The position numbers were made by a program, and so were the translations under genes. 64,000 bases of DNA. Origin: Solwaraspora sp. WMMD792. Lineage in GTDB: Bacteria > Actinomycetota > Actinomycetes > Mycobacteriales > Micromonosporaceae. Each line of letters starts with the position of its first letter. The stretch's first letter is position 1. The notes beneath the pieces were generated by a model, which made no database searches, had not been told where the DNA came from, and saw only the letters and a program-made list of their open reading frames with translations. The stretch spans positions 1,178,001 through 1,242,000 of the forward strand of contig NZ_JARUBH010000009.1 in the NCBI RefSeq assembly GCF_029626105.1. Direction: 5' to 3'. Shown piece by piece: positions 1 through 64,000 of this stretch.

Positions 1-235
1 CAGCACGGACCCGGCCGGCTGTGGCCCGAACCGGCGGACCGGCGGGTCCGGGGTCCGCGCGTCCGGGGCCGGTGGGTGGTCGGTCATTCGCCGGCCGGAC
101 CGGTGACCGGTGGAGTCGGAGCGGGGGTACGGTGCTGACAGTCGCACCAGTTACCACCCCGACACCCATCGTGCTGGCCTCTCCGGCACGCAGCGCAGAT
201 CATGGGTTCGAGCCTAGGTCAGAGAAAGGGCGGCC

Positions 236-781
236 ATGCCCCGTCAGATCTTCCACCTGCTGGTCACCCTGTCCGACATCGCGCCGCCGGTGTGGCGCCG
301 CGTCCAGGTGCCGGGCGGGTACACGCTCGACCGGGTGCACCGGGTGATTCAGCACGCGATGGGCTGGCGCGACTGCCACCTGCACTCGTTCGAGATCAAC
401 GGAGCGCAGTACGGCGAGCCGGATCCGGCCGGGGAACTGCTGCTGCGTGACGAACTGGACACCCGGTTGGACGCCGTGGCCACCAAGGGGGCCCGGTTCC
501 GCTACACGTACGACTTCGGTGACTGGTGGGAGCACGACGTCGTCGTCGAGGACGTCACCGCGCCCGAACCGGACGTGCGCTATCCGCTCTGTGTCGACGG
601 GGACCAGGCGTGCCCCCCAGAGGACGTCGGTGGTGCCTTCGGGTACACCGAGTTCCGGGCCGCGATCGCCGATCCGGCGCATCCGCGTCACGCCGAGATG
701 GCCGACTGGGTGAGCGCGACGTTCGATCGGTTCGGGTTCGACCCGGCGCGGGTCACCACCCTGCTGCGCCGGCTGACCTGA
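236..781 (+). CDS. pRiA4b ORF-3 family protein
   Basis: This 181-residue protein matches the plasmid pRiA4b ORF-3 (IS1096 passenger-like) family. The recognisable parts are the N-terminal stretch with IAPPVWRRVQVP, the segment HRVIQHAMGWRDCHLHSFEI, and YDFGDWWEHDV near residue 95. The family is widespread on plasmids and in actinobacterial chromosomes, and its biochemical role is unknown. The ATG at 236 is preceded by AAAGGGCGG. It stands alone upstream of the cellobiose locus and is followed by tandem repeats that begin in its stop codon. No transposase or inverted repeats are visible around it, so it looks like a resident gene. The family call is firm; the function is unknown. Confidence 0.85.
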   Translation: MPRQIFHLLVTLSDIAPPVWRRVQVPGGYTLDRVHRVIQHAMGWRDCHLHSFEINGAQYGEPDPAGELLLRDELDTRLDAVATKGARFRYTYDFGDWWEHDVVVEDVTAPEPDVRYPLCVDGDQACPPEDVGGAFGYTEFRAAIADPAHPRHAEMADWVSATFDRFGFDPARVTTLLRRLT

Positions 782-861
782 CCACCCGGTCGGCCTGACC
801 ACCCGGTCGGCCTGACCACCCGGCTGACCTGACCACCCGGTCGGCCTGACCGCCGGGCCGG
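777..861. repeat. Five tandem 17-bp units over the stop codon
   Basis: Five head-to-tail 17-bp units start at 777, 794, 811, 828 and 845, each close to CCTGACCACCCGGTCGG. The first unit contains the TGA stop of the upstream gene, so each copy also carries a TGA in that frame. Units three and five are diverged. Replication slippage is the likely origin. Confidence 0.85.
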
Positions 862-913
862 CCGGGCCGACCTGAATCTGACCCGGGAGCGCCCGGGATT
901 CGGCAGTAACGAA

Positions 914-929
914 ATGGGAACGCTCCCAT
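914..929. promoter_or_regulatory. CebR-type operator O1 upstream of cebE
   Basis: ATGGGAACGCTCCCAT differs by one base from the known CebR palindrome TGGGAGCGCTCCCA. It lies just upstream of a TTGACA -35 box at 937-942. The second operator is 53 bp further on, about five helical turns, which would suit cooperative binding. Confidence 0.85.
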
Positions 930-936
930 CGGCCTC

Positions 937-942
937 TTGACA
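937..942 (+). promoter_or_regulatory. Probable -35 box of the cebE promoter
   Basis: TTGACA is placed between the two CebR operators. A 17-18 nt spacer would put a weak -10 (CAATCT) at about 960-965, directly before operator O2, so CebR bound there would block the start region. The -10 is poor, so this is tentative. Confidence 0.5.
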
Positions 943-966
943 CCTCCGAAACCTCCCGGCAATCTC

Positions 967-981
967 ATGGGAGCGCTCCCG
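967..981. promoter_or_regulatory. CebR-type operator O2 upstream of cebE
   Basis: ATGGGAGCGCTCCCG matches the CebR consensus except for the last base. It lies about 170 bp before the cebE start, where transcription probably begins. Confidence 0.85.
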
Positions 982-1148
982 GCCGGGGTGAGTGAGATCC
1001 ACGTCACTTGCTTGACCAACCGCGGAGTGCGGTCGTGCAGTGCCCGCTCCCCGGCGACGGACCCCTTTCGCCAACGCAGTTCCCGTTGTCGCGGCGGACA
1101 CCACACGGTTACCCCCCACCACAGAAAGCGACCTTGAGAGGGGTCAGG

Positions 1149-2450
1149 ATGAGCGTCACGCTCCGGCGGTACGCCGCGGTCGCACTCGCCTCCGCTGTCA
1201 TGTTGACGGCCACGGCCTGCGGCTCCGACGACGCCGATTCAGATCCGGACGGCCCGATCACCCTGGTCGTCGACATCTTCGGCGACGCAGGCTTCGGATA
1301 CGACGAGTTGATCGAGCAGTACGAGGCCGACAACCCGAACGTCACCGTTCAGCAGCGAGGCATCGGCCTCGGCCTCGGCGACTACAACACCCGACTCACC
1401 CAGCAGATCACCGCCGGCTCCGGTGCCGGGGACGTGGTGGCGATCGAAGAGGGCACGATGTCGCAGTTCTTCGCCCAGGCCGACAAGTTCGTCGACCTCG
1501 GTGAGCACGGCGCCAACGAACTCGAGGGCAACTTCCTGCCGTGGAAGTGGGAAGCCGGCGTGCTGCCCGACGGCAAGGTGCTCGGGCTCGGCACCGACGT
1601 CGGCGGGATGGCCCTGTGCTACCGCTCGGACCTGTTCGAGGCGGCGGGTCTGCCGACCGACCGGGATGAGGTCGGCGCGCTCTGGTCGAGCTGGGACGAC
1701 TTCATCGCGGTCGGCCAGGAGTTCAAGGAGGCCACGCCGGACAAGGCGTTCGTCGACTCGGCGACCAGCTTCTACAACCTGGTGCTGAGCCAGATCGCCG
1801 GCGAGGGCACCGGGTACACCTACTACGACACTGAGAACCAGTTCGTCATGGAGAGCAACCCGGACGTGAAGGCCGCGTTCGACCTCACCACCGACATGAT
1901 CGAGGCAGGGCTGTCGAACAACCTGCAGTCGTTCTCCAACGAGTGGAACGCCGGCTTCAAGAACGCCACCTTCGCCACCATCGCCTGCCCGGCCTGGATG
2001 ACCGGTGTCATCGAGGGCCAGGCCGGCCCGGAGGCCGCCGGCAAGTGGGACATCGCCAAGGCGCCGGGCAACGGCGGCAACTGGGGCGGTTCGTTCCTGG
2101 CGGTGCCGACCTCCAGCAAGTACCAGGCCGCCGCCGCCGAGTTGGTCAAGTACCTGACCAGCCCGGAGGGCCACGTCGCCGCCTTCGAGGCGGTCGGCAA
2201 CCTGCCGTCGTCGCCGCAGGCGCTGGCCGACCCGAAGGTCGCCGAGGCGGTCAACGAGTACTTCTCCGACGCCCCGACCGGCGAGATCTTCGCCGCCGGT
2301 GCCAGTGAGCTCAAGCCGGTCTACCTCGGCCCGAAGAACCAGGCGGTCCGTACCGCGGTGGAGAACGCGCTGCGGGCGGTCGAGCAGGGCCAGTCGCCGG
2401 AAGAGGGGTGGCAGGACGCCATCACGAACGGCACGGCCGCCGGCCGATAA
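1149..2450 (+). CDS. cebE: Cellobiose/cello-oligosaccharide ABC transporter binding lipoprotein
   Basis: This 433-residue family-1 solute-binding lipoprotein is the probable CebE, which captures cellobiose and cellotriose at the outer face of the membrane. The N terminus is a lipoprotein signal: RRY, a hydrophobic stretch, then TATAC with the lipidated Cys at residue 24. The ATG at 1149 was chosen because GAGAGGGG sits about seven bases upstream and the signal peptide begins there. An in-frame TTG at 1008 would add 47 unlikely residues. It heads the operon cebE-cebF-cebG-bglC with cebR downstream, and two CebR operators precede it. No ATPase gene is nearby. In related actinomycetes the shared ATPase MsiK, encoded elsewhere, energises this transporter. 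Confidence 0.9.
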   Translation: MSVTLRRYAAVALASAVMLTATACGSDDADSDPDGPITLVVDIFGDAGFGYDELIEQYEADNPNVTVQQRGIGLGLGDYNTRLTQQITAGSGAGDVVAIEEGTMSQFFAQADKFVDLGEHGANELEGNFLPWKWEAGVLPDGKVLGLGTDVGGMALCYRSDLFEAAGLPTDRDEVGALWSSWDDFIAVGQEFKEATPDKAFVDSATSFYNLVLSQIAGEGTGYTYYDTENQFVMESNPDVKAAFDLTTDMIEAGLSNNLQSFSNEWNAGFKNATFATIACPAWMTGVIEGQAGPEAAGKWDIAKAPGNGGNWGGSFLAVPTSSKYQAAAAELVKYLTSPEGHVAAFEAVGNLPSSPQALADPKVAEAVNEYFSDAPTGEIFAAGASELKPVYLGPKNQAVRTAVENALRAVEQGQSPEEGWQDAITNGTAAGR

Positions 2451-2470
2451 CGCGGTGTCACAACCCGGGT

Positions 2471-2509
2471 GAGAGATGGCGCCGGCAGGACCTGCCGGCG
2501 CCATCTCTC
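2471..2509 (+). terminator. Strong stem-loop between cebE and cebF
   Basis: Perfect 19-bp arms (GAGAGATGGCGCCGGCAGG and its complement) are separated by a single base, giving an effective loop of about 5 nt. There is no U-tract. This position between a binding-protein gene and its permease genes usually marks partial termination or an mRNA-stabilising hairpin that keeps the binding protein in excess. Confidence 0.75.
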
Positions 2510-2590
2510 CCGCCGCGTCGCGGTGCCAGCGGCGCGTTGACCTCCCTGGCCGACGTCGGCCGGCCGCCGTACAACTGAAGGACTTTCCCG

Positions 2591-3577
2591 ATGAGCCTGG
2601 AGCTAGACACCCCCGCGTCGGCGCAGCCACGCGGCCACCGGGCGGGTCCGGCCGGCGGTGGGGCGGCCCGGCGCCGCTCGCTGACCCGACTGGACCTCAA
2701 ACTCTCCCCCTACCTCTACGTCCTGCCGTTCTTCGTGATCTTCGCGATCTTCGGCGTCTATCCGATCGTCTACACCGTCTGGATCGCGCTGACCGACCGG
2801 TCGCCGCTCAACGCCGAGATCAGCTTCGTCGGCCTGGACAACTTCGTCCGGCTGATCACCGACGACCCGCAGTTCTGGAACGCCGTCTACAACACGTTCG
2901 GCATGTTCCTGATGTCCACCGTCCCGCAGTTGCTGATCGCGCTGATGCTGGCCAACGCGCTGAACCGGCGGATCAAGGGACAGACGTTCTTCCGGCTGGC
3001 CATCGCCATGCCGATCATCACCTCGACCGCGGTCGTCGCCTTGATCTTCTCCATGATCTACGCGCGGGACTTCGGCCTGGTCAACTGGCTGCTGTCGCTG
3101 TTCGGCATCGAGCCGATCGACTTCCGGGCGAGCAAGCTCGGGTCCTGGTTCGCCATCTCCACCATGGTCGACTGGCGGTGGATCGGCTACAACGCGCTGA
3201 TCTACCTGGCCGCGATGCAGGCGATCTCGAAGGACATGTATGAGGCCGCCGCCCTCGACGGCGCGTCGCGGACCCGTCAGTTCTGGTCGATCACCGTGCC
3301 GCAGCTGCGACCCACCATCATCTTCACCCTGATCATCTCGACGATCGGCGGACTGCAGCTGTTCACCGAGCCGCTGCTGTTCACCAGCGGACCCGGCGGC
3401 ATCTCCGGCGGTTCCCAGGGTCAGTTCCAGACGATCACCATGTACCTGCTCGACGTCATGAACCAGCGGTTCCAGTGGGGCTACGCAGGCGCCGTGTCGC
3501 TGCTGCTCTTCCTGCTCATCGCGTTCATGTCGCTGGTCAACTATCTGCTGGCCCGCCGGATCAGCTCGGACAAGTGA
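2591..3577 (+). CDS. cebF: Cellobiose ABC transporter permease CebF
   Basis: This 328-residue MalF-type permease has a charged cytoplasmic N terminus of about 35 residues followed by six predicted membrane spans, the first being YLYVLPFFVIFAIFGVYPIV. The EAA loop that contacts the ATPase begins EAAALDGASRTRQFW at about residue 218. AAGGAC lies upstream of the ATG. It sits 140 bp behind cebE, separated by the hairpin, and 6 bp before cebG. It forms the membrane channel together with CebG. Confidence 0.9.
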   Translation: MSLELDTPASAQPRGHRAGPAGGGAARRRSLTRLDLKLSPYLYVLPFFVIFAIFGVYPIVYTVWIALTDRSPLNAEISFVGLDNFVRLITDDPQFWNAVYNTFGMFLMSTVPQLLIALMLANALNRRIKGQTFFRLAIAMPIITSTAVVALIFSMIYARDFGLVNWLLSLFGIEPIDFRASKLGSWFAISTMVDWRWIGYNALIYLAAMQAISKDMYEAAALDGASRTRQFWSITVPQLRPTIIFTLIISTIGGLQLFTEPLLFTSGPGGISGGSQGQFQTITMYLLDVMNQRFQWGYAGAVSLLLFLLIAFMSLVNYLLARRISSDK

Positions 3578-3583
3578 GGCGCG

Positions 3584-4479
3584 ATGACCACCGCAACCCT
3601 GCAACCCGTGGCCAACAAGCCCAAGCGCGGCAAGGGCCCGTCGTCGACCTCGGAGCGGCTGTTCAAGGCGAGCCCGTTGACCTGGTTCGGCCTGATCCTC
3701 GGCGTGCTCCTGTCGTTCTTCCCGTTCTACTGGATGATCGTCATCGCGTCGCGGACCAACGACGCCGCCAACGCCTGGCCGCCGCCGTTCCTGCCCGGCG
3801 GCAACCTCGGTGAGAACATCGGCCGAGTGCTGGCCAACCAGGACGCCAACATTCTCAAAGGGCTGATGAACTCGGTCCTGGTGTCCGGCACCATCACCGT
3901 GGCGACCGTCTTCTTCGGCTCGCTCGCCGGCTTTGCCTTCGCCAAACTGCGTTTCCGAGGCAAGAACGCGCTGCTGCTCATCGTGCTCGCCTCGATGATG
4001 ATCCCGATCCAGCTCGGCGTGCTCCCGCTCTACATTCTGATGTCCGAGCTCGGCTGGCTGAACCGCATGCCGTCGGTGATCGTGCCGTTCCTGATCGGTG
4101 GCTTCGGGATCTTCATGATGCGGCAGTACGCCGAACAGGCGGTGCCCAACGAGTTGATCGAGGCAGCCCGGGTGGACGGCTGCTCCACCTGGCGGATCTT
4201 CTGGCACGTGGTCGTGCCGGCGCTGCGCCCGGCGGCGGCGGTGCTCGGTCTGCTGACCTTCATGGAGCAGTGGAACCAGTTCTTCTGGCCGTTCGTGGTC
4301 CTCGCCGACCCGACCAACCCGACGGTGCAGATCTCCCTGCGCAGCCTGAACTCGGCGTACTTCGCCGACAATTCCCAGATTTTCGCGGGAACGCTGATCG
4401 CGACGCTCCCGCTGTTCGTTGTTTTCATCCTCTTCGGCCGCCAGATCATCGGCGGCATCATGGAAGGCGCCGTCAAGTC

Positions 4480-4483
<4 letters not shown>
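3584..4483 (+). CDS. cebG: Cellobiose ABC transporter permease CebG
   Basis: This 299-residue MalG-type permease is the partner of CebF. It has six membrane spans, the first within [18 protein letters not shown]. The EAA loop [15 protein letters not shown] starts near residue 193. The C terminus [10 protein letters not shown] is typical of CebG and NgcG-like proteins. Its stop codon overlaps the GTG start of the beta-glucosidase gene by four bases (GTGA), indicating translational coupling between uptake and hydrolysis. Confidence 0.9.
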
Positions 4484-5901
<1,418 letters not shown>

Positions 5902-5922
5902 GCGTGGTCAGCCAGCAATAAC

Positions 5923-5965
5923 GGGCCGCGCGGCGCCGGTTCCCTGCAACCGGCGCCGGCGGCCC
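5923..5965 (+). terminator. Hairpin between bglC and cebR
   Basis: GGCGCCGGTT and AACCGGCGCC are perfect 10-bp arms around CCCTGC. The stem is extended outward, with a bulge, by GGGCCGC and GCGGCCC. No U-tract follows. It is a probable terminator that separates the ceb operon from cebR. Confidence 0.6.
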
Positions 5966-5985
5966 AAGGGTCGGAGGAACAGACG

Positions 5986-7032
5986 ATGACAACCCAGCGC
6001 ACCCGGTCACTCGGGCGGCCCACCCTCGACGCGGTTGCCGCGCGTGCCGGGGTCGGCCGGGGCACGGTGTCCCGTGTCGTCAACGGGTCGCCACAGGTCA
6101 GCCCCGAGGCGCGGGCAGCGGTCCAGCAGGCGATCGCCGAGCTGGGGTACGTGCCGAACCGGGCAGCCCGGGCGCTGGTCACCCAACGGACCGACTCGGT
6201 CGCGTTGGTCGTCTCCGAATCGGAGGAGCGGGTCTTCGGCGAACCCTTCTTCGCCGGGATCGTCCGGGGCATCAGCTCCGGGCTGCTCGACACCCCGATG
6301 CAGCTCTGGCTGGCGATGGCCCAGTCACCCGCCGAACGGGAGCGGGTCGAGCACCATCTGACCAACCAGCACGTCGACGGCGTACTGCTGCTGTCGCTGC
6401 ACGACGCGGATCCGCTGCCTACCCTGCTCGAACAGCGCGGTCTGCCCAGCGTCCTGGGCGGGCGGCCGGCCCGGATGCTGCATCCGGACGCGCGTCCGGC
6501 CTACTTCGTCGACGTCGACAACGCCGGGGGCGCCCGGTTGGCGGTCGAGTACCTGCTGGCCGGCGGCCGGCGGCGAGTCGCCACCATCGCCGGCCCGCAG
6601 GACATGGGGGTCGGCGTCGCCCGGTTGACCGGCTACCACGAGGCGATCCGGCACAGCGGCCCGCCGGGTGGCGAATCCCTGGTGGCGTACGGCGACTTCA
6701 GCGAGGGCAGCGGCACCGCTGCGATGCGCCAGCTGCTGGAGCGCCATCCCGATCTGGACGCGGTGTTCGTCGCGTCCGACCTGATGGCCTGCGGCGCCCT
6801 GCGGGCGTTGCGCGAGGCCGGCCGTCGGGTGCCCGACGACGTGGCCGTGGTCGGGTTCGAGGACGCCCCGATCGCCCGGCAGTCCGATCCGCCGTTGACC
6901 ACCGTCTTCCAGCCGGTGGAGGAGATGGGCCGGCAGATGGCCCGGCTGCTGCTGTCCCGGATCCGGCACGATGAGCTGCAGGTCCCGTACGTCCTGCTGG
7001 AGACCCACATGGTCGCCCGCGACTCGGCCTGA
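5986..7032 (+). CDS. cebR: LacI-family cellobiose repressor CebR
   Basis: This 348-residue LacI/GalR repressor has an N-terminal helix-turn-helix and hinge (residues 10-65; VAARAGVGRGTVSRVVNGS, then ALV before the sugar domain). A type-1 periplasmic-binding-like inducer domain fills the rest. GGAGG lies 9 bases before the ATG. In Streptomyces, CebR represses cellulose and cello-oligosaccharide genes through TGGGAGCGCTCCCA, and cellobiose relieves repression. Matching sites occur twice before cebE and once before the GH9 endoglucanase. It lies directly behind bglC, as in other actinomycetes. Tandem repeats begin in its stop codon. Confidence 0.92.
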   Translation: MTTQRTRSLGRPTLDAVAARAGVGRGTVSRVVNGSPQVSPEARAAVQQAIAELGYVPNRAARALVTQRTDSVALVVSESEERVFGEPFFAGIVRGISSGLLDTPMQLWLAMAQSPAERERVEHHLTNQHVDGVLLLSLHDADPLPTLLEQRGLPSVLGGRPARMLHPDARPAYFVDVDNAGGARLAVEYLLAGGRRRVATIAGPQDMGVGVARLTGYHEAIRHSGPPGGESLVAYGDFSEGSGTAAMRQLLERHPDLDAVFVASDLMACGALRALREAGRRVPDDVAVVGFEDAPIARQSDPPLTTVFQPVEEMGRQMARLLLSRIRHDELQVPYVLLETHMVARDSA

Positions 7033-7091
7033 CCGTGCGTCGGCCTGACCGCGACTCGGCCTGACCGTGCGTCGGCCTGTCAGCGACTCCG
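7028..7091. repeat. Four tandem 16-bp units over the cebR stop
   Basis: Units start at 7028, 7044, 7060 and 7076. The pattern alternates CCTGACCGTGCGTCGG and CCTGACCGCGACTCGG, and the last unit is diverged. As with the repeats at 777, the first unit includes the stop codon (CCTGA). The rest of the 7033-7258 gap holds no other clear element. Confidence 0.8.
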
Positions 7092-7258
7092 CCTGACCGG
7101 GTGAAGATCATCCGAACGGGTGATGGTGCAGCATGTCCAACCCTGTTCTCCAGGGGTTTTCCTGCCGAGTCATGTCATCGCAACAGGGATGAAATGGTCA
7201 TCGGGCAGGCTGGTTCTCGACCGGGGGAGGGGCCGGCCTGCGTTACGGGAGGACTGAC

Positions 7259-8113
7259 ATGTTGCTGAGGGTTCGCGTGACCCTGCCGGACCGGCCCGGT
7301 GCACTCGGCCAGGTGGCCCGCACACTCGGCGTCGCGGGCGCCGACATCGTCCAGGTGACCGTCCTGGAGCGGCTGGGCGGTCGGGCGGTGGACGACTTCA
7401 CCGTGGTGTGGCCGGGTGCCGCCCGGGTCGACCGGCTGCTCGCCGGCCTCGCCGCGATTCCCGGCGTCCAGGTCGACGGCGTCTGGCGGGCGATCGGCAC
7501 TCCGGTGACCGGAGGTCAGGACGCCGAACTGCTCGCCCAGGTCGCCGCCAACCCGGTTGACGGCCTGGCCACGCTGGTCGACGCGGTGCCGGGGCTGCTG
7601 GCAGCCGACTGGGCGGCCGCGGCCGTGGTGCCGGCCGACTGGGCGATCCGCAGCGCGTCCCGGCCGCCGGCCGGTGCCGCCACGGCGCAGTCCGCCGGGC
7701 TGGCCGGGCCGGCTCCGACGCCCGGCGCGGAGTCGCGGTTCGACGGTGGTCAACTGCCCGACGACGACTTCATGACCGGCCTGACCGTGCCGGTGGACGA
7801 GTCTCCTACGGGCGGCGAACCGGCCGTCGCCTACGCGAGTTGGCGCGCGCCGGTGCCGCTGCGGCTGCCTGAGGTCACACCACTGCGTGCCCGGCCGATG
7901 GACGGCCCGGACGGGGTGCGGTACGCCTCGGTGCCGTTCGGCCGGGCCGGCCTGGTGCTGATCGTGTCCCGGGTCGACGGGGACGGTCTGCCGGCAGCCG
8001 CGTTCCACGTCACCGAGGTGGACCGGATAGCGCAGCTGGTCCGGGCGGCGACGGTGATCCTGGGCGACCGGTTGGATCTGGTGACCGCCGATCCGGTCGC
8101 CGCCAGACGGTGA
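7259..8113 (+). CDS. ACT-domain protein of unknown function
   Basis: This 284-residue soluble protein has a clear ACT ligand-binding domain at residues 2-75 (VTLPDRPGALGQVARTLGVA). The fold usually binds amino acids and regulates enzymes or transcription. The middle holds a low-complexity Ala/Pro stretch. The C-terminal third (about 165-284) is predicted alpha/beta and I do not recognise it. GGGAGG precedes the ATG. The next gene in the same direction also begins with an ACT-like domain, so the two may be related duplicates acting together. No enzymatic motif is visible. Confidence 0.75.
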   Translation: MLLRVRVTLPDRPGALGQVARTLGVAGADIVQVTVLERLGGRAVDDFTVVWPGAARVDRLLAGLAAIPGVQVDGVWRAIGTPVTGGQDAELLAQVAANPVDGLATLVDAVPGLLAADWAAAAVVPADWAIRSASRPPAGAATAQSAGLAGPAPTPGAESRFDGGQLPDDDFMTGLTVPVDESPTGGEPAVAYASWRAPVPLRLPEVTPLRARPMDGPDGVRYASVPFGRAGLVLIVSRVDGDGLPAAAFHVTEVDRIAQLVRAATVILGDRLDLVTADPVAARR

Positions 8114-8248
8114 GACGCAGGTCGCAGACGGCACCGCGAGAAGTCACCGCCGGGCAACCTGAGGGAAACAGCGCGGCGGCAAGGTAGGAAGCGGGCGCAG
8201 TGCGGCGCTGACCAAGCGGGCACCGAGCACCTGGGGAGAGGAGCAGCC

Positions 8249-9316
8249 ATGGCGCTGTGGCGGATCAGAGCGACGGTCGACGACCGGCCGGGCTACCTGG
8301 CCGTGCTGACCGCCAGCCTGGCCTTGCGCGCGGTCAACATCCTCGCCGTCCAGGTGCACACCACCGAGGCCGGGGCGGTCGACGACTTTCTCGTTGACGC
8401 GCCCGACTCGATGACCGAAAAGGATCTCGTCGCGGCAGTGGAGCGTGGCCGGGGCCGGGACGCCTGGGCCACTCGGGCCGAGGCCCGAGGGCTGGCCGAC
8501 CAGCCCACCCGGGCGCTCGCCCTGGCCAACCGGCTGGTCCGCGATCCGGAGGCGCTCGGTGACGTGCTGCGTACCCTGCTCGGTGCCGGCTCGGTGACCT
8601 GGCGGCCGGCACCAGCTTCGCAGGTGGCTGCCCGGTCGACGGACACGATGCGGCTGCCGGATCCGGCCGGCGGCTGCTACGACGTCGTCCGGCGGGAGCC
8701 GAGCTTCACCCCTGCCGAGTTCGCCCGAGCGCAGGCCCTGGTCGAGTTGGCGGCGGCGGTCAACCGACGGACCGGCGATCAGGTGACGCTGATGATGCCG
8801 GACGGTGCCGAGTTGCTGCTGCGGCCGGCGGTCTCCGACGATCTCAACGCGCTGCACGCGATGGTGGTCCGGTGCTCGCCGGAGAGCCGCACGCCCGGTC
8901 TTCTCGGTCGACCGTCCGAGGTCATCGCCGCCCGGCTGCGGCGGATGCTGGAACAGCCCCGGGGGGTGCTGCTTGTCGCGGTCGACTCCAGCGCGGCGGC
9001 GGACCGGATCGTCGGTGCCGGGCAGTTGATCGTCGAGGGTGCCCTCGGCGAGGTCGGACTGCTGGTCGAGGACGGGTGGCGCCGACGTGGGGTCGGTACG
9101 GCGCTGCTGCGCAGGCTGGCCGGCCACGCCGGTCGGACCGGGCAGGCGGCGTTGGTGGCACACGTCGCCGCCGATGATCTCGGCATGCTGCGTACCCTGG
9201 CCCGGCTGCACCGGCCGGGTCCGGTCGAGCGCGACGGGGAAATGATGAGCGTCACGGTGCCGTTGGTCGATCGGCCGGTCGACATCTCGGCACCGACTCC
9301 CGCCACCACGACCTAG
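8249..9316 (+). CDS. GNAT acetyltransferase with N-terminal ACT-like domain
   Basis: This 355-residue protein has an ACT-like domain at residues 3-75 (ATVDDRPGYLAVLTASLALR), a linker domain, and a GNAT N-acetyltransferase domain from about 190 to 335. The acetyl-CoA loop is RRRGVGTALLRRL. GGGGAGAGGAG precedes the ATG. Amino-acid-sensing ACT fused to GNAT is known for protein lysine acetyltransferases of actinomycetes (PatA-type, amino-acid regulated). A role in protein acetylation controlled by an amino acid is therefore plausible but unproven. A strong terminator follows. Confidence 0.8.
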   Translation: MALWRIRATVDDRPGYLAVLTASLALRAVNILAVQVHTTEAGAVDDFLVDAPDSMTEKDLVAAVERGRGRDAWATRAEARGLADQPTRALALANRLVRDPEALGDVLRTLLGAGSVTWRPAPASQVAARSTDTMRLPDPAGGCYDVVRREPSFTPAEFARAQALVELAAAVNRRTGDQVTLMMPDGAELLLRPAVSDDLNALHAMVVRCSPESRTPGLLGRPSEVIAARLRRMLEQPRGVLLVAVDSSAAADRIVGAGQLIVEGALGEVGLLVEDGWRRRGVGTALLRRLAGHAGRTGQAALVAHVAADDLGMLRTLARLHRPGPVERDGEMMSVTVPLVDRPVDISAPTPATTT

Positions 9317-9384
9317 GCGGTTGCCCCGACGTCCCGGTCCTGGTGCGGGTCCGGTGCGTTGGACGCGAGGTCCCGGGTGGCACG

Positions 9385-9424
9385 GCGGGGTCTCCTCCTG
9401 TAGGACGGCAGGAGGAGACCCCGC
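9385..9424 (+). terminator. Rho-independent-like terminator after the GNAT gene
   Basis: Perfect 16-bp arms (GCGGGGTCTCCTCCTG and its complement) flank an 8-nt loop (TAGGACGG), followed by CCCCTTTG. It separates the ACT genes from the endoglucanase promoter. Confidence 0.85.
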
Positions 9425-9518
9425 CCCTTTGCCTGGCCGGTTGGTCGCGGTTACGGGCTTCCCAAAGCCGGTCCGAGGCGGTTAAATCATCGGTACGCGT
9501 GACGATCGTTCCCTGTCG

Positions 9519-9534
9519 ATGGGAGCGCTCCCAT
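9519..9534. promoter_or_regulatory. Perfect CebR operator upstream of the GH9 endoglucanase
   Basis: ATGGGAGCGCTCCCAT contains the exact CebR consensus TGGGAGCGCTCCCA. It lies 220 bp before the GH9 start and links the secreted cellulase to the cellobiose repressor encoded 2.5 kb upstream. Confidence 0.9.
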
Positions 9535-9666
9535 TGCGTCGGTGCCGGCTGGCACCGTGACCCCTGTGAACCAACAGCCGAGAACCATCAACCGTCATCT
9601 ACCGGCTGGCCCCGCACCCCACCGGCGGGCCGGCCGCTGACCGCCGCGACAGCGCGACCAGCATGA

Positions 9667-12171
<2,505 letters not shown>

Positions 12172-12190
12172 CCTCGGCTGGTTGACCTGC

Positions 12191-12224
12191 GGTGACCGGC
12201 CCGGCCCTGGCCGGGCCGGTCACC
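12191..12224 (+). terminator. Terminator after the GH9 gene
   Basis: Perfect 16-bp arms (GGTGACCGGCCCGGCC and its complement) are separated by CT. It is very stable and lies 20 bp after the stop codon. Confidence 0.8.
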
Positions 12225-12327
12225 GCGATCGGGCCGGTGACAGCCGACCGAGGCCGTACGATAAGACCGATATGTCGCCCAGTTTGTCTACCGGCGCAGA
12301 CCGGTCGGCCCGTTACCCGGTGCGGTC

Positions 12328-13512
12328 GTGACGGCGGCCGGCGACCCGCGCGGCCTGCTCCGTGGCGAGCAGGCACCGCGGCGCGCCACCTTCCTGGAGC
12401 TGTACTTCGACCTGGCCTTCGTGGTCGCACTCGCCCTGCTGTCGGAGACCCTGGCCCGGCGGCTGAGTCCGTTGGGCGTCGTCGAGGCGGCGATCCTGCT
12501 GCTCGCCGTCTGGTGGGTATGGGTGGTGACCACCCTGGTCACCGATCTCTACAACCCGCAGAGTCGGTCCATCAGGGTGGTCACGGTCGCGATCATGTTC
12601 GGCGTGCTGCTGATGACGGCGGCGCTACCGGCAGCGTTCGAGGACCGTGCGGCCATTTTCGTCGGCGCGTACGTCGCCATCCACCTGGGCCGCGGCCTGT
12701 TTTTCTTCTTTGCGCTGCACGACCAGATGGCCCGGCAGCGCGCGGTGCGAATCTGGGCCTGGTTCGCCGTATCGGCGGTTCCCTGGCTGGCCGGCATCCT
12801 GGTCGACGAGACCACTCGGGTGGTGTTCTGGGGTCTCGCGCTGGCCATCGACTACACGGTCTTCGCGCTCGGCTATCCCGTTCCTCGCCGAGGGCGGATC
12901 CCAGCAGCCCAGTTCAACCCGACCGCCGAGCACATGGCGGAGCGGTACCACCAGTTCTTCATCATCGCCCTGGGCGACATCATCCTGGTGTCCGGGCTGG
13001 CGTCGAGCCGCAGCGAGGTCACCCCGGGCAGCGCCGCCGGGTTCGTCGTGGCCTTCGCCAGCGCGACCATCCTGTTCCGGATCTACGTGCACTGCGCTGG
13101 GGCACGGCTGACCGAGGCGATCGAGGCCGCCCGCGACCCGGGGCGGTTCACCCGTTCCGCGCCGTACACCCATCTGCTGATGATTGCCGGCGTGGTAGCG
13201 ACCGCGACCAGCGCGAAGTTCATCATCGAACACCCGACCGACCCGGTCCCGGTCAACTGGCTGACCATCATGATCGGTGGACCGGTCATCTTCCTGCTGG
13301 GCCGCAGCAGGCTCGAGTACGAGGTCTTCGGCCGGGTCGCCTGGCCGCTGCTGGCGGGCGTGCTCCTGCTGGCGTTGACCGTACCGCCGCTGCTGGCGGG
13401 CCCGGCGTTGCTGGTCGCGATCTGCGCCAATCTGGTGCTGTTGGTGATCATCCTGTTCGACCTGGCGCTGCATGGCCGACGCAACCCGGTGCCGCCCGCT
13501 CCGCCGCTGTGA
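12328..13512 (+). CDS. Low temperature requirement A (LtrA) family membrane protein
   Basis: This 394-residue polytopic membrane protein belongs to the LtrA family, recognised by RRATFLELYFDLAFVVALAL at residues 17-36 and ERYHQFFIIALGDIILVSG around residue 206. About ten to eleven membrane spans are predicted. The family was named from Listeria growth in the cold; its activity is unknown. The start is GTG at 12328. A 19-codon reading frame beginning ATG at 12272 ends TGA at 12329-12331, overlapping this start as GTGA, so translation may be coupled to a leader peptide. It stands alone between two terminators. Confidence 0.82.
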   Translation: MTAAGDPRGLLRGEQAPRRATFLELYFDLAFVVALALLSETLARRLSPLGVVEAAILLLAVWWVWVVTTLVTDLYNPQSRSIRVVTVAIMFGVLLMTAALPAAFEDRAAIFVGAYVAIHLGRGLFFFFALHDQMARQRAVRIWAWFAVSAVPWLAGILVDETTRVVFWGLALAIDYTVFALGYPVPRRGRIPAAQFNPTAEHMAERYHQFFIIALGDIILVSGLASSRSEVTPGSAAGFVVAFASATILFRIYVHCAGARLTEAIEAARDPGRFTRSAPYTHLLMIAGVVATATSAKFIIEHPTDPVPVNWLTIMIGGPVIFLLGRSRLEYEVFGRVAWPLLAGVLLLALTVPPLLAGPALLVAICANLVLLVIILFDLALHGRRNPVPPAPPL

Positions 13513-13559
13513 CCACCGGATGCCGACAAACCGGCGACGGCTGCCGGGCCGGGCAGGTC

Positions 13560-13600
13560 GCTGGCCCCGGCCGGACCGCATGGTCCATGCCGGGGCCAGC
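13560..13600. terminator. Bidirectional terminator between convergent genes
   Basis: GCTGGCCCCGGC pairs with GCCGGGGCCAGC, and an inner GGACC pairs with GGTCC around GCAT. It serves both the LtrA gene and the GH25 gene on the opposite strand. Confidence 0.8.
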
Positions 13601-13608
13601 GAGCAGGG

Positions 13609-14403
13609 TCAGCCGTTGTTGGCCAGCGCCACCAGCCGGGCGCGGGTGCCGTTCCAGTGGTTGCGGTCGACCGCGCCGGAGACGCCGGGGACGCTGCCGC
13701 TGGCCGTGTACTGCCAGAACGACCAGTACGGTGCGCCGGCCGGCAGGGTGCCAGGGCTGCTCGCCCACCTGGCCAGCCACAACGGGTGGTTGCTCCACGG
13801 TCCGGTCCAGTTGCCGGTGCAGCTGCTCCACCAACTGGTGGTGGTGTAGATGACGGCGTAGCGTCCGGTGCGCGACCGGTAGGTGTTCAGGAAGCTGCTG
13901 ATCCAGTTCCGCATCGCCGACTGGCTCAGCCCGTAGCACATCGCGCCGTACGGGTTGTGCTCGATGTCCAGCGCGGCCGGCAGGGTCCGGCTGTCCGCCG
14001 ACCAGGCGCCGCCGTTGCTGGCCAGGTAGTTGGCCTGGACCGAGCCGGAGGACCGGTCCGGCAGCGCGAAGTGGTACGCACCCCGGATCACCCCGGCGTT
14101 GTACGCGGCGACGTAGTTGGTGTTGAACCGGGGATCCTTGTAGCTGGTGCCCTCGGTGGCCTTGATGTAGGCGAACTCGATGCCGCTGTTGCGCACGCTG
14201 GTCCAGTTGATCGAGCCCTGCCAGTGCGAGACGTCGATGCCCGGGGTGGTCGCCGCCTGCGCCGGTGCCGCGGTGCCGGCGACGAGCGCGGCGGTGGTCA
14301 GGATCAGCGTCAGGCCGGTGGCCAGCAGCCGGCGGGGGGTGCCGCGGCGGCCGGTGGCGTTGCCGGTACGGGTGGGCGGATGCGAGCTGACGGTCGTTGC
14401 CAT
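13609..14403 (-). CDS. Secreted GH25 muramidase
   Basis: This 264-residue lysozyme of glycoside hydrolase family 25 cleaves N-acetylmuramyl-N-acetylglucosamine links in peptidoglycan. A Tat- or Sec-type signal peptide with RRLLATG and a hydrophobic core ends at AQA near residue 50. The catalytic residues are visible: Asp57 in GIDVSHWQG and the Asp146/Glu148 pair in ALDIEHN. The catalytic domain fills the rest, with no cell-wall-binding repeat. It lies downstream of and parallel to an S8 protease; the 30-bp gap suggests co-transcription. Probable roles are cell-wall turnover or attack on other bacteria. Confidence 0.93.
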   Translation of the reverse strand: MATTVSSHPPTRTGNATGRRGTPRRLLATGLTLILTTAALVAGTAAPAQAATTPGIDVSHWQGSINWTSVRNSGIEFAYIKATEGTSYKDPRFNTNYVAAYNAGVIRGAYHFALPDRSSGSVQANYLASNGGAWSADSRTLPAALDIEHNPYGAMCYGLSQSAMRNWISSFLNTYRSRTGRYAVIYTTTSWWSSCTGNWTGPWSNHPLWLARWASSPGTLPAGAPYWSFWQYTASGSVPGVSGAVDRNHWNGTRARLVALANNG

Positions 14404-14433
14404 CGTTGAACTCCTCGGCGGTCGGGCCGGCGG

Positions 14434-15621
14434 TCAGCCGGCGCAGTAGACGAGACGGTTCGGGCTGCCCGCCCCGGGGTTGGTGACGACGCCGGTGGTG
14501 GCGTTGCGGATCAGGTAGTTACCGACCTGCGCCGCACTCCACGACGGGTTTCTGGCGGCGACCAGCGCCGCACAGCCGGTGACGTGGGCGGTCGCCATCG
14601 AGCTGCCGCTGAGCACCCGGACCGCGGAGTTGTCGGTGTGCCAGGTCGAGGTGATGCTCATCCCGGGCGCGAACAGGTCCAGGCAGGGGCCGTAGCTCGC
14701 CGAACTCATCCTGGCGTCGGTGATCGTCGTGCCGGCGACGGTCAGTGCCTCCGGCACCCGGGCCGGTGAGGTGTTGCAGGCACTGGTGTTGGAGCCGCCG
14801 GCGGCCACCGCGTAGGTGACGCCGGACCGGATCGAGTTGACGACTGCGGCGTCCAGCGTGGTGCTGGCACCGCCGCCGATCGACATGTTGGCGACGGCGG
14901 GCTTGATCGCGTTGGCGGTCACCCAGTCGATTCCGGCGATCACCCCGGAGATCGACCCCGAGCCGCTGCAGCTGAGTACCCGTACCGGCACCAGTTGGAC
15001 CGCCTTCGCGACGCCGTACGCCCTGCCGCCGATCGTTCCCGCGACGTGCGTGCCGTGGCCGTTGCAGTCGTCGGCCGGGCCACCGTCGATCACGTCGAAA
15101 CCGGTGCTGACCCGACCGGAGAAGTCGCTGTGCGTCCGGTGGATCCCGGTGTCGATGACGTAGGCGTGCACGTTGGGCGCGGTGGTGGGGTAGGCGTAGC
15201 GGTTGTCCAGCGGCAGGTTGCGCTGGTCGATCCGGTCCAGTCCCCAGGACGGCGGATTCAGCTGTACGCCGGCGGCCAACGGCGTGACGGTGTGGTCCTG
15301 CTCGACGTAGGCGACGGCCGGGTGGGCGGCCAGCCGGCGGGCGGCGGTGGCGCTCATCCGGGCGGTGAAGCCCTCGATGGCGGTGTCGAACACGTGCTGC
15401 ACGGTGGCGCCGTACCGGTCGGCGAGCCGCCGGGTCGTCGGCGCGGTGGCCGCGTCGTCGTCCAGCACCACGATGTAGCTGTCCGGGATGGCGGTGGTGC
15501 CACCGGCCCGGCGGATCTCGCCGAGTGGTCCGGCGGCCTGGGCCGCTGCCGGCCAACTGACCAGCGCCAGCAGCGCGGTCAGCCCGGCGGTGAGAGTTTT
15601 CCGGGTTGCGGAAATGGTCAC
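14434..15621 (-). CDS. Secreted S8 subtilisin-like protease with I9 propeptide
   Basis: This 395-residue serine protease has a signal peptide ending at AQA, an I9 inhibitor propeptide (DSYIVVLDDD to YVEQDHTV, about 45-125), and a mature S8A proteinase-K-like domain. The catalytic triad is visible: Asp in YVIDTGIH, His in NGHGTHVAG, Ser in SGSSMATAH. The usual Pro after SMAT is Ala here. GTG at 15621 was chosen because AAGGGGA sits seven bases upstream and the signal begins there; upstream in-frame codons add an unlikely leader. It is divergent from the nSTAND-WD40 gene, with an imperfect palindrome between them, and probably co-transcribed with the GH25 gene. Confidence 0.92.
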   Translation of the reverse strand: MTISATRKTLTAGLTALLALVSWPAAAQAAGPLGEIRRAGGTTAIPDSYIVVLDDDAATAPTTRRLADRYGATVQHVFDTAIEGFTARMSATAARRLAAHPAVAYVEQDHTVTPLAAGVQLNPPSWGLDRIDQRNLPLDNRYAYPTTAPNVHAYVIDTGIHRTHSDFSGRVSTGFDVIDGGPADDCNGHGTHVAGTIGGRAYGVAKAVQLVPVRVLSCSGSGSISGVIAGIDWVTANAIKPAVANMSIGGGASTTLDAAVVNSIRSGVTYAVAAGGSNTSACNTSPARVPEALTVAGTTITDARMSSASYGPCLDLFAPGMSITSTWHTDNSAVRVLSGSSMATAHVTGCAALVAARNPSWSAAQVGNYLIRNATTGVVTNPGAGSPNRLVYCAG

Positions 15622-15715
15622 AGGACGTCCCCTTCGACAGGTCTGGCCCGCCCCACCCGCGTCGACGTCGGGTGGGCCGAGCTTCACCCCCTACTCTCTT
15701 GCTAGGAGTAGCCGT

Positions 15716-15743
15716 CTAGATACCCATCATCATGGATATCTAG
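15716..15743. promoter_or_regulatory. Palindrome between the S8 protease and the nSTAND-WD40 gene
   Basis: CTAGATACCCAT and ATGGATATCTAG form 12-bp arms (one mismatch) around CATC. It sits in the divergent promoter region and is AT-rich against its surroundings, which fits an operator. The regulator is unknown. Confidence 0.5.
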
Positions 15744-15879
15744 TTGACGTTATGGTGCCGTCCGGGTGCGTGGCGCGGCGGGCGATGGTCGGCGGCTGCC
15801 ACGCTGCGGCGCGTCTTCGCCGCCCGCCGGTCCGGCTGCTGTTCACTGTGTAGCGACGCATCGGGCGAGGAGGACGGGC

Positions 15880-18800
15880 ATGGCCGATCAGGACGGCGCC
15901 GCTGCGGACGATGCCGCCGGCTCCGACGGTGCCGGCTCCGACGGTGCCGGACGGGCCGGCGACGCCACGGCACGGGCCCGACGCGGCGTACGTGACTGGG
16001 TCCGCGCCGCCGCACGGCGTTCCGGGGCACGACTGAGCGACGCCACCCCGTACGGCATCCTCGCCTTCCTCACCGCCTCGGCGCTGGCGCCGATCGCCGC
16101 CGGGATCGGCTCCGGCGGGCTGCTCGCCGCAGCCGTCGAACAACTCGGCCAGATCGGCGGCGGCTACCTGTCCGAGGCGCTGATCGACACCGCCGACCGG
16201 ATGCGCGGCCGGCGGGCCACCGAGGCACAGTGGCGCGACGCGCTGGCCGAGGAACTCCTGGCCCGACTCGCCGACGAAGGGGAACAGTCCCAGGCGATCC
16301 GCGCCGAACTCGGTGAGCTGCTGCGGGGCATCGACGCGGTCGAGGTGGCGCTGGCCGCCGCGGCCGAGACCGACGCGCAGCTACGTGACGACCTCGCCGC
16401 CACGTTCCAGGCCCTCGGCCACGACGTCGGCGCGCTGCGGTGGATGCTGACCGACGTCCACCGCGTGCTCGGCGAGGTCCGCCGCGAACTGGCGAAACGC
16501 AGCCATGAGCAGCGCGTCGAGATGGATCGGGTACGCCGGCAACTGCTCACCATCACCCAGCTGAGCAGCCGGGTGCAGGTAGCCGCCGAACCGCAGGTCG
16601 CACCGGACCGGCCAGACCCCGTACCGGCCGGCGACGACCCGGTGTGCCCGTTCCCCGGGCTGGCCGCCTTCGAGCCGGAGGACGCTCCCTGGTTCCACGG
16701 CCGGCAGGAGCAGATCGCGCAGGTGCTCAGCCGCCTCGCCGAGCAGGCGATGGGCGGTCCACCGCTGATCGTCACCGGGGTGTCCGGGGTCGGCAAGTCG
16801 TCGGTACTGCGCGCCGGGGTGCTGCCGACGATCGCCGCCGGTGCGCTCGGCCCGGCGGACCGGTGGCCGTGGCTGCTGATGACCCCGGGCACCCGGCCGC
16901 TGGACGAGCTCGTCGACCGTACGCTCGTCGCCGCCGGCGCGGACGCCGCGGACCTGCCTGCGGCGCGGGTGCACGCGGCCCCGGAGCTGTTCGGTGCGCT
17001 CGCTGCCCGAGCCGCGCCCGCCGACGGTCGGCTGGTGATCGTGGTGGACCAGTTCGAGGAGCTGTTCACCGAGTGCACCGATCCGGCCCACCGGCTGGCC
17101 TTCGTGACCGCGTTGGCCGCCGCCGCGCCGGCCGTCGTGGTGATCGCGGTCCGCGCCGACTTCTACGCCGACTGCGCCGAACTGCCGCCGCTGGCGCATG
17201 CGCTGGCCGCCGGGCATCTGGTCCTCGGTCGGATGGACGCCGACCAGCTGCGTCGCGCGGTGACCGAGCCGGCGGCGCGGGCCGGTCTGGAGATCGAACC
17301 CGGGCTGGTCGAGTTGCTGCTCGCCGACCTGAACGCGACGGCACCGGCCGGCTACGACCCGGGGGCGCTGCCGCTGCTCGGTCACGCCCTGCGGGCGACC
17401 TGGCAGCGGCGCGACGGGTGGCGGCTGACCGTGGCCGGCTACCGGGCCACCGGCGGGATCCGCCGCGCCGTCGCCGAGTCGGCCGAGCGGATCCACCTCG
17501 ACCTGGACCCGGCGGGCCGGGTGGCGCTGCGGACCGCGATGCTGCGCCTGGTCACCGTCACCGACACCGGGGCGGTGGCCCGTCGCCGGGGCGCCAGCCG
17601 GCTGTTCGACGCCGACCTGCTGGCCCGGCTGGTACGGGCCCGGCTGGTCACCGTCGCCGCCGACACCGTCGAGATCAGCCACGAGGCGCTGCTGACCAAC
17701 TGGCCGCGCCTGGACAGCTGGCTCGCCGAGGCACGGGACGAACTGATCCGGCGGCAGCGGCTGACCGTCGCCGCCGAGGACTGGCGGACCGCCGGCCGCG
17801 ACCCCGACCTGCTGTTGCGCGGCACCCGGCTGGCGCTGGTGCGTGACCAGGTCGACCGCAACGACCTGTCCGCGACGGAGGTGGACTTCCTGTCCGCGAG
17901 CGTGGCCGCCGCCGAGGCCGCCGAACTGGCCCGGCTGCGCGGCGTACGGCGGCTGCGCCGGCTGACCGTGGGCCTCGCGGCGGCGCTGCTGCTCGCCGTC
18001 GCCGGCGGGCTGGTCGCGCTGAACCAGCAGGCGGCCGCCGAGGACCAACGCCGGCAGGCGATTTCCCGACAGCTGGCCGCCGAGTCGCAGATCGCCGCGG
18101 CCGCCGACGACGACCTGCTCGCCGTCGGCAGGGCGCTGGACGCCTGGGACCAGGCGCCTACCGTCGAGGCGTACGGTGCCCTGCTGTCGGCGCAGACGGC
18201 GGGGACGATCGGGCCGCTGGGCACCGCGCCCGGCGGGCTGTCCACCGCCGTCAGCCCGGACGGCACGGCGGTGGCGGTGGGACACCAGGACGGTCTGGTC
18301 CGGCTCTGGGACGTCGCCACCCTGCGCCAGCGCGACGTCGAGCTGCGGCACGCCACCGACGCCGGCGTGGTGGCGCTGGCCTTCTCCCCGGACGGCCGCT
18401 TCCTCGCCTCCGGCTCGTTCAGCCGCGACGGTGTCCGGATCTGGGACGTGTCGACCGGTCAGCTGCGGCACACCCTGCCGGCGGTCGGCGCGCTCGGCTG
18501 GCTGCCCACCGGTGCCACGGTCGTCGCCGGTCGACTCGGCACCGACCTGTCGCCCGAGTTGCAGGTCGGCGGCTGGTCGGCGGCGACCGGCGAACTGCAG
18601 TGGTCGCTGCCGACCGGGATGCTCGGCTACGACCTGACCGTCAACGCCGACGGTACGCTGCTGGCCGTCGCCAACCCCACCGATGGTGACGTCCAGGTCT
18701 GGCAGTTGACCGACCAGACCCTGCTCCGCAGCCTGCCCGCCGCCCAACAGGTGGCCTTCGGCCCGGACGACGTGCTGGTGACCAGCGGACCCGACGGGGC

Positions 18801-20079
18801 GTTGCACAGCTGGTCGGTGTCGTCCGGCGAGCGCACCGCCCTGCCGGTCGGGCCGTTTCGCGCCGCGGTGTCGCTCGCCGTCACCCCGGACGGCTCGCTG
18901 CTGACCACCGGCGGGTGGCGTACCGGTCGGATCGACAGTTGGGCGTTGACCACCGGGGTGGTCTCCTCGGCCTTCACCGGCTACGTCGGCCGGGTCGTCG
19001 CCGACGTGGCGGTGGCCGCCGACGGCCGGACCGTGGCCGTCACCGGACCGGACGCCCCGACCGTGCTGTTCCGGCGCACCGGCGTGCTGCTGCGGCATCC
19101 GCAGTCGGTCCAGTTCGTCGCGGTCGACCCGGCGGCGGAGCGGGTCGTCACCGCCGCCGGCGACGACGTGGTGCGGATCTGGGATCTGGGCACCCGCGCC
19201 GTGCGGGCGACCGTCCGCGCGTCGGACACTGTCACCGGGGTCGCGGTCGCCGGTGACGGCACGTTCGCGGTCAGCACCACCAGCAGCGGCGTGCTGCGCT
19301 ACACCGTCGCCGGTGAACTGGTCGGGCACGACACCGCCGCCGGGCGGGACGGCTGGACGACCAGACATCCGGCGTACTCGCCGGACGGACGGCTGCTCGC
19401 CGTCGCCGTGCTCGACCCGGCCGGCGAGGACGGCGGGGTGCTGGTCTGGCGGCTCGACCGGGACGCCGAACCGACCTTCCTGCCGACCGGTGGCGCGGTG
19501 AGCGCGCTGGGATTCGGCACCGACGGGACCACGCTGTTGGCGACCGCCAACCACGGTGTGGTGAGCGGCGACGAGACGGTGACGCGGGCCGAGTTGAGAT
19601 CCTGGCACACCGCCGACCTGTCCGGCATGGACCGAGCGGTCATCGCGGACCTTCAGCTGACCGACCTCGCGGTCAGCCCGGACGGACACCTGGTCGCGGT
19701 GGCCCGCAGCAACGGTCAGGTCGAGCTGCGCACCGTCGCCGGACTGGACCTGGTCGGCACAGTGGACACACCCACCACCAGGCTGTCCGCGGTGGCCTTC
19801 AGCCCGGACGGCGAACGGCTGGTCACCACCGCCGTCAGCGACGACCTGGCCCGGGTGTGGCAAATCGACAGCGGCGAGCTGACGGCGGTGCTCGTCGGAC
19901 ACGTCGACAACGTCAACGCGATCACGTTCACCCGTGACGGGCTGCTGGTCAGCGGTTCGACCGACACCTCGGCCCAGGTGTGGGACCTCGACCCGGACCG
20001 GGTCGTGGCCCGGCTCTGCGAGGTGGCGACGCCAGCCGCCCGCGCGGTCGGCGACGAGCCGCCGCGTCGGTGCCGCTGA
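15880..20079 (+). CDS. nSTAND-type NTPase with C-terminal WD40 repeats
   Basis: This 1399-residue STAND signalling protein has a helical N-terminal region (1-240). It is followed by CPFPGLAAFEPED and WFHGRQEQ, the start of an nSTAND1 NTPase. The P-loop GVSGVGKSS is at about 301-309 and the Walker B is VIVVDQFEELF. The ISHEALLTNWPRL motif typical of the family ends the NTPase region. A single membrane span lies at about 694-714, followed by a coiled segment. WD40-like repeats (about 790-1390; FSPDGRFLASGS, VWDLD) form a sensing propeller. ATG at 15880 follows GAGGAGG. No catalytic effector domain is recognised in the N terminus. Such proteins are linked to signalling and to phage defence in other bacteria; here the role is unknown. 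Confidence 0.88.
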   Translation: MADQDGAAADDAAGSDGAGSDGAGRAGDATARARRGVRDWVRAAARRSGARLSDATPYGILAFLTASALAPIAAGIGSGGLLAAAVEQLGQIGGGYLSEALIDTADRMRGRRATEAQWRDALAEELLARLADEGEQSQAIRAELGELLRGIDAVEVALAAAAETDAQLRDDLAATFQALGHDVGALRWMLTDVHRVLGEVRRELAKRSHEQRVEMDRVRRQLLTITQLSSRVQVAAEPQVAPDRPDPVPAGDDPVCPFPGLAAFEPEDAPWFHGRQEQIAQVLSRLAEQAMGGPPLIVTGVSGVGKSSVLRAGVLPTIAAGALGPADRWPWLLMTPGTRPLDELVDRTLVAAGADAADLPAARVHAAPELFGALAARAAPADGRLVIVVDQFEELFTECTDPAHRLAFVTALAAAAPAVVVIAVRADFYADCAELPPLAHALAAGHLVLGRMDADQLRRAVTEPAARAGLEIEPGLVELLLADLNATAPAGYDPGALPLLGHALRATWQRRDGWRLTVAGYRATGGIRRAVAESAERIHLDLDPAGRVALRTAMLRLVTVTDTGAVARRRGASRLFDADLLARLVRARLVTVAADTVEISHEALLTNWPRLDSWLAEARDELIRRQRLTVAAEDWRTAGRDPDLLLRGTRLALVRDQVDRNDLSATEVDFLSASVAAAEAAELARLRGVRRLRRLTVGLAAALLLAVAGGLVALNQQAAAEDQRRQAISRQLAAESQIAAAADDDLLAVGRALDAWDQAPTVEAYGALLSAQTAGTIGPLGTAPGGLSTAVSPDGTAVAVGHQDGLVRLWDVATLRQRDVELRHATDAGVVALAFSPDGRFLASGSFSRDGVRIWDVSTGQLRHTLPAVGALGWLPTGATVVAGRLGTDLSPELQVGGWSAATGELQWSLPTGMLGYDLTVNADGTLLAVANPTDGDVQVWQLTDQTLLRSLPAAQQVAFGPDDVLVTSGPDGALHSWSVSSGERTALPVGPFRAAVSLAVTPDGSLLTTGGWRTGRIDSWALTTGVVSSAFTGYVGRVVADVAVAADGRTVAVTGPDAPTVLFRRTGVLLRHPQSVQFVAVDPAAERVVTAAGDDVVRIWDLGTRAVRATVRASDTVTGVAVAGDGTFAVSTTSSGVLRYTVAGELVGHDTAAGRDGWTTRHPAYSPDGRLLAVAVLDPAGEDGGVLVWRLDRDAEPTFLPTGGAVSALGFGTDGTTLLATANHGVVSGDETVTRAELRSWHTADLSGMDRAVIADLQLTDLAVSPDGHLVAVARSNGQVELRTVAGLDLVGTVDTPTTRLSAVAFSPDGERLVTTAVSDDLARVWQIDSGELTAVLVGHVDNVNAITFTRDGLLVSGSTDTSAQVWDLDPDRVVARLCEVATPAARAVGDEPPRRCR

Positions 20080-20133
20080 CGGCACGGCCAGGCCGCCGCC
20101 GGTCAGGCCGGCCGGGTGGCACAGCCGGGCCGG

Positions 20134-20322
20134 TCAGCTCGGCCGGACCTCGCCGTGCTCGACGCACCGCGCCGACCAACCGGCCGGCAGCACCTGCACC
20201 TTCATCCGCCGTCGGCACCTGGTACAGAAGCGGGGCGGCTCCCAGGCCCGCGCCGCCGCGCAGCCGTCGTGGTTGCCGGCGCTGATCCCGGCACCGCACC
20301 GGTCGCACCAGATCGCCTCCAC
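20134..20322 (-). CDS. bsaP: Biotin synthase auxiliary protein BsaP
   Basis: This 62-residue Cys-rich protein begins 8 bp after the bioB stop. It has CDRCG near the N terminus, [17 protein letters not shown] in the middle and a further Cys (ARC) near the end. This pattern and position match BsaP, the small actinobacterial protein that carries an iron-sulfur cluster and supports biotin synthase. The gene is easily missed because of its size. The annotation rests on the cysteine spacing and on the fixed position behind bioB. Confidence 0.82.
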
Positions 20323-20330
20323 GCCGACCC

Positions 20331-21326
20331 TCAGATCGTCGCCGACAGCGCCTTGACCGGCATCTTCAGGTCGTCCAGCAGCGCCAGGTCCTCCGTCGCC
20401 GGGCGCCCCAGAGTGGTCAGATAGTTGCCGACGATCACCGCGTTGATGCCGCCGAGCAGCCCGTCCCGGGTGCCCAGGTCACCGAGAGTGATCTCTCGGC
20501 CGCCGGCGTACCGCAGAATTGTTCGTGGCATAGCCAGCCGGAAGCCGGCGATGGCGCGCAACGCGTCCCGGGCCTCGACCACCGGACGGTCGCCCAGCGG
20601 CGTGCCGGGCCGCGGGTTGAGGAAGTTCAGCGGCACCTCGTGCGGGTCGAGAGCGGCCAGCTGCGCGGCGAACTCGGCCCGCTGCTCGATCGTCTCACCC
20701 AGCCCGAGGATGCCGCCGCAGCACACCTCCATGCCGGAGTCGCGCACCATCCGCAGCGTCTCCCACCGCTCCTCGAAGCTGTGCGTGGTCACCACGTTCG
20801 GGAAGTAGGAGCGGCACGTCTCCAGGTTGTGGTTGTACCGGTGCACCCCCATGTCGACCAGTTCGTCGACCTGCTCCTGGGTCAGCATCCCGAGCGACGC
20901 CGCGACCTGGATGTCCACCTCGGCCCGGATCGCGGCGACACCCTCGCGCAGCTGCCGCATCAGCCGGGCGTCCGGCCCTCGCACCGCCGCCACGATGCAG
21001 AACTCGGTGGCTCCGGTCGCCGCTGTCTGCTTCGCCGCCTCGACCAGCGACGGGATGTCCAGCCACACCGCCCGCACCGGTGAGGCGAACAGGCCGGACT
21101 GGGAGCAGAAGTGGCAGTCCTCCGGACAGCCGCCGGTCTTGAGCGAGACGATCCCCTCCACCTCGACCTCCGGCCCGCACCAGCGCATCCGCACCTCGTG
21201 GGCGAGTTGCAGCGCGGCCGGGACCTGCTCGTCGGGCAGCCGTAGCACAGCGAGGACCCCGGCCTCGTCCAGGCCGACGCCACGCTCCAGGACTTGGGCG
21301 CGGGCTAGGTCGAGGATGTCGGACAT
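20331..21326 (-). CDS. bioB: Biotin synthase (radical SAM)
   Basis: This 331-residue radical SAM enzyme inserts sulfur into dethiobiotin, the last step of biotin synthesis. The SAM-cluster cysteines are Cys67, Cys71 and Cys74 in [13 protein letters not shown]. The auxiliary-cluster motif [11 protein letters not shown] and the C-terminal ILRYAGGRE (conserved Arg) are present. It is followed by bsaP. It is divergent from bioF with only 41 bp between start codons, so both promoters must overlap. No BioQ or BirA gene is in the window. Confidence 0.96.
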
Positions 21327-21367
21327 GGTCGTACCCTACAAGGCGGCGCGAACGACGAGGGGGACCC

Positions 21368-22507
21368 GTGGCGGACTGGTTGGACGGCCTGCGGCGGCGG
21401 GCCGAGCTGCGGGCCAAGGCCGGGCTGGCCCGCGAGCTGCGCCCCCGTACCGCCGACGACCCGCTGACCGACCTGGCCGGCAACGACTACCTCGGGCTGG
21501 CCGGCCGCGCCGAGGTGGTCGCGGCGGCGGCAGACGCCCTGCACCGGTACGGCCTCGGCGCGACCGGCTCGCGGCTGGTCCGTGGCTCCACCGACGCGCA
21601 CGCCGCGCTGGAGACCGACCTGGCCGACTGGCTCGGCGCCGACCGGGCGCTGGTCTTCTCCTCCGGCTACCTGGCCAACCTCGGCGCGGTCCGGGCGCTG
21701 GTCCGGCCCCGTACCCTGCTGGTCTGCGACGCGCACAACCACGCCTCGCTGATCGACGGCGGCCGGCTCGCCAGCGCGCAGACCGAGGTCGTCGCGCACG
21801 CCGACCCGGCTGTCGTGGACGCGGTGCTGACCGCCCACCCCGGGCGGCCCGCGGTGGTCGTCACCGAGTCGGTCTTCTCCGTCGACGGCGACCTGGCGCC
21901 GCTGGCCGCGCTGCACGCGGTCGTCCGCCGGCACGGTGCGCTGCTGCTGGTCGACGACGCGCACGCGCTCGGTGTCATCGGGCCGGCCGGTGCCGGCGGC
22001 GTCGCCGCCGCCGGGCTCGCCGGCCAACCCGACGTGGTGGTCACCGCCACCCTGTCCAAGGCGCTCGGCGGTGCCGGGGGCGTGCTGGCCGGGCCGCAGC
22101 CGCTGATCCGGCATGTGGTCGACACCGGGCGTACGTTCATCTTCGACACCGCGCTCGCCCCGGCGGTCGCCGCCGGGACGCACGCCGCGCTGACGCTGGC
22201 CCGTGACGGGGCGCGGCTGCGGGTCGAACTGGCCGACCGGGTCGCCGCCGCCGTGGGCCGGTTCACCGGGGCCGGTCTCGACGTCGGCGGGCCACCGGCC
22301 GGCGGGGTGGTGTCGATCGGCGCGCCCGGGCCGGAGACCGCGCTCGCCTGGGCGCGGGACTGCCGCGACCGGGGGGTCGCGGTCGGCTGCTTCCGACCAC
22401 CGTCTACCCCCGACCAGCGGGCCCGGCTGCGGATCACGGTCAACGTCGGGATTCCCCGGGCCGACTTCGACCGGGCGCTCGACGTGATCGTGGAGTGCGC
22501 GCCGTGA
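21368..22507 (+). CDS. bioF: 8-amino-7-oxononanoate synthase
   Basis: This 379-residue PLP enzyme of the alpha-oxoamine synthase family joins pimeloyl-ACP (or -CoA) and alanine. The PLP lysine is in TLSKALGGAGG. The PLP-pocket motifs SGYLANLG and VDDAHALGVIG are present. The GTG start follows GAGGGGGA. It overlaps bioD by four bases (GTGA). bioA, the next enzyme in the pathway, is absent from this window. Confidence 0.95.
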   Translation: MADWLDGLRRRAELRAKAGLARELRPRTADDPLTDLAGNDYLGLAGRAEVVAAAADALHRYGLGATGSRLVRGSTDAHAALETDLADWLGADRALVFSSGYLANLGAVRALVRPRTLLVCDAHNHASLIDGGRLASAQTEVVAHADPAVVDAVLTAHPGRPAVVVTESVFSVDGDLAPLAALHAVVRRHGALLLVDDAHALGVIGPAGAGGVAAAGLAGQPDVVVTATLSKALGGAGGVLAGPQPLIRHVVDTGRTFIFDTALAPAVAAGTHAALTLARDGARLRVELADRVAAAVGRFTGAGLDVGGPPAGGVVSIGAPGPETALAWARDCRDRGVAVGCFRPPSTPDQRARLRITVNVGIPRADFDRALDVIVECAP

Positions 22508-23229
22508 CCGGCTGGCACGGTGCGGTGGTCGTCACCGGCACCGACACCGGCGTCGGCAAGACCGTGGTGACCGCGGCGATCGCCGCCGCCGCTCAGGCCG
22601 CCGGCCTGCGGGTGGCGATGGTCAAGCCAGGTCAGACCGGCACGGTGACCGGCGAGCCGTCGGACGCCGACGTGGTGACCCGGCTGGCCGACCCGGCCAC
22701 CGTACGCACCATCGCCAGCTATCCCGAGCCGCTGGCCCCGCTGGCCGCCGCCCGGGTCGCCGCGGCCGAGCCGCTGGAGCTGTACGCGGCCGTCGACGCG
22801 GTACGTGAGGAGGCCGACAAGCACGATCTGGTACTGGTCGAAGGGGCCGGCGGGCTGCTGGTGCCGATGGGGCTGCGACCGTCCGGCGAGCCGTGGACCA
22901 TCGCCGACCTGGCGGTGTCGCTCGGCGCGCCGGCGGTGGTGGTGTCCCGGGCCGGGCTGGGCACCCTCAACCACACCGCGTTGACCCTGGAGGCGCTGGA
23001 CCGGCGGGCGGTCCCCGCCGGCGTGGTGCTCGGCGCCTGGCCGGCCGAGCCCGAACTGGTGCACTGGGCGAACCTGAGCGAACTGGTCCCGACCATGGTC
23101 GGCGCGGTGCCCGATGGCGCCGGCACCCTCGAACCGGGGGTGTTCCGCCGCTCCGCGCCCGGCTGGCTGACCCCGGCGCTGTACGGCGTACTGGACGACT
23201 GGCGGGCGTGGGCGGACGAGACCAGTTGA
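22504..23229 (+). CDS. bioD: Dethiobiotin synthetase
   Basis: This 241-residue ATP-dependent carboxylase closes the ureido ring of dethiobiotin. The P-loop is GTDTGVGKT near the N terminus; KPGQTG and EGAGGLLVP are family signatures. GTG at 22504 was chosen because it overlaps the bioF stop and has GTGGAG eight bases upstream. A second GTG at 22495 is possible. It is convergent with the P450 gene, 25 bp away, with no obvious terminator hairpin. Confidence 0.95.
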   Translation: MTGWHGAVVVTGTDTGVGKTVVTAAIAAAAQAAGLRVAMVKPGQTGTVTGEPSDADVVTRLADPATVRTIASYPEPLAPLAAARVAAAEPLELYAAVDAVREEADKHDLVLVEGAGGLLVPMGLRPSGEPWTIADLAVSLGAPAVVVSRAGLGTLNHTALTLEALDRRAVPAGVVLGAWPAEPELVHWANLSELVPTMVGAVPDGAGTLEPGVFRRSAPGWLTPALYGVLDDWRAWADETS

Positions 23230-23254
23230 CCACCGTGCCTCGCGCGGGTCAGCG

Positions 23255-24457
23255 TCAGCCCGCCGGGGCGGTGTCCGGCGGCGGCCGGGTGTCCGGCGGC
23301 GGCCGCCGGATCACCAGCGCGTCCGGCATCCGGAACGACAGGTTGTCCGGTGACCACGGCGCCCGGACCACCTCGGCGCCGGTGAGCAGCGGCACCGCCT
23401 GGCCGACCACCACCGCCGTCTCCATCCTGGCCAGCTGCGCCCCCACACAGCGGTGCGCCCCGGCACCGAAGGCCAGATGCCGGCGGGAACCCGGCTGACC
23501 GGGGACGAACTGGTCGGTCCGCGCCACCACGGCCGGATCCCGGCCGGCCGCGGCCAGCCAGAGCACGATGCTCGACCCGGCGGGCACCGGCACGCCGGCC
23601 ACCGTCGTGTCGAGCGCCGCCCGCCGCCGCCAGGTGACGATCGGCGGCACCAGGCGCAGCCCCTCCTCGACCACGTCGTCGACGTCGATCGAGCCGTCGG
23701 CGAGCCCGGCGAGCACCGCCGGCTCACCGGCCAGCCGGTGCAGCAGCAGCGTCAGAAACTGCGAGGTGGTCTCCTGCCCGGCGACCAGCAGGAAGAACAG
23801 CGCCCCGACCACCGAGTCGGCCGGCTGCCCGGCGTCGCGCAGCGACTTCGCCAGCCCGCCGCCGGTCGCCGCGAAGTCCCGCAGCACGGTGTGGAACCGG
23901 CCCACCGTGTGGGCCAGCTCGTGCTGTCGGTCGGCGTCGACCGGAGCCCAGAACAGCTCCAGTGCGGCGCGGGCGAACCGCTTCACCGTGTCGGTCGCGG
24001 CCGGCGGCAACTGCACCAGCCGGGCCAGCACCAGCAGCGGCAGGTCGGCGGCCAGCCCGGCGTACAGGTCGACCCGGCCGCCGGCGGCCAGCGTCGCCGC
24101 CAGCCCGGCCACCCGTTCGCGGACCAGCCCGGCCAGCCAGTCCCGTTGGGCGGCGACCCGGGTCGGGTGCAGCGCCTCGGCGACCACCGCCCGGATCGCC
24201 GGATGGCTCGCGGTGCCGTTGTTCGCCAGCGTCGGCGGCAGCCGGAAACCGTACGAGGCCAGCACCCGCAGCGCGGTGACCGGCACCGGGGTGACCGCGT
24301 CCAGGGCGTTGTCCGGCCGGAAGGTCGCCGGATCGGCGAGCACCTGACGGACCAGGGCGTGTCGGGTCACCAGCAGGTGCGGGGCACCGGTGTGGTCGGC
24401 GACCCGGACCACCGGCGGCCACTGGTCGTCGACCGTCTCCCAGTTGCGGAACAGCAC
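23255..24457 (-). CDS. Cytochrome P450
   Basis: This 400-residue soluble bacterial P450 has the I-helix oxygen-binding motif AGQETTS, the K-helix ExxR (EEGLRL) and the heme loop HLAFGAGAHRCVGAQLAR, with the Cys ligand at about residue 337. It begins with GTG four bases after the stop of the methyltransferase gene, so the two form one operon. It ends 25 bp from bioD on the other strand. In Bacillus the P450 BioI makes pimeloyl groups for biotin; a similar role here is possible from position alone. A tailoring enzyme is equally possible. No dedicated ferredoxin is nearby. Confidence 0.88.
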   Translation of the reverse strand: MLFRNWETVDDQWPPVVRVADHTGAPHLLVTRHALVRQVLADPATFRPDNALDAVTPVPVTALRVLASYGFRLPPTLANNGTASHPAIRAVVAEALHPTRVAAQRDWLAGLVRERVAGLAATLAAGGRVDLYAGLAADLPLLVLARLVQLPPAATDTVKRFARAALELFWAPVDADRQHELAHTVGRFHTVLRDFAATGGGLAKSLRDAGQPADSVVGALFFLLVAGQETTSQFLTLLLHRLAGEPAVLAGLADGSIDVDDVVEEGLRLVPPIVTWRRRAALDTTVAGVPVPAGSSIVLWLAAAGRDPAVVARTDQFVPGQPGSRRHLAFGAGAHRCVGAQLARMETAVVVGQAVPLLTGAEVVRAPWSPDNLSFRMPDALVIRRPPPDTRPPPDTAPAG

Positions 24458-24461
24458 CCGG

Positions 24462-25157
24462 TCACGCTAGCGCCCGCGCCGGGCGGCGGACCGGCGGGCG
24501 CAGCTGCCAGACCCGGGTACGCCGGACCCGGACGCTCTCCAGCGCCGGCGGCACCGGCACCTGGTAGTCGGCCAGCTCGGTGAACCGCTCCCGGGGCAGG
24601 TACGCCCGGTCCGGGTCACCGACCAGCACCCGGGCTCCGTCGGCGGCGGCGCCCAGCAGGAAGCGCAGCATCCGCGCGGCCATCGCCTCGCTGTAGAACA
24701 CGTCACCGGCCAGCACCACCTGCGCGTCGCCGTGATCGCCGTCGAGCAGATCGGCGACGGTGACGTCCAGCCGTACCCGGTTGGCGGCGGCGTTGAGGCT
24801 GGCGGCGGCGCCGGCCACCGGGTCCACGTCGACCGCGCGTACCGTCGCCGCCGCTGCCCTGGCCGCCGCGATGGCGACCAACCCGGATCCGCTGGCCAGA
24901 TCCAGCACCCGCAGGCCGGTGACGGTCTGCGGATGGTCCAGCAGGAACCGGGCCAACGCCTGACCGCCGGCCCAGGGGAACGCCCAGAACGGCGGTGGTT
25001 GTTCGCTGCGGAACTCGCCCTCGGTCAGCTCCCACAGGCCGATCGGCTCGGCCGCCTGGTAGAGCCGCAGCTCCGGCACGTGGGTCACCGGGGCGAGCCG
25101 GGCGTGGGCACGGACGAAGGTCGACAGCTCGGCGCTGGACAGATCAGTGGTCACCAT
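24462..25157 (-). CDS. Class I SAM-dependent methyltransferase, ETFB-KMT-like
   Basis: This 231-residue methyltransferase has motif I as VLDLASGSGLVAIAAAR and the acidic motif VDVDPVAGAAA. It also has AGDVFYSEAMAARM, resembling the DxFY region of protein lysine methyltransferases of the METTL20/ETFB type. The N-terminal PPFWAFPWAGGQALAR is also typical of that group. The substrate may therefore be a protein lysine, but this is only a family-level inference. It leads a two-gene operon with the P450. The divergent region upstream holds a short perfect palindrome. Confidence 0.78.
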   Translation of the reverse strand: MVTTDLSSAELSTFVRAHARLAPVTHVPELRLYQAAEPIGLWELTEGEFRSEQPPPFWAFPWAGGQALARFLLDHPQTVTGLRVLDLASGSGLVAIAAARAAAATVRAVDVDPVAGAAASLNAAANRVRLDVTVADLLDGDHGDAQVVLAGDVFYSEAMAARMLRFLLGAAADGARVLVGDPDRAYLPRERFTELADYQVPVPPALESVRVRRTRVWQLRPPVRRPARALA

Positions 25158-25211
25158 CCGGATTGTGCCCGGTCGGTCCGGCGAGCGCCGGTCGCGGCCA
25201 GCGGTTACCGG

Positions 25212-25229
25212 TTCACCACAGGTGGTGAA
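25212..25229. promoter_or_regulatory. Palindrome upstream of the methyltransferase-P450 operon
   Basis: TTCACCAC and GTGGTGAA are perfect 8-bp arms around AG. It lies about 55 bp before the methyltransferase start and about 170 bp before the next gene on the other strand. It looks like an operator; the regulator is unknown. Confidence 0.5.
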
Positions 25230-25399
25230 TTAACCCGTTTCAGTTCGCACTGGGTGAGAAGAACGGACCCTGTCCGGTCCACCGGTACGGCCGTACCGTG
25301 GCCAGTGGACACGGCGACGGCCGTACCGGTGGGCACCGGATACGGACGATCGACACGGCAACGCTGGGACGGATGCCGGGTGGCAACCCGGAGAAGGTG

Positions 25400-26341
25400 G
25401 TGAGCTGGGTGGGGCGAATCGCGGCCCGGGTCGGGGTCGGGCTGGCCGCAGCGGCCGGACTGGTGCTGACCGCGGCGACACCGGCGTTCGCCCAGGGCGG
25501 CTACCGGGCGCAGGTCACCGAGCTGCCGGACGAGGCGGTCGCGGGTGCCGGGCCGGTCGGGATGACCGTGGTGGTCAGCCGGAACCTCGGCGGCGAGTGC
25601 GAGAAGGTCCGCTGGTCGTTGGTGCTGCGCTCGGACGGTGTCGGCCTCGACGAGATCCGGGCGGCCCGGGTCGAGCAGGGCGCGGCGTTCGCGGTCGACG
25701 TGCAGACCGACGGTGACGACGCCCGGCTGACCGACGTGCAGCTCGATCCCGGCATCCTCTGCGCCGACCGCACGGTCACCGCGCAGTACCAGTTCAGCTT
25801 CGCCGACGACGCCGAGGGCAAGGTGACCTTCACCGTCGAGGCGTACGACGAGAACACGCAGTTGCTGGCCGACACTGCGGCGACCCTGCCGGTGGTCGGC
25901 GAGCCCGGTGGCTCGGATCCCGAGCCGTCCGAGTCGGCCGAGGAGCCGGTGGGCAGCCAGCCCGAGGCCGCGGTGCCGGACGGCGACGCACCGGCCGGGG
26001 CCGGTGGTGGTGGCCCGCAGCTGGTGGACGCGATCCCGGCCGGCGATGCCTCCGGTATCCCGGTCGCCTGGTTCGTCGCCGGCGGCGCGATGGTCTTCGT
26101 CGGCTTCGGCCTGCTGCTGCGGGTCCGGGCCCGGCTGATGCGCGGCCTCGCCGACCCCGACGACGCGGTGCCGGCCGTCGCCGGTGCCGGTGTGGGCGCC
26201 GGGGCACCCCCGTTCGGCGGCTGGAGCCCGTCGAGTCGGGCCGGCCGGACCGGTCGCTTCGGCTCAGGCCGGCAGGCCGACCCGGGCGGCCGCCGCCGGC
26301 CAGGCCTCGGCGCCGGCCGCCGTGGGCAGATACGTCCGTAA
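25400..26341 (+). CDS. Secreted, membrane-anchored hypothetical protein
   Basis: This 313-residue protein has a signal peptide (hydrophobic core ending AFA-QGG near residue 32) and an extracellular beta-rich domain with two cysteines (GGECEKV and GILCADR). An acidic Pro/Ser/Glu linker follows, and a membrane span at about 220-240 (VAWFVAGGAMVFVGFGLLL) is followed by RVRAR. The layout suggests a cell-surface domain anchored at the C terminus. GTG at 25400 has GGAG six bases upstream; ATG at 25373 is an alternative. The Arg/Gly-rich tail overlaps the 3' end of rhaB on the other strand by 78 bp. No family was recognised. Confidence 0.65.
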   Translation: MSWVGRIAARVGVGLAAAAGLVLTAATPAFAQGGYRAQVTELPDEAVAGAGPVGMTVVVSRNLGGECEKVRWSLVLRSDGVGLDEIRAARVEQGAAFAVDVQTDGDDARLTDVQLDPGILCADRTVTAQYQFSFADDAEGKVTFTVEAYDENTQLLADTAATLPVVGEPGGSDPEPSESAEEPVGSQPEAAVPDGDAPAGAGGGGPQLVDAIPAGDASGIPVAWFVAGGAMVFVGFGLLLRVRARLMRGLADPDDAVPAVAGAGVGAGAPPFGGWSPSSRAGRTGRFGSGRQADPGGRRRPGLGAGRRGQIRP

Positions 26342-27745
26342 CCGGCGACCGCGTCGGATCAACGCCCGCAGCTCGGCGAGTCCGCCCCGGACGGTGCCGG
26401 CGGCTCGGGCCTGCACCACGACGTTGCCGAGCGCGGTCGCCTCGACCGGGCCGGCGACCACCGGCAGCCCGCAGGCGTCCGCGGTGAGCTGGCAGAGCAG
26501 TTCGTTGCGGGCTCCGCCGCCGACCAGATGCACCACGGTCACCTCGTGGTCGGCGAGTTCGGCCGCCTGACGTACCGCCGACCGGTGGGCGAGGGCGAGG
26601 CTGTCGACGACGCAGCGGACCACGGCGGCGGGCGAGTCCGGCACCGGCTGACCGGTGTCCGCGCACGCCCGGGCCAGCCGGGCCGGCATGTCACCGGGTG
26701 GCAGGAACGCCGGGTCGTCCGGGTTGACCACCGCGGCGAGCGGCGGCTGGCGGGCGGCCTGCGTGAGTACCGCCGCCAGCTCCACCGGCCGGCCCCGCTC
26801 CCGCCAGTGCCGTAGGCATTCCTGCAGCAGCCAGAGACCCATCACGTTACGCAGGTACCGTACGGTGCCGTCGACGCCGGCCTCGTTGCTGAAGTTCGCC
26901 GCCCGGCTGGCCGCCGACAGCACCGGTGCGGCCAGTTCGAGCCCGACCAGCGACCAGGTGCCGCACGAGATGAACGCGAACGATCCGTCCACCGCCGGTA
27001 CGGCGACCACCGCCGACGCGGTGTCGTGCGAGCCGACCGTGGTCACCGGCACCGGCCGGTCGGCACCGATCGCGGACCGTACCTGACGACGCAGTTCGCC
27101 GGCCGGCTCACCCGGCCGGCGCAGCGGGCCGAAGAGCCGCTGCGGGATGCCGGCGTCGGCGATCACGTCTGTCGCCCAGCGGCGGGTGCGCACGTCGAGC
27201 AGCTGGGTGGTGGAGGCGTTGGTGACCTCGGTGCCGACCTGCCCGGTCAGCCAGTAGGCGAGCAGGTCGGGGATCATCAGCAGCCGGTCGGCGGCCGCCA
27301 GCGTCGGCGTGTCGGCGGCGGCGACCAGCTGGAACAGCGTGTTGAACGGCAGTTGCTGCACGCCGGTGGTCCGGTAGAGCCGGTCGGCGCCGAGCCGGGC
27401 GACCACCCGGTCGGCGACCCCGTCGGTGCGCCGGTCGCGGTAGTGCACCGGGTTGGCGAGCAGATCACCCCCGCTGTCCAACAGCCCGTAGTCGACCGCC
27501 CACGAATCGACGCCGATGCTGGTCAGATCGGCCCGGCGGGCCACCGCCGCCCGCAACCCGGTCACACTCTGCGAGTACAGCCGCAGTACGTCCCAGTACA
27601 GGGTGCCGGCCACCTGCACCGCGTCGTTGTCGAACCGGTGCACCTCGGTCAGCGTGACACCGTCCGGGTCGACCTCGCCGAGCATTACCCGGCCGCTGGC
27701 CGCGCCGAGATCGACGGCGGCCACCGCCGCCCGGTCGGTGGTCAC
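26264..27745 (-). CDS. rhaB: Rhamnulokinase
   Basis: This 493-residue FGGY-family sugar kinase phosphorylates L-rhamnulose to L-rhamnulose 1-phosphate. The N terminus AVDLGAASGRVMLG is the rhamnulokinase form of the phosphate-1 motif. VDSWAVDYGLLD, VGSHDTASAVVAVP and ISCGTWSLVGLE are further family markers. It is the last gene of the rha operon. Its GTG overlaps the aldolase-dehydrogenase stop by four bases. Its 3' end overlaps the convergent surface-protein gene. Confidence 0.95.
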   Translation of the reverse strand: MTTDRAAVAAVDLGAASGRVMLGEVDPDGVTLTEVHRFDNDAVQVAGTLYWDVLRLYSQSVTGLRAAVARRADLTSIGVDSWAVDYGLLDSGGDLLANPVHYRDRRTDGVADRVVARLGADRLYRTTGVQQLPFNTLFQLVAAADTPTLAAADRLLMIPDLLAYWLTGQVGTEVTNASTTQLLDVRTRRWATDVIADAGIPQRLFGPLRRPGEPAGELRRQVRSAIGADRPVPVTTVGSHDTASAVVAVPAVDGSFAFISCGTWSLVGLELAAPVLSAASRAANFSNEAGVDGTVRYLRNVMGLWLLQECLRHWRERGRPVELAAVLTQAARQPPLAAVVNPDDPAFLPPGDMPARLARACADTGQPVPDSPAAVVRCVVDSLALAHRSAVRQAAELADHEVTVVHLVGGGARNELLCQLTADACGLPVVAGPVEATALGNVVVQARAAGTVRGGLAELRALIRRGRRLRTYLPTAAGAEAWPAAAARVGLPA

Positions 27746-29898
27746 CGGAGGAAGGCCGCGGGTACGCCGGCGTCGACCGGCAGGTGGGTGCCGGTGGTGT
27801 GGGAGAGGTCGTCGGTGGCCAGCACGAAGACGGCGTTCGCCACGTGCTCCGGCAGCACCTCACGCTTCAACAGCGTGCGGCGGGCGTAGAACGCGCCCAG
27901 CTCCGCCTCGGGTACGCCGTACACGGCGGCCCGCTGGGCACCCCAGCCGGCGGCGAAGATCCCCGAGCCGCGGACCACGCCGTCCGGGTTGACGCCGTTC
28001 ACCCGGATGCCGTGTGCGCCCAGCTCGGCGGCGAGCAGCCGCACCTGGTGCGCCTGATCCGCCTTTGCCGCGCCGTACGCGACGTTCTCCGGCCCGGCGA
28101 ACACCGAGTTCTTGCTGACCACGTAGATGATGTCGCCGCCGAGAGCCTGGTCGACCATGATCCGGGCGGCGGCCCGGGACACCAGGAACGACCCGCGTGC
28201 CATCACCCGGTGCTGCCGGTCCCAGTCGTCGTCGGTGGTCTCCAGCAGCGGCCGGGACAGCGACAACCCGGCGTTGTTGACGACCAGGTCGACCCCGCCG
28301 AAGACCAGCGCGGCACGCGCCAGTGCCGTCTCGACCGCATTGGCGTCGGTGACGTCCACGGTGACCGCGACCGCCCGGTCCGGCCCGCCGATCCCGCCGG
28401 CCACCTCGGCGGCGGCCGCGCCGTCGCGGTCGGCGACGACCACGCTGGCGCCCTCGCCGGCCAACCGGCGGGCGGTGGCCGCGCCGATACCCGACCCGCC
28501 GCCGGTGACCAGCGCGACCCGCCCGGCCAACGGCCGGGGCGCCGGCAGCCGGCGCAGCTTCGCCTCTTCCAACGCCCAGTATTCGATGCGGAACTTCTCC
28601 GCCTCGCCGATCGGCGTGTACGTCGACACCGCCTCGGCGCCGCGCATCGCCTCGATCGCGTTGCGGTAGTACTCGCCGGCGATCCGGGCCGTCGCGGCGT
28701 CCCGCCCGTAGCTGAACATGCCGACCCCCGGCACCAGCACGATCGTCGGATCGGCGCCGCGCATCGGCGGCGAGTCCGGTCCGGCGTACCGCTGGTAGTA
28801 GGCCCGGTACGCGTCCCGGTACCGCTGGTGCAGCTCACCGAGCCGGTCGCGGACCTCGGCCAGCGGGGTGTCCGCCGGCAGGTCCAGCAGCAGGGGCCGG
28901 ACCCGGGTCCGTAGGAAGTGGTCCGGGCAGGAGGTGCCGAGCTCGGCCAGCCGGGGGAGCGCCGTACGGGACAGGAAGTCCAGCACCGCCGGGTCGTCGC
29001 TGAACTGGCCGACCTGCCGGCCGTCGGTGCTGACCAGGCCACGGATCAGCGGGGCGAGCGCGGCGGCGCGGGCGGCCCGCTGGTCGGCGGCGAGCGCCGC
29101 GTACCCGTCCCGGACCGGCCCGAACGGCTCCGGACGGCCGTGTTCGGCCAGGAACCGGTCGATGCCGGAGATGATCTCCATTGACCTGGCTTCGCACTCG
29201 TCGCTGGTCGCCCCCCACGCGGTGATCCCGTGCCCGCCGAGGATCACGCCGATCGCCTGCGGATTGTCCCGGGCCAGGGCGGCGATGTCGACGCCCAACT
29301 GGAAGCCGGGCCGCCGCCACGGCACCCACAGCACCCGGTCGCCGAAGCAGCGCCGGGTCAGCTCGGGCCCGTCGGCCGCCGTGGCGAAGGCCAGCCCGGC
29401 CTCCGGGTGCAGGTGGTCGACGTGGGCGGCGTCGATCAGGCCGTGCATCGCGGTGTCGATCGACGGGGCCGCGCCGCCCCGACCGTGCAGGCAGTAGTCG
29501 AGCGCCGGCACCATCTCGTCCTCACGTCGCGGCCCGACCGGCTTGCCGTGTCGGCGGCCCAGGTAGCGTCCGGCCAGCTCGTGCAGCCGGTCGACCCGCA
29601 GCACCGCCAGCCCGGCGTCGGTCAACGTGCCGATGTCGCCGCCGGAACCCTTGACCCACATCAGCTCGACCGGGTCGCCGGTGACCGGGTCGTCGGCGGT
29701 GGCCTTGGCGGAGATGTTGCCGCCACCGTAGTTCGTGGTCCGCCGGTCGGCGCCCAGCCGGTGGCCCCGGGCCAGCAGCGCGGCGACCTCGGGATGCCTG
29801 GCGGGCTGCGGGTGTCCGGCGGCGGGCTGTGGCTGTCCGGCGGTTTGTGGCTGTCCGGCGGTTTGTGGCTGTCCGGCGGTTTGTGGCTGTCCGCCCAT
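27742..29898 (-). CDS. rhaEW: Bifunctional rhamnulose-1-phosphate aldolase/lactaldehyde dehydrogenase
   Basis: This 718-residue fusion has a class II aldolase domain (about 45-450; TTNYGGGNISAK, and the metal histidines in HVDHLHPEA and GGHGITAWG). An SDR oxidoreductase domain follows (about 470-718; VTGGGSGIGAATA and catalytic YGAAK). The aldolase splits rhamnulose 1-phosphate to DHAP and L-lactaldehyde, and the SDR half oxidises the aldehyde. This is the YuxG/RhaEW form found in Bacillus and actinomycetes. The first 30 residues are a QPQTAG-type repeat coded by 18-bp tandem units, likely dispensable. It starts one base after the rhaI stop. Confidence 0.93.
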   Translation of the reverse strand: MGGQPQTAGQPQTAGQPQTAGQPQPAAGHPQPARHPEVAALLARGHRLGADRRTTNYGGGNISAKATADDPVTGDPVELMWVKGSGGDIGTLTDAGLAVLRVDRLHELAGRYLGRRHGKPVGPRREDEMVPALDYCLHGRGGAAPSIDTAMHGLIDAAHVDHLHPEAGLAFATAADGPELTRRCFGDRVLWVPWRRPGFQLGVDIAALARDNPQAIGVILGGHGITAWGATSDECEARSMEIISGIDRFLAEHGRPEPFGPVRDGYAALAADQRAARAAALAPLIRGLVSTDGRQVGQFSDDPAVLDFLSRTALPRLAELGTSCPDHFLRTRVRPLLLDLPADTPLAEVRDRLGELHQRYRDAYRAYYQRYAGPDSPPMRGADPTIVLVPGVGMFSYGRDAATARIAGEYYRNAIEAMRGAEAVSTYTPIGEAEKFRIEYWALEEAKLRRLPAPRPLAGRVALVTGGGSGIGAATARRLAGEGASVVVADRDGAAAAEVAGGIGGPDRAVAVTVDVTDANAVETALARAALVFGGVDLVVNNAGLSLSRPLLETTDDDWDRQHRVMARGSFLVSRAAARIMVDQALGGDIIYVVSKNSVFAGPENVAYGAAKADQAHQVRLLAAELGAHGIRVNGVNPDGVVRGSGIFAAGWGAQRAAVYGVPEAELGAFYARRTLLKREVLPEHVANAVFVLATDDLSHTTGTHLPVDAGVPAAFLR
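29825..29892 (-). repeat. 18-bp tandem repeats inside the rhaEW start region
   Basis: About four units of GTCCGGCGGTTTGTGGCT (plus-strand reading), three nearly perfect, encode a repeating GQPQTA peptide right after the start codon. The repeat number may vary by slippage without breaking the frame. Confidence 0.8.
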
Positions 29899-29899
29899 C

Positions 29900-31060
29900 T
29901 CAGGCCCCCCAACCGGCCGGCTGGCCGTCGGCCCGCTCGGCGACGATCCGTTCGGCGTACCCGCTGCGGGCGTAGGCGGCCATCGGATCCGGGTCCAGGC
30001 CCTGCTCGGCGCGCAGCTCGCGGAGCAACGGCCGTACGTCGGTGTGATAGGCGTCCATCAGCACGGCGTTGGCGCCCAGCACGTCCCCGGTGGACTGTGC
30101 GGCGGCCAGCGCCGCCGGGTCGACCAGCAGCGCCTTGGCGGTGGCCTCCTGGACGTTGAGGACGGACCGGATCTGGCCGGGGATCTTCGGCTCGATGTTG
30201 TGGCACTGGTCGAGCATGAAGTTGATGCCGCTGGCCGGGCGCAGCGCGTCCGCCGAGACGATCTCGAACATGATCCGGAAGAGCTGGAACGGGTCGGCGG
30301 CGCCGACCATCAGGTCGTCGTCGGCGTAGAACCGGGAGTTGAAGTCGAAGGCGCCGAGCCGCCCGGCCCGCAGCAGGAACGCCACGATGAACTCGATGTT
30401 GGTGCCCGGGGCGTGGTGGCCGGTGTCGATCACCACCTGGGCCCGCTCGCCGAGTCGCAGGCAGTGCGCGTACGCGGTGCCCCAGTCCGGCACGTCGGTG
30501 GTGTAGAAGGCCGGCTCGAACAGCTTGTACTCCAGCAGCAGCCGCTGATGCTCGCCGAGCCGGGCGTAGGTGACATCGAGCGCCTCGGCGAGCCGGTCCT
30601 GTCGGACACGGATGCTGTCCTGGCCGGGGTAGTTCGTGCCGTCGGCGAACCACAGCTTCAGGTCGGTCGACCCGGTGGCGTCCATCACGTCGACACAGTC
30701 GAGCAGGTGAGCGACGGCCTTGCGCCGGATCCGGGGGTCGGGATTGGTGACGCTGCCGAGGCGGTAGTCGTCGTCGGAGAAGACGTTGGCGTTGATGGTG
30801 CCGATCCGTACCCCCAGGTCGGCGGCGTGCCGGGCGAGCTGGGCGTAGTCGTCGACCCGGTCCCACGGGATGTGCAGTGAGACCGTGGGGGCGATGCCGG
30901 TGACCGCGTGCACCTGGGCCGCGTCGGCGATCTTCTCCTCGGGGGTACGGGGGACCCCGGGCTGGCCGAACACCTTGAACCGGGTGCCCGAGTTGCCGTA
31001 CGCCCAGGACGGCACCTCGATTCGCTGTTCCCGAAGCGCGTCCTTGATCCGGCGGGTCAT
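29900..31060 (-). CDS. rhaI: L-rhamnose isomerase (RhaI type)
   Basis: This 386-residue isomerase converts L-rhamnose to L-rhamnulose. It belongs to the RhaI family of Pseudomonas, not the E. coli RhaA family. Recognisable parts are SWAYGNSGTRFKVFGQPG near the N terminus, LWFADGTNYPGQDS, and VIDTGHHAPGTNIEFIVA with metal-binding histidines. The start overlaps the rhaM stop (ATGA), so the two are translationally coupled. Confidence 0.95.
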   Translation of the reverse strand: MTRRIKDALREQRIEVPSWAYGNSGTRFKVFGQPGVPRTPEEKIADAAQVHAVTGIAPTVSLHIPWDRVDDYAQLARHAADLGVRIGTINANVFSDDDYRLGSVTNPDPRIRRKAVAHLLDCVDVMDATGSTDLKLWFADGTNYPGQDSIRVRQDRLAEALDVTYARLGEHQRLLLEYKLFEPAFYTTDVPDWGTAYAHCLRLGERAQVVIDTGHHAPGTNIEFIVAFLLRAGRLGAFDFNSRFYADDDLMVGAADPFQLFRIMFEIVSADALRPASGINFMLDQCHNIEPKIPGQIRSVLNVQEATAKALLVDPAALAAAQSTGDVLGANAVLMDAYHTDVRPLLRELRAEQGLDPDPMAAYARSGYAERIVAERADGQPAGWGA

Positions 31061-31488
31061 ATCACTCGTTTCTGGTGCGAAGTCGGGTCTTCTGCCGGTC
31101 GTGGCGGCCGGCCCAGCCGAGGCGACCGGGCATCGCCGGGGTGCGGGCCGTCGAGCGCGGCGAGTTGCTCGTCGAGGTCGAAGATCTCCTCGAGCAGGAC
31201 GAAACCCTCATCGGGGCGCCGGCCGTCCAGCTCGGTGAAGAACGGTGCCATCTCGGCCTGCCACCGGGCGTTGACCTCGGTGCGGGCCATCGCCGCCTGT
31301 GCGGCGGCCAGATCGTCAGCCCGGACATGGCCGACCAGCAGGCCGTCGGGGTGCAGGAAGAGCGCGTAGTCATGCCAGCCGGCGGCGCGCAGCGCACGCA
31401 GCATCTCCGGCCAGACGGCCGCGTGCCGGGCCCGGTACTCGGCCAGTCGATCCGGTCGGACCCGCAGCACGAAGCAGTACCGCCGCAC
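31057..31488 (-). CDS. rhaM: L-rhamnose mutarotase
   Basis: This 143-residue mutarotase interconverts alpha and beta L-rhamnose before isomerisation. The catalytic region YRARHAAVWPEMLRALRAAG is clear. GTG at 31488 was chosen because GGGAGG lies six bases upstream and the conserved beta strand RRYCFVLRV begins there. It is the first gene of rhaM-rhaI-rhaEW-rhaB. A promoter and a LacI-type operator lie directly upstream. Confidence 0.93.
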   Translation of the reverse strand: MRRYCFVLRVRPDRLAEYRARHAAVWPEMLRALRAAGWHDYALFLHPDGLLVGHVRADDLAAAQAAMARTEVNARWQAEMAPFFTELDGRRPDEGFVLLEEIFDLDEQLAALDGPHPGDARSPRLGRPPRPAEDPTSHQKRVI

Positions 31489-31502
31489 CGGCACCTCCCG
31501 AA

Positions 31503-31514
31503 TGAACCGTTTCA
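31503..31514. promoter_or_regulatory. LacI-type operator before rhaM
   Basis: TGAACCGTTTCA is a near-perfect palindrome of the TGAAnCGnTTCA class. It lies just upstream of the rhaM ribosome site and just downstream of the promoter. A second copy (TTGAACCGTTTCGA) lies upstream of the LacI gene. Confidence 0.8.
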
Positions 31515-31526
31515 ACAGCCGACCCA

Positions 31527-31556
31527 AACATACGAGCGACCAAACCGGGCTGTCAA
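31527..31556 (-). promoter_or_regulatory. Promoter of the rhamnose operon
   Basis: On the minus strand TTGACA (31551-31556) and TATGTT (31527-31532) are separated by 18 bases. Transcription would begin about 10 bases before the operator at 31503-31514, so repressor binding would block it. Confidence 0.75.
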
Positions 31557-31565
31557 GGTCGTGGA

Positions 31566-32609
31566 TCAGCCGTCCAACCGGGTGCCGCGAGTATCCTGAC
31601 TGGACTCGCGGACCACCAGCTCCGGCTCGAAGACCACCTGCCGGTGGCGGTGCGAGTCCGGGCTGGTCGCCTCCTCCAGCAGCAGCGCCGCTGCGGTCTG
31701 CCCGAGCCGCTGCCGGGGCTGGCGTACCGAGGACAGCGGCACCGCCGCCGCCGCGGCGAACTCGATGTCGTCGTAGCCGACCAGCGCGATGTCCTCGGGT
31801 ACCCGTACCTGCTGACGAGTCAGTCCCTGCAGCACCCCGAGGGCCAGCAGGTCGTTGGCGCAGAACACGGCGGTCACCCGGGAGGTGCGGGGCACACCGA
31901 GCATCCGCGCGGCGGCGTCCCTACCGGCGGCCACCGTCAGGCTCGGCGTGTCGAACCGGCGCAGCTGCCGTTCGTCGAGTCCGGCCTCGGTCAGCGCCCG
32001 GACCGCCCCGGCGTACCGGTCCCGGACCTGTTCCAGATGCCCGGGCCCGCCGACGTACGCGATCCGTCGGTGTCCGGCGTCGATCAGATGGCGCAGTGCC
32101 AGCTCGCCGCCGAGCCGGTCGTCGACCGAGACCGAGCAGAGGTCCGGCCGGCGGGACCGCCGGTCCAGCAGAATCACCAGTACGCCGCGATCGCGTAGCC
32201 GCAGCAGCCGGTCGCTGGCGTCGTCGACCGGGGTGATCAGCACCCCCTGCACCCGCTGCTCCTCCAGCAGGTCCAGGTAGGCGCTCTCCTTGCCGGCGTC
32301 GCCGTCGCTGTTGCAGAAGATCACCGGCATGCCGGCACCGCTGGTGGCGTCCTCGACGCCCCGGGCCACGTCGGTGAAGAACGGGTTGGCCACGTCCAGC
32401 ACCACCAGGCCCAACGTGCGGCCCCGGCCCCGGCGTAGTTGCCGGGCCGCGTCGTTGGGGACGAAGCCGAGTTCGTTGATCGCGGCGAGCACCCGGGACC
32501 GGGTGCCGGCCGCGACGATGTCCGGCCGGTTGAGCACGTTCGACACGGTGCCGACGGAGACGCCGGCCCGCGAGGCGACGTCCCGGATGCTGATCCCTGC
32601 TCCCGGCAC
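31566..32609 (-). CDS. LacI-family repressor of the rhamnose operon
   Basis: This 347-residue LacI/GalR regulator has its helix-turn-helix at residues 7-30 (SIRDVASRAGVSVGTVSNVL) and the hinge AARQLRRGR near 60. A sugar-binding domain follows, with GLVVLDVANPFF at its start. It lies immediately upstream of rhaM in the same direction, separated by 77 bp holding the promoter and operator. The same operator sequence occurs 180 bp before its own start, which points to autoregulation. The likely inducer is L-rhamnose or rhamnulose. The start is GTG. Confidence 0.88.
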   Translation of the reverse strand: MPGAGISIRDVASRAGVSVGTVSNVLNRPDIVAAGTRSRVLAAINELGFVPNDAARQLRRGRGRTLGLVVLDVANPFFTDVARGVEDATSGAGMPVIFCNSDGDAGKESAYLDLLEEQRVQGVLITPVDDASDRLLRLRDRGVLVILLDRRSRRPDLCSVSVDDRLGGELALRHLIDAGHRRIAYVGGPGHLEQVRDRYAGAVRALTEAGLDERQLRRFDTPSLTVAAGRDAAARMLGVPRTSRVTAVFCANDLLALGVLQGLTRQQVRVPEDIALVGYDDIEFAAAAAVPLSSVRQPRQRLGQTAAALLLEEATSPDSHRHRQVVFEPELVVRESSQDTRGTRLDG

Positions 32610-32784
32610 CCAGGCCTCCTTCTCTGCGGGCGGCGCGCGGTCACCGGTGGTAGGTCCAGGCCGCTCCCGGGGCGATTATCCGCCTACCGGCCGTCGCCGG
32701 ACAGTGGCAGGTCGGCCGGTCGCCGGTTGCCGTTCCACCGGCCCGAGCGGGCCGGGTCGCCCGCCCAGCGGGTCAAGCGGCGGT

Positions 32785-32798
32785 TTGAACCGTTTCGA
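32785..32798. promoter_or_regulatory. Second LacI-type operator, upstream of the regulator
   Basis: TTGAACCGTTTCGA shares the 11-base core TGAACCGTTTC with the rhaM operator. It lies between the end of the TetR gene and the LacI gene. Confidence 0.75.
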
Positions 32799-32810
32799 CG
32801 CGGCCGACGA

Positions 32811-33422
32811 TCAGGCCAGCTCCTCCGGCTTGCGGCCGATCTCGCGCGCCACGGCCAACCGGATCCACTCGGTGAGCTGCCGGCGGGAAACCACCCGGTC
32901 GTGCATCGCGGCCTGCACCGCCAGACCGTCGATCAGCGCGTTGATCCGCCAAGCCGCGCCCTTCGGGTCCGGGCACTGGAAGGTGCCGTCGGCACACCCG
33001 GTGGCGATCACCTTGATCAGTGCCTCTTTCCAGCGCAGGTCGAGGTTGCGGCACACCCGGTTCAAGGCGGGGGTACGCAGCGACTCCGACCAACCGTCGA
33101 TCCATAGCGTCCACGCCTTGGACTTGCCGGTCGGGGCGTACAGCCGAATGATCTTCTTCAGTTTCTCCAGCGGCTCGGCGGACGACCGGACGACCGTGTC
33201 GAGCCGGGCCAGGTCCTGCTCGGCGGCGTACGCGAACGCCTCGGCGAGCAGCCGGTCCTTGGTGGAGAAATGGTAGAAGACCAGCGCCTGACTCACCCCG
33301 GCGGCTTCCGCCACGTCTGCGGTGCGGGTGTTGGCCAGGCCACGCTCCACGATCACCTCACAGGCGGTGCGCAGCAGCGAGTCAAGGCGTACTTCGGCCG
33401 AACGTCTTGTCACGGCGAACAC
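32811..33422 (-). CDS. TetR-family transcriptional regulator
   Basis: This 203-residue TetR regulator has its DNA-binding domain at residues 12-58 (ADVAEAAGVSQALVFYHFST). The C-terminal ligand domain resembles the BetI-like group (IDGLAVQAAMHD). The GTG at 33422 has no strong ribosome site; a second in-frame GTG three codons downstream is possible. A palindrome lies just upstream and is probably its own operator. It precedes the rha regulator but does not share its operator. Its target genes are unknown. Confidence 0.85.
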   Translation of the reverse strand: MFAVTRRSAEVRLDSLLRTACEVIVERGLANTRTADVAEAAGVSQALVFYHFSTKDRLLAEAFAYAAEQDLARLDTVVRSSAEPLEKLKKIIRLYAPTGKSKAWTLWIDGWSESLRTPALNRVCRNLDLRWKEALIKVIATGCADGTFQCPDPKGAAWRINALIDGLAVQAAMHDRVVSRRQLTEWIRLAVAREIGRKPEELA

Positions 33423-33434
33423 GGTAACGCACTA

Positions 33435-33449
33435 TCATCGATACGATGA
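33435..33449. promoter_or_regulatory. Palindrome upstream of the TetR gene
   Basis: TCATCG-ATA-CGATGA has perfect 6-bp arms. It begins 13 bp before the TetR start codon and fits an autoregulatory TetR operator. Nearby GGTAAC and GTTACC may extend it. Confidence 0.55.
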
Positions 33450-33666
33450 GTTACCAGTCAATTTCCTGACTCAGGAAGAGGCTGGGATCAGGTAAGGCGA
33501 ATCGATTTCACGGAGCCAGGCGGCTCGTGGGGTGATATAAGAACTTTGTCGGGTATCGTGCCGTGGGCGCGCCCGGACACCCCCCGAGTTGGCACTCTCG
33601 CGACGGCTGGGCTAAAGTTCTCATCCGTTGGCAGGAACGCCCGAGGGCGGGAAGGCCAGCAGACAA

Positions 33667-33739
33667 GCGGACGTAGCGCAGTTGGTAGCGCATCACCTTG
33701 CCAAGGTGAGGGTCGCGGGTTCGAGTCCCGTCGTCCGCT
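33667..33739 (+). tRNA. tRNA-Gly (GCC)
   Basis: A 73-nt cloverleaf with acceptor arms GCGGACG and CGTCCGC, D-loop AGTTGGTAG, anticodon loop CTTGCCAAG giving GCC, T-loop GGTTCGAGTCCC and discriminator T. No CCA is encoded. Confidence 0.95.
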
Positions 33740-33774
33740 CGGAGATGCCACCACAGCACGTCGGGGGCAACCTC

Positions 33775-33845
33775 GGTGGAGTGGCCGAGAGGCGAGGCAA
33801 CGGCCTGCAAAGCCGTGTACACGGGTTCAAATCCCGTCTCCACCT
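33775..33845 (+). tRNA. tRNA-Cys (GCA)
   Basis: A 71-nt cloverleaf with acceptor arms GGTGGAG and CTCCACC, anticodon loop CCTGCAAAG giving GCA, T-loop GGTTCAAATCCC and discriminator T. No CCA is encoded. Confidence 0.95.
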
Positions 33846-33856
33846 CGTCACAACGA

Positions 33857-33931
33857 GGGCGATTGGCGCAGTGGGAGCGCGCTTCCTTGACACGGAAGAG
33901 GTCACTGGTTCAAACCCAGTATCGCCCACCA
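33857..33931 (+). tRNA. tRNA-Val (GAC)
   Basis: A 72-nt cloverleaf plus encoded CCA. Acceptor arms are GGGCGAT and ATCGCCC; the anticodon loop CTTGACACG gives GAC; the T-loop is GGTTCAAACCC. It is the last gene of a Gly-Cys-Val cluster. Confidence 0.95.
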
Positions 33932-33951
33932 GCTATACAAGCACGTCGCGT

Positions 33952-33986
33952 GGCCCGCTACCGGACATCCGGTAGCGGGCCTGTTT
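33952..33986 (+). terminator. Terminator of the tRNA cluster
   Basis: Perfect 14-bp arms (GGCCCGCTACCGGA and its complement) around CA are followed by TGTTT. It ends the tRNA-Gly-Cys-Val transcript. Confidence 0.85.
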
Positions 33987-34010
33987 GCTGTCCCGGCCCT
34001 TACCGGGGGG

Positions 34011-34044
34011 AGCGCTGAGGGAGCGGACCCGCTCCCTCAGCGCT
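34011..34044. terminator. Terminator for the WD40 gene on the minus strand
   Basis: Perfect 16-bp arms (AGCGCTGAGGGAGCGG and its complement) around AC. It lies 74 bp beyond the 3' end of the minus-strand WD40 gene and probably works in both directions. Confidence 0.8.
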
Positions 34045-34117
34045 TCTCAGTTACCCCCGCATGGGCGTACTCGAACTGCGACCTGAAGGACCAGGCTGAA
34101 CCGGAGGGCACTCTCGG

Positions 34118-37100
34118 TCAGCGGATCGCCCTGCCGGAGACCGCGTTCCAGATCTGTGGCGCAGTGTCCTCGAAGCCGTATCCGGCGACGACCGGTTCCC
34201 CGGCGACGACCGCTGCCGCGAGGGAGTACAGCCGCACCTCGGCGATGGGGTTCGGCGGGATCGCCTCACCGGTGCGGGGATCCCATCCCCGCAGGGTGCC
34301 AGCGCAGGAGCTGAAGACGACGGGCTGCCCCCGGTGCACCGACGAGGTAACCGCGTCCGCGTACTGCGAGTCGCCGCACTTGTGGTCGCGGAACGTCGCG
34401 CCGATCCGCTCGCCGGTGGCGAGGTCACGCACCTGGAGACCGCGCTCCGGTTCCTCCGCCTCATCGTCGGGATCGGAGTAGATGTCCTCGGTGAACACCG
34501 CTGCGGCTCGACCGTCCACCAAGGTAACCGCGAAGGCGGGGTGATCCTCCGCCAGGTACCCGTGGGTCGGTCCGACCCGCTGGCGGGTTTCGACGTCCCA
34601 CGCCCACACGCCGCAGTCGCCCGGGATGTCGACCACGGCCGCCCCGATCAACGTCGCGGCGACGAACCTTCCGTCGACCACCGTCAGCTCCTGACGAACC
34701 AGGTGCCAGTACCTGGCGAGCCGCTGCGTCTCGCCGTACGGTTCGCCGGTGCCGAGATCCCAGCAGCGGAACACGGTGACGGGATTGGCGCTGTCGAAGA
34801 ATTCGCTGTCGAATTCAACCTCGGACGAGATGCCGAAGGCGTCCTCGTCCTGGTCCTCCTCGACGCCAACGCCGATGTCGTCGCGGTGGTCCTCGTCGCT
34901 GCCTCCGGCCAGGACGAGGACGCGGCCGTCGTGCCTGGCCACGGACAGCTCATGGACGGGTCCGACGAACCGGCCCAGCGGCGGCAGCCGTTCACCACTG
35001 GCGGCGTCCCAGCACAGGATGTCGCCGCTCTTGTCGCCGGCCACGACGACGCTGCGGCCGTCGACTTCGGCCAGGGCCACACAGGTGATCGGAGCGGGGT
35101 GCGGGGTGCCTGCGGTGAGCGGCTCGCCGGTGAGCTGCCCCGTGGCCGCGTCCCACCGCAGCAGGCTCCCGTCCACGCTGCCGGTGACGAAGACGGCCCG
35201 GCCGGCGACCGTTCCGGCGGCGATGCACGTGATCTCCAGGCGGTGTCCGGTCGGGGCCGGCGGGTCGTTGAGGAACCACAGCACCGGCCCGTCCGTGGCG
35301 TGTTGCCGTACCGCCCGGGCCGCCAGCGCCGGCCGTCCGTCCCAGTCGGTGACCACCACGGCGTTGACCGCGTACCTACCGGCGTTGAATATCTCCTCAC
35401 CCCATCGACCGGTCTGCGGGTCGCGGACCCAGTTGGGGTTGTGTCTGATTACGTACGGCTCGCCCAGCGGCGCTCCGCTCGCCAGGTCCCAGACCCGGGC
35501 GGTGCCGTCATGACCGCCGGTGGCGCAGACGGCGCGGGCGCCGACCCGGCCGATGCCGACGGCGGACACCGGTCCCGGATGGCCGGTGACAATGCACAGG
35601 TCGTCGCCGGTGGCCGCGTCCCACACCCGCACGCCCCGGCCCTCCTCGGCGGTCGCCACGACCGTCCGCCCGGCGACCATTCCCGCCGTGAGCGCGGTGA
35701 CCTGGGTCCGATGCCGATCCTCACGGACCTCACCACTGGCCGGATCCCAGCGGATCAGGGGCTCGTCGTAGCTGGGGGCGAGCAGCACCAGCAGGCTATC
35801 GCCGACGGCGACGCACGTCAGGTGCCCGTAGGTTCCGGCGACGGTCAGCGGCATGCCGATCGGTGCCCAGGTGGCGAGGTCCCACAGCCGGACCCGCTGG
35901 TAGTAGGTGTCGCCCCTCCAGAATGCGTCACCGACGGCCACCACTGTGCGGCCCGACCACCGGGCGGCCGCCAGGTGCATCACGTTCTCGGTGTCGGGCA
36001 AGGGCCGGCGCGTCAGCGGTGTGCCGCTCACCGCGTCCCAGAGCCAGACCAGCCCGTCGGAGCCACCGCCGACCAGCGTCGGCCGCGAGTCGACCTCGGT
36101 CACGACCATCGGCCCGCTGGTGTCGCAGCCGTGGTAGAGGCTGGGGGACTGCACTCCCGTCGTGAGGTCGAACTGGCGCACGCCACCGTCGACGGCACCG
36201 GTGACCACGGTCGGCCGGCCGCCGGCGGCGGCGAGGACAACGTGGCTGGCGTTCGACCCGAACCGGCCGACCAGTTCCGGTGCACCGCCGCACGGAACGG
36301 TCCACACCAGTACGGACGCGGAGTACGGATCGTTGTTGTCCTTTGACGCGACCGTGGTGCGTCCGTCGAGGTCCGCCACGACCATCGACGCCACGTGGAG
36401 CCCGTCGACCACCGCAACCGGCGCCGGTTCGCCAGTGTCCGGGGTGAAAGCCCGCACGCTCCCTGAGCGGGTCTGGGCGAACACGGTCAGCCGACCCGCC
36501 ACCGGCCCCAACCACACCTCCCAGAAGGGGTCGTCGGTCGGTGGCTCCAGAGGCGGTCCGACCGGCTCCCCGGTGCGGGCGGACCACACCCGCACACGTC
36601 CCTTCTCCAACGTCGCCACCAGGAGCCGGTCGTCGACGGTCGTCGCCGCTGTCCGGAACGGCTCGTCATCGCCGAACACCGGACCGACCGGCGAGCCGGT
36701 CTCCGGCTCGCACACGCACAGCCCGGACCCGGCAGCTTCCACCGTGACGATGCGCCCGGCGAACGTGACCAGGGCATGGATGGCGGTCTGCGCGGCCGGC
36801 CCGTCAACCAACCGGGCACGGACCGTGGCGTCCTTCGCGTCGCCGTACACGTGCGTGCGTTCACCAGTGTCCGGATCCCACACGGTGAGCATCATCGCGG
36901 CATCCGGGCCCCACGGGCTGTCGTTACCGGCCACGAACACGGCCGCCCGCCCCTGGTGGTCGCCGATCGCGAGGGCGGTCACCTTCCCGTCGGTGCGTAA
37001 CACCTCACCGACGGGGGCGCCGGATACCCCGTCGCGGACCCAGACCGTACCCAGGCGGTCGCCGGACACCACGACGTCCCTGCCATGCAGACGGCCGGCG

Positions 37101-37297
37101 GCCAGGGCGGTCACCTCCCACCGATGCCGGCCCGAGCGGTCCCGGCCGGCCCGCCCGGTCACCGGGTCGAGGAGCTGTCGGCCATCGACCAGGTCAAGTC
37201 GACCGTCCCGGCCGGTCAGCAACTCGACCCAGCCGTGCGCGAAGGTGCGATGCGGCCCCGTTCGCGGACTGTCCATCCACCGGGATTCCTCGACCAT
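34118..37297 (-). CDS. Large WD40-repeat protein without effector domain
   Basis: This 1059-residue protein is built almost entirely of WD40-like repeats of 45-55 residues. They use the pattern VAGRxVVVTGxxDGxVRxWDxATGxPxG, for example GGSDGLVWLWDAVSG and GHDGTARVWDLAS. They probably form two or three beta-propellers. No signal peptide, membrane span, NTPase or protease domain is visible. Such repeats normally form the sensor half of STAND proteins; here they stand alone. The second ATG at 37297 was chosen because GGAGG lies eight bases upstream; ATG at 37303 is too close. It lies downstream of and parallel to the XRE-STAND-TPR gene, with a repeated 35-bp element between them. Confidence 0.82.
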   Translation of the reverse strand: MVEESRWMDSPRTGPHRTFAHGWVELLTGRDGRLDLVDGRQLLDPVTGRAGRDRSGRHRWEVTALAAGRLHGRDVVVSGDRLGTVWVRDGVSGAPVGEVLRTDGKVTALAIGDHQGRAAVFVAGNDSPWGPDAAMMLTVWDPDTGERTHVYGDAKDATVRARLVDGPAAQTAIHALVTFAGRIVTVEAAGSGLCVCEPETGSPVGPVFGDDEPFRTAATTVDDRLLVATLEKGRVRVWSARTGEPVGPPLEPPTDDPFWEVWLGPVAGRLTVFAQTRSGSVRAFTPDTGEPAPVAVVDGLHVASMVVADLDGRTTVASKDNNDPYSASVLVWTVPCGGAPELVGRFGSNASHVVLAAAGGRPTVVTGAVDGGVRQFDLTTGVQSPSLYHGCDTSGPMVVTEVDSRPTLVGGGSDGLVWLWDAVSGTPLTRRPLPDTENVMHLAAARWSGRTVVAVGDAFWRGDTYYQRVRLWDLATWAPIGMPLTVAGTYGHLTCVAVGDSLLVLLAPSYDEPLIRWDPASGEVREDRHRTQVTALTAGMVAGRTVVATAEEGRGVRVWDAATGDDLCIVTGHPGPVSAVGIGRVGARAVCATGGHDGTARVWDLASGAPLGEPYVIRHNPNWVRDPQTGRWGEEIFNAGRYAVNAVVVTDWDGRPALAARAVRQHATDGPVLWFLNDPPAPTGHRLEITCIAAGTVAGRAVFVTGSVDGSLLRWDAATGQLTGEPLTAGTPHPAPITCVALAEVDGRSVVVAGDKSGDILCWDAASGERLPPLGRFVGPVHELSVARHDGRVLVLAGGSDEDHRDDIGVGVEEDQDEDAFGISSEVEFDSEFFDSANPVTVFRCWDLGTGEPYGETQRLARYWHLVRQELTVVDGRFVAATLIGAAVVDIPGDCGVWAWDVETRQRVGPTHGYLAEDHPAFAVTLVDGRAAAVFTEDIYSDPDDEAEEPERGLQVRDLATGERIGATFRDHKCGDSQYADAVTSSVHRGQPVVFSSCAGTLRGWDPRTGEAIPPNPIAEVRLYSLAAAVVAGEPVVAGYGFEDTAPQIWNAVSGRAIR

Positions 37298-37400
37298 CGA
37301 CATCGCCTCCGGTTCTCGGGTTCGGTGATCAACCTACGGCTGCCAAATGCCTGGCACCATCGCGGACCCAGAGGGCGAATGTTCTTGCCAGGCCCGGCAA

Positions 37401-37435
37401 CGAGCCGGGGGATGAGCGACCACCGGGGACAGCTC
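37401..37435. repeat. Copy 1 of a 35-bp intergenic repeat
   Basis: This 35-bp sequence (starting CGAGCCGGGGGATGAGC and ending GGGGACAGCTC) is identical to 41665-41699. Weaker similarity continues about 27 bp further. It lies 104-138 bp upstream of the WD40 gene start. Confidence 0.9.
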
Positions 37436-37463
37436 ATCATCGTCTCGGTGAGCTGAGCGGATG

Positions 37464-40010
37464 TCATCTAGCCGCGATGCCAGCTGCGGCCAGCTGGCTG
37501 TCCACCTCGGTCGTACGGGCGAGCATGCCGCACCGCTCGAACAACCGGCGCGCTTCGCCGAGTAGTCTGCCGGCCGCGTCCCGGTCCCCGCTTGCGAGCT
37601 CGGCACGCCCCAGGGCGTACCTGACCTCTGCCTCGATCCGGCTGAAACCGATCCGGCCGATGGTGTTCAGCGCCCGCCGCAACTCGGTGACGGCCCGCTC
37701 GTACTCGCCCAGGTCGGTCAGCGCCTCACCGAGGCGCCGCAGAGTCTGGACCTCGCCGATGTCCTCGCCCAGCCGGCGTACCGTGACCAGCACTTCCTGC
37801 AGGATCTGTAGCGCGTCGCCGGGGCGGCCGGCGGCGCGGTACGCGTCGGCAAGACCACGCTGACCCTGTATCGCAGCCCGGGTGTCGCCGAGCGAACGGG
37901 CGACGGCGACGGCCTGCTGGAAGGACCGGATCGCCGGCTGCGGGCGGCCGGCGAGCAGGTGCGTGTTGCCCAGCGCGCTCAGCGCGTACGGTGCGATCCG
38001 GCGGTCCGGGCAGCGGTTGACCACCGCCACGGCACGAGTGAGGGTGCGTACTGCTTCGTCGAACCGGCCGGTGTCGCGTTGCAGCTCGCCGAGGCCACGC
38101 AGACAGCGGGCCTCGCTGGCCCGGTGGCCAGCCGCAGTGGCCAGCGCGAGTCCCCGCCGGTAGTGCTCCTCGGCCTGTGAAGGCCGGCTGTCCAGCCAGT
38201 GCAGGTCACCCAGAGCGCGTAGCGTCCGTGCCTGCAGACCGATGTCGCGGATTCGTTCGGCCAGCTCGCGGGCACGATCCAGATGCTCCCGGGCTTCGGC
38301 GGTCACACCCCGGTCGAGCCCGAGCTGCCCCAGCCCCCAGCGCAGCGCCGCTTCGCCGCGTCGGTCACCCGCCGGGCCGACGGCGGCGAGTGCGACGTCG
38401 TGGGTCCGCCGCCAGTCGTCCCAGTCGGCGCGAAGCTCGAAGAACACCGCACTGTTGTGGGCGATCCGCCAGGCGTGACCGGCCAGCCCGACACCTGCCG
38501 CGTAGCCGACTGCGGCGGTCAGACTGGTCCGTTCGACGGCGAACCACGCCATGGCGTCGGCGGCGCTCGTGATCACGATCGGGGCGGCGCGGTGACCGTC
38601 GGCGGCTGGTGCCGCTCCAGGGAGCTGTTCGGCCGTACCCAGAAGACACCCGGCGGCCCGGTGAACGGCCTGCGCAGAGGCATCGAGGGCGCGTCGGGCG
38701 GTCTCGGCGCGTTGAGCGGCGGGCAGGGCGGTGAATCGTTCCCGCGCGACGTCCCGAACCAGGTCGTGGAACCGGTACCGCTGGTGCCCCGGCCCGCCGC
38801 CCCCGCAGGCGTCGAGCAGTTGCGCTTCCACCAGCTGTTCGAGGATCTCCTCGGTCTCGGCCGTCGGCCGGTTCACGGCCGCCGCGGCGAGCCAGCCGGT
38901 GAACTCCCCGCTCCACAGCCCGCCGAGCAGCGTCAGCGCCTGCCGGCACGGTTCGGCCAGGGCAGTGATGCTCAACCCGAGGCTGGCCCGCACCTCAAGG
39001 TCCCCGGCGGCCAGTTCGTCGAGCCGCCGCCGGCTGTCGGCCAGACGCTCGGCGAGCCGGGACAGCGGCCAGTGCGGTCGTCCGGCGAGCCGGGCCCCGG
39101 CGATCCGCAGCGCCAACGGGAGCCGGCCGCAGAGGGTGGCGATATGCTCGGCCGCCTCCCGTTGGCCGGTCACCCGGTCCCGGCCGACGATCCTGATCAG
39201 TAGTGCCACCGCTTCCCGTTGGGTGAGCAGCTCCAGATTGACGGCGGCGAGGTCCGGCGTGAGTACCGGTAGCGGTCCGCGGCTGGTCACCAGCACCCGG
39301 CTGGTTCCACTGCCCGGCAGCAGCGGCCGCACCTGACTGGTGTCGACGGCGTTGTCCAGCAGTACCAGCACCCGGCGGCTGCCGAGCAGGCTCCGGTAGA
39401 GCGCGACGCGCTCGTCCACACCGGCCGGTATCTGGGGCGGATTCACCCCGAGTGAGCGCAGGACGTGACCGAGGGCATCGGCGGCCGGCAGCGGCTGTGG
39501 ATCCATTCCGCGCAGGTTGACCAGTACGAGGCCGTCGCGGAAGTGCTTGGTGACCTGGTGGGCCACGTGTACGGCCAGAGCGGTCTTGCCGACGCCGGCC
39601 TGGCCGAAGATGACGACGCCGCGCGGGGGCCCGGAGTCGGTCAGCAACCGGCGCAGTCGCGCCGACCGGGTGCTGCGGCCGGTGAAGTCGGCGACGTCCG
39701 GTGGTAGCTGCCGGGGCACCGGCAGTTGCGGTGGCGGGGGTGTTCGGGTCGGGCTAATCCGGCGGTCCTGAGCGGCCTGGGCAGCGGCGACCAACCGACG
39801 GCGGTCGGGCTCGGTCAGCGCCAGCGCGTCGGCGAGTAGTCGCACCGAGACCGGCCGTGGCCGACGGATCCGGCCCGACTCCAGCCCGCGTACCGTACCG
39901 ACGCTCAGCCCCGATCGCTCGGCGAGCTCCTCCTGGGTGAGCAGCGCCCGTTGCCGCAGCAGTCGTAGCAGATCCAGTGGGTGCCCGGCGGCGTCCGGAT
40001 CCCTGGCCAT
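37464..40010 (-). CDS. XRE-type HTH, STAND NTPase and TPR regulator
   Basis: This 848-residue AfsR/GutR-like regulator has a Cro/CI-type helix-turn-helix at about 12-65 (LTQEELAERSGLSVGTVRGL). An NB-ARC-type STAND NTPase follows, with P-loop GQAGVGKT at about 136-143, Walker B RVLVLLDN and GLPLAL-like CGRLPLALRIAG. A winged-helix region carries FHDLVRDVARE, and a C-terminal array of TPR repeats runs from about 570 to 830. ATG at 40010 was chosen because GGGAGG lies ten bases upstream; TTG at 40028 overlaps that site. The divergent gene is a secreted protease, and three 11-bp repeats lie between them. The inducer is unknown. Confidence 0.87.
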   Translation of the reverse strand: MARDPDAAGHPLDLLRLLRQRALLTQEELAERSGLSVGTVRGLESGRIRRPRPVSVRLLADALALTEPDRRRLVAAAQAAQDRRISPTRTPPPPQLPVPRQLPPDVADFTGRSTRSARLRRLLTDSGPPRGVVIFGQAGVGKTALAVHVAHQVTKHFRDGLVLVNLRGMDPQPLPAADALGHVLRSLGVNPPQIPAGVDERVALYRSLLGSRRVLVLLDNAVDTSQVRPLLPGSGTSRVLVTSRGPLPVLTPDLAAVNLELLTQREAVALLIRIVGRDRVTGQREAAEHIATLCGRLPLALRIAGARLAGRPHWPLSRLAERLADSRRRLDELAAGDLEVRASLGLSITALAEPCRQALTLLGGLWSGEFTGWLAAAAVNRPTAETEEILEQLVEAQLLDACGGGGPGHQRYRFHDLVRDVARERFTALPAAQRAETARRALDASAQAVHRAAGCLLGTAEQLPGAAPAADGHRAAPIVITSAADAMAWFAVERTSLTAAVGYAAGVGLAGHAWRIAHNSAVFFELRADWDDWRRTHDVALAAVGPAGDRRGEAALRWGLGQLGLDRGVTAEAREHLDRARELAERIRDIGLQARTLRALGDLHWLDSRPSQAEEHYRRGLALATAAGHRASEARCLRGLGELQRDTGRFDEAVRTLTRAVAVVNRCPDRRIAPYALSALGNTHLLAGRPQPAIRSFQQAVAVARSLGDTRAAIQGQRGLADAYRAAGRPGDALQILQEVLVTVRRLGEDIGEVQTLRRLGEALTDLGEYERAVTELRRALNTIGRIGFSRIEAEVRYALGRAELASGDRDAAGRLLGEARRLFERCGMLARTTEVDSQLAAAGIAAR

Positions 40011-40029
40011 CAGGCGCAGGCCTCCCAAA

Positions 40030-40062
40030 TTGACGGTGAGTTGACGGTCGATTGCCTGGAGC
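40030..40062. promoter_or_regulatory. Three 11-bp-spaced direct repeats in a divergent promoter region
   Basis: TTGACGGTGAG (40030), TTGACGGTCGA (40041) and TTGCCTGGAGC (40052) follow one another with exact 11-bp spacing. Direct repeats on one DNA face are typical of AfsR/SARP-type binding sites and often overlap a -35 box. They lie between the STAND regulator and the protease gene. Confidence 0.6.
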
Positions 40063-40153
40063 GGCCCGCGGGACCGACGACAGTCTATGCGTACGGCGCC
40101 GGTGGCGTGCCCCCACCGGCTGCCGCCTGCCCGAGATCGACGGAAGGACCAAC

Positions 40154-41497
40154 ATGAGACGACGACACGTCAGCCTTGCCATGGCGGCGGTCCTGACGGG
40201 GGCCCTGCTCGCCACTGTGGAGCCGGTGTCGGCCGAGCCGCTCCAGGCCGACCGACCGGCACCTGCCGTCGGCCGGCTCGCCGCCGGTCCCGCCGTCGAC
40301 CCGGCGGCCGCCAGTCTCGCCGCCGACCGGGGGATCGGCCTGGCCGAGGCGACCCGCCGGATCCGGTGGCAGCACGACGCGTCGTCGTTGGCCGCCGAGG
40401 CGGCCACGGCGCTGGGCCGGGACACGTTCGGTGGTATGTGGTTCGGTGCCGACGACGACCGGATCAAGATCGGCTACGTCGCCGCCGGTGCCGCAGCCGG
40501 GTCGGCCCGGGCCGCCGATGTCGCCGACACCGTGGACGCGGTCGCCGCCGGCCACGATCTCGCCGACGTCACCGACACCGTGCCGGTCCGGCACTCGCTG
40601 GCCGACCTGCTCGCCGCTAACGACTGGATCGGCGACCGGTTGGAGCAGGTCGACCAGAATGCGAAATGGCCGATGAAGGGCAGCTACCGTACGGACGGCA
40701 ACGTCGTGCGACTGGGCGTGCCGGCACCGGACGATCGCACCGCCGCGCAGCAGGCGCTGGTGGACGAGGCCAAGCGTCGGTACGGGTCGATGTTGGATAT
40801 CTATCCGTACACCGACCGGCCGGTGACCAGTGCCTGTTCCTTCCCGTACTGCGATCCACCGTTGCGGGCCGGCGTCCGGATCGACCCCGCCGGTTGCACA
40901 CTCGGGTTCCTGGCCCGCAGCCGCAGCAACAACCTGCTGTACGCCTTCACCGCCGGACACTGCGTGGACGACCGGCCGAGTGGGACGGTGTACTACACCC
41001 GGTTCCCCAACAACGAGATCCACAACATCGGTCCGGCGCACAACGAGGTCTTCGGCCTCGACGGCGACGCGGCCATCATCCGGGTGGTCAACGAGACCGG
41101 CTGGCAGTCCCGAGGACTGGTCTACGTGCTCGCCTCGGCCGCCAACGGCGGCGCGGCCGGCACCACCTACTACCCCGACTACCCGATCTCCGCCGACGGC
41201 GGCAGCTCGATGAACATGCGTGTCTGCAAGAGCGGCGCCGTTGGAGGGACGAGCTGCGGTCTGGTCACCGACCTCGGGGTGACCGTCACCTACACCGACG
41301 AGGGCGTGACCGTACGCCATCTCGGCGAGGCCAACTACTGCACCTCGCGGGGCGACAGTGGCGGCCCGATCTACGCGCAGCGGACCGCGTACGGCCTGGT
41401 GTCCGGTCGTAGCAGCGGGACGAGCCCGTGTGTCTCCTTCTACCAGGGCATCCGTGGCGCCGAGAATCTGCTGAACGTGAACGTGGTGTTCGAGTGA
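40154..41497 (+). CDS. Secreted S1-family (chymotrypsin-like) serine protease
   Basis: This 447-residue protein has a signal peptide (RRRH start, cleavage near VSA-EP), a long N-terminal propeptide-like region of about 190 residues, and a trypsin-fold domain. The catalytic triad is visible: His269 in FTAGHCVDD, Asp305 in LDGDAAIIR and Ser402 in RGDSGGPIY. Four or more cysteines suggest disulfides. ATG at 40154 follows AAGGA. It resembles alpha-lytic/streptogrisin-type enzymes, though the propeptide is not a clear match. It is divergent from the XRE-STAND-TPR regulator, which may control it. A strong terminator follows. Confidence 0.88.
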   Translation: MRRRHVSLAMAAVLTGALLATVEPVSAEPLQADRPAPAVGRLAAGPAVDPAAASLAADRGIGLAEATRRIRWQHDASSLAAEAATALGRDTFGGMWFGADDDRIKIGYVAAGAAAGSARAADVADTVDAVAAGHDLADVTDTVPVRHSLADLLAANDWIGDRLEQVDQNAKWPMKGSYRTDGNVVRLGVPAPDDRTAAQQALVDEAKRRYGSMLDIYPYTDRPVTSACSFPYCDPPLRAGVRIDPAGCTLGFLARSRSNNLLYAFTAGHCVDDRPSGTVYYTRFPNNEIHNIGPAHNEVFGLDGDAAIIRVVNETGWQSRGLVYVLASAANGGAAGTTYYPDYPISADGGSSMNMRVCKSGAVGGTSCGLVTDLGVTVTYTDEGVTVRHLGEANYCTSRGDSGGPIYAQRTAYGLVSGRSSGTSPCVSFYQGIRGAENLLNVNVVFE

Positions 41498-41591
41498 GGG
41501 TGGACGTGGACCGTCTCCGCCACACCGGGGCCGACCGGCGTGACCTGGTGTCCCGGCCACGCTGACGGGGGTTCTCGCGCCGCGTATCCAT

Positions 41592-41629
41592 GCTGGCCGC
41601 CTGCCACCGACCGGTGGCAGGCGGCCAGC
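41592..41629 (+). terminator. Terminator after the S1 protease gene
   Basis: Perfect 18-bp arms (GCTGGCCGCCTGCCACCG and its complement) around AC. The rest of the 330-bp gap to the next gene holds the 35-bp repeat and a TTGACA at 41751-41756. Confidence 0.85.
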
Positions 41630-41664
41630 GCGTTGCCGCGCTCCGAACGACTATCGGATGGTGC

Positions 41665-41699
41665 CGAGCCGGGGGATGAGCGACCACCGGGGACAGCTC
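41665..41699. repeat. Copy 2 of the 35-bp intergenic repeat
   Basis: Identical over 35 bp to 37401-37435, with looser similarity (about 18 of 27 bases) continuing to about 41726. It lies 130-164 bp upstream of the CBM2-DUF3237 gene. Confidence 0.9.
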
Positions 41700-41828
41700 G
41701 TCACCCGGTCAGTGAGCGGAGCGCGACTCATTCAACTACATCGATTGACAGATTTCCGTTCGACGGAGACACTTTGTGTAACGTAACCCTCGTACCTGGG
41801 GTTCGGTCGCCGTCCCCGGGAGGACCAG

Positions 41829-43271
41829 ATGAGGCTCGCTCTTCGTCGGTACCTGATCGCGGGGGCGATCTCCGCTGTTCTCGCCGTCGCGGTCGGCGGC
41901 ATCGCCACGTCGGCGCACGCCGCCACGGGATGCCGGGTGGCCTACACCGTCTCCAGCCAGTGGCCTGGTGGTTTCGGCGCCAACGTGGCCGTCACCAACC
42001 TGGGTGATCCGATCAGCAGCTGGCGGCTGACCTGGTCGTTCGCCGCCGGACAACAGATCACTCAGCTCTGGAACGGATCCGCCAGTCAGACCGGCGCCCA
42101 GGTCGCCGTTGCCAACGCCGCTTGGAACGGCTCCCTCGCCACCGGGTCGAGCGCGTCGTTCGGATTCAACGGGACGTGGAACGACGCCACCAATCCGGCC
42201 CCGACCGACTTCGCGCTCAACGGCGCCCCCTGCACCGGTAGTACGATTCCGTCCGGATCACCGTCCGCGCCGAACCCGCCGACGCCGAGTGCCACACCCA
42301 CACCCACCCCGAGTACGACGCCGGGCGACCTGGAGCCGACGATCGTGCCCGACCCGTCCTGGACGTGCAACATGCCCACTGGCATCGTGCCACCGACCCG
42401 AGGCCGGCTCGTGCTGCGTGTCGTGGCCCAGTTCGGTGCCATCCGCGAGGTCGGCGCGACCCAGTACGGCCATCGTCGCCTGCTCGACGTGACGGGCGGC
42501 TCGTTCGTCGGAGAGCGGCTCAGCGGCACCGTCCTGACCGGCGGACTGGACCTGGAGCTCACCCTCACCAACGGAGCCGTCGAGGTCGAGCAGATCAACG
42601 TCCTGCGCGCGGCTGACGGCACCCTCATCTACCTGCGTAGCTGCGGTGTCGCCCCCTCCGGCGACGCCGCCGTCCGGATCGTGCCCGACTTCGAGGCACC
42701 GAGCTCCAGCCCGTACGCCTGGCTGAACACGGGCACGTTCGTCGGCACCCGGGTGCTCGACACCGCGACGAACACCGTCGAACTCACCGTCTACGACGTC
42801 TCCGGCGTGTCCCCGACCGAGCCTCGGATCCAGCTCACCGACCCCGCCGGCCTGCCCCACCAGCAATGGAACTGCGCCACCGGCAGCGGTACGAGGGGTG
42901 CCAGCGTTTTCACCGCATCCGTCACGCTCGGCTCCAGCCTCGCCATCGGTGCCAGCAAGCGCGGCACCCGGACGATCATCCCCATCACCGGCGGGACGAT
43001 CAGCGGTCGGGTGGCCGGATCGATCCTCGCCGGCGGTGCGGACTACCAGTTGAGTGGCTCGACCACGACGCTGGACGCCCGGTACACCTTGTCGACCAGC
43101 GACGGCGAGTTGATCCTGGTCCGCAACTGCGGGGCGTTCGGTCGGCTGGTGCCGACCTTCGAGGCCCGGGCGGCCGGCCCGTACGCCTTCCTCAACGCGA
43201 ACACCTGGTTGAGCTCCGACCCCGGCTTCGCACCGGGCGGAGTGAGCATTACCTTCTACGAACGCCGGTAG
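41829..43271 (+). CDS. Secreted CBM2 protein with two DUF3237 domains
   Basis: This 480-residue protein has a signal peptide (1-31), a CBM2 cellulose-binding module (33-136, Cys35 to Cys135 with surface Trp residues), and a Pro/Thr linker (140-172). Two tandem DUF3237 domains follow (about 191-325 and 358-478; IREVGATQYGHRRLLDVTGG and GASKRGTRTIIPITGG). DUF3237 proteins are normally small, cytoplasmic and of unknown function. Here a pair is exported and fixed to cellulose, which suggests a role in binding or converting plant cell-wall products. GGGAGGA precedes the ATG. It is convergent with the GH11 xylanase, 15 bp away. I know of no characterised protein with this layout. Confidence 0.82.
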   Translation: MRLALRRYLIAGAISAVLAVAVGGIATSAHAATGCRVAYTVSSQWPGGFGANVAVTNLGDPISSWRLTWSFAAGQQITQLWNGSASQTGAQVAVANAAWNGSLATGSSASFGFNGTWNDATNPAPTDFALNGAPCTGSTIPSGSPSAPNPPTPSATPTPTPSTTPGDLEPTIVPDPSWTCNMPTGIVPPTRGRLVLRVVAQFGAIREVGATQYGHRRLLDVTGGSFVGERLSGTVLTGGLDLELTLTNGAVEVEQINVLRAADGTLIYLRSCGVAPSGDAAVRIVPDFEAPSSSPYAWLNTGTFVGTRVLDTATNTVELTVYDVSGVSPTEPRIQLTDPAGLPHQQWNCATGSGTRGASVFTASVTLGSSLAIGASKRGTRTIIPITGGTISGRVAGSILAGGADYQLSGSTTTLDARYTLSTSDGELILVRNCGAFGRLVPTFEARAAGPYAFLNANTWLSSDPGFAPGGVSITFYERR

Positions 43272-43286
43272 GGGAGGGCGGCGGTG

Positions 43287-44018
43287 TCACCGGGGCAGCT
43301 GAGGCGCCGGAGCGCACCGTCCCGTCGGGACACTGTCCACCGTGACGTGGGACCACCCGCTGCTCTGGTAACCCTCGGTTGCCATGATCATGTAGCCCAT
43401 GGTGGTGCCGAGGTGCATGCCGGCGCGGGCCCACGCGTCGAAGTGGTCGCCGGTGTCGATGGTCCCGCTGGAGCGCTTCTGCTGACGGACGCTGTAGTAC
43501 CGGTAGTACGGCGTGCTGCCGACGCCGAGTTGGACCCGGTAGATGTCGTAGGTGCCGCCCTCGCTGAGGACGGTGCCCATCGGCGTACCGGTCGGCCGGT
43601 AGGTGCCCCAGTTCTCCACCACGTAGTACTCGGTGAGCGGGTTGGTCGTGTACCCGTACAGCGCCAGATAGGAGTTGCCGCCCGGGTGGAAGGTGCCGCA
43701 GTAGTTGACGGTCCGTCGGCCACCGGTAGCCCAGCCCTTGCCGCCGAACCAGTTGTTGATGCCGGTCCACCGGGCGCCGTACTGGCCCTGCGGTCCCAGG
43801 ACCATGGTGCTGTCGCCCATGTCCTTCCAGTAGGCGTAGAAGTGGCCGTCGTGGGTGCCGGTCTGGTTGGTGGTCACCACCGGGCGGGAATGGGCTTCGT
43901 CGGCGTGGGCAGTGCCGGCCGGCACGGTCGCCGTGACCGCAAGAAGTGCGGCGCAGGCGGCGCTGGTCAGTAGTCTGATCCGGCTGCTCGTCGAGTTGGC
44001 ACCGGGCGTCGCGCTCAT
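43287..44018 (-). CDS. Secreted GH11 endo-beta-1,4-xylanase
   Basis: This 243-residue xylanase has a signal peptide ending at AHA near residue 39 and a single GH11 beta-jelly-roll domain. The nucleophile is Glu130 in [12 protein letters not shown] and the acid/base is Glu215 in [12 protein letters not shown]. There is no carbohydrate-binding module, unlike many actinomycete GH11 enzymes. AGAGG precedes the ATG. A 24-bp perfect palindrome lies about 50 bp upstream and probably controls it. It degrades xylan next to genes for cellulose and arabinan attack. Confidence 0.95.
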
Positions 44019-44066
44019 TGATCGACCTCTACTTCCGCTCGGTTGGCGCCGACGTCAGCGGCAACC

Positions 44067-44090
44067 AGTGATTGATATGTATCAATCACT
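44067..44090. promoter_or_regulatory. 24-bp perfect palindrome upstream of the GH11 xylanase
   Basis: Arms AGTGATTGATA and TATCAATCACT flank a TG centre. A half-site TGATTGATA recurs at 44507-44515, upstream of the divergent PQQ dehydrogenase gene. It is a strong operator candidate; the regulator is unknown. Confidence 0.75.
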
Positions 44091-44149
44091 TGTTGAAGTG
44101 TCGGCCGGACTTCGGCGGAATGTCAACAGGTGACGGAGCTGGGCCACCA

Positions 44150-44466
44150 CGACCCGTCGTAACTGATCGGCGGCCCGGGACGCAGACCCGGGCCGCGAGC
44201 CTGTGCCCCTGCCGGGCAGATTTGCGGGCCTCCTCGTGGAAATCGGGTGCGGCGCAGGCGAACGGCGTCCGGCGGTCGGCGCCACCGAGGGCACAGGCGT
44301 AGATGGCGGTGACCCGGTTGCCGAACGTCTCCACCGCCAGCAGGACGCCATCGTCAGTGAGTACGCTGCCATTGGGGAACCACCACAGCTCGTCCGCCAC
44401 CTGGGTAACGGTGCCATCGGGGTCCACCCGGTGCGGTGCGGCTGGTGCCAGCGGCTCACCGGCCAT
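44150..44466 (-). pseudogene. Remnant of an SMP-30/gluconolactonase-type lactonase
   Basis: The minus-strand frame from ATG 44466 reads VADELWWFPNGSVLTDDG and AVETFGNRVTAI, then jumps to GGADRRTPFACAAPDF and RLAARVCVPG. In intact SMP-30 lactonases the first segment is central and the second is the C terminus. The N-terminal part and roughly 80-100 residues between the two blocks are therefore missing. The frame then runs on without family similarity. It is a deletion remnant, not a working gene. The 3' limit is approximate. Confidence 0.65.
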
Positions 44467-44506
44467 CAGTCGTCCTGCGTGCCCAGTTCGCCCGACACGG
44501 GCAATC

Positions 44507-44515
44507 TGATTGATA
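44507..44515. promoter_or_regulatory. Half-site of the xylanase palindrome before the PQQ dehydrogenase
   Basis: TGATTGATA repeats the half-site of the palindrome at 44067-44090, 39 bp before the PQQ dehydrogenase start. An imperfect second half cannot be assigned with confidence. Confidence 0.4.
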
Positions 44516-44553
44516 CATTGACATGCATCGCTCAATTTTGAGAGGTGTGTGCC

Positions 44554-46089
44554 ATGAAGCTCAGAACCGTGCTGGGGGCCGGCCTCGCCGCCGGCCTCGC
44601 CGCGACAGGTGTCGGCGTCGCCGCGGCGGCCGGCGCCGCTCCGGCCGCCGGTGACCGGGCGGCCGACCCGATCGGCACGAACGCCCTCGGCGACTTCGAC
44701 TTCTCCCGCCCCGCGGTGGCCGCGACCGGACTCCAGGTGCCGTGGGGGATGGACTTCCTGCCCGACGGCAGCGCGCTGGTGGCCCAGCGCGGCACCGGCC
44801 AGGTGGTCCGGGTGCGGCCCGGGCAGCAGCCGCAGCCGGTGGTCACGATCCCCGACGCGACCCCGGTCAGTGAGGGCGGTCTGCTCGGACTCGCGGTCTC
44901 GCCGACGTTCGCGCAGGACGACTACGTCTACGTCTACTACACCACCTCGACCGACAACCGGATCGTCCGGTTCCGGCTCACCGCACCGCAGAACCGGCAG
45001 CCGATCCTCACCGGGCTGGCCCGGTCGGCCATTCACAACGGCGGCCGGATCGCGTTCGGCCCCGACGGCATGCTCTACGCCGGTGTCGGCGACGCCGGGC
45101 AGACCTCGCACGCGCAGAATCAGCAGAGCCGCAACGGCAAGATCCTGCGGATGCGCCCGGACGGCGGCGCCCCGGCCGACAACCCCTTCCCGGGATCGCT
45201 CGTCTACAGCCTCGGCCACCGGCACGTCCAAGGGCTGGCCTGGGACGCGCAGGGCCGGCTCTACGCCACCGAGTTCGGACAGAATGCCTGGGACGAGATC
45301 AACCTGATCATCGCCGGTGGCAACTACGGCTGGCCGATCGTCGAAGGTCGGGCCAACGATCCCCGGTTCCGCGACCCGCTGCTGGTCTGGACCCCCGCTG
45401 AGGCCTCGCCGAGCGGCGCCGCGATCGTCGGGAACCGGCTGTACGTCGCCACGCTGCGCGGCAACCGGCTGTGGAACGTGCCGCTCGACGGGTCCGGCGG
45501 CGTCGGCACCCCGAGCGCCGAACTGCTCGGCAGTTACGGGCGGCTACGTACCGTCGAGTACGGACCGGACGGCTGGCTCTGGGTGACCACCAGCAACCGG
45601 GACGGTCGGGGGCAGCCGGCCGCCGACGACGACCGGATTCTGCGCTTCCCGCCCCTCGACGCCGTGACCCCGCCACCCACCACCGCCCCACCCACCACGG
45701 CCCCGCCGACCACCGCACCCCCGACCACGCCACCGCCGCCGACCACGGCCCCGCCGACCACCCCGCCGCCGAGCGGTAGCTGCCAGGTCTCCTACCAGGT
45801 CAACCAGTGGGGGAGCGGGTTCACCGCGGACGTCCGGATCACCAACCGCGGCGCGTCGCTGAACGGCTGGACACTGACCTGGACCTTCGCCGGCAACCAG
45901 CAGATCACCAACGGATGGAACAGCCAGATCAGCCAGTCCGGTCAGGCGGTGACCGCCCGCAACGCCGCCTGGAACGCCAATCTGCCGACCAACGGCACGG
46001 TCAGCTTCGGCTTCCAGGCGACCTACAGCGGCAGCAACCCCGGCCCGACCGACTTCCGACTCGACGGGACCGCGTGTCAGACCGACTGA
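44554..46089 (+). CDS. Secreted PQQ-dependent sugar dehydrogenase with CBM2
   Basis: This 511-residue protein has a signal peptide and a six-bladed soluble glucose dehydrogenase (GSDH/sorbosone dehydrogenase) domain (about 45-370). Its markers are PWGMDFLPDGSALVAQR, SEGGLLGLAVSP, IHNGGRIAFGPDGMLY and GHRHVQGLAWD. A Pro/Thr linker (PPTTAPPTTAPP type, 374-408) and a CBM2 (409-511) follow. It should oxidise sugars or oligosaccharide ends using PQQ, held on cellulose by the CBM. Electrons from such enzymes could feed lytic polysaccharide monooxygenases, but none is in the window. ATG at 44554 was preferred over GTG 44545 because AGAGG lies eight bases upstream. Confidence 0.88.
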   Translation: MKLRTVLGAGLAAGLAATGVGVAAAAGAAPAAGDRAADPIGTNALGDFDFSRPAVAATGLQVPWGMDFLPDGSALVAQRGTGQVVRVRPGQQPQPVVTIPDATPVSEGGLLGLAVSPTFAQDDYVYVYYTTSTDNRIVRFRLTAPQNRQPILTGLARSAIHNGGRIAFGPDGMLYAGVGDAGQTSHAQNQQSRNGKILRMRPDGGAPADNPFPGSLVYSLGHRHVQGLAWDAQGRLYATEFGQNAWDEINLIIAGGNYGWPIVEGRANDPRFRDPLLVWTPAEASPSGAAIVGNRLYVATLRGNRLWNVPLDGSGGVGTPSAELLGSYGRLRTVEYGPDGWLWVTTSNRDGRGQPAADDDRILRFPPLDAVTPPPTTAPPTTAPPTTAPPTTPPPPTTAPPTTPPPSGSCQVSYQVNQWGSGFTADVRITNRGASLNGWTLTWTFAGNQQITNGWNSQISQSGQAVTARNAAWNANLPTNGTVSFGFQATYSGSNPGPTDFRLDGTACQTD

Positions 46090-46197
46090 GTCAGCCGGGT
46101 GAGCGACCGGATGCGTCGGCCGTGGCGGGGGAGTCCGCCCGGCCGGCGCGCGGTCAGGGCAGTCGACATTGCGACGGCCACATGAAAGGAAGCTGCC

Positions 46198-47724
46198 ATG
46201 CCCACGATCCCCGCACCTCCGGCAGGTCCGGTGCCGGCCACGCCACGGCCACGTCACGCGCCCTTCCGGCGCAGGCGGGCCTCGCTCATCGCCGTCGGGC
46301 TGACCGTCGGCGTCCTCCTGGCCGGCGGCGTGATCGCCGCCGCGCCGCCCCCCGCCTCCGCCGCCACCGTCGACACCACCGCCTGGTACGTGCTCGTCGC
46401 CCGGCACAGCGGCAAGGCCCTCGACGTGTACGAGCGGGCCACCGGCGACGGTGCCCGGATCGTGCAGTGGTCGCGCAACGACGGTGCCTGGCAGCAGTGG
46501 CAGTTCGTCGACGCCGGCAACGGCTACTACCGGCTCCGGTCCCGGCACAGCGGCAAAGTTCTCGACGTGCGCGACTCGTCGACGGCCGACGGCGCGGACG
46601 TCGTCCAGTGGAGCGACGTCGACCGGGCCAGCCAGCAGTGGCGGCTCGCCGACTCCGACGCCGGCCACGTACGGCTGATCAACCGCAACAGCGGCAAGGC
46701 GCTCGACGTGTGGGAACGCTCGATCGCCGACGGCGCCCGGATCAGCCAGTGGACCGACTGGAACGGCACCAACCAGCAGTGGCAGCTGGTCCGGGTCGAC
46801 GCTCCCGGCACACCTACCCCCACCCCTGGCGTTCCGCCCGGCTCCTACCCGGACCCGATGCGGGTCACCGGGGACACCGGGGTGCACGACCCGAGCATGA
46901 TCCGTCGGCCGACCGGTGGCTACCTGATGGCGCACACCGGCAACGACGTGGCGCTGAAGACGTCCACCGACCGGGTCAGCTTCCGCAACGCCGGGTCGGT
47001 CTTCCCCGGCGGCGCGCCGTGGACCACCCCGTACACCGGCGGCAGCCGCAACCTGTGGGCGCCGGACCTGTCGTTCCACGACAACCGGTACTACCTGTAC
47101 TACTCGGCGTCGACGTTCGGGTCGAACCGGTCCGCCATCTTCCTGGCCACCAGCTCCACCGGCGCCTCCGGCAGCTGGACCAACCAGGGGTTGGTCGTCG
47201 AGTCGCAGAGCTCGGACACCTTCAACGCCATCGACCCGAACCTGATCGTTGACGACCAGGGCCGCTGGTGGCTGAGCTTCGGATCGTTCTGGTCCGGGAT
47301 CAAGATGATCGCCATCGACCCCAGCACCGGCCGGCGGTCCGGTTCGGTGATGCACAGCCTCGCCGGCCGTGGCGGCGGGGCGATCGAGGCGCCGACGCTG
47401 GTCAGGCGGGGCAGCTACTACTACCTGTACGTCTCCTTCGACCGGTGCTGTCAGGGCGCGGCCAGCACGTACCGGGTGATGGTCGGCCGGTCGACCAGCG
47501 TCACCGGTCCGTTCACCGACCGGTCCGGCAACCTGCTCACCGCTGGCGGTGGCACCCAGATCCTGGCCGGCCACGGCGGCGTCAACGGACCCGGTCATCA
47601 GGCGGTGCTCGCCGACGCCGACGGCGACTACCTCGTCTACCACTACTACGCGAACAACGGTGCCGCGCTGCTCGGCATCAACCGGATCGGCTACGACGCG
47701 GCCGGCTGGCCCTACCTGTACTGA
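46198..47724 (+). CDS. Secreted GH43 endo-arabinanase with N-terminal ricin-type CBM13
   Basis: This 508-residue protein has an Arg-rich signal anchor or signal peptide (cleaved near ASA-AT at 55). A ricin-B/CBM13 trefoil with three repeats follows (60-200; HSGKALDVYERATGDGA and QQWQF motifs). A short TPTPTP linker leads to a GH43 domain of the arabinan endo-1,5-alpha-L-arabinosidase group. The catalytic triad is Asp231 (GVHDPSM), Asp346 (NAIDPNL) and Glu397 (AIEAPTL). AAAGGAAG precedes the ATG. It cuts arabinan side chains of pectin. The ricin domain precedes the enzyme, whereas it is more often at the C terminus. Confidence 0.92.
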   Translation: MPTIPAPPAGPVPATPRPRHAPFRRRRASLIAVGLTVGVLLAGGVIAAAPPPASAATVDTTAWYVLVARHSGKALDVYERATGDGARIVQWSRNDGAWQQWQFVDAGNGYYRLRSRHSGKVLDVRDSSTADGADVVQWSDVDRASQQWRLADSDAGHVRLINRNSGKALDVWERSIADGARISQWTDWNGTNQQWQLVRVDAPGTPTPTPGVPPGSYPDPMRVTGDTGVHDPSMIRRPTGGYLMAHTGNDVALKTSTDRVSFRNAGSVFPGGAPWTTPYTGGSRNLWAPDLSFHDNRYYLYYSASTFGSNRSAIFLATSSTGASGSWTNQGLVVESQSSDTFNAIDPNLIVDDQGRWWLSFGSFWSGIKMIAIDPSTGRRSGSVMHSLAGRGGGAIEAPTLVRRGSYYYLYVSFDRCCQGAASTYRVMVGRSTSVTGPFTDRSGNLLTAGGGTQILAGHGGVNGPGHQAVLADADGDYLVYHYYANNGAALLGINRIGYDAAGWPYLY

Positions 47725-47756
47725 CCGCCAGGTCCACGAGTGTCGGGTCGGCTCGG

Positions 47757-48464
47757 TCAGTCGGTCACCGACAGATCGATGGTGTGCGCGGCGTGGTTCG
47801 CCTTGGCGGCCAGGTAGCGGACGTTCGCGGCGGAGACGTGCACGCCGGTGGGGACCTGCTCGGTCACCGTGACGCCGAGCCGGGTGAGCTGCGCCGCCTT
47901 GTCCGGATTGTTGCTGAGCAGGGCCACCCGGTGCACGCCGAGCGCGAGCAGCATCTGCGCCGCGACCGTGTAGTCGCGCTCGTCCTCACCCCGGCCCAGC
48001 GCCACGTTCGCCTCGAACGTGTCCAGCCCGGCGTCCTGCAGCGCGTAGGCGTCGAGCTTGGCGTACAGCCCGATGCCCCGCCCTTCCTGCCGCAGATAGA
48101 GCAGGAAGCCGCCGTGAGCGGCGATCCGCTCCACCGCCTCCCGCAGTTGCGGGCCGCAGTCACACCGCTGACTGCCGAACACGTCGCCGGTCAGGCACTC
48201 GCTGTGCGGGCGTACCAGAGGCGGGTCGCCACCGTCGGCGGCCCGGTCCAACGCCCGGTCCCAGTCGCCCAGACCCAGCGCCACGTGCTCGCGTCGGTCG
48301 GTCAGGCCGTCGAAGGTGAAGACCCGGGCGCTGGCGGTGTAGCCGTCGGCGAACCGCAGCGGCACCGTCACCTGCCGGCGGACCGTCGCCGTCGGCGCGG
48401 GACCCGTCCCGTTGGTGGCGGCGCGCTTACCGTTGACCGGAGCGTGGGGCGGCGGTTCAAGCAT
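47757..48464 (-). CDS. ribA: GTP cyclohydrolase II
   Basis: This 235-residue protein is a stand-alone GTP cyclohydrolase II without a DHBP synthase domain. The zinc site HSECLTGDVFGSQRCDCG and the GTP/catalytic segment RQEGRGIGLYAKLDAYALQD are intact. GTP is opened to 2,5-diamino-6-ribosylamino-4-pyrimidinone phosphate with loss of formate and pyrophosphate. ATG at 48464 was chosen because AGGAC is upstream and the earlier frame has no family similarity. It is divergent from a RibD-type reductase and next to a PTPS/GT/MT operon. No ribE, ribH or lumazine genes are present, so it probably serves a special pathway and not bulk riboflavin. Confidence 0.93.
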   Translation of the reverse strand: MLEPPPHAPVNGKRAATNGTGPAPTATVRRQVTVPLRFADGYTASARVFTFDGLTDRREHVALGLGDWDRALDRAADGGDPPLVRPHSECLTGDVFGSQRCDCGPQLREAVERIAAHGGFLLYLRQEGRGIGLYAKLDAYALQDAGLDTFEANVALGRGEDERDYTVAAQMLLALGVHRVALLSNNPDKAAQLTRLGVTVTEQVPTGVHVSAANVRYLAAKANHAAHTIDLSVTD

Positions 48465-48598
48465 CGTACGTCCTATCGGTGATGTGCTGCGCAGAGCGTC
48501 GGCACCGGTCCGGCCGGCACCGACACATGAGCCGTACGGGAGAATGTGTGCCGGCCTCGCATGCAGGCTATCTTTCGGTCGTCGAGGAGGTGCCATCA

Positions 48599-49291
48599 GT
48601 GGTTGAGCGACCCTACGTCCTGCTCAGCTGCGGCATGTCGATCGACGGATATCTGGACAACGCGAGCGGGCGGCGCCTGCTGCTGTCCAACGACGCCGAC
48701 TTCGACCGGGTCGACGCGGTACGCGCCGACTGCGACGCGATCCTGGTCGGGGCCGGCACGGTGCGCCGCGACGACCCTCGGTTGCTGGTCCGGTCGGCGG
48801 ACCGCCGGCGTCGGCGGGTGGCCGCCGGCCACCCACCCACCCCGATGAAGGTCACCGTCACCGGCAGCGCCGACCTCGACCCGAAGGCGCGGTTCTTCAC
48901 CGTCGGCGACGTCGACAAGGTCGTGTACTGCGCCACGGCGAGCCTGGGCAGCGCCCGCACCCGGCTCGCCGGGCTCGCCACCGTCGTCGACTGCGGTGAC
49001 CCGGTCGACCTGCGACGGGTCGTCGGCGACCTGCATGTCCGGGGCGTCGGCCGGTTGATGGTCGAAGGCGGCGGACGGGTGCACACCCAGTTCCTCACCG
49101 CCGGCCTGGCCGACGAACTGCACCTGGTGGTCGCCCCGATCTTCGTCGGCGACTCCCGGGCACCCCGGTTCGTCGGCGACGGCAGCTTCCCGTGGCACGC
49201 CGACCGGCGGGCGACGCTGGTCGAGGTCCGCCAGATCGGCGACGTGGCCCTGCTGCGCTACGCCCTGTCGTCCCGGTTCGGCGAGCAGTAG
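48599..49291 (+). CDS. RibD C-terminal domain reductase
   Basis: This 230-residue NADPH-dependent reductase belongs to the RibD C-terminal/dihydrofolate reductase superfamily. Markers are LSCGMSIDGYLD, GAGTVRRDDPRLLVR and LMVEGGGRVH. It lacks the deaminase half of bifunctional RibD. It probably reduces the ribosyl group of the pyrimidine made by the divergent ribA gene product. GTG at 48599 has GAGGAGG eight bases upstream and starts the conserved region. It is convergent with the flippase-like gene. Confidence 0.88.
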   Translation: MVERPYVLLSCGMSIDGYLDNASGRRLLLSNDADFDRVDAVRADCDAILVGAGTVRRDDPRLLVRSADRRRRRVAAGHPPTPMKVTVTGSADLDPKARFFTVGDVDKVVYCATASLGSARTRLAGLATVVDCGDPVDLRRVVGDLHVRGVGRLMVEGGGRVHTQFLTAGLADELHLVVAPIFVGDSRAPRFVGDGSFPWHADRRATLVEVRQIGDVALLRYALSSRFGEQ

Positions 49292-49326
49292 CCGACCAGC
49301 CCGTCCCGCCATCACGTTGCTGGCCG

Positions 49327-50346
49327 TCACGTCGCCGGACGTGGTCGCAGGCGTAGCCGCAGCCGCAGCGGCGGCCGTTGCCGGACCGCCGGCAGCCGGC
49401 GCACCCAGCGGACCGCCAGCACACCAGCACCCGGCAGGCTCGCCGTCAACGCCAGCAGGCCGTACACCACCGCGACGGTCAACCCGAGGCCCGCGCCGAG
49501 CCCGGCCGCACCGAACGCCCACGCGGTCACCCCTTCCCGCGGTCCCCAGCCGCCGACGTTCAACGGCACCGCCATCGCCAACAACGCCAGCACCATCAAC
49601 GGTGCCAGCTGGTGCAGCGGCGCCGTCGACCCGGCGGCGCGGGCCGCGACCAGGAAGGTGGCGAGGTGACCGGCTAGCGCGGCGACCGACAGCAACGCCA
49701 CCCCCGGCCAGGTCCGTCGGGCCAGCAGACCGCTGCGCAGGTCGGCGACGGTCCGCCCGACCGCGCGGGTCCACCAGGACCCGCCGGACCCGGCGGCTGC
49801 CGTTCGACGGACCCGTGGCCGACGGCGGCGTACCGCCACGAACAGCGCCACCATCAGCGCGGCCGCCGCGACCACGGCCGCTGCGACCTGAGCCGCGGTG
49901 ACCAGCCGTGCGGGTGCCGGCACCGGCAGCGTCAGCAGCACCCCCGCGGCGACCGCGAACAGCACCAGCTGACCGGCGGTCCGTTCCAGCACCACCGCGC
50001 GTACCCCCCGGCCCACGTCGGCCACCTCCCGGCCGTGCCGGACCGCGCGGTGCACGTCACCCAGCACCCCACCGGGCAGCGCGGCGTTGAGGAAAATCGC
50101 CCGGTAGTAGTCGGCGACCGCCCCGGCCAGCGGCAGCGCCAGCCCCATCCCCCGGGCGACCAGGCACCACCGCCAAGCGCTGCAGACCGTGGTCAGCAGC
50201 CCGATCCCGACCGCCAGCAGCAGCACCCGCGCGTCGATCACCCGCATTCCGTCCAGGAACGCGTTGGTGCCGAGCCGCCAGGCCAGCAGCCCCAGGATGG
50301 TCACCCCACCGGTCAGTCGCAGCCAGGCCCAGACCTTGCCCTTCAC
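49327..50346 (-). CDS. LPG-synthase-type (UPF0104) membrane protein
   Basis: This 339-residue integral membrane protein has about eight spans and matches the lysylphosphatidylglycerol synthase transmembrane/UPF0104 family. The markers are RAIFLNAALPGGVLGDVHRA and VPLNVGGWGPREG. Family members flip or transfer lipid-linked groups; MprF uses this domain as a lipid flippase. The C terminus is Arg-rich and cytoplasmic. It is downstream of the methyltransferase gene in the same direction, with a 146-bp gap, so it may have its own promoter. The start is GTG. In this cluster it may move the final product or a lipid-linked intermediate. Confidence 0.85.
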   Translation of the reverse strand: MKGKVWAWLRLTGGVTILGLLAWRLGTNAFLDGMRVIDARVLLLAVGIGLLTTVCSAWRWCLVARGMGLALPLAGAVADYYRAIFLNAALPGGVLGDVHRAVRHGREVADVGRGVRAVVLERTAGQLVLFAVAAGVLLTLPVPAPARLVTAAQVAAAVVAAAALMVALFVAVRRRRPRVRRTAAAGSGGSWWTRAVGRTVADLRSGLLARRTWPGVALLSVAALAGHLATFLVAARAAGSTAPLHQLAPLMVLALLAMAVPLNVGGWGPREGVTAWAFGAAGLGAGLGLTVAVVYGLLALTASLPGAGVLAVRWVRRLPAVRQRPPLRLRLRLRPRPAT

Positions 50347-50492
50347 TGTGCGTCACGGCCGGTGCCGGCCGTGCGCAACGGGCTCTTCGCCCTGTGCATT
50401 ACGTGCCCCCCTCGATGAGCCTCCGCCGACAGATACGCGGCGGTGTCGCCTCCGGTTCACCTGCCCGGCACCGGAAGTACGCTGTGCAGACC

Positions 50493-51320
50493 TCAGCCGG
50501 GCACGACCAACATGTCCCGGTGTTCCACGGTGACCCCCAGTTCACCGGCGGCGGCAGCGGCGAGCCGGCGGCGCCGGTAGCCCTCCGGCCGGGCGGCCAG
50601 CTCCGGCCGCTGCTCGTACGCCGCCGCGATCCAGCCGTCCAGCCACCGTTCGGTCAGCTCGGCCCGCTCGGGGCCGAGCAGCCACGGACTGGGCCGCACC
50701 AGCACGGTGGCCCCGTGCCGGGTGAACGCCTCGGTCGCCGCCTCCACCGCCGACGGGCCGAGTAGCGGCCGACCCGCACTGTGCCGCCGCTGATGCTCGT
50801 TGAACGCGGCCGTCAGCTCACCGTCGAGCGGGTCGGCGGGATCGAACCGTACCTCACCGACCACGGTCAGGGTCAGCAACGCCGGACAGGCGACCGCCCG
50901 GACGGTCGCCGCCAGCCGGTCCACCTCGTCGGCGGTGAGCAGGTCCAGCAGGGCCGACGCGGTGACCAGGTCGGCGCCGGCGAGGTCGTCGACGGTGAGC
51001 GCGGTGAGGTCGTCGCGGCGTGCCGTCGCGGTGACCGGTGCGCCGTCGGACGCCGCCGGGGCCATCCGGGCCTCGGCATGGCGCAGCAGTTCGCGGTCGC
51101 GGTCGTGCAGCACCCAGCGCTGGGCACCGGGCAGCTGCGGGGCCAGCCACCGGCCCATCGACCCGGTGCCGCAGCCGAGGTCGTGTATCTCGGTGCGGGC
51201 GGCGCCGGTCAGCAGCCGGCGTACCTCGGCGACCAGTTCCGCCGAGCGCGCCTGCGCGTCCGCGGGCTCCCGCAGCCCCAACCACGCCGGGCTGTACCCG
51301 GCCGACTCGATCGTCTCCAT
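50493..51320 (-). CDS. Class I SAM-dependent methyltransferase
   Basis: This 275-residue methyltransferase has motif I IHDLGCGTGSMGRWL near residue 45, acidic loop VLHDRDRELL, and motif IV-like ADLVTASALLDLL. GGAGG lies upstream of the ATG. It follows the GT4 gene by 33 bp, in the operon MDR-PTPS-GT-MT. It probably methylates the glycosylated or reduced pterin-like product; the substrate is unknown. Confidence 0.87.
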   Translation of the reverse strand: METIESAGYSPAWLGLREPADAQARSAELVAEVRRLLTGAARTEIHDLGCGTGSMGRWLAPQLPGAQRWVLHDRDRELLRHAEARMAPAASDGAPVTATARRDDLTALTVDDLAGADLVTASALLDLLTADEVDRLAATVRAVACPALLTLTVVGEVRFDPADPLDGELTAAFNEHQRRHSAGRPLLGPSAVEAATEAFTRHGATVLVRPSPWLLGPERAELTERWLDGWIAAAYEQRPELAARPEGYRRRRLAAAAAGELGVTVEHRDMLVVPG

Positions 51321-51353
51321 GAAGTCTCCCTCCGCTGGGGCGGGGCGCCGTCG

Positions 51354-52421
51354 TCAGCGCCGACTCAGTTCGTGTAGTACCGCACCGACTGCGGCGGCCG
51401 TGTCCGCCCAGTCGGGCAGCCCGGCCCGGCGCGCGACGGCGGCCGCCCGCAACCGCTCCCGCTCGCCGCCGTCGGTCAGCCAGCGGCGTACCGCCGCACC
51501 GAGCGCCGCCGGGTCGGCGGGCGGCACCAGCCGGCCCGGTCGCTCACCCGTGTCGGTGCGACCCAGTGCCTGCGGCACCCCGCCGACGCCGCTGGCCAGC
51601 ACCGGGATGCCGCAGGCCAGCGCCTCGGTGACCACCATGCCGTACGTCTCGGCATGCGACGGCAGGATCAGCAGATCGGCGTCGGCGTACGTGCCGGCCA
51701 ACGTCGCCGCCGCGCGGGGCCCGGCCAGCGTGACACGGTCCCCGAGCCGGTGGTACGCGATCCGCTGCCGGACCCGGTCGACGTACGCGGCGGCGGTCAG
51801 CGCTCCCACGCAGACACATTCCCAGTCCAGGTCGGTGACGGTGGCGAGCGCCTCGACGAGCACGTCGTGGCCCTTACGGGGGGTGACCGACGCGACGCAG
51901 AGCAGCCGTCGGCCGGCCGGGTCCCGGTTCGCCAGGGGCGCCGGTGCGACGCCCGGCACCGCCACCCGGATCCGGTCGGCGGCCAGACCGTGGCGGGCGG
52001 CGAGTTGGCGGGCCGTCGCGTCGCTGGTGGCGATCACCGCCGCCGCCGAGCCGAGCGCCGCGCGTTCGGCCAGGTCCAGCTCGGCAGCCTCGGCCGGGTC
52101 CAGCCCGGTCTCGTCGGCCAATGGCAGGTGGACCAGCACGGCCAGCCGCAGCCGGTCAGCGTGCGGTCCGATCACCTCGGGCACCCCACAGGCGACCAGA
52201 CCGTCGATCAGCACCACCGTGCCGTCGGCCAGGGTGGCGAGGAGGTCGGCGAGCGCGGCCCGGCTGGTCCGGTCCGGGCACGGCCAGTCACCGGGGAGAG
52301 CGATCTCGCGCGCCGGCCATCCGGCCGCGGCCAGACCGGTGCAGACCTGCCGGTCGTAGACGTTGCCGCCGCTGGGGGCGGTCGGATCGTCCACGTTGCC
52401 GGGCAGCACCACGACGACCAT
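51354..52421 (-). CDS. GT4-family glycosyltransferase
   Basis: This 355-residue GT-B fold enzyme of family GT4 has N-terminal VVVVLPGNVDDPTAPSGGN and CVASVTPRKGHDVLVEAL (the domain-2 start). The nucleotide-sugar loop is LILPSHAETYGMVVTEALA, with the E-x7-E motif. ATG at 52421 was chosen because it lies five bases after the PTPS-homologue stop and begins the Rossmann strand; the upstream frame lies inside the PTPS gene. It would attach a sugar to the pathway intermediate. No nucleotide-sugar synthesis gene is close by. Confidence 0.9.
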   Translation of the reverse strand: MVVVVLPGNVDDPTAPSGGNVYDRQVCTGLAAAGWPAREIALPGDWPCPDRTSRAALADLLATLADGTVVLIDGLVACGVPEVIGPHADRLRLAVLVHLPLADETGLDPAEAAELDLAERAALGSAAAVIATSDATARQLAARHGLAADRIRVAVPGVAPAPLANRDPAGRRLLCVASVTPRKGHDVLVEALATVTDLDWECVCVGALTAAAYVDRVRQRIAYHRLGDRVTLAGPRAAATLAGTYADADLLILPSHAETYGMVVTEALACGIPVLASGVGGVPQALGRTDTGERPGRLVPPADPAALGAAVRRWLTDGGERERLRAAAVARRAGLPDWADTAAAVGAVLHELSRR

Positions 52422-52426
52422 CGACG

Positions 52427-52825
52427 TCAGAGCGCCCGCTCGTAGCTCGCCCAGGCGATGTGCGACTCGTGCAGGGTGACGCCGATTCCGGTCAAACCAC
52501 GGGCACCGGCACCGAGATCGCCCGCGTGCACCCGGTCGGCCAGCCGGTCGGCGATCAACTTGGCCAGCCATTCGGTGGAGGTGTTGATCCCCGCGAACGC
52601 CGGCTCGTCGTCGAGGTTGCGGTAGTTCAACTCGGCCAGTACGGCCTTGAGCTGCTCGGTGGCCAGGCCGATGTCGACGACGATGTTGTCGCTGTCGAGG
52701 TCGGTGCGCTTGAACGTGGCGTCGACGACGAAGGTGGCACCGTGCAGCCGTTGCGCCGGCCCGAACACGTCACCGGTGAAGCTGTGGGCGACCATGATGT
52801 GGTCACGTACGGTGACGCTGAACAT
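52427..52825 (-). CDS. Degenerate PTPS/QueD-fold protein lacking zinc and catalytic residues
   Basis: This 132-residue T-fold protein is homologous to 6-pyruvoyltetrahydropterin synthase and QueD. The first zinc His is kept (His14 in VAHSF) and the second (His28 in RLHGAT), but the third is Ala30. The catalytic Cys is replaced (Ala24), and the Asp-His pair of LDHxxLN is Asn67-Tyr68 (LNYRNLDD). The pterin-anchoring Glu120 ([11 protein letters not shown]) and NTSTEWLA are kept. A Streptomyces coelicolor homologue, SCO6650, is known to lack the zinc and triad and does not catalyse the PTPS reaction. GGAGG precedes the ATG. It lies three bases after the MDR gene. Confidence 0.9.
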
Positions 52826-52828
52826 TTC

Positions 52829-53812
52829 TCATCCTCCAGTCGGGTAACGGATCACGTGGCACAACGCCGGCAACTCGCCGGCCGCCAGCCGGGGCAGCAC
52901 CTCGGGCAGGTCGGTGAAGTCGCTCTCACCGGTCAGCAGAGCGTCGAACCTCTCGTCGGCGAGCAGCTCCAGGGCGAGAGCCAGCCGTCCGGCGTACCCG
53001 TGCCGGTCGCGTCGGGCCGGGGCGACCCGGCCGACCTGGCTGCTGCGCACGGTCAACCGGCGGGAGTGGAAGTGTTCGCCGAGCGGCACGGTGACCGGGC
53101 GGTCGCCGTACCAGCTGAGGTCGACCACCGTGCCCTCGACGGCGAGCAACTCCAGCGACCGGGCCAGCCCGGCCGACGTGGCGCTGGCGTGGAACACCAG
53201 GTCGCACCCATCGGTGGCGGTGTCCGGGTGGGCGAAGCCGACGCCGAGCGCGGCGGCGGTCACGGCCCGTGCGGGGTCGACGTCGACCAGTTCGACCCGT
53301 ACGCCGGGGAACCGGGCGGCGAGCGCGGCGACGGCGCTGCCGACCATCCCGGCACCGACCACGGCGATCCGGTCGCCGAGCAGGGGAGCGGCGTCCCACA
53401 GGGCGTTGACCGCGGTCTCCACCGTGCCGGCGAGCACGGCGCGGCGGGCCGGCACGGTGTCCGGGACCACGGTGACCGCGTCGGCCGGCACGACGTAGCG
53501 GGTCTGATGCGGGTAGAGGCAGAAGACGGTACGTCCGACCAGGTCGGCCGGGCCCTGCTCGACCTGCCCGACGTTGAGGTATCCGTACTTGACCGGGGCG
53601 GGGAAGTCGCCGTCCTGGTACGGGGCGCGCATCGCGGCGTGCTGGCTGGGCGGCACCTCGCCCCGGAAGACCAGCGTCTCGGTGCCCCGGCTGAGCCCGG
53701 TGAACCGGGTCCGCACCAGGACCTCGCCGGGGCCGGGCGGATTGACCTCGACCGGCCGGATCTCGCCGGTGCCCGGGGTACGCAGCCAGAACGCCTGATC
53801 GCGCAGCGTCAT
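52829..53812 (-). CDS. MDR-superfamily oxidoreductase without zinc ligands
   Basis: This 327-residue medium-chain dehydrogenase/reductase has Rossmann motif IAVVGAGMVGSAVAALAAR near residue 150. The usual zinc-binding GHE and Cys residues are missing: the corresponding segments read TGLSRGTETLVFRG and VKYGYLNVGQV. This resembles the BchC-like/zinc-less branch. ATG at 53812 follows GGGGAG. It is the first gene of the MDR-PTPS-GT-MT operon and probably oxidises or reduces the sugar or side chain of the pathway compound. Confidence 0.83.
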   Translation of the reverse strand: MTLRDQAFWLRTPGTGEIRPVEVNPPGPGEVLVRTRFTGLSRGTETLVFRGEVPPSQHAAMRAPYQDGDFPAPVKYGYLNVGQVEQGPADLVGRTVFCLYPHQTRYVVPADAVTVVPDTVPARRAVLAGTVETAVNALWDAAPLLGDRIAVVGAGMVGSAVAALAARFPGVRVELVDVDPARAVTAAALGVGFAHPDTATDGCDLVFHASATSAGLARSLELLAVEGTVVDLSWYGDRPVTVPLGEHFHSRRLTVRSSQVGRVAPARRDRHGYAGRLALALELLADERFDALLTGESDFTDLPEVLPRLAAGELPALCHVIRYPTGG

Positions 53813-53910
53813 CGGCTTGTCTCCCCGTCTGTCAATCGTGCCTCGTCCCGGCGGCCCCGGGTAACCATAGCCGGGCACGGAGGGTGATTCCCCGTGATGG
53901 TCAGCGCAAA

Positions 53911-53926
53911 TTGCAGGTGAGTGCAA
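53911..53926. promoter_or_regulatory. Short inverted repeat before the cellulase pseudogene
   Basis: TTGCA and TGCAA flank GGTGAG, just before a TTGACA at 53931-53936. It could be a promoter-linked operator for the pseudogene or for the divergent MDR operon. The evidence is weak. Confidence 0.3.
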
Positions 53927-53998
53927 AAGGTTGACAGATCGATGTATGGCGATTGATTGTGGCGCTGTCGGGGTTGTTCCGAGATCCGGGGGATACAC

Positions 53999-54391
53999 AT
54001 GCGACGCTCCATCGCGGCGGCGACCGCCTGCCTGCTGGCGGCCACCGGCGGGTTGCTCGGGCTCGTGTCGCGGCCCGCCCACGCGGCGTCTTCCTGCACG
54101 GTCGACTACTAGGTGACCAGGGAATGGTCGACCGGGTTCGTCGCCCGGATGACACTGACCAACCTGGGCCCGCCGGTCTCCACCTGGCGACTCACCTTCA
54201 CCCCGGGCGCCCGACAGACCATCAACTCCGCGTACCGGCAGGTGCCGCCCGGTCTCGTCCTGAGCCCGCTCGCCTGGCCGTACGAGCTGCGCTCCGACGC
54301 CGGGGCGTACCACCTGGACACCGGCGACTCGGTGCGGGTGCAGTTCAGTGGCAACTACTCCGTGGCCAACCCGCCACCGACGAGCTACCGG
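53999..54391 (+). pseudogene. GH5 cellulase pseudogene, 5' part: signal peptide and broken CBM2
   Basis: From ATG 53999 the frame gives a good signal peptide (RRSIAAATACLLAATG to AHA) and the first residues of a CBM2 (SSCTVDY). It then meets an in-frame TAG at 54110-54112 (codon 38). The same frame continues with REWSTGFVARMTLTNLG and FSGNYSVANPPPTSYR, clearly the rest of the CBM2. An IS605-type element interrupts it at about 54391. The module resumes beyond the element at 56167. Two independent lesions show the gene is dead. Confidence 0.85.
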
Positions 54392-54407
54392 AATGCGGGC
54401 CAGTGCT

Positions 54408-54423
54408 CCGGCCTTCAGGCCGG
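54408..54423. other. Left-end subterminal hairpin of the IS605-type element
   Basis: CCGGCC-TTCA-GGCCGG is a perfect 6-bp stem with a 4-nt loop. It fits the hairpin that TnpA recognises in single-stranded form. Confidence 0.65.
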
Positions 54424-54469
54424 GGGTGAAGGCCCGCGCTGGGAGGGCCGCCAGGGTCCGAGCAGTGCT

Positions 54470-54886
54470 CTAAGCTGGCCGGTTTTGCCGCTCGATGTAC
54501 TGCTGCACGATGCTTGGTGGTGCGCCGCCGACGGAGCCGGCGAAGTACGAGCCCGACCAGAGCTTGTTGGCCCGGTGGTAGTGGCGTGCGAGGTCGGGGA
54601 ACTCCTGCCGCGGGCGGCGCGACGGGACGCCCTTGAGTGAGTTGACCAGGCGGGAAACGGCGACTTTGGGTGGGTGGTCGACCAGCAGGTGGACGTGGTT
54701 GTGGCCGCCGTTGAACTCGACCAGTTCGGCCTCGAAGTCCGTGCATACGTCCCGCATGATCGCCTCCATGCGGGTCAGGTGCCGGTCGGCGAACACCGTG
54801 TGCCGGAACTTCGTCACGAAAACCAAGTGAACATGCATCGCGAAAACACGGTGCCTGCCGGTACGGACGTCTTCGACTTCCGCCAT
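54470..54886 (-). CDS. tnpA: IS200/IS605 Y1-type transposase TnpA
   Basis: This 138-residue HUH-superfamily single-strand transposase has the metal-binding HUH pair His64-Val-His66 in GHNHVHLLVD. The catalytic Tyr130 in IVQQYIERQ is present, and so is the central KGVPSRR segment. The length is normal for TnpA, and no stop or frameshift is seen, so the element should be able to move. It cuts and rejoins single-stranded ends through a 5'-phosphotyrosine link. It is divergent from tnpB. Confidence 0.93.
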   Translation of the reverse strand: MAEVEDVRTGRHRVFAMHVHLVFVTKFRHTVFADRHLTRMEAIMRDVCTDFEAELVEFNGGHNHVHLLVDHPPKVAVSRLVNSLKGVPSRRPRQEFPDLARHYHRANKLWSGSYFAGSVGGAPPSIVQQYIERQNRPA

Positions 54887-54902
54887 AGACCAACGTGATA
54901 TT

Positions 54903-56141
54903 GTGTGGTTCGTGCAGCTCCGGTACCAGTTCCGGGTCTATCCGACACCCGGCCAGCAGATCGCGCTGGCCCGGGCGTTCGGATGCGCCCGGGTGGTGTT
55001 CAACGACGGGCTGCGCCTCCGGCGGACCGCCCACGAGCAGGGTCTGTCGTACGTGTCGGACGCCGAGTTGTCGAAGCGGGTCATCACGCGGGCCAAGGCG
55101 ACTCCGGAGCGGGCGTGGCTGGGTGAGGTGTCGGCGGTGGTGTTGCAGCAGGCCCTCGCGGACCTGAACACCGCGTACCGCAACTTCTTCGCCTCGATCA
55201 CCGGCAGACGCAAGGGCCGCATGGTGGCCCCGCCGAGGTTCCGGTCCCGTAAGGACAACCGGCAGGCCATCCGCTTCACCCGCAATTCCCGGTTCACGGT
55301 CCTGGACAACGGTCGTCTGCGGCTGCCGAAGATCGGCGACCTCACGGTCCGCTGGTCCCGGATACTGCCGTCGGACCCGTCGTCCGTGACGGTCATCCGG
55401 GACGCCGCCGGGCGGTATTTTGCCTCGTTCGTCGTGCGGGCCACGGACGAGCCGTCGCCGCCGACCGATGCCGAGGTGGGGATCGATCTGGGGCTGACGC
55501 ACTTCGCGGTCATGTCCGACGGCACGAAGGTGGCCGCGCCCAGGTTCCTGCGCCGCGCGGCCCGCAAGCTCAAACGGCTGCAACAGGCCCTGTCGCGCAA
55601 GCAGCGGGGCAGCAACCGCCGTGGGAAGGCCGTCGTGAAGGTCGCCAGGGCACACGCCCGGGTGGCCGACACCCGGCGGGACTGGCAGCACAAGCTGTCC
55701 ACGACGATCATCCGTGAGAATCAAGCGGTGTACGTCGAGGACCTGTGTGTCGTCGGTCTCGGCCGGACCCGGCTGGCGAAGTCGGTGCACGACGCGGGAT
55801 GGTCGTCGTTCGTGGGCATGTTGGAGTACAAGGCGGCGAGGTCCGGGCGTACGTTCGCCCGGGTGGACCGGTGGCTCCCGTCCACCCGGATGTGCTCGGA
55901 CTGCGGCCGGATCAACGAGCGGATGGCGTTGAACGTGCGGTCGTGGGTCTGTCCGTGTGGCAGTCACCACGATCGGGATGTCAACGCCGCGATCAACATC
56001 AAGGCCGCCGGGCAGGCGGACTTCAACGACCGTGGAGCGCGGGTAGGACCGGGACCCGTCCCGGCACCGCGCGGTGAAACGGTAACCCACCAGAACACTG
56101 CGCGTGTCACGCGCGGCGTGGCTGGAATCGCCGCCGATTAG
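54903..56141 (+). CDS. tnpB: RNA-guided nuclease TnpB (IS605 OrfB)
   Basis: This 412-residue TnpB, an ancestor-type relative of Cas12, has an N-terminal helical region starting RYQFRVYPTPGQQ. The RuvC catalytic residues are Asp194 (GIDLGLTHFAV), Glu279 (YVEDLCVVGL) and Asp359 (HDRDVNAAINI). The zinc ribbon has CSDCG and CPCG. All key residues are present, so the nuclease is probably active with a right-end-derived guide RNA. The GTG start at 54903 is used; GTG at 54912 is an alternative. The C-terminal 45 residues overlap the region expected to encode the guide RNA scaffold. Confidence 0.92.
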   Translation: MWFVQLRYQFRVYPTPGQQIALARAFGCARVVFNDGLRLRRTAHEQGLSYVSDAELSKRVITRAKATPERAWLGEVSAVVLQQALADLNTAYRNFFASITGRRKGRMVAPPRFRSRKDNRQAIRFTRNSRFTVLDNGRLRLPKIGDLTVRWSRILPSDPSSVTVIRDAAGRYFASFVVRATDEPSPPTDAEVGIDLGLTHFAVMSDGTKVAAPRFLRRAARKLKRLQQALSRKQRGSNRRGKAVVKVARAHARVADTRRDWQHKLSTTIIRENQAVYVEDLCVVGLGRTRLAKSVHDAGWSSFVGMLEYKAARSGRTFARVDRWLPSTRMCSDCGRINERMALNVRSWVCPCGSHHDRDVNAAINIKAAGQADFNDRGARVGPGPVPAPRGETVTHQNTARVTRGVAGIAAD

Positions 56142-56166
56142 TTTAGGGCGGCGAGGATGTCAACAC
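56000..56166 (+). ncRNA. Probable omega RNA (reRNA) region at the IS right end
   Basis: In IS200/IS605 elements the TnpB guide RNA is made from the 3' end of tnpB and the right end, and its guide continues into flanking DNA. The terminal hairpin TCGCCGCC/GGCGGCGA (56128-56154) would be its last stem. Limits are approximate. The guide would begin about 56167, reading CTCAACGGCCAGACCTGC of the cellulase gene. Confidence 0.45.
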
Positions 56167-56881
56167 CTCAACGGCCAGACCTGCAACATGGACCCCGACC
56201 TGCCGCCGAGCCCGAGCGTCCCGCCGAGCCCGAGCCTCCCGCCGGCCGATCCGTTCCCGCCGGTCGTCGCGCTGCGCAGCCCGCAGATGAACCAGATCTT
56301 CGCCACGACCGGCCCCATCCCGGTGGCGGTCGACGTCACCGCCGCCGCCGGACGTCGGATCACCCGGGTCGAGTTCCGCTCCGCCGGCACCCTGCTGCAC
56401 ACCGACACCACCGCCCCGTACACCTTCACCTGGCACGGTGCCCAGCCGACCAACGGGACGCGGATCGCGGCGACCGCCCACGACGACGCCGGCGCCCACG
56501 CCACCGCCGAGGTCCGCGGCGTCCGGGTGGTGAGCCCAGCGCCGCCCGGTCACGCCCCGGTGCTGACCGTGGCCGGCAACCAACTGGTCACCGTCGACCA
56601 GCAGCCCCGGCCGTACCAGCTGCGCGGAGTGGTCCGCGCCGGCGCCGAAACACTGTGCCGCGACGGCTCCGGAATCTTCCACGGCCCGGTCGACGAGTGA
56701 GGACACCGGAGGGCACCGGTTCGTCGCCGAGGTGATCGACTGGCTCGACGACCGCCGGCTAGGCTTCCTCGGCTCGGTGTGGCACACCGACGGATACGGC
56801 GACGTTCCGCCGTTGATCCGTGGCTACGATGGCCCGCCGACGCCGTACGGTGCCGGGGTGAAGGCCCAGCTGCGCCGTTGA
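56167..56881 (+). pseudogene. GH5 cellulase pseudogene, 3' part: CBM2 end, Ig-like domain, GH5 ends
   Basis: The frame resumes with LNGQTCN, the last residues of the CBM2. A PSPSVPPSPS linker and a bacterial Ig-like domain (VALRSPQMNQIF to VRGVRVVSP) follow. The N terminus of a GH5 endoglucanase is recognisable (NQLVTVDQQPRPYQLRGVVR, then GSGIFHGPVDE) before a TGA at 56698-56700. In another frame the GH5 C terminus is found (VAEVIDWLDDRRLGFLGSVW to TPYGAGVKAQLRR, stop at 56879-56881). Nearly the whole catalytic core, including both catalytic Glu residues, has been deleted. Confidence 0.85.
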
Positions 56882-57052
56882 CCGTCCACCCAGGCCACCG
56901 GAAAGCACCACCTCCGCGCCCGGGACAACACGACACGCTGTTCTGCGGTAACCTGCCCAGTCGTCGTCCAGGCCCGACGGTCCGGGCGACGACCCACCCT
57001 CACCTCGGCCCACCCTACGACGGGGCCGAGCGTCTGATCCGGAAGGAAACCG

Positions 57053-57286
57053 ATGTCGCAGACCATGGCAGGACCGGCCACCGAGCAGAAGTCCTGGCTC
57101 GTCGCGCTGCTGCTCAGCTTCTTCCTCGGCGGGTTCGGAGCGCACCGGTTCTACGTTGGCAAGATCGGCACCGGCGTTCTGATGCTGGTCACCTTCGGCG
57201 GACTGGGCCTCTGGGCGCTGATCGACTTCATCGTCATCCTGATCGGCAAGTTCACCGACAAGCAGGGCCAGCCGCTGGCCAAGTGA
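57053..57286 (+). CDS. TM2-domain membrane protein
   Basis: This 77-residue protein has two membrane spans separated by a short turn. Its markers are [20 protein letters not shown] and [20 protein letters not shown], then [11 protein letters not shown]. This is the complete TM2 domain (PF05154), whose function is unknown. GGAAGG precedes the ATG. It is a single-gene unit ended by a 36-bp palindrome shared with the convergent GH43 gene. Confidence 0.92.
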
Positions 57287-57301
57287 TCGGCGAAGCCCGC
57301 A

Positions 57302-57337
57302 GGCTGGGGCGCTACCCGTACGGGTAGCGCCCCAGCC
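57302..57337. terminator. Bidirectional terminator, 36-bp perfect palindrome
   Basis: Arms GGCTGGGGCGCTACCCGT and the exact complement meet without a spacer. It lies between the convergent TM2 and GH43 genes, four bases beyond the GH43 stop. Confidence 0.85.
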
Positions 57338-57340
57338 GCG

Positions 57341-60300
57341 TCACGAGACGTCGACGACGACCGCTCCGCCGCCGAGCGCGGTGGTGTCGGCGTTGATCCG
57401 GCTGTCGTAGACCACGGTCCCGGTGTCCGCCTCCCGGATCCGGATCCAGAACCGGTCCTTGCCCCGCTCCCGCAGCGCCTCGTCGTTCAACCCGACCAGG
57501 TACTCGTAGTCGCCGGCGCCGTTGACCGTGCCCCGGCCGTTGAACCGCACCTGTGGACCGTCGACGACGTACCCCCGGTGGCTGGTGGCGGCGAACTCCC
57601 ACCCGCCGAGGCGCAGCCGCAGCGCCGCCGGTCCCGGCCCGGTCGTTTCCGGCCCGGTGGCCGCGACGAACCCGAACTCGGCCCGCCCGGCCCGCTCCTC
57701 GTCGGCGACGTACGCCCCGGCCGGTGAGCTGACCCAGCCGGAGCCGGCGACGTACCCGCCGCCGGCCCGGTGTACCGCCAGATAGCCACCGGTCAGGGTG
57801 TGCGCGGCAGCCCGGTCGTCGATCACCGTGACCGTCGGTCGGTACACCCCCGGTTCGGCGTAGGTGTGCGCCGCGACGCAGGCGGACCCGTCGATCGTGC
57901 CGGCGTCCACGGTGTCGTCGCCCCAGACCACCACGCAGCGGTGCGTGTCGTCCGTGCCGGAGTCGGTGAAGGTCGCGGTGACGCTGACCTCGGTGCCGGC
58001 CGCGACCGGACCGGCCGGACCGGTGACCGCGATCACCACCGGAGCGGTGTTGACCGGCCGGATCGGCGCGACGCTTTCCAAGGTCGGCACCACCGGGACG
58101 ATGGAGCCGTCGTCGGCGAATTCCAGTCGGTCGATGGTCGTCTCCCGGTGGGTGCCGTCGCCGTCCGGGATGGCGAACCGGTGGTACGCCACGTACCAGT
58201 CGTCGGTGCCGGGGACACGCACCACCGAGTGGTGGCCGGTGCCCTTGATTCCCAACGACAGGTCCTTGCGCAGGATGGTGCCGCGCCGCTCGCTCCACGG
58301 CCCTAGCGGCGAGTCACCGACGGCGTACGCCACCTGGTAGTCCTCGCTGCGGGTGTCGTTCTCCGACCACATGAAGTAGTAGCGACCGTCGCGCTTGATC
58401 ACAAAGGCACCCTCGTTGTACCCGGCCGGCCGGTGCGAGGTCACCTTCGCCGGGTCGAACGACACCATGTCGTCGTTGAGTTCGACCTGGTAGGCGTAGC
58501 CGTTGCCCCAGTACAGGTAGGACCGGCCGTCGTCGTCGGTGAAGACCGCCGGGTCGATCATCTGACCGGGGTAGGTGCCCGCCGGCACCAGCGGCTCGCC
58601 GAGCGCGTCGCGGAACGGCCCGGTCGGTGAGTCGGCGACGGCGACCCCGAGGTGCTTACCTGTGTCGCCGGTGGCCCTGCCACCGCTGAAGTAGAAGTAC
58701 CACTTGCCGTCGCGTTCGGCGATGGTCGGCGCCCAGGCGCTGTTGTCCGCCCAGGAGATGTCGGTCGCCAGGTCCAGGATGACCCCGTGGTCGGTCCAGT
58801 TCACCAGGTCCACCGAGGAGAACACCGAGAACTTCGTGCCGCTCCAGCCGGCGAAACCGTCAGTGGTGGCGTAGAGGTAGAACCGGTCGCCGAAGACCGC
58901 GATGTTCGGGTCGGCGTACAGGCCGGTCAGCACCGGGGAGCGCATCAGCCGGGCCTCGACGGTCCAGGTCGCGGTGGAGCCGTCGGCTCCGGTGACCGTG
59001 TACGTCACCGGTGCGCTCAGGTCCCGGACGGTGCCCGACGCCGGTGCGACGCTGGCGCCGGGGGCCAGGGTGAACTCCGGGGCCAGGGCGGTCAGGTCGG
59101 TGTCCGGCCGGACCGGCAGGATCACCCGCCGGTCGTCGGCGTCGACGATCGCGTCCACCTTCAGCTGCGGCAGGGTCGCGTCGGTGATCGCCGCCGGGTC
59201 GCCGCCGAGGGCGTACACCTCGTCGGCGGTCAACGCCCGGTTGTAGATCCGGAAGTCGTCGACCTCACCGGCGAAGTACGGGTCGGCGCCGTAGAGCGAG
59301 CGTCCGATGTATCCGGCGTAGTCGCGGCTCGGGTCGTGCAGGTCAGACGGGCGCACGGCCACGTCGGTGGCCCGGGCGATCTCGACGCCGTCGAGATACA
59401 TTACGGCGGTACGGGTGACCGAGTCGACGGTCACCGCCAAGTGCTTCCACTCGCCGCCGGTCAGCGCCGACGGTGCCCGCAGCTGCTTCTCCGCCTGCCA
59501 GCTGCCGGTGGTGATCGCCGAGAACAGCACCCCGCCGCCGTTGCGCGGGCTGGCGAACAGGTACCGGTTACTGTCCGGGCCGAGGCCGTAGATCCACTGG
59601 TTGGCGGTGCTGGACGCGTCCCATTTGACCCAGGTCGCCACGGTGGTGCTGGCGACCCCGGCGTACACGCCGTCGGGGATCGTCACGTACGGCGCGGTGG
59701 TCGAGCCGCTGGCCCCGCCGCTCATCTTGAACGAGCCGCCGCCGTCGACGCCGGTGCCGAACGCGGGAGTCCGCTCGTAGCGGCCGTGCCGGCCCTGCCC
59801 GGAGGAGTCGGTGGCGACACTGCCGCCGGTTTCCTCGAACTCGTAGTGCAGCAGTAGTCCGTCGGTCGGCTCCGGTCCTGGGTCCGGTCCGTACGCGGCG
59901 AGCAGCGCGTCGTATTCGGCCTGGGTGACCGGCAGCACGGTGCCGTGCCGGGGGCTGGTCGGCAGCGCGTAGTCAGTCGACGGCGTCCACTCGCCGGAGG
60001 CGAGGTCGGTGGTCTCGAACGGGAGGTAGCCGCGCCCGCCGAACTCGTCGATGAACAGGTACCACTTCTCCTCGGTGTTCGACTTGAAGATGGTGGGCCC
60101 TTCACCCTGGGACATCGTGCCCTGACCGATGCAGTCGGCCAGGAAGTCCCAGCCGGTGTCGCGCAGTGACGTCGATGTCTCGGCAAGGATGAACTTGCTG
60201 CACGGCGTCGACGACGAGTTGTTGCGTTCGTCCTTGGTGAACCGGTAGTAGACGCCGTCGTGGTCGATCACCGTCGAGTCGATGACCGAGTAGCCGGGGT

Positions 60301-62167
60301 CGACCCACACCTGCGGCTCGGAGAAGGTGTGGAAGTCGCGGGTGGTGGCGTACAACATCTTGTTGTAGGTGTTCCCGGTGTGGTCCGGGTCGTCGGCCGC
60401 GTACAGCTTCGAGGCCCAGAAGACGACGTACGCGCCGATCGTCGGGTCGTAGTAGGTCTCCGGCGCCCAGGTGTTGCCGGCGGTGTCCGGGGAGACCTGG
60501 ACGAGGCGCTGGTCGGTCCAGTTGACCAGGTCGGTGGACTCCCACACCATGATCGACCTACTGCCGTGGCGTTGCGCGCCGTCCCAGTCGCCGTTGCCGT
60601 GGATCCGCAGGTCGGTGGCGATCTGGTAGAACTTGTCGCCGTCCGGGGAGCGGATGATGAACGGGTCCCGCAGGCCCTGCTCGCCCAGCGTGGAGGTGAG
60701 CACCGGCCGGCCGTCGTTGAGCTGTTGCCAGCGCAGCGGGTCGTTGCCCTGGCTGAGCGCGAAGTAGACCTGCTCGCCGTCGGCGGTGCCCTCGCCGGTG
60801 AAGTAGCTGAACAGGTAGCCGGTGCGGTCCGCCGGTGCCGGCAGTTCGGGGACGCTGGCGGTGAACTCGCGGGTGGCGCTGGCCGCGTTGCGGGTGACGG
60901 TGGCGGTCAGGCTGACGGTGGTGCCGCCGGCTCCGGGCGCGGGCCGGTGCACCACTCCGTCGGTGCCGACCACCGTCGGGTCGTCCGATGCCCAGGTCAC
61001 GGTGGTGCCGTCGGCGCCCGTCGTGGGCAGGGTCAGGTTTCCGCGTACGTCGTCGACGTCGTGTACGGTCAGCGCCGCGGCGGCGTCGGCGACGATCCGG
61101 GCGTCGTCGAATTCAGCCAGTACGGTCACCTCGAAGCTCCTGGTGTCGGTGACGGTGCCCCGGCGCAGGGTGGCGGTGAGCGTGGCCTGGGCGTCTGGTT
61201 CGCCGACGGCCGGTCGGGTCACCGTACCGTCGGTGGCGACCACCGCCGGGTCGCTGGAGGTCCACTCGATGCCCGAGCCGCCGGGCCCGGTGGCCGGCAG
61301 GGTGAGGTCGGCGGTGAGCCGGCTGGTGTCGCCGAGGTCCAGCGCGGCCGCGTCGTGGGCGACGACCGCGGCGGCTGCGCGTTCCCCGAGCTGGGCGGCC
61401 TCGTCGGCGGTGACCGCCCGGTCGTAGATGCGGAAGTCACGCACCCGGCCGGCGAGGTGGCGGTCGCCGGTGTAGACCGAGCGTCCGATGTAGTTGGCGG
61501 TGGTGGTGCCGCCACCGATCGACGCCGGGGTGATGGTGACCGCGGTGTTGCGGCCGACCTCGACGCCGTCCTCGTAGAGCACTGCGGTGTTGCCGGTCTG
61601 GGTGTAGGTCAGGTGTTTCCAGACGCCCCGGGCGAGGTTGCGGGACGGGTTCGGTCGGGTGTTCTGCTCGGTGGACCAGTTGCCGCTGGCGATGGCCGCG
61701 CGGAACTGGTCACCGGTGGCGAACAGGTATCCGTCGCCAGTGCCGCCGCTGGTGTTGCCCATTCCGAAGATGAAGTATGGGGTGACCTGGGCCGGGTCGA
61801 TGAACACGTCCATCGCCACGGTGACCGAGTCGAGGTCGCGCAGCACGTCGTCGGGCAGGTCCACGTACGTGTCACTGCCGTTGAGGCCCAGGCCGTCGGC
61901 ACCGGACCAGTCGGCGGCACCGTGCACGGTGCCGTGCCGGTCGTTGCCGGACGCGTCGGTGGCGACGGTTCCGGCGGTGGCGTCCAGTTCGTACCACAGG
62001 ACGAGGCCGTCGGTCGGTCCGGCCGCGGTGGCGGTGGCGGCGGTCGGACCGGCGGCCAGCAGACCGGCGGTAAGGGCGAGGGCGGCGAGCGACGCCAGGG
62101 TTGTTCGTCGCGACGCCGGGGCTGTTCGTCGCGGTCCGGCGGTACGCGGTCGATCCCGCTGCGGCAT
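57341..62167 (-). CDS. Giant secreted protein with two GH43 and two LamG domains
   Basis: This 1608-residue secreted enzyme has a long Arg-rich signal peptide (residues 1-48). LamG domain 1 (about 50-265) is followed by two atrophied Ig-like domains (about 270-440). GH43 domain A (about 455-760) has LRDPFIIRSPDG, VIDSTVID and GEGPTIF. LamG domain 2 spans about 775-1000. A second Ig-like domain leads to GH43 domain B (about 1078-1360; GLYADPNIAVFG, MIDPAVFTDDDG, YNEGAFVIKRDG). A PKD-like domain and a C-terminal beta domain complete it. Both GH43 triads appear intact. It is probably an arabinan- or arabinoxylan-degrading alpha-L-arabinosidase. ATG at 62167 follows AGGAGGAG. A LacI-type operator lies 57 bp upstream. 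Confidence 0.88.
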   Translation of the reverse strand: MPQRDRPRTAGPRRTAPASRRTTLASLAALALTAGLLAAGPTAATATAAGPTDGLVLWYELDATAGTVATDASGNDRHGTVHGAADWSGADGLGLNGSDTYVDLPDDVLRDLDSVTVAMDVFIDPAQVTPYFIFGMGNTSGGTGDGYLFATGDQFRAAIASGNWSTEQNTRPNPSRNLARGVWKHLTYTQTGNTAVLYEDGVEVGRNTAVTITPASIGGGTTTANYIGRSVYTGDRHLAGRVRDFRIYDRAVTADEAAQLGERAAAAVVAHDAAALDLGDTSRLTADLTLPATGPGGSGIEWTSSDPAVVATDGTVTRPAVGEPDAQATLTATLRRGTVTDTRSFEVTVLAEFDDARIVADAAAALTVHDVDDVRGNLTLPTTGADGTTVTWASDDPTVVGTDGVVHRPAPGAGGTTVSLTATVTRNAASATREFTASVPELPAPADRTGYLFSYFTGEGTADGEQVYFALSQGNDPLRWQQLNDGRPVLTSTLGEQGLRDPFIIRSPDGDKFYQIATDLRIHGNGDWDGAQRHGSRSIMVWESTDLVNWTDQRLVQVSPDTAGNTWAPETYYDPTIGAYVVFWASKLYAADDPDHTGNTYNKMLYATTRDFHTFSEPQVWVDPGYSVIDSTVIDHDGVYYRFTKDERNNSSSTPCSKFILAETSTSLRDTGWDFLADCIGQGTMSQGEGPTIFKSNTEEKWYLFIDEFGGRGYLPFETTDLASGEWTPSTDYALPTSPRHGTVLPVTQAEYDALLAAYGPDPGPEPTDGLLLHYEFEETGGSVATDSSGQGRHGRYERTPAFGTGVDGGGSFKMSGGASGSTTAPYVTIPDGVYAGVASTTVATWVKWDASSTANQWIYGLGPDSNRYLFASPRNGGGVLFSAITTGSWQAEKQLRAPSALTGGEWKHLAVTVDSVTRTAVMYLDGVEIARATDVAVRPSDLHDPSRDYAGYIGRSLYGADPYFAGEVDDFRIYNRALTADEVYALGGDPAAITDATLPQLKVDAIVDADDRRVILPVRPDTDLTALAPEFTLAPGASVAPASGTVRDLSAPVTYTVTGADGSTATWTVEARLMRSPVLTGLYADPNIAVFGDRFYLYATTDGFAGWSGTKFSVFSSVDLVNWTDHGVILDLATDISWADNSAWAPTIAERDGKWYFYFSGGRATGDTGKHLGVAVADSPTGPFRDALGEPLVPAGTYPGQMIDPAVFTDDDGRSYLYWGNGYAYQVELNDDMVSFDPAKVTSHRPAGYNEGAFVIKRDGRYYFMWSENDTRSEDYQVAYAVGDSPLGPWSERRGTILRKDLSLGIKGTGHHSVVRVPGTDDWYVAYHRFAIPDGDGTHRETTIDRLEFADDGSIVPVVPTLESVAPIRPVNTAPVVIAVTGPAGPVAAGTEVSVTATFTDSGTDDTHRCVVVWGDDTVDAGTIDGSACVAAHTYAEPGVYRPTVTVIDDRAAAHTLTGGYLAVHRAGGGYVAGSGWVSSPAGAYVADEERAGRAEFGFVAATGPETTGPGPAALRLRLGGWEFAATSHRGYVVDGPQVRFNGRGTVNGAGDYEYLVGLNDEALRERGKDRFWIRIREADTGTVVYDSRINADTTALGGGAVVVDVS

Positions 62168-62224
62168 GACTGTCTCCTCCTGGGAGGCGTCCGGTTTGTT
62201 GGCAGAGGTTTCGGTATCAGATCT

Positions 62225-62238
62225 TGTTAGCGTTAACA
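62225..62238. promoter_or_regulatory. LacI-type operator before the double-GH43 gene
   Basis: TGTTAGCGTTAACA is a near-perfect palindrome centred on CG, of the class used by arabinose/arabinan LacI regulators. It is 57 bp upstream of the GH43 start. No matching regulator gene is in the window. Confidence 0.75.
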
Positions 62239-62401
62239 ACGCGCGGCAGGCGACGTCCCGGTTCGCGTTCGCCCGATTCGTCGCCGTGACACGGCGGTTG
62301 CGAGAGTGTTATCCGGTTTGTACCTCGTCGTCAAGGGCCGGACTCCGGGGACGCGCCGCCGACGGACGGGCAGGTAGCGGGCGGCCTCTAGCATCCGGAT
62401 C

Positions 62402-62872
62402 ATGAGTTACCAACCGCCGGGGCCGCCACCACCGCCGTCACCCGCTGGGCCGAGCCGCGGCCGGCGGACCACCGTGATCATCGTCGCTGTCGTGCTCGCC
62501 GTCGTCCTGCTCTGCTGCGTCGGCGTCGCCGGGGGTGGATTCTGGCTGTACCGGACCGTGTCCGCAGCCACCGAGCCGGCCCGCGACGCCACCACCGCCC
62601 ACTTCGACGCGCTGTCCGCCGGAGACTACGCCGGCGCCTACCAACGACTGTGTCAGGACCGCCGGGACACCCTGTCCGAGACGGAGTACGTCCGGCAGGA
62701 GTCCGCCGCCGGACAGATCGCCGGGTACGACATCGTCGGCGTCAACGTGTCGACCACCAACGGGCGGACATCCGGCGCCGTCACCGTCGAAGTCACCTAC
62801 GACGGTGGCGCGCAGCGGCAGGAGACCGTCAGACTGGTCGAGGAGAACGGCGAATGGCGGGTCTGCCAGTGA
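62402..62872 (+). CDS. Small membrane-anchored protein, DUF4878-like
   Basis: This 156-residue protein has a Pro-rich cytoplasmic N terminus, one membrane span (TVIIVAVVLAVVLLCCVGVA, about 23-42) and an extracellular domain of about 105 residues. That domain has AHFDALSAGDYAGAYQRLC and ends EENGEWRVCQ, the pattern of DUF4878/NTF2-like lipoprotein-type domains. The function is unknown. The next gene follows after 42 bp, so they may be co-transcribed. Confidence 0.8.
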   Translation: MSYQPPGPPPPPSPAGPSRGRRTTVIIVAVVLAVVLLCCVGVAGGGFWLYRTVSAATEPARDATTAHFDALSAGDYAGAYQRLCQDRRDTLSETEYVRQESAAGQIAGYDIVGVNVSTTNGRTSGAVTVEVTYDGGAQRQETVRLVEENGEWRVCQ

Positions 62873-62914
62873 CACCCGACCACCTGCCACGACCGTGACG
62901 GAGGGCGGAGCGGG

Positions 62915-63628
62915 ATGATCGAGGCACTGCTGCCAGCCACGGCGGTCGCCCGCGAGGCGTTCGACGACAGCGTCCCGGTCACCCTGTTCCCCGAGGAGAC
63001 GGCCGTGGTCGGCAACGCGGTGGACAAGCGCCGCCGCGAGTTCGGCACCGCCCGCCGCTGTGCCCACGAAGCCCTCGCCGAGCTGGGCTTCCCCGGCGTA
63101 CCGGTGCCGTCCGGCGCACGCCGCGAACCCCGCTGGCCGGCCGGGGTGGTCGGCAGCATCACCCACTGCGCCGGCTACCGCGCGGCGGTGGTGGCCCGGT
63201 CGGCCGACCTGACCACGGTCGGCATCGATGCCGAACCGCACGAACCACTGCCCTCCGGAGTGCTGAACAGCATCACCGTGCCCGACGAACTCACCTGGCT
63301 GACCGCCCGCCGGGACACCCACCCGCAGGTGCACTGGGACCGGCTACTGTTCTGCGCCAAGGAAGCCGTCTACAAGGCGTGGTATCCGCTGGCGGAACGC
63401 TGGCTCGGCTTCGAGCAGGCGTACATCGAGGCGACCCCCGGCTCCGGTGGCGCCGCCACCTCCGGCTCCGGTGGCGCCGCCACCGACGGGGACTTCACCG
63501 CCCGGCTGCTGGTGCCCGGCCCGGCGCTGCCCGACGGCACGCCGCTGACCGGGTTCACCGGCCGGTGGCTGACCCGCAACGGCCTGATCGTCGCCGCGAT
63601 CAGCGTCCCGGCCGGCCCCGACGTCTGA
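62915..63628 (+). CDS. 4'-phosphopantetheinyl transferase (EntD/Npt type)
   Basis: This 237-residue enzyme moves the phosphopantetheine arm of CoA to carrier proteins of fatty acid, polyketide or peptide synthases. Markers are VGSITHCAGYRAAVVAR, the Mg-binding VGIDAEPHE and FCAKEAVYKAWYPL. A tandem repeat (GSGGAATSGSGGAAT, about residues 176-190) is inserted after the core helix, coded by two 24-bp units at 63440-63484. GGAGGGCGG precedes the ATG. No synthase gene is in the window, so it probably serves systems elsewhere. Its 3' end overlaps the convergent gene by 29 bp. Confidence 0.92.
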   Translation: MIEALLPATAVAREAFDDSVPVTLFPEETAVVGNAVDKRRREFGTARRCAHEALAELGFPGVPVPSGARREPRWPAGVVGSITHCAGYRAAVVARSADLTTVGIDAEPHEPLPSGVLNSITVPDELTWLTARRDTHPQVHWDRLLFCAKEAVYKAWYPLAERWLGFEQAYIEATPGSGGAATSGSGGAATDGDFTARLLVPGPALPDGTPLTGFTGRWLTRNGLIVAAISVPAGPDV

Positions 63629-64000
63629 CCGTCACACCGCCCCAGAACGCCAACCCGTTGATGTGGATCCTCGGCCCACCGGGGCTGCCCAGCCCGGCGG
63701 CCCGCTGCCCGAAGTCGCCCATCAGCCCGATCCCGCTGATTGACACCTCGGCGTCGTCCGGCACCACGATCTCGATCCCGCCCATGATCGCCCAGGCCCG
63801 GATCCGGATCGCGTTCGCGTCGAACTGCGCCTCCCGCAGGTCGATCCGGCCGCCGCCCCAGAAGGCGATCGCCCGCAGAATGCCCGGTGCCACCCACCGG
63901 CCACGCCGGTCGAAACCGCTCATCACCGCGATCGCCCACTGCGACGGCCGCGACGGCGCCAGACCGTGCTCGCCGCGCCGGGCCACCGCGTCGGACACCG
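63600..64000 (-). CDS. LiaF-like C-terminal domain protein (5' end outside window)
   Basis: The visible 133 residues end with a beta-helix-like region: APGILRAIAFWGGGRIDLRE, AWAIMGGIEIVVPDDAEVSI and HINGLAFWGGVTVRR. This is the cell-wall-active antibiotic response (LiaF/YvqF-like) C-terminal domain. In actinomycetes it usually follows an N-terminal DUF1707 domain, which would lie beyond the window edge. A GTG at 63998 is in frame but is probably internal. The role is likely sensing or response to envelope stress. Confidence 0.75.
   Translation of the reverse strand, partial: VSDAVARRGEHGLAPSRPSQWAIAVMSGFDRRGRWVAPGILRAIAFWGGGRIDLREAQFDANAIRIRAWAIMGGIEIVVPDDAEVSISGIGLMGDFGQRAAGLGSPGGPRIHINGLAFWGGVTVRRRGRPGR

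Follow-up and report, generated by a model that had tools for sequence, protein, structure and literature searches.

In the archaeal/fungal-type entry to riboflavin, the 2,5-diamino reductase acts before deamination, and toxoflavin-type pathways combine GTP cyclohydrolase II (GCHII) and RibD with a methyltransferase. The SCO6650-SCO6655 cluster of Streptomyces coelicolor contains a T-fold protein that is orthologous to one in the locus analysed here. In the 2006 work of Spoonamore, SCO6655, which carries Met120, reportedly makes a formylated compound, and its M120Y variant is said to gain full activity. To our knowledge, no role has been assigned to this cluster since the first reports on the enzyme and the structure. 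Streptomyces loci run in the order PTPS homologue (the T-fold protein), GT4 glycosyltransferase, methyltransferase, LPG_synthase_TM membrane protein, creatininase-family protein and GCHII; judging from other Streptomyces loci and the names SCO6650 and SCO6655, this order would fit the six numbers SCO6650-6655. In Sinorhizobium, according to PMC9478397, the creatininase-family protein BrbF deformylates a formylated intermediate to 2,5-diamino-6-ribosylamino-4(3H)-pyrimidinone 5'-phosphate (DARoPP).

We analysed a stretch of 64,000 nucleotides from Solwaraspora sp. WMMD792 (the window), in which a first-pass annotation had picked out seven neighbouring genes as a candidate GTP-derived pathway. 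Their coordinates and domains confirm this set (Table 1), and all seven genes of 47757..53812 are intact. Gaps, in the order of the table, are 3, 5, 33, 146, 35 and 134 bp. The proposed operon of MDR, PTPS homologue, GT4 and methyltransferase genes is borne out as an operon-like run, and the membrane gene follows on the same strand. The reductase gene is convergent with the membrane gene and divergent from ribA and, because it lies on the opposite strand, the seven genes do not form a single operon. The window differs from SCO6650-SCO6655 in its Tyr-type GCHII, which belongs to a separate clade, in its stand-alone reductase and in lacking a creatininase.

Table 1. Genes of the candidate pathway in the window (positions counted from its first nucleotide).
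Gene product	Position	Strand	Evidence
MDR-type oxidoreductase lacking the common zinc-ligand motif	52829-53812	-	ADH_zinc_N and BchC matches under the cut-offs; Ser41 at the Cys position
T-fold PTPS homologue, SCO6650 ortholog (PDB 3d7j)	52427-52825	-	HGA, not HGH; Glu120 kept
GT4-family glycosyltransferase	51354-52421	-	Pfam and NCBIfam domain searches
SAM-dependent methyltransferase	50493-51320	-	PF13649, 35.7 bits
LPG_synthase_TM (flippase-like) membrane protein	49327-50346	-	PF03706, 104.7 bits
Stand-alone RibD_C reductase, no deaminase domain	48599-49291	+	PF01872, 140.7 bits, sole domain found
Dedicated GTP cyclohydrolase II (ribA)	47757-48464	-	zinc Cys and Asp126, Arg128, Tyr105 equivalents kept

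The window GCHII belongs to the Pfam family; Asp126, Arg128 and Tyr105 follow E. coli GCHII numbering, with the roles that we take these residues to have. It passes NF001591 (256.8 bits, cut-off 148) and falls under the cut-off of the RibA model TIGR00505 (182.7 versus 205.85 bits). The closest NCBIfam model of the reductase is the archaeal-type TIGR01508 (137.8 bits, under its cut-off of 186.45), and of the named chains that it matches, those called 2,5-diamino-pyrimidinone reductase score best. In this respect the window resembles the archaeal/fungal-type entry to riboflavin; unlike that entry, its seven genes include neither a lumazine synthase nor a riboflavin synthase, and tblastn (E ≤ 1e-3) found no deaminase in the locus. 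The absence of ribE and ribH noted in the first-pass annotation holds for the seven genes by domain search, and in this respect the set differs from a riboflavin operon. The window ribA is a second copy, since the genome carries a riboflavin-type run RibD-RibE-RibBA elsewhere (RibE named from ORF reading). Toxoflavin-type pathways share with the window a special-metabolite cluster that includes genes for GCHII, a reductase-family protein and a methyltransferase, whereas the T-fold, MDR, GT4 and membrane genes set the window apart.

The PTPS homologue has the PTPS family fold (PF01242, 79.4 bits). In a search of solved structures it matched SCO6650 (3d7j), which the first-pass annotation had named as a relative and of which it is the ortholog, with 230.7 bits across all 132 residues; none of the other structures reached E ≤ 0.01. 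According to PMC5041015, motifs of PTPS and QueD end in HGH. The window protein instead reads HGA; this alanine is present in 129/129 aligned sequences, window included, and HGH in none of the 129. Glu120, in contrast to the lost zinc motif, is retained in all 130 T-fold sequences, and it aligns with what we take to be the pterin-anchoring glutamate of PTPS/QueD. At these positions the sequences agree with the first-pass reading that zinc residues were lost and pterin-binding residues kept. A zinc-less MDR enzyme was also correctly called: at the position that we assign to the zinc-ligand cysteine from the MDR motif, Ser41 is invariant (40/40 aligned sequences), so the catalytic zinc ligand is missing. 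This protein scores under the cut-offs of ADH_zinc_N (23.2 versus 31.8 bits) and BchC (52.8 versus 291.25 bits, NCBIfam). Its matches among solved structures are generic dehydrogenases, eight with the single protein as query and, with a profile, one at E ≤ 1e-8 (4cpd, 39 bits).

We compared 130 loci found through the T-fold gene, window included, calling neighbouring genes by bit-score limits. The sample is non-random: it comprises the best 80 of at least 400 confirmed matches (L001-L080), nine of ten phylum matches (the tenth being the window's genome) and 40 of 142 other family matches, hand-picked to spread genera, together with G204, and some of its genomes may be the same species. MDR genes were found in 128 loci, GT4 in 127, LPG_synthase_TM in 123 and methyltransferase in 116. 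The neighbourhood comparison that had been suggested thus finds the genes kept together in other genomes, rather than dispersed as would speak against the proposal, and this conservation across actinomycetes supports a dedicated, non-riboflavin pathway from GTP. A single tblastn search (E ≤ 1e-3), which a distant deaminase could escape, detected no deaminase domain in 129/130 loci; the sole match sits in a TadA-like ORF. A CDP-alcohol phosphotransferase gene is near 111/130 loci, which hints at a membrane-linked product; no linked copy is present in the window or in any of the six same-genus loci. A 57% relative is located elsewhere.

The GTP-opening step comes in two versions. Among the 111 loci with a readable nearby GCHII (the other 19 of the 130, a few of which are truncated at a contig end, were excluded), a creatininase-family gene lies near none of the 51 with a Tyr-type GCHII and near all 60 with a Met- or His-type enzyme (53 and 7). 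All 141 GCHII rows retain equivalents of the three zinc cysteines, Asp126 and Arg128, and the difference is confined to position 105, where all 53 Streptomyces/Amycolatopsis-type rows have methionine. The reductase is present in 49 of the Tyr loci, in variable order and strand, and is absent nearby in 42/53 Met loci and 6/7 His loci. Because the window RibA keeps the tyrosine and SCO6655 reportedly lost it, GTP opening should proceed differently in the two versions; from known chemistry, both should lead to the same diaminopyrimidine.

Only two independent changes separate the GCHII versions on the tree of the core genes MDR and PTPS (sign test p 0.5; L118 and L182 too short to include). In quick GCHII trees, built without L199 (in-frame stop), the Met and His clades group with each other in the best tree (support 75) and may reflect a single loss of tyrosine. 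Tyr-type cluster GCHIIs, except that of the Pseudonocardia MAG L005, form a clade separate from the window genome's RibBA and similar enzymes (support 99, starred). L005 has a Tyr GCHII and a reductase without creatininase, and its core genes group with those of His-type Pseudonocardia (support 92, unstarred). For eight named loci without a linked GCHII, no Met- or His-type GCHII was found among the readable matches elsewhere in their genomes, and seven of these loci also lack creatininase. One locus, L026, has creatininase and lacks a GCHII within range; its genome encodes two longer GCHIIs, both with tyrosine, and three short matches that are unreadable.

Two creatininase-family members from relatives match PF02633 with 197.7 and 212.6 bits, and the three metal-site motifs are kept in 61, 57 and 60 of 61 proteins. 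Scores against the NCBIfam model for ArfB stay under the cut-off (29.3 and 32.4 versus 180 bits), and the nearest model is MftE (138.8 and 131.7 versus 172). As with the BrbF/ArfB formamidase step (PMC9478397), a creatininase-family protein would act on the formylated product of GTP opening, deformylation being our prediction here; unlike that step, it occurs in relatives and not in the window, is paired with a Tyr-less GCHII and lies outside a riboflavin operon. One locus of the window's family has an ORF resembling a creatininase, which on reading seemed to be an antisense artefact, and the window genome's own creatininase was rejected as a partner of the cluster, as it sits in a different context.

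We consider it rather probable that the set encodes a dedicated route that starts from GTP and yields a 2-amino-4-oxo compound bearing a sugar and a methyl group. This compound would be either pterin-like or a ribityl-diaminopyrimidine and would cross the membrane or be anchored in it. From its conserved residues, the window GCHII is predicted to convert GTP to DARoPP, deformylation included because the switch tyrosine is kept. In relatives with the Met or His enzyme the reaction would halt at the formylated intermediate, from which the adjacent creatininase-family protein would remove the formyl group to give the same product. The stand-alone RibD_C protein is then predicted to reduce the ribose to a ribityl chain without deamination. 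Since Tyr loci mostly add this reductase and no deaminase was detected in 129/130 loci, a 2-amino pterin-like ring is expected and not a flavin. With the 2-amino-4-oxo edge of the ring held by the zinc-less T-fold protein, the MDR enzyme may oxidise the side chain, and the ring may close or be altered. GT4 and the methyltransferase could later attach a sugar and a methyl group, and LPG_synthase_TM, with the CDP-alcohol phosphotransferase found near most relatives, could link the product to the membrane or move it across. A more specific version, which we regard as quite unlikely, is a membrane-linked pterin-like glycolipid made independently of GTP cyclohydrolase I. Reductase and MDR would shift the sugar carbonyl from C1' to C2' by reduction and then oxidation, and the zinc-less T-fold protein would act as a template on which the ring closes. 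A lipid-anchored product would then be assembled by GT4, methyltransferase, CDP-alcohol phosphotransferase and flippase and displayed on aerial hyphae and spores.

The ribA-ribD pair might instead supply flavin beside an unrelated envelope glycolipid cluster of the remaining genes and the CDP-alcohol phosphotransferase, which we judge unlikely although several observations fit it. Of 150 family genomes with window-type RibA (E ≤ 1e-62), 15 have no T-fold gene (joint T-fold/RibA counts over 200 genomes of 135, 8, 15 and 42, read by eye from match lists); some unlinked copies adjoin MarR-like ORFs and one, in G008, forms a fusion with a flavin-type domain that resembles acyl-CoA dehydrogenase. 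The loci without a readable nearby GCHII point the same way. Seven of eight genomes whose set has no nearby GCHII carry window-type RibA elsewhere; given the 15 genomes and the fused copy, we set aside such unlinked co-occurrence as functional proof. A supply module does not, however, readily explain why the same place is taken by GCHIIs from no fewer than two supported lineages, together with a third, long-branched one (L005), why creatininase tracks the GCHII residue change, or why no deaminase was detected in 129/130 loci and the ring-binding glutamate is invariant.

That glutamate, the T-fold family membership and a predicted 2-amino-4-oxo pyrimidine intermediate would equally suit a different way into ordinary pterin or folate synthesis, with a dihydroneopterin-type cofactor and sugar and methyl as later trimming. 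We find this very unlikely: the HGH of cofactor-making T-fold enzymes is missing throughout, and the near-constant GT4 and membrane genes argue against a plain cofactor route, which has no need of them. The first-pass annotation had left the product as pterin or deazapurine-like, and the pterin half gains from the negative deaminase search and the glutamate. Although the T-fold protein comes closest to QueD among NCBIfam models (35.5 bits, cut-off 89.25), a preQ0-like route is barely credible, given the lost HGH, the absence of radical SAM and QueC-type domains from all seven proteins, and entry through GCHII rather than GCHI.

For the dedicated pterin-like route, the two exchangeable opening modules lead one to expect a single common intermediate, and an orphan cluster therefore becomes a pathway that can be tested step by step. 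The literature searched gave no account of this two-version logic, whereas the S. coelicolor cluster itself was already known. The formyl-stopping GCHII gains a likely native partner in the creatininase-family protein, and the similarity-derived labels RibA, QueD and creatininase are probably misleading in many actinomycete genomes with this set. Neighbours of the relatives also include sulfatase-family genes; these, the creatininase/GCHII swap and the CDP-alcohol phosphotransferase are additions to the first-pass annotation.

The seven neighbouring genes read by the first-pass annotation as a candidate GTP-derived, pterin-like pathway are all intact where it placed them. The MDR oxidoreductase, T-fold PTPS homologue, GT4 glycosyltransferase and methyltransferase genes lie on the minus strand with successive gaps of 3, 5 and 33 bp, followed after 146 bp by the LPG_synthase_TM gene. 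The RibD_C reductase gene, on the plus strand, is convergent with the latter, and ribA, encoding GTP cyclohydrolase II (GCHII), is divergent from it, 134 bp away. The operon claimed earlier thus holds, as an operon-like run, for the four genes from MDR to methyltransferase, but the cluster is a single such run with an adjoining GTP-opening pair and not one operon. A riboflavin-type run of RibD, RibE (named from ORF reading) and RibBA lies elsewhere in this genome, which makes ribA of the window an additional copy. An IS200/IS605-like pair lies directly upstream of the cluster, and part of the secreted-protein-type flank neighbours is found again in six loci, same-genus loci among them.

Coordinates of features in the window and in further loci (names other than the cluster and the two domain-named genes from ORF reading)
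Feature	Sequence	Position	Strand
Seven-gene cluster	window	47757-53812	
CBM2, ricin-type and GH43-like secreted proteins	window	41829-47724	
CBM2, ricin-type and GH43-like secreted proteins	window	54113-62239	
IS200/IS605-like pair	window	54470-56141	TnpA-like (-), TnpB-like (+)
GCHII fused to acyl-CoA-dehydrogenase-like domain (PF02771/PF08028)	L210, relative's genome G008	9319-11187	
CDP-alcohol phosphotransferase relative, adjoining FkbM-type methyltransferase ORF	L085, own genome	6219-7791	

The single solved-structure match of the T-fold protein, across its full length, is SCO6650 (3d7j), a protein in which the zinc residues and the catalytic residues of PTPS are reportedly missing. The earlier reading that the zinc motif is lost and the ring-binding residue kept was upheld: HGA replaces HGH in 129/129 aligned sequences and Glu120 is conserved in 130/130, the pattern of an established subfamily and not of a gene in decay. 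A family survey describes additional subfamilies, the function of one being unclear (PMC5041015); a literature search by the name SCO6650 found no paper.

Counting the window's own genome, T-fold orthologs occur in 143 of 200 sampled Micromonosporaceae genomes and 10 of 396 in the phylum sample. A neighbourhood comparison across relatives, proposed earlier as a check, covered 130 loci found via the T-fold gene (the best 80 of 400 confirmed matches, 49 further loci and the window), with MDR at 128, GT4 at 127, LPG_synthase_TM at 123 and the methyltransferase at 116. A CDP-alcohol phosphotransferase gene is present at 111/130. Less frequent neighbours are a sulfatase-family gene (PF00884; LTA-synthase-like from reading; 23/49 loci of one set, 12/81 of another) and ORFs reading as FkbM methyltransferase (12/130), HAD phosphatase (8/130) and inositol monophosphatase (10/81, chiefly Amycolatopsis). 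The most distant relative, G008, has only the MDR gene, the T-fold gene (54% identical) and a GT4 stretch.

Where the E. coli enzyme has Tyr105, the 111 loci with a readable GCHII have Tyr (51), Met (53) or His (7), and a creatininase-family gene is nearby at 60/60 Met/His loci versus 0/51 Tyr loci. None of the remaining catalytic positions that were inspected varies among the 141 rows, 30 of which are readable GCHIIs from outside clusters, all Tyr. In Spoonamore 2006, SCO6655 reportedly stops at the formylated compound owing to Met120. PMC3509567 cites that work for altered GCHII activities in Streptomyces. In Sinorhizobium and Brucella, the creatininase-family protein BrbF removes the formyl group from the same intermediate, and its authors state that the enzyme producing it there remains to be found (PMC9478397). 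The creatininases of our loci keep their metal motifs in 61, 57 and 60 of 61. Read together, the creatininase/residue pattern, the BrbF precedent and SCO6655 Met120 indicate that both modules should supply 2,5-diamino-6-ribosylamino-4(3H)-pyrimidinone 5'-phosphate. No account of this two-version logic was found in the literature searched, most subscription papers being beyond reach.

In quick trees, the cluster Tyr-type GCHIIs except L005 (a Pseudonocardia MAG) form a clade apart from the window genome's own RibBA and similar enzymes (support 99*), and the Met and His clades have support of 95-97* and 100*. These separate supported clades argue that different GCHIIs filled the same place in the cluster. 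The Met and His types may descend from a single loss of Tyr. The core tree holds just two version changes, both concordant (sign test p 0.5, the best that two changes allow). The L005 Tyr GCHII sits on yet another, long branch of unsure placement; its locus has a reductase and lacks the creatininase, and by its core genes it falls among His-type Pseudonocardia (support 92, unstarred). One exception, L026, has a creatininase and no GCHII nearby; two GCHIIs could be read at other sites of this genome, both with Tyr.

The reductase gene accompanies 49/51 Tyr loci versus 12/60 Met/His loci. Among solved structures, the best match of the window reductase is 5xux (115.8 bits), annotated as no more than a conserved protein. 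Next come 6p8c (91.0 bits) and 2azn (76.9 bits), whose names mark them as 2,5-diamino or 5-amino pyrimidine reductases or as similar to these; the window reductase scores 60.0 bits against Rv2671 and at most 42.6 against full bacterial RibD. Its top NCBIfam model, an archaeal reductase, scores under its cut-off. A deaminase domain was found near just 1/130 loci, in an ORF reading as TadA-like. From this near-absence, the 2-amino group should be retained, so that the pterin-like ring proposed earlier stands as a prediction.

Among the 200 family genomes (T-fold E <= 1e-20, window-type RibA E <= 1e-62, joint counts from match lists), 135 have both, 8 T-fold only, 15 RibA only and 42 neither. Unlinked window-type RibA genes in L211, L212 and L215 lie beside or close to ORFs reading as MarR-like regulators, which suggests that this clade of GCHIIs has a further role that is under regulation. 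The fused window-type GCHII of G008 adjoins ORFs reading as biotin-synthesis genes.

Between SCO6650 (T-fold) and SCO6655 (GCHII), the gene order of Streptomyces loci would make SCO6652 the methyltransferase. In two S. coelicolor studies, SCO6652 is up by log2 0.8, 4.3 and 4.1 at substrate, aerial and spore stages versus first mycelium (PMC3610822), and SCO6655 appears in a gene list of which most members are up in stationary phase (PMC2853524).
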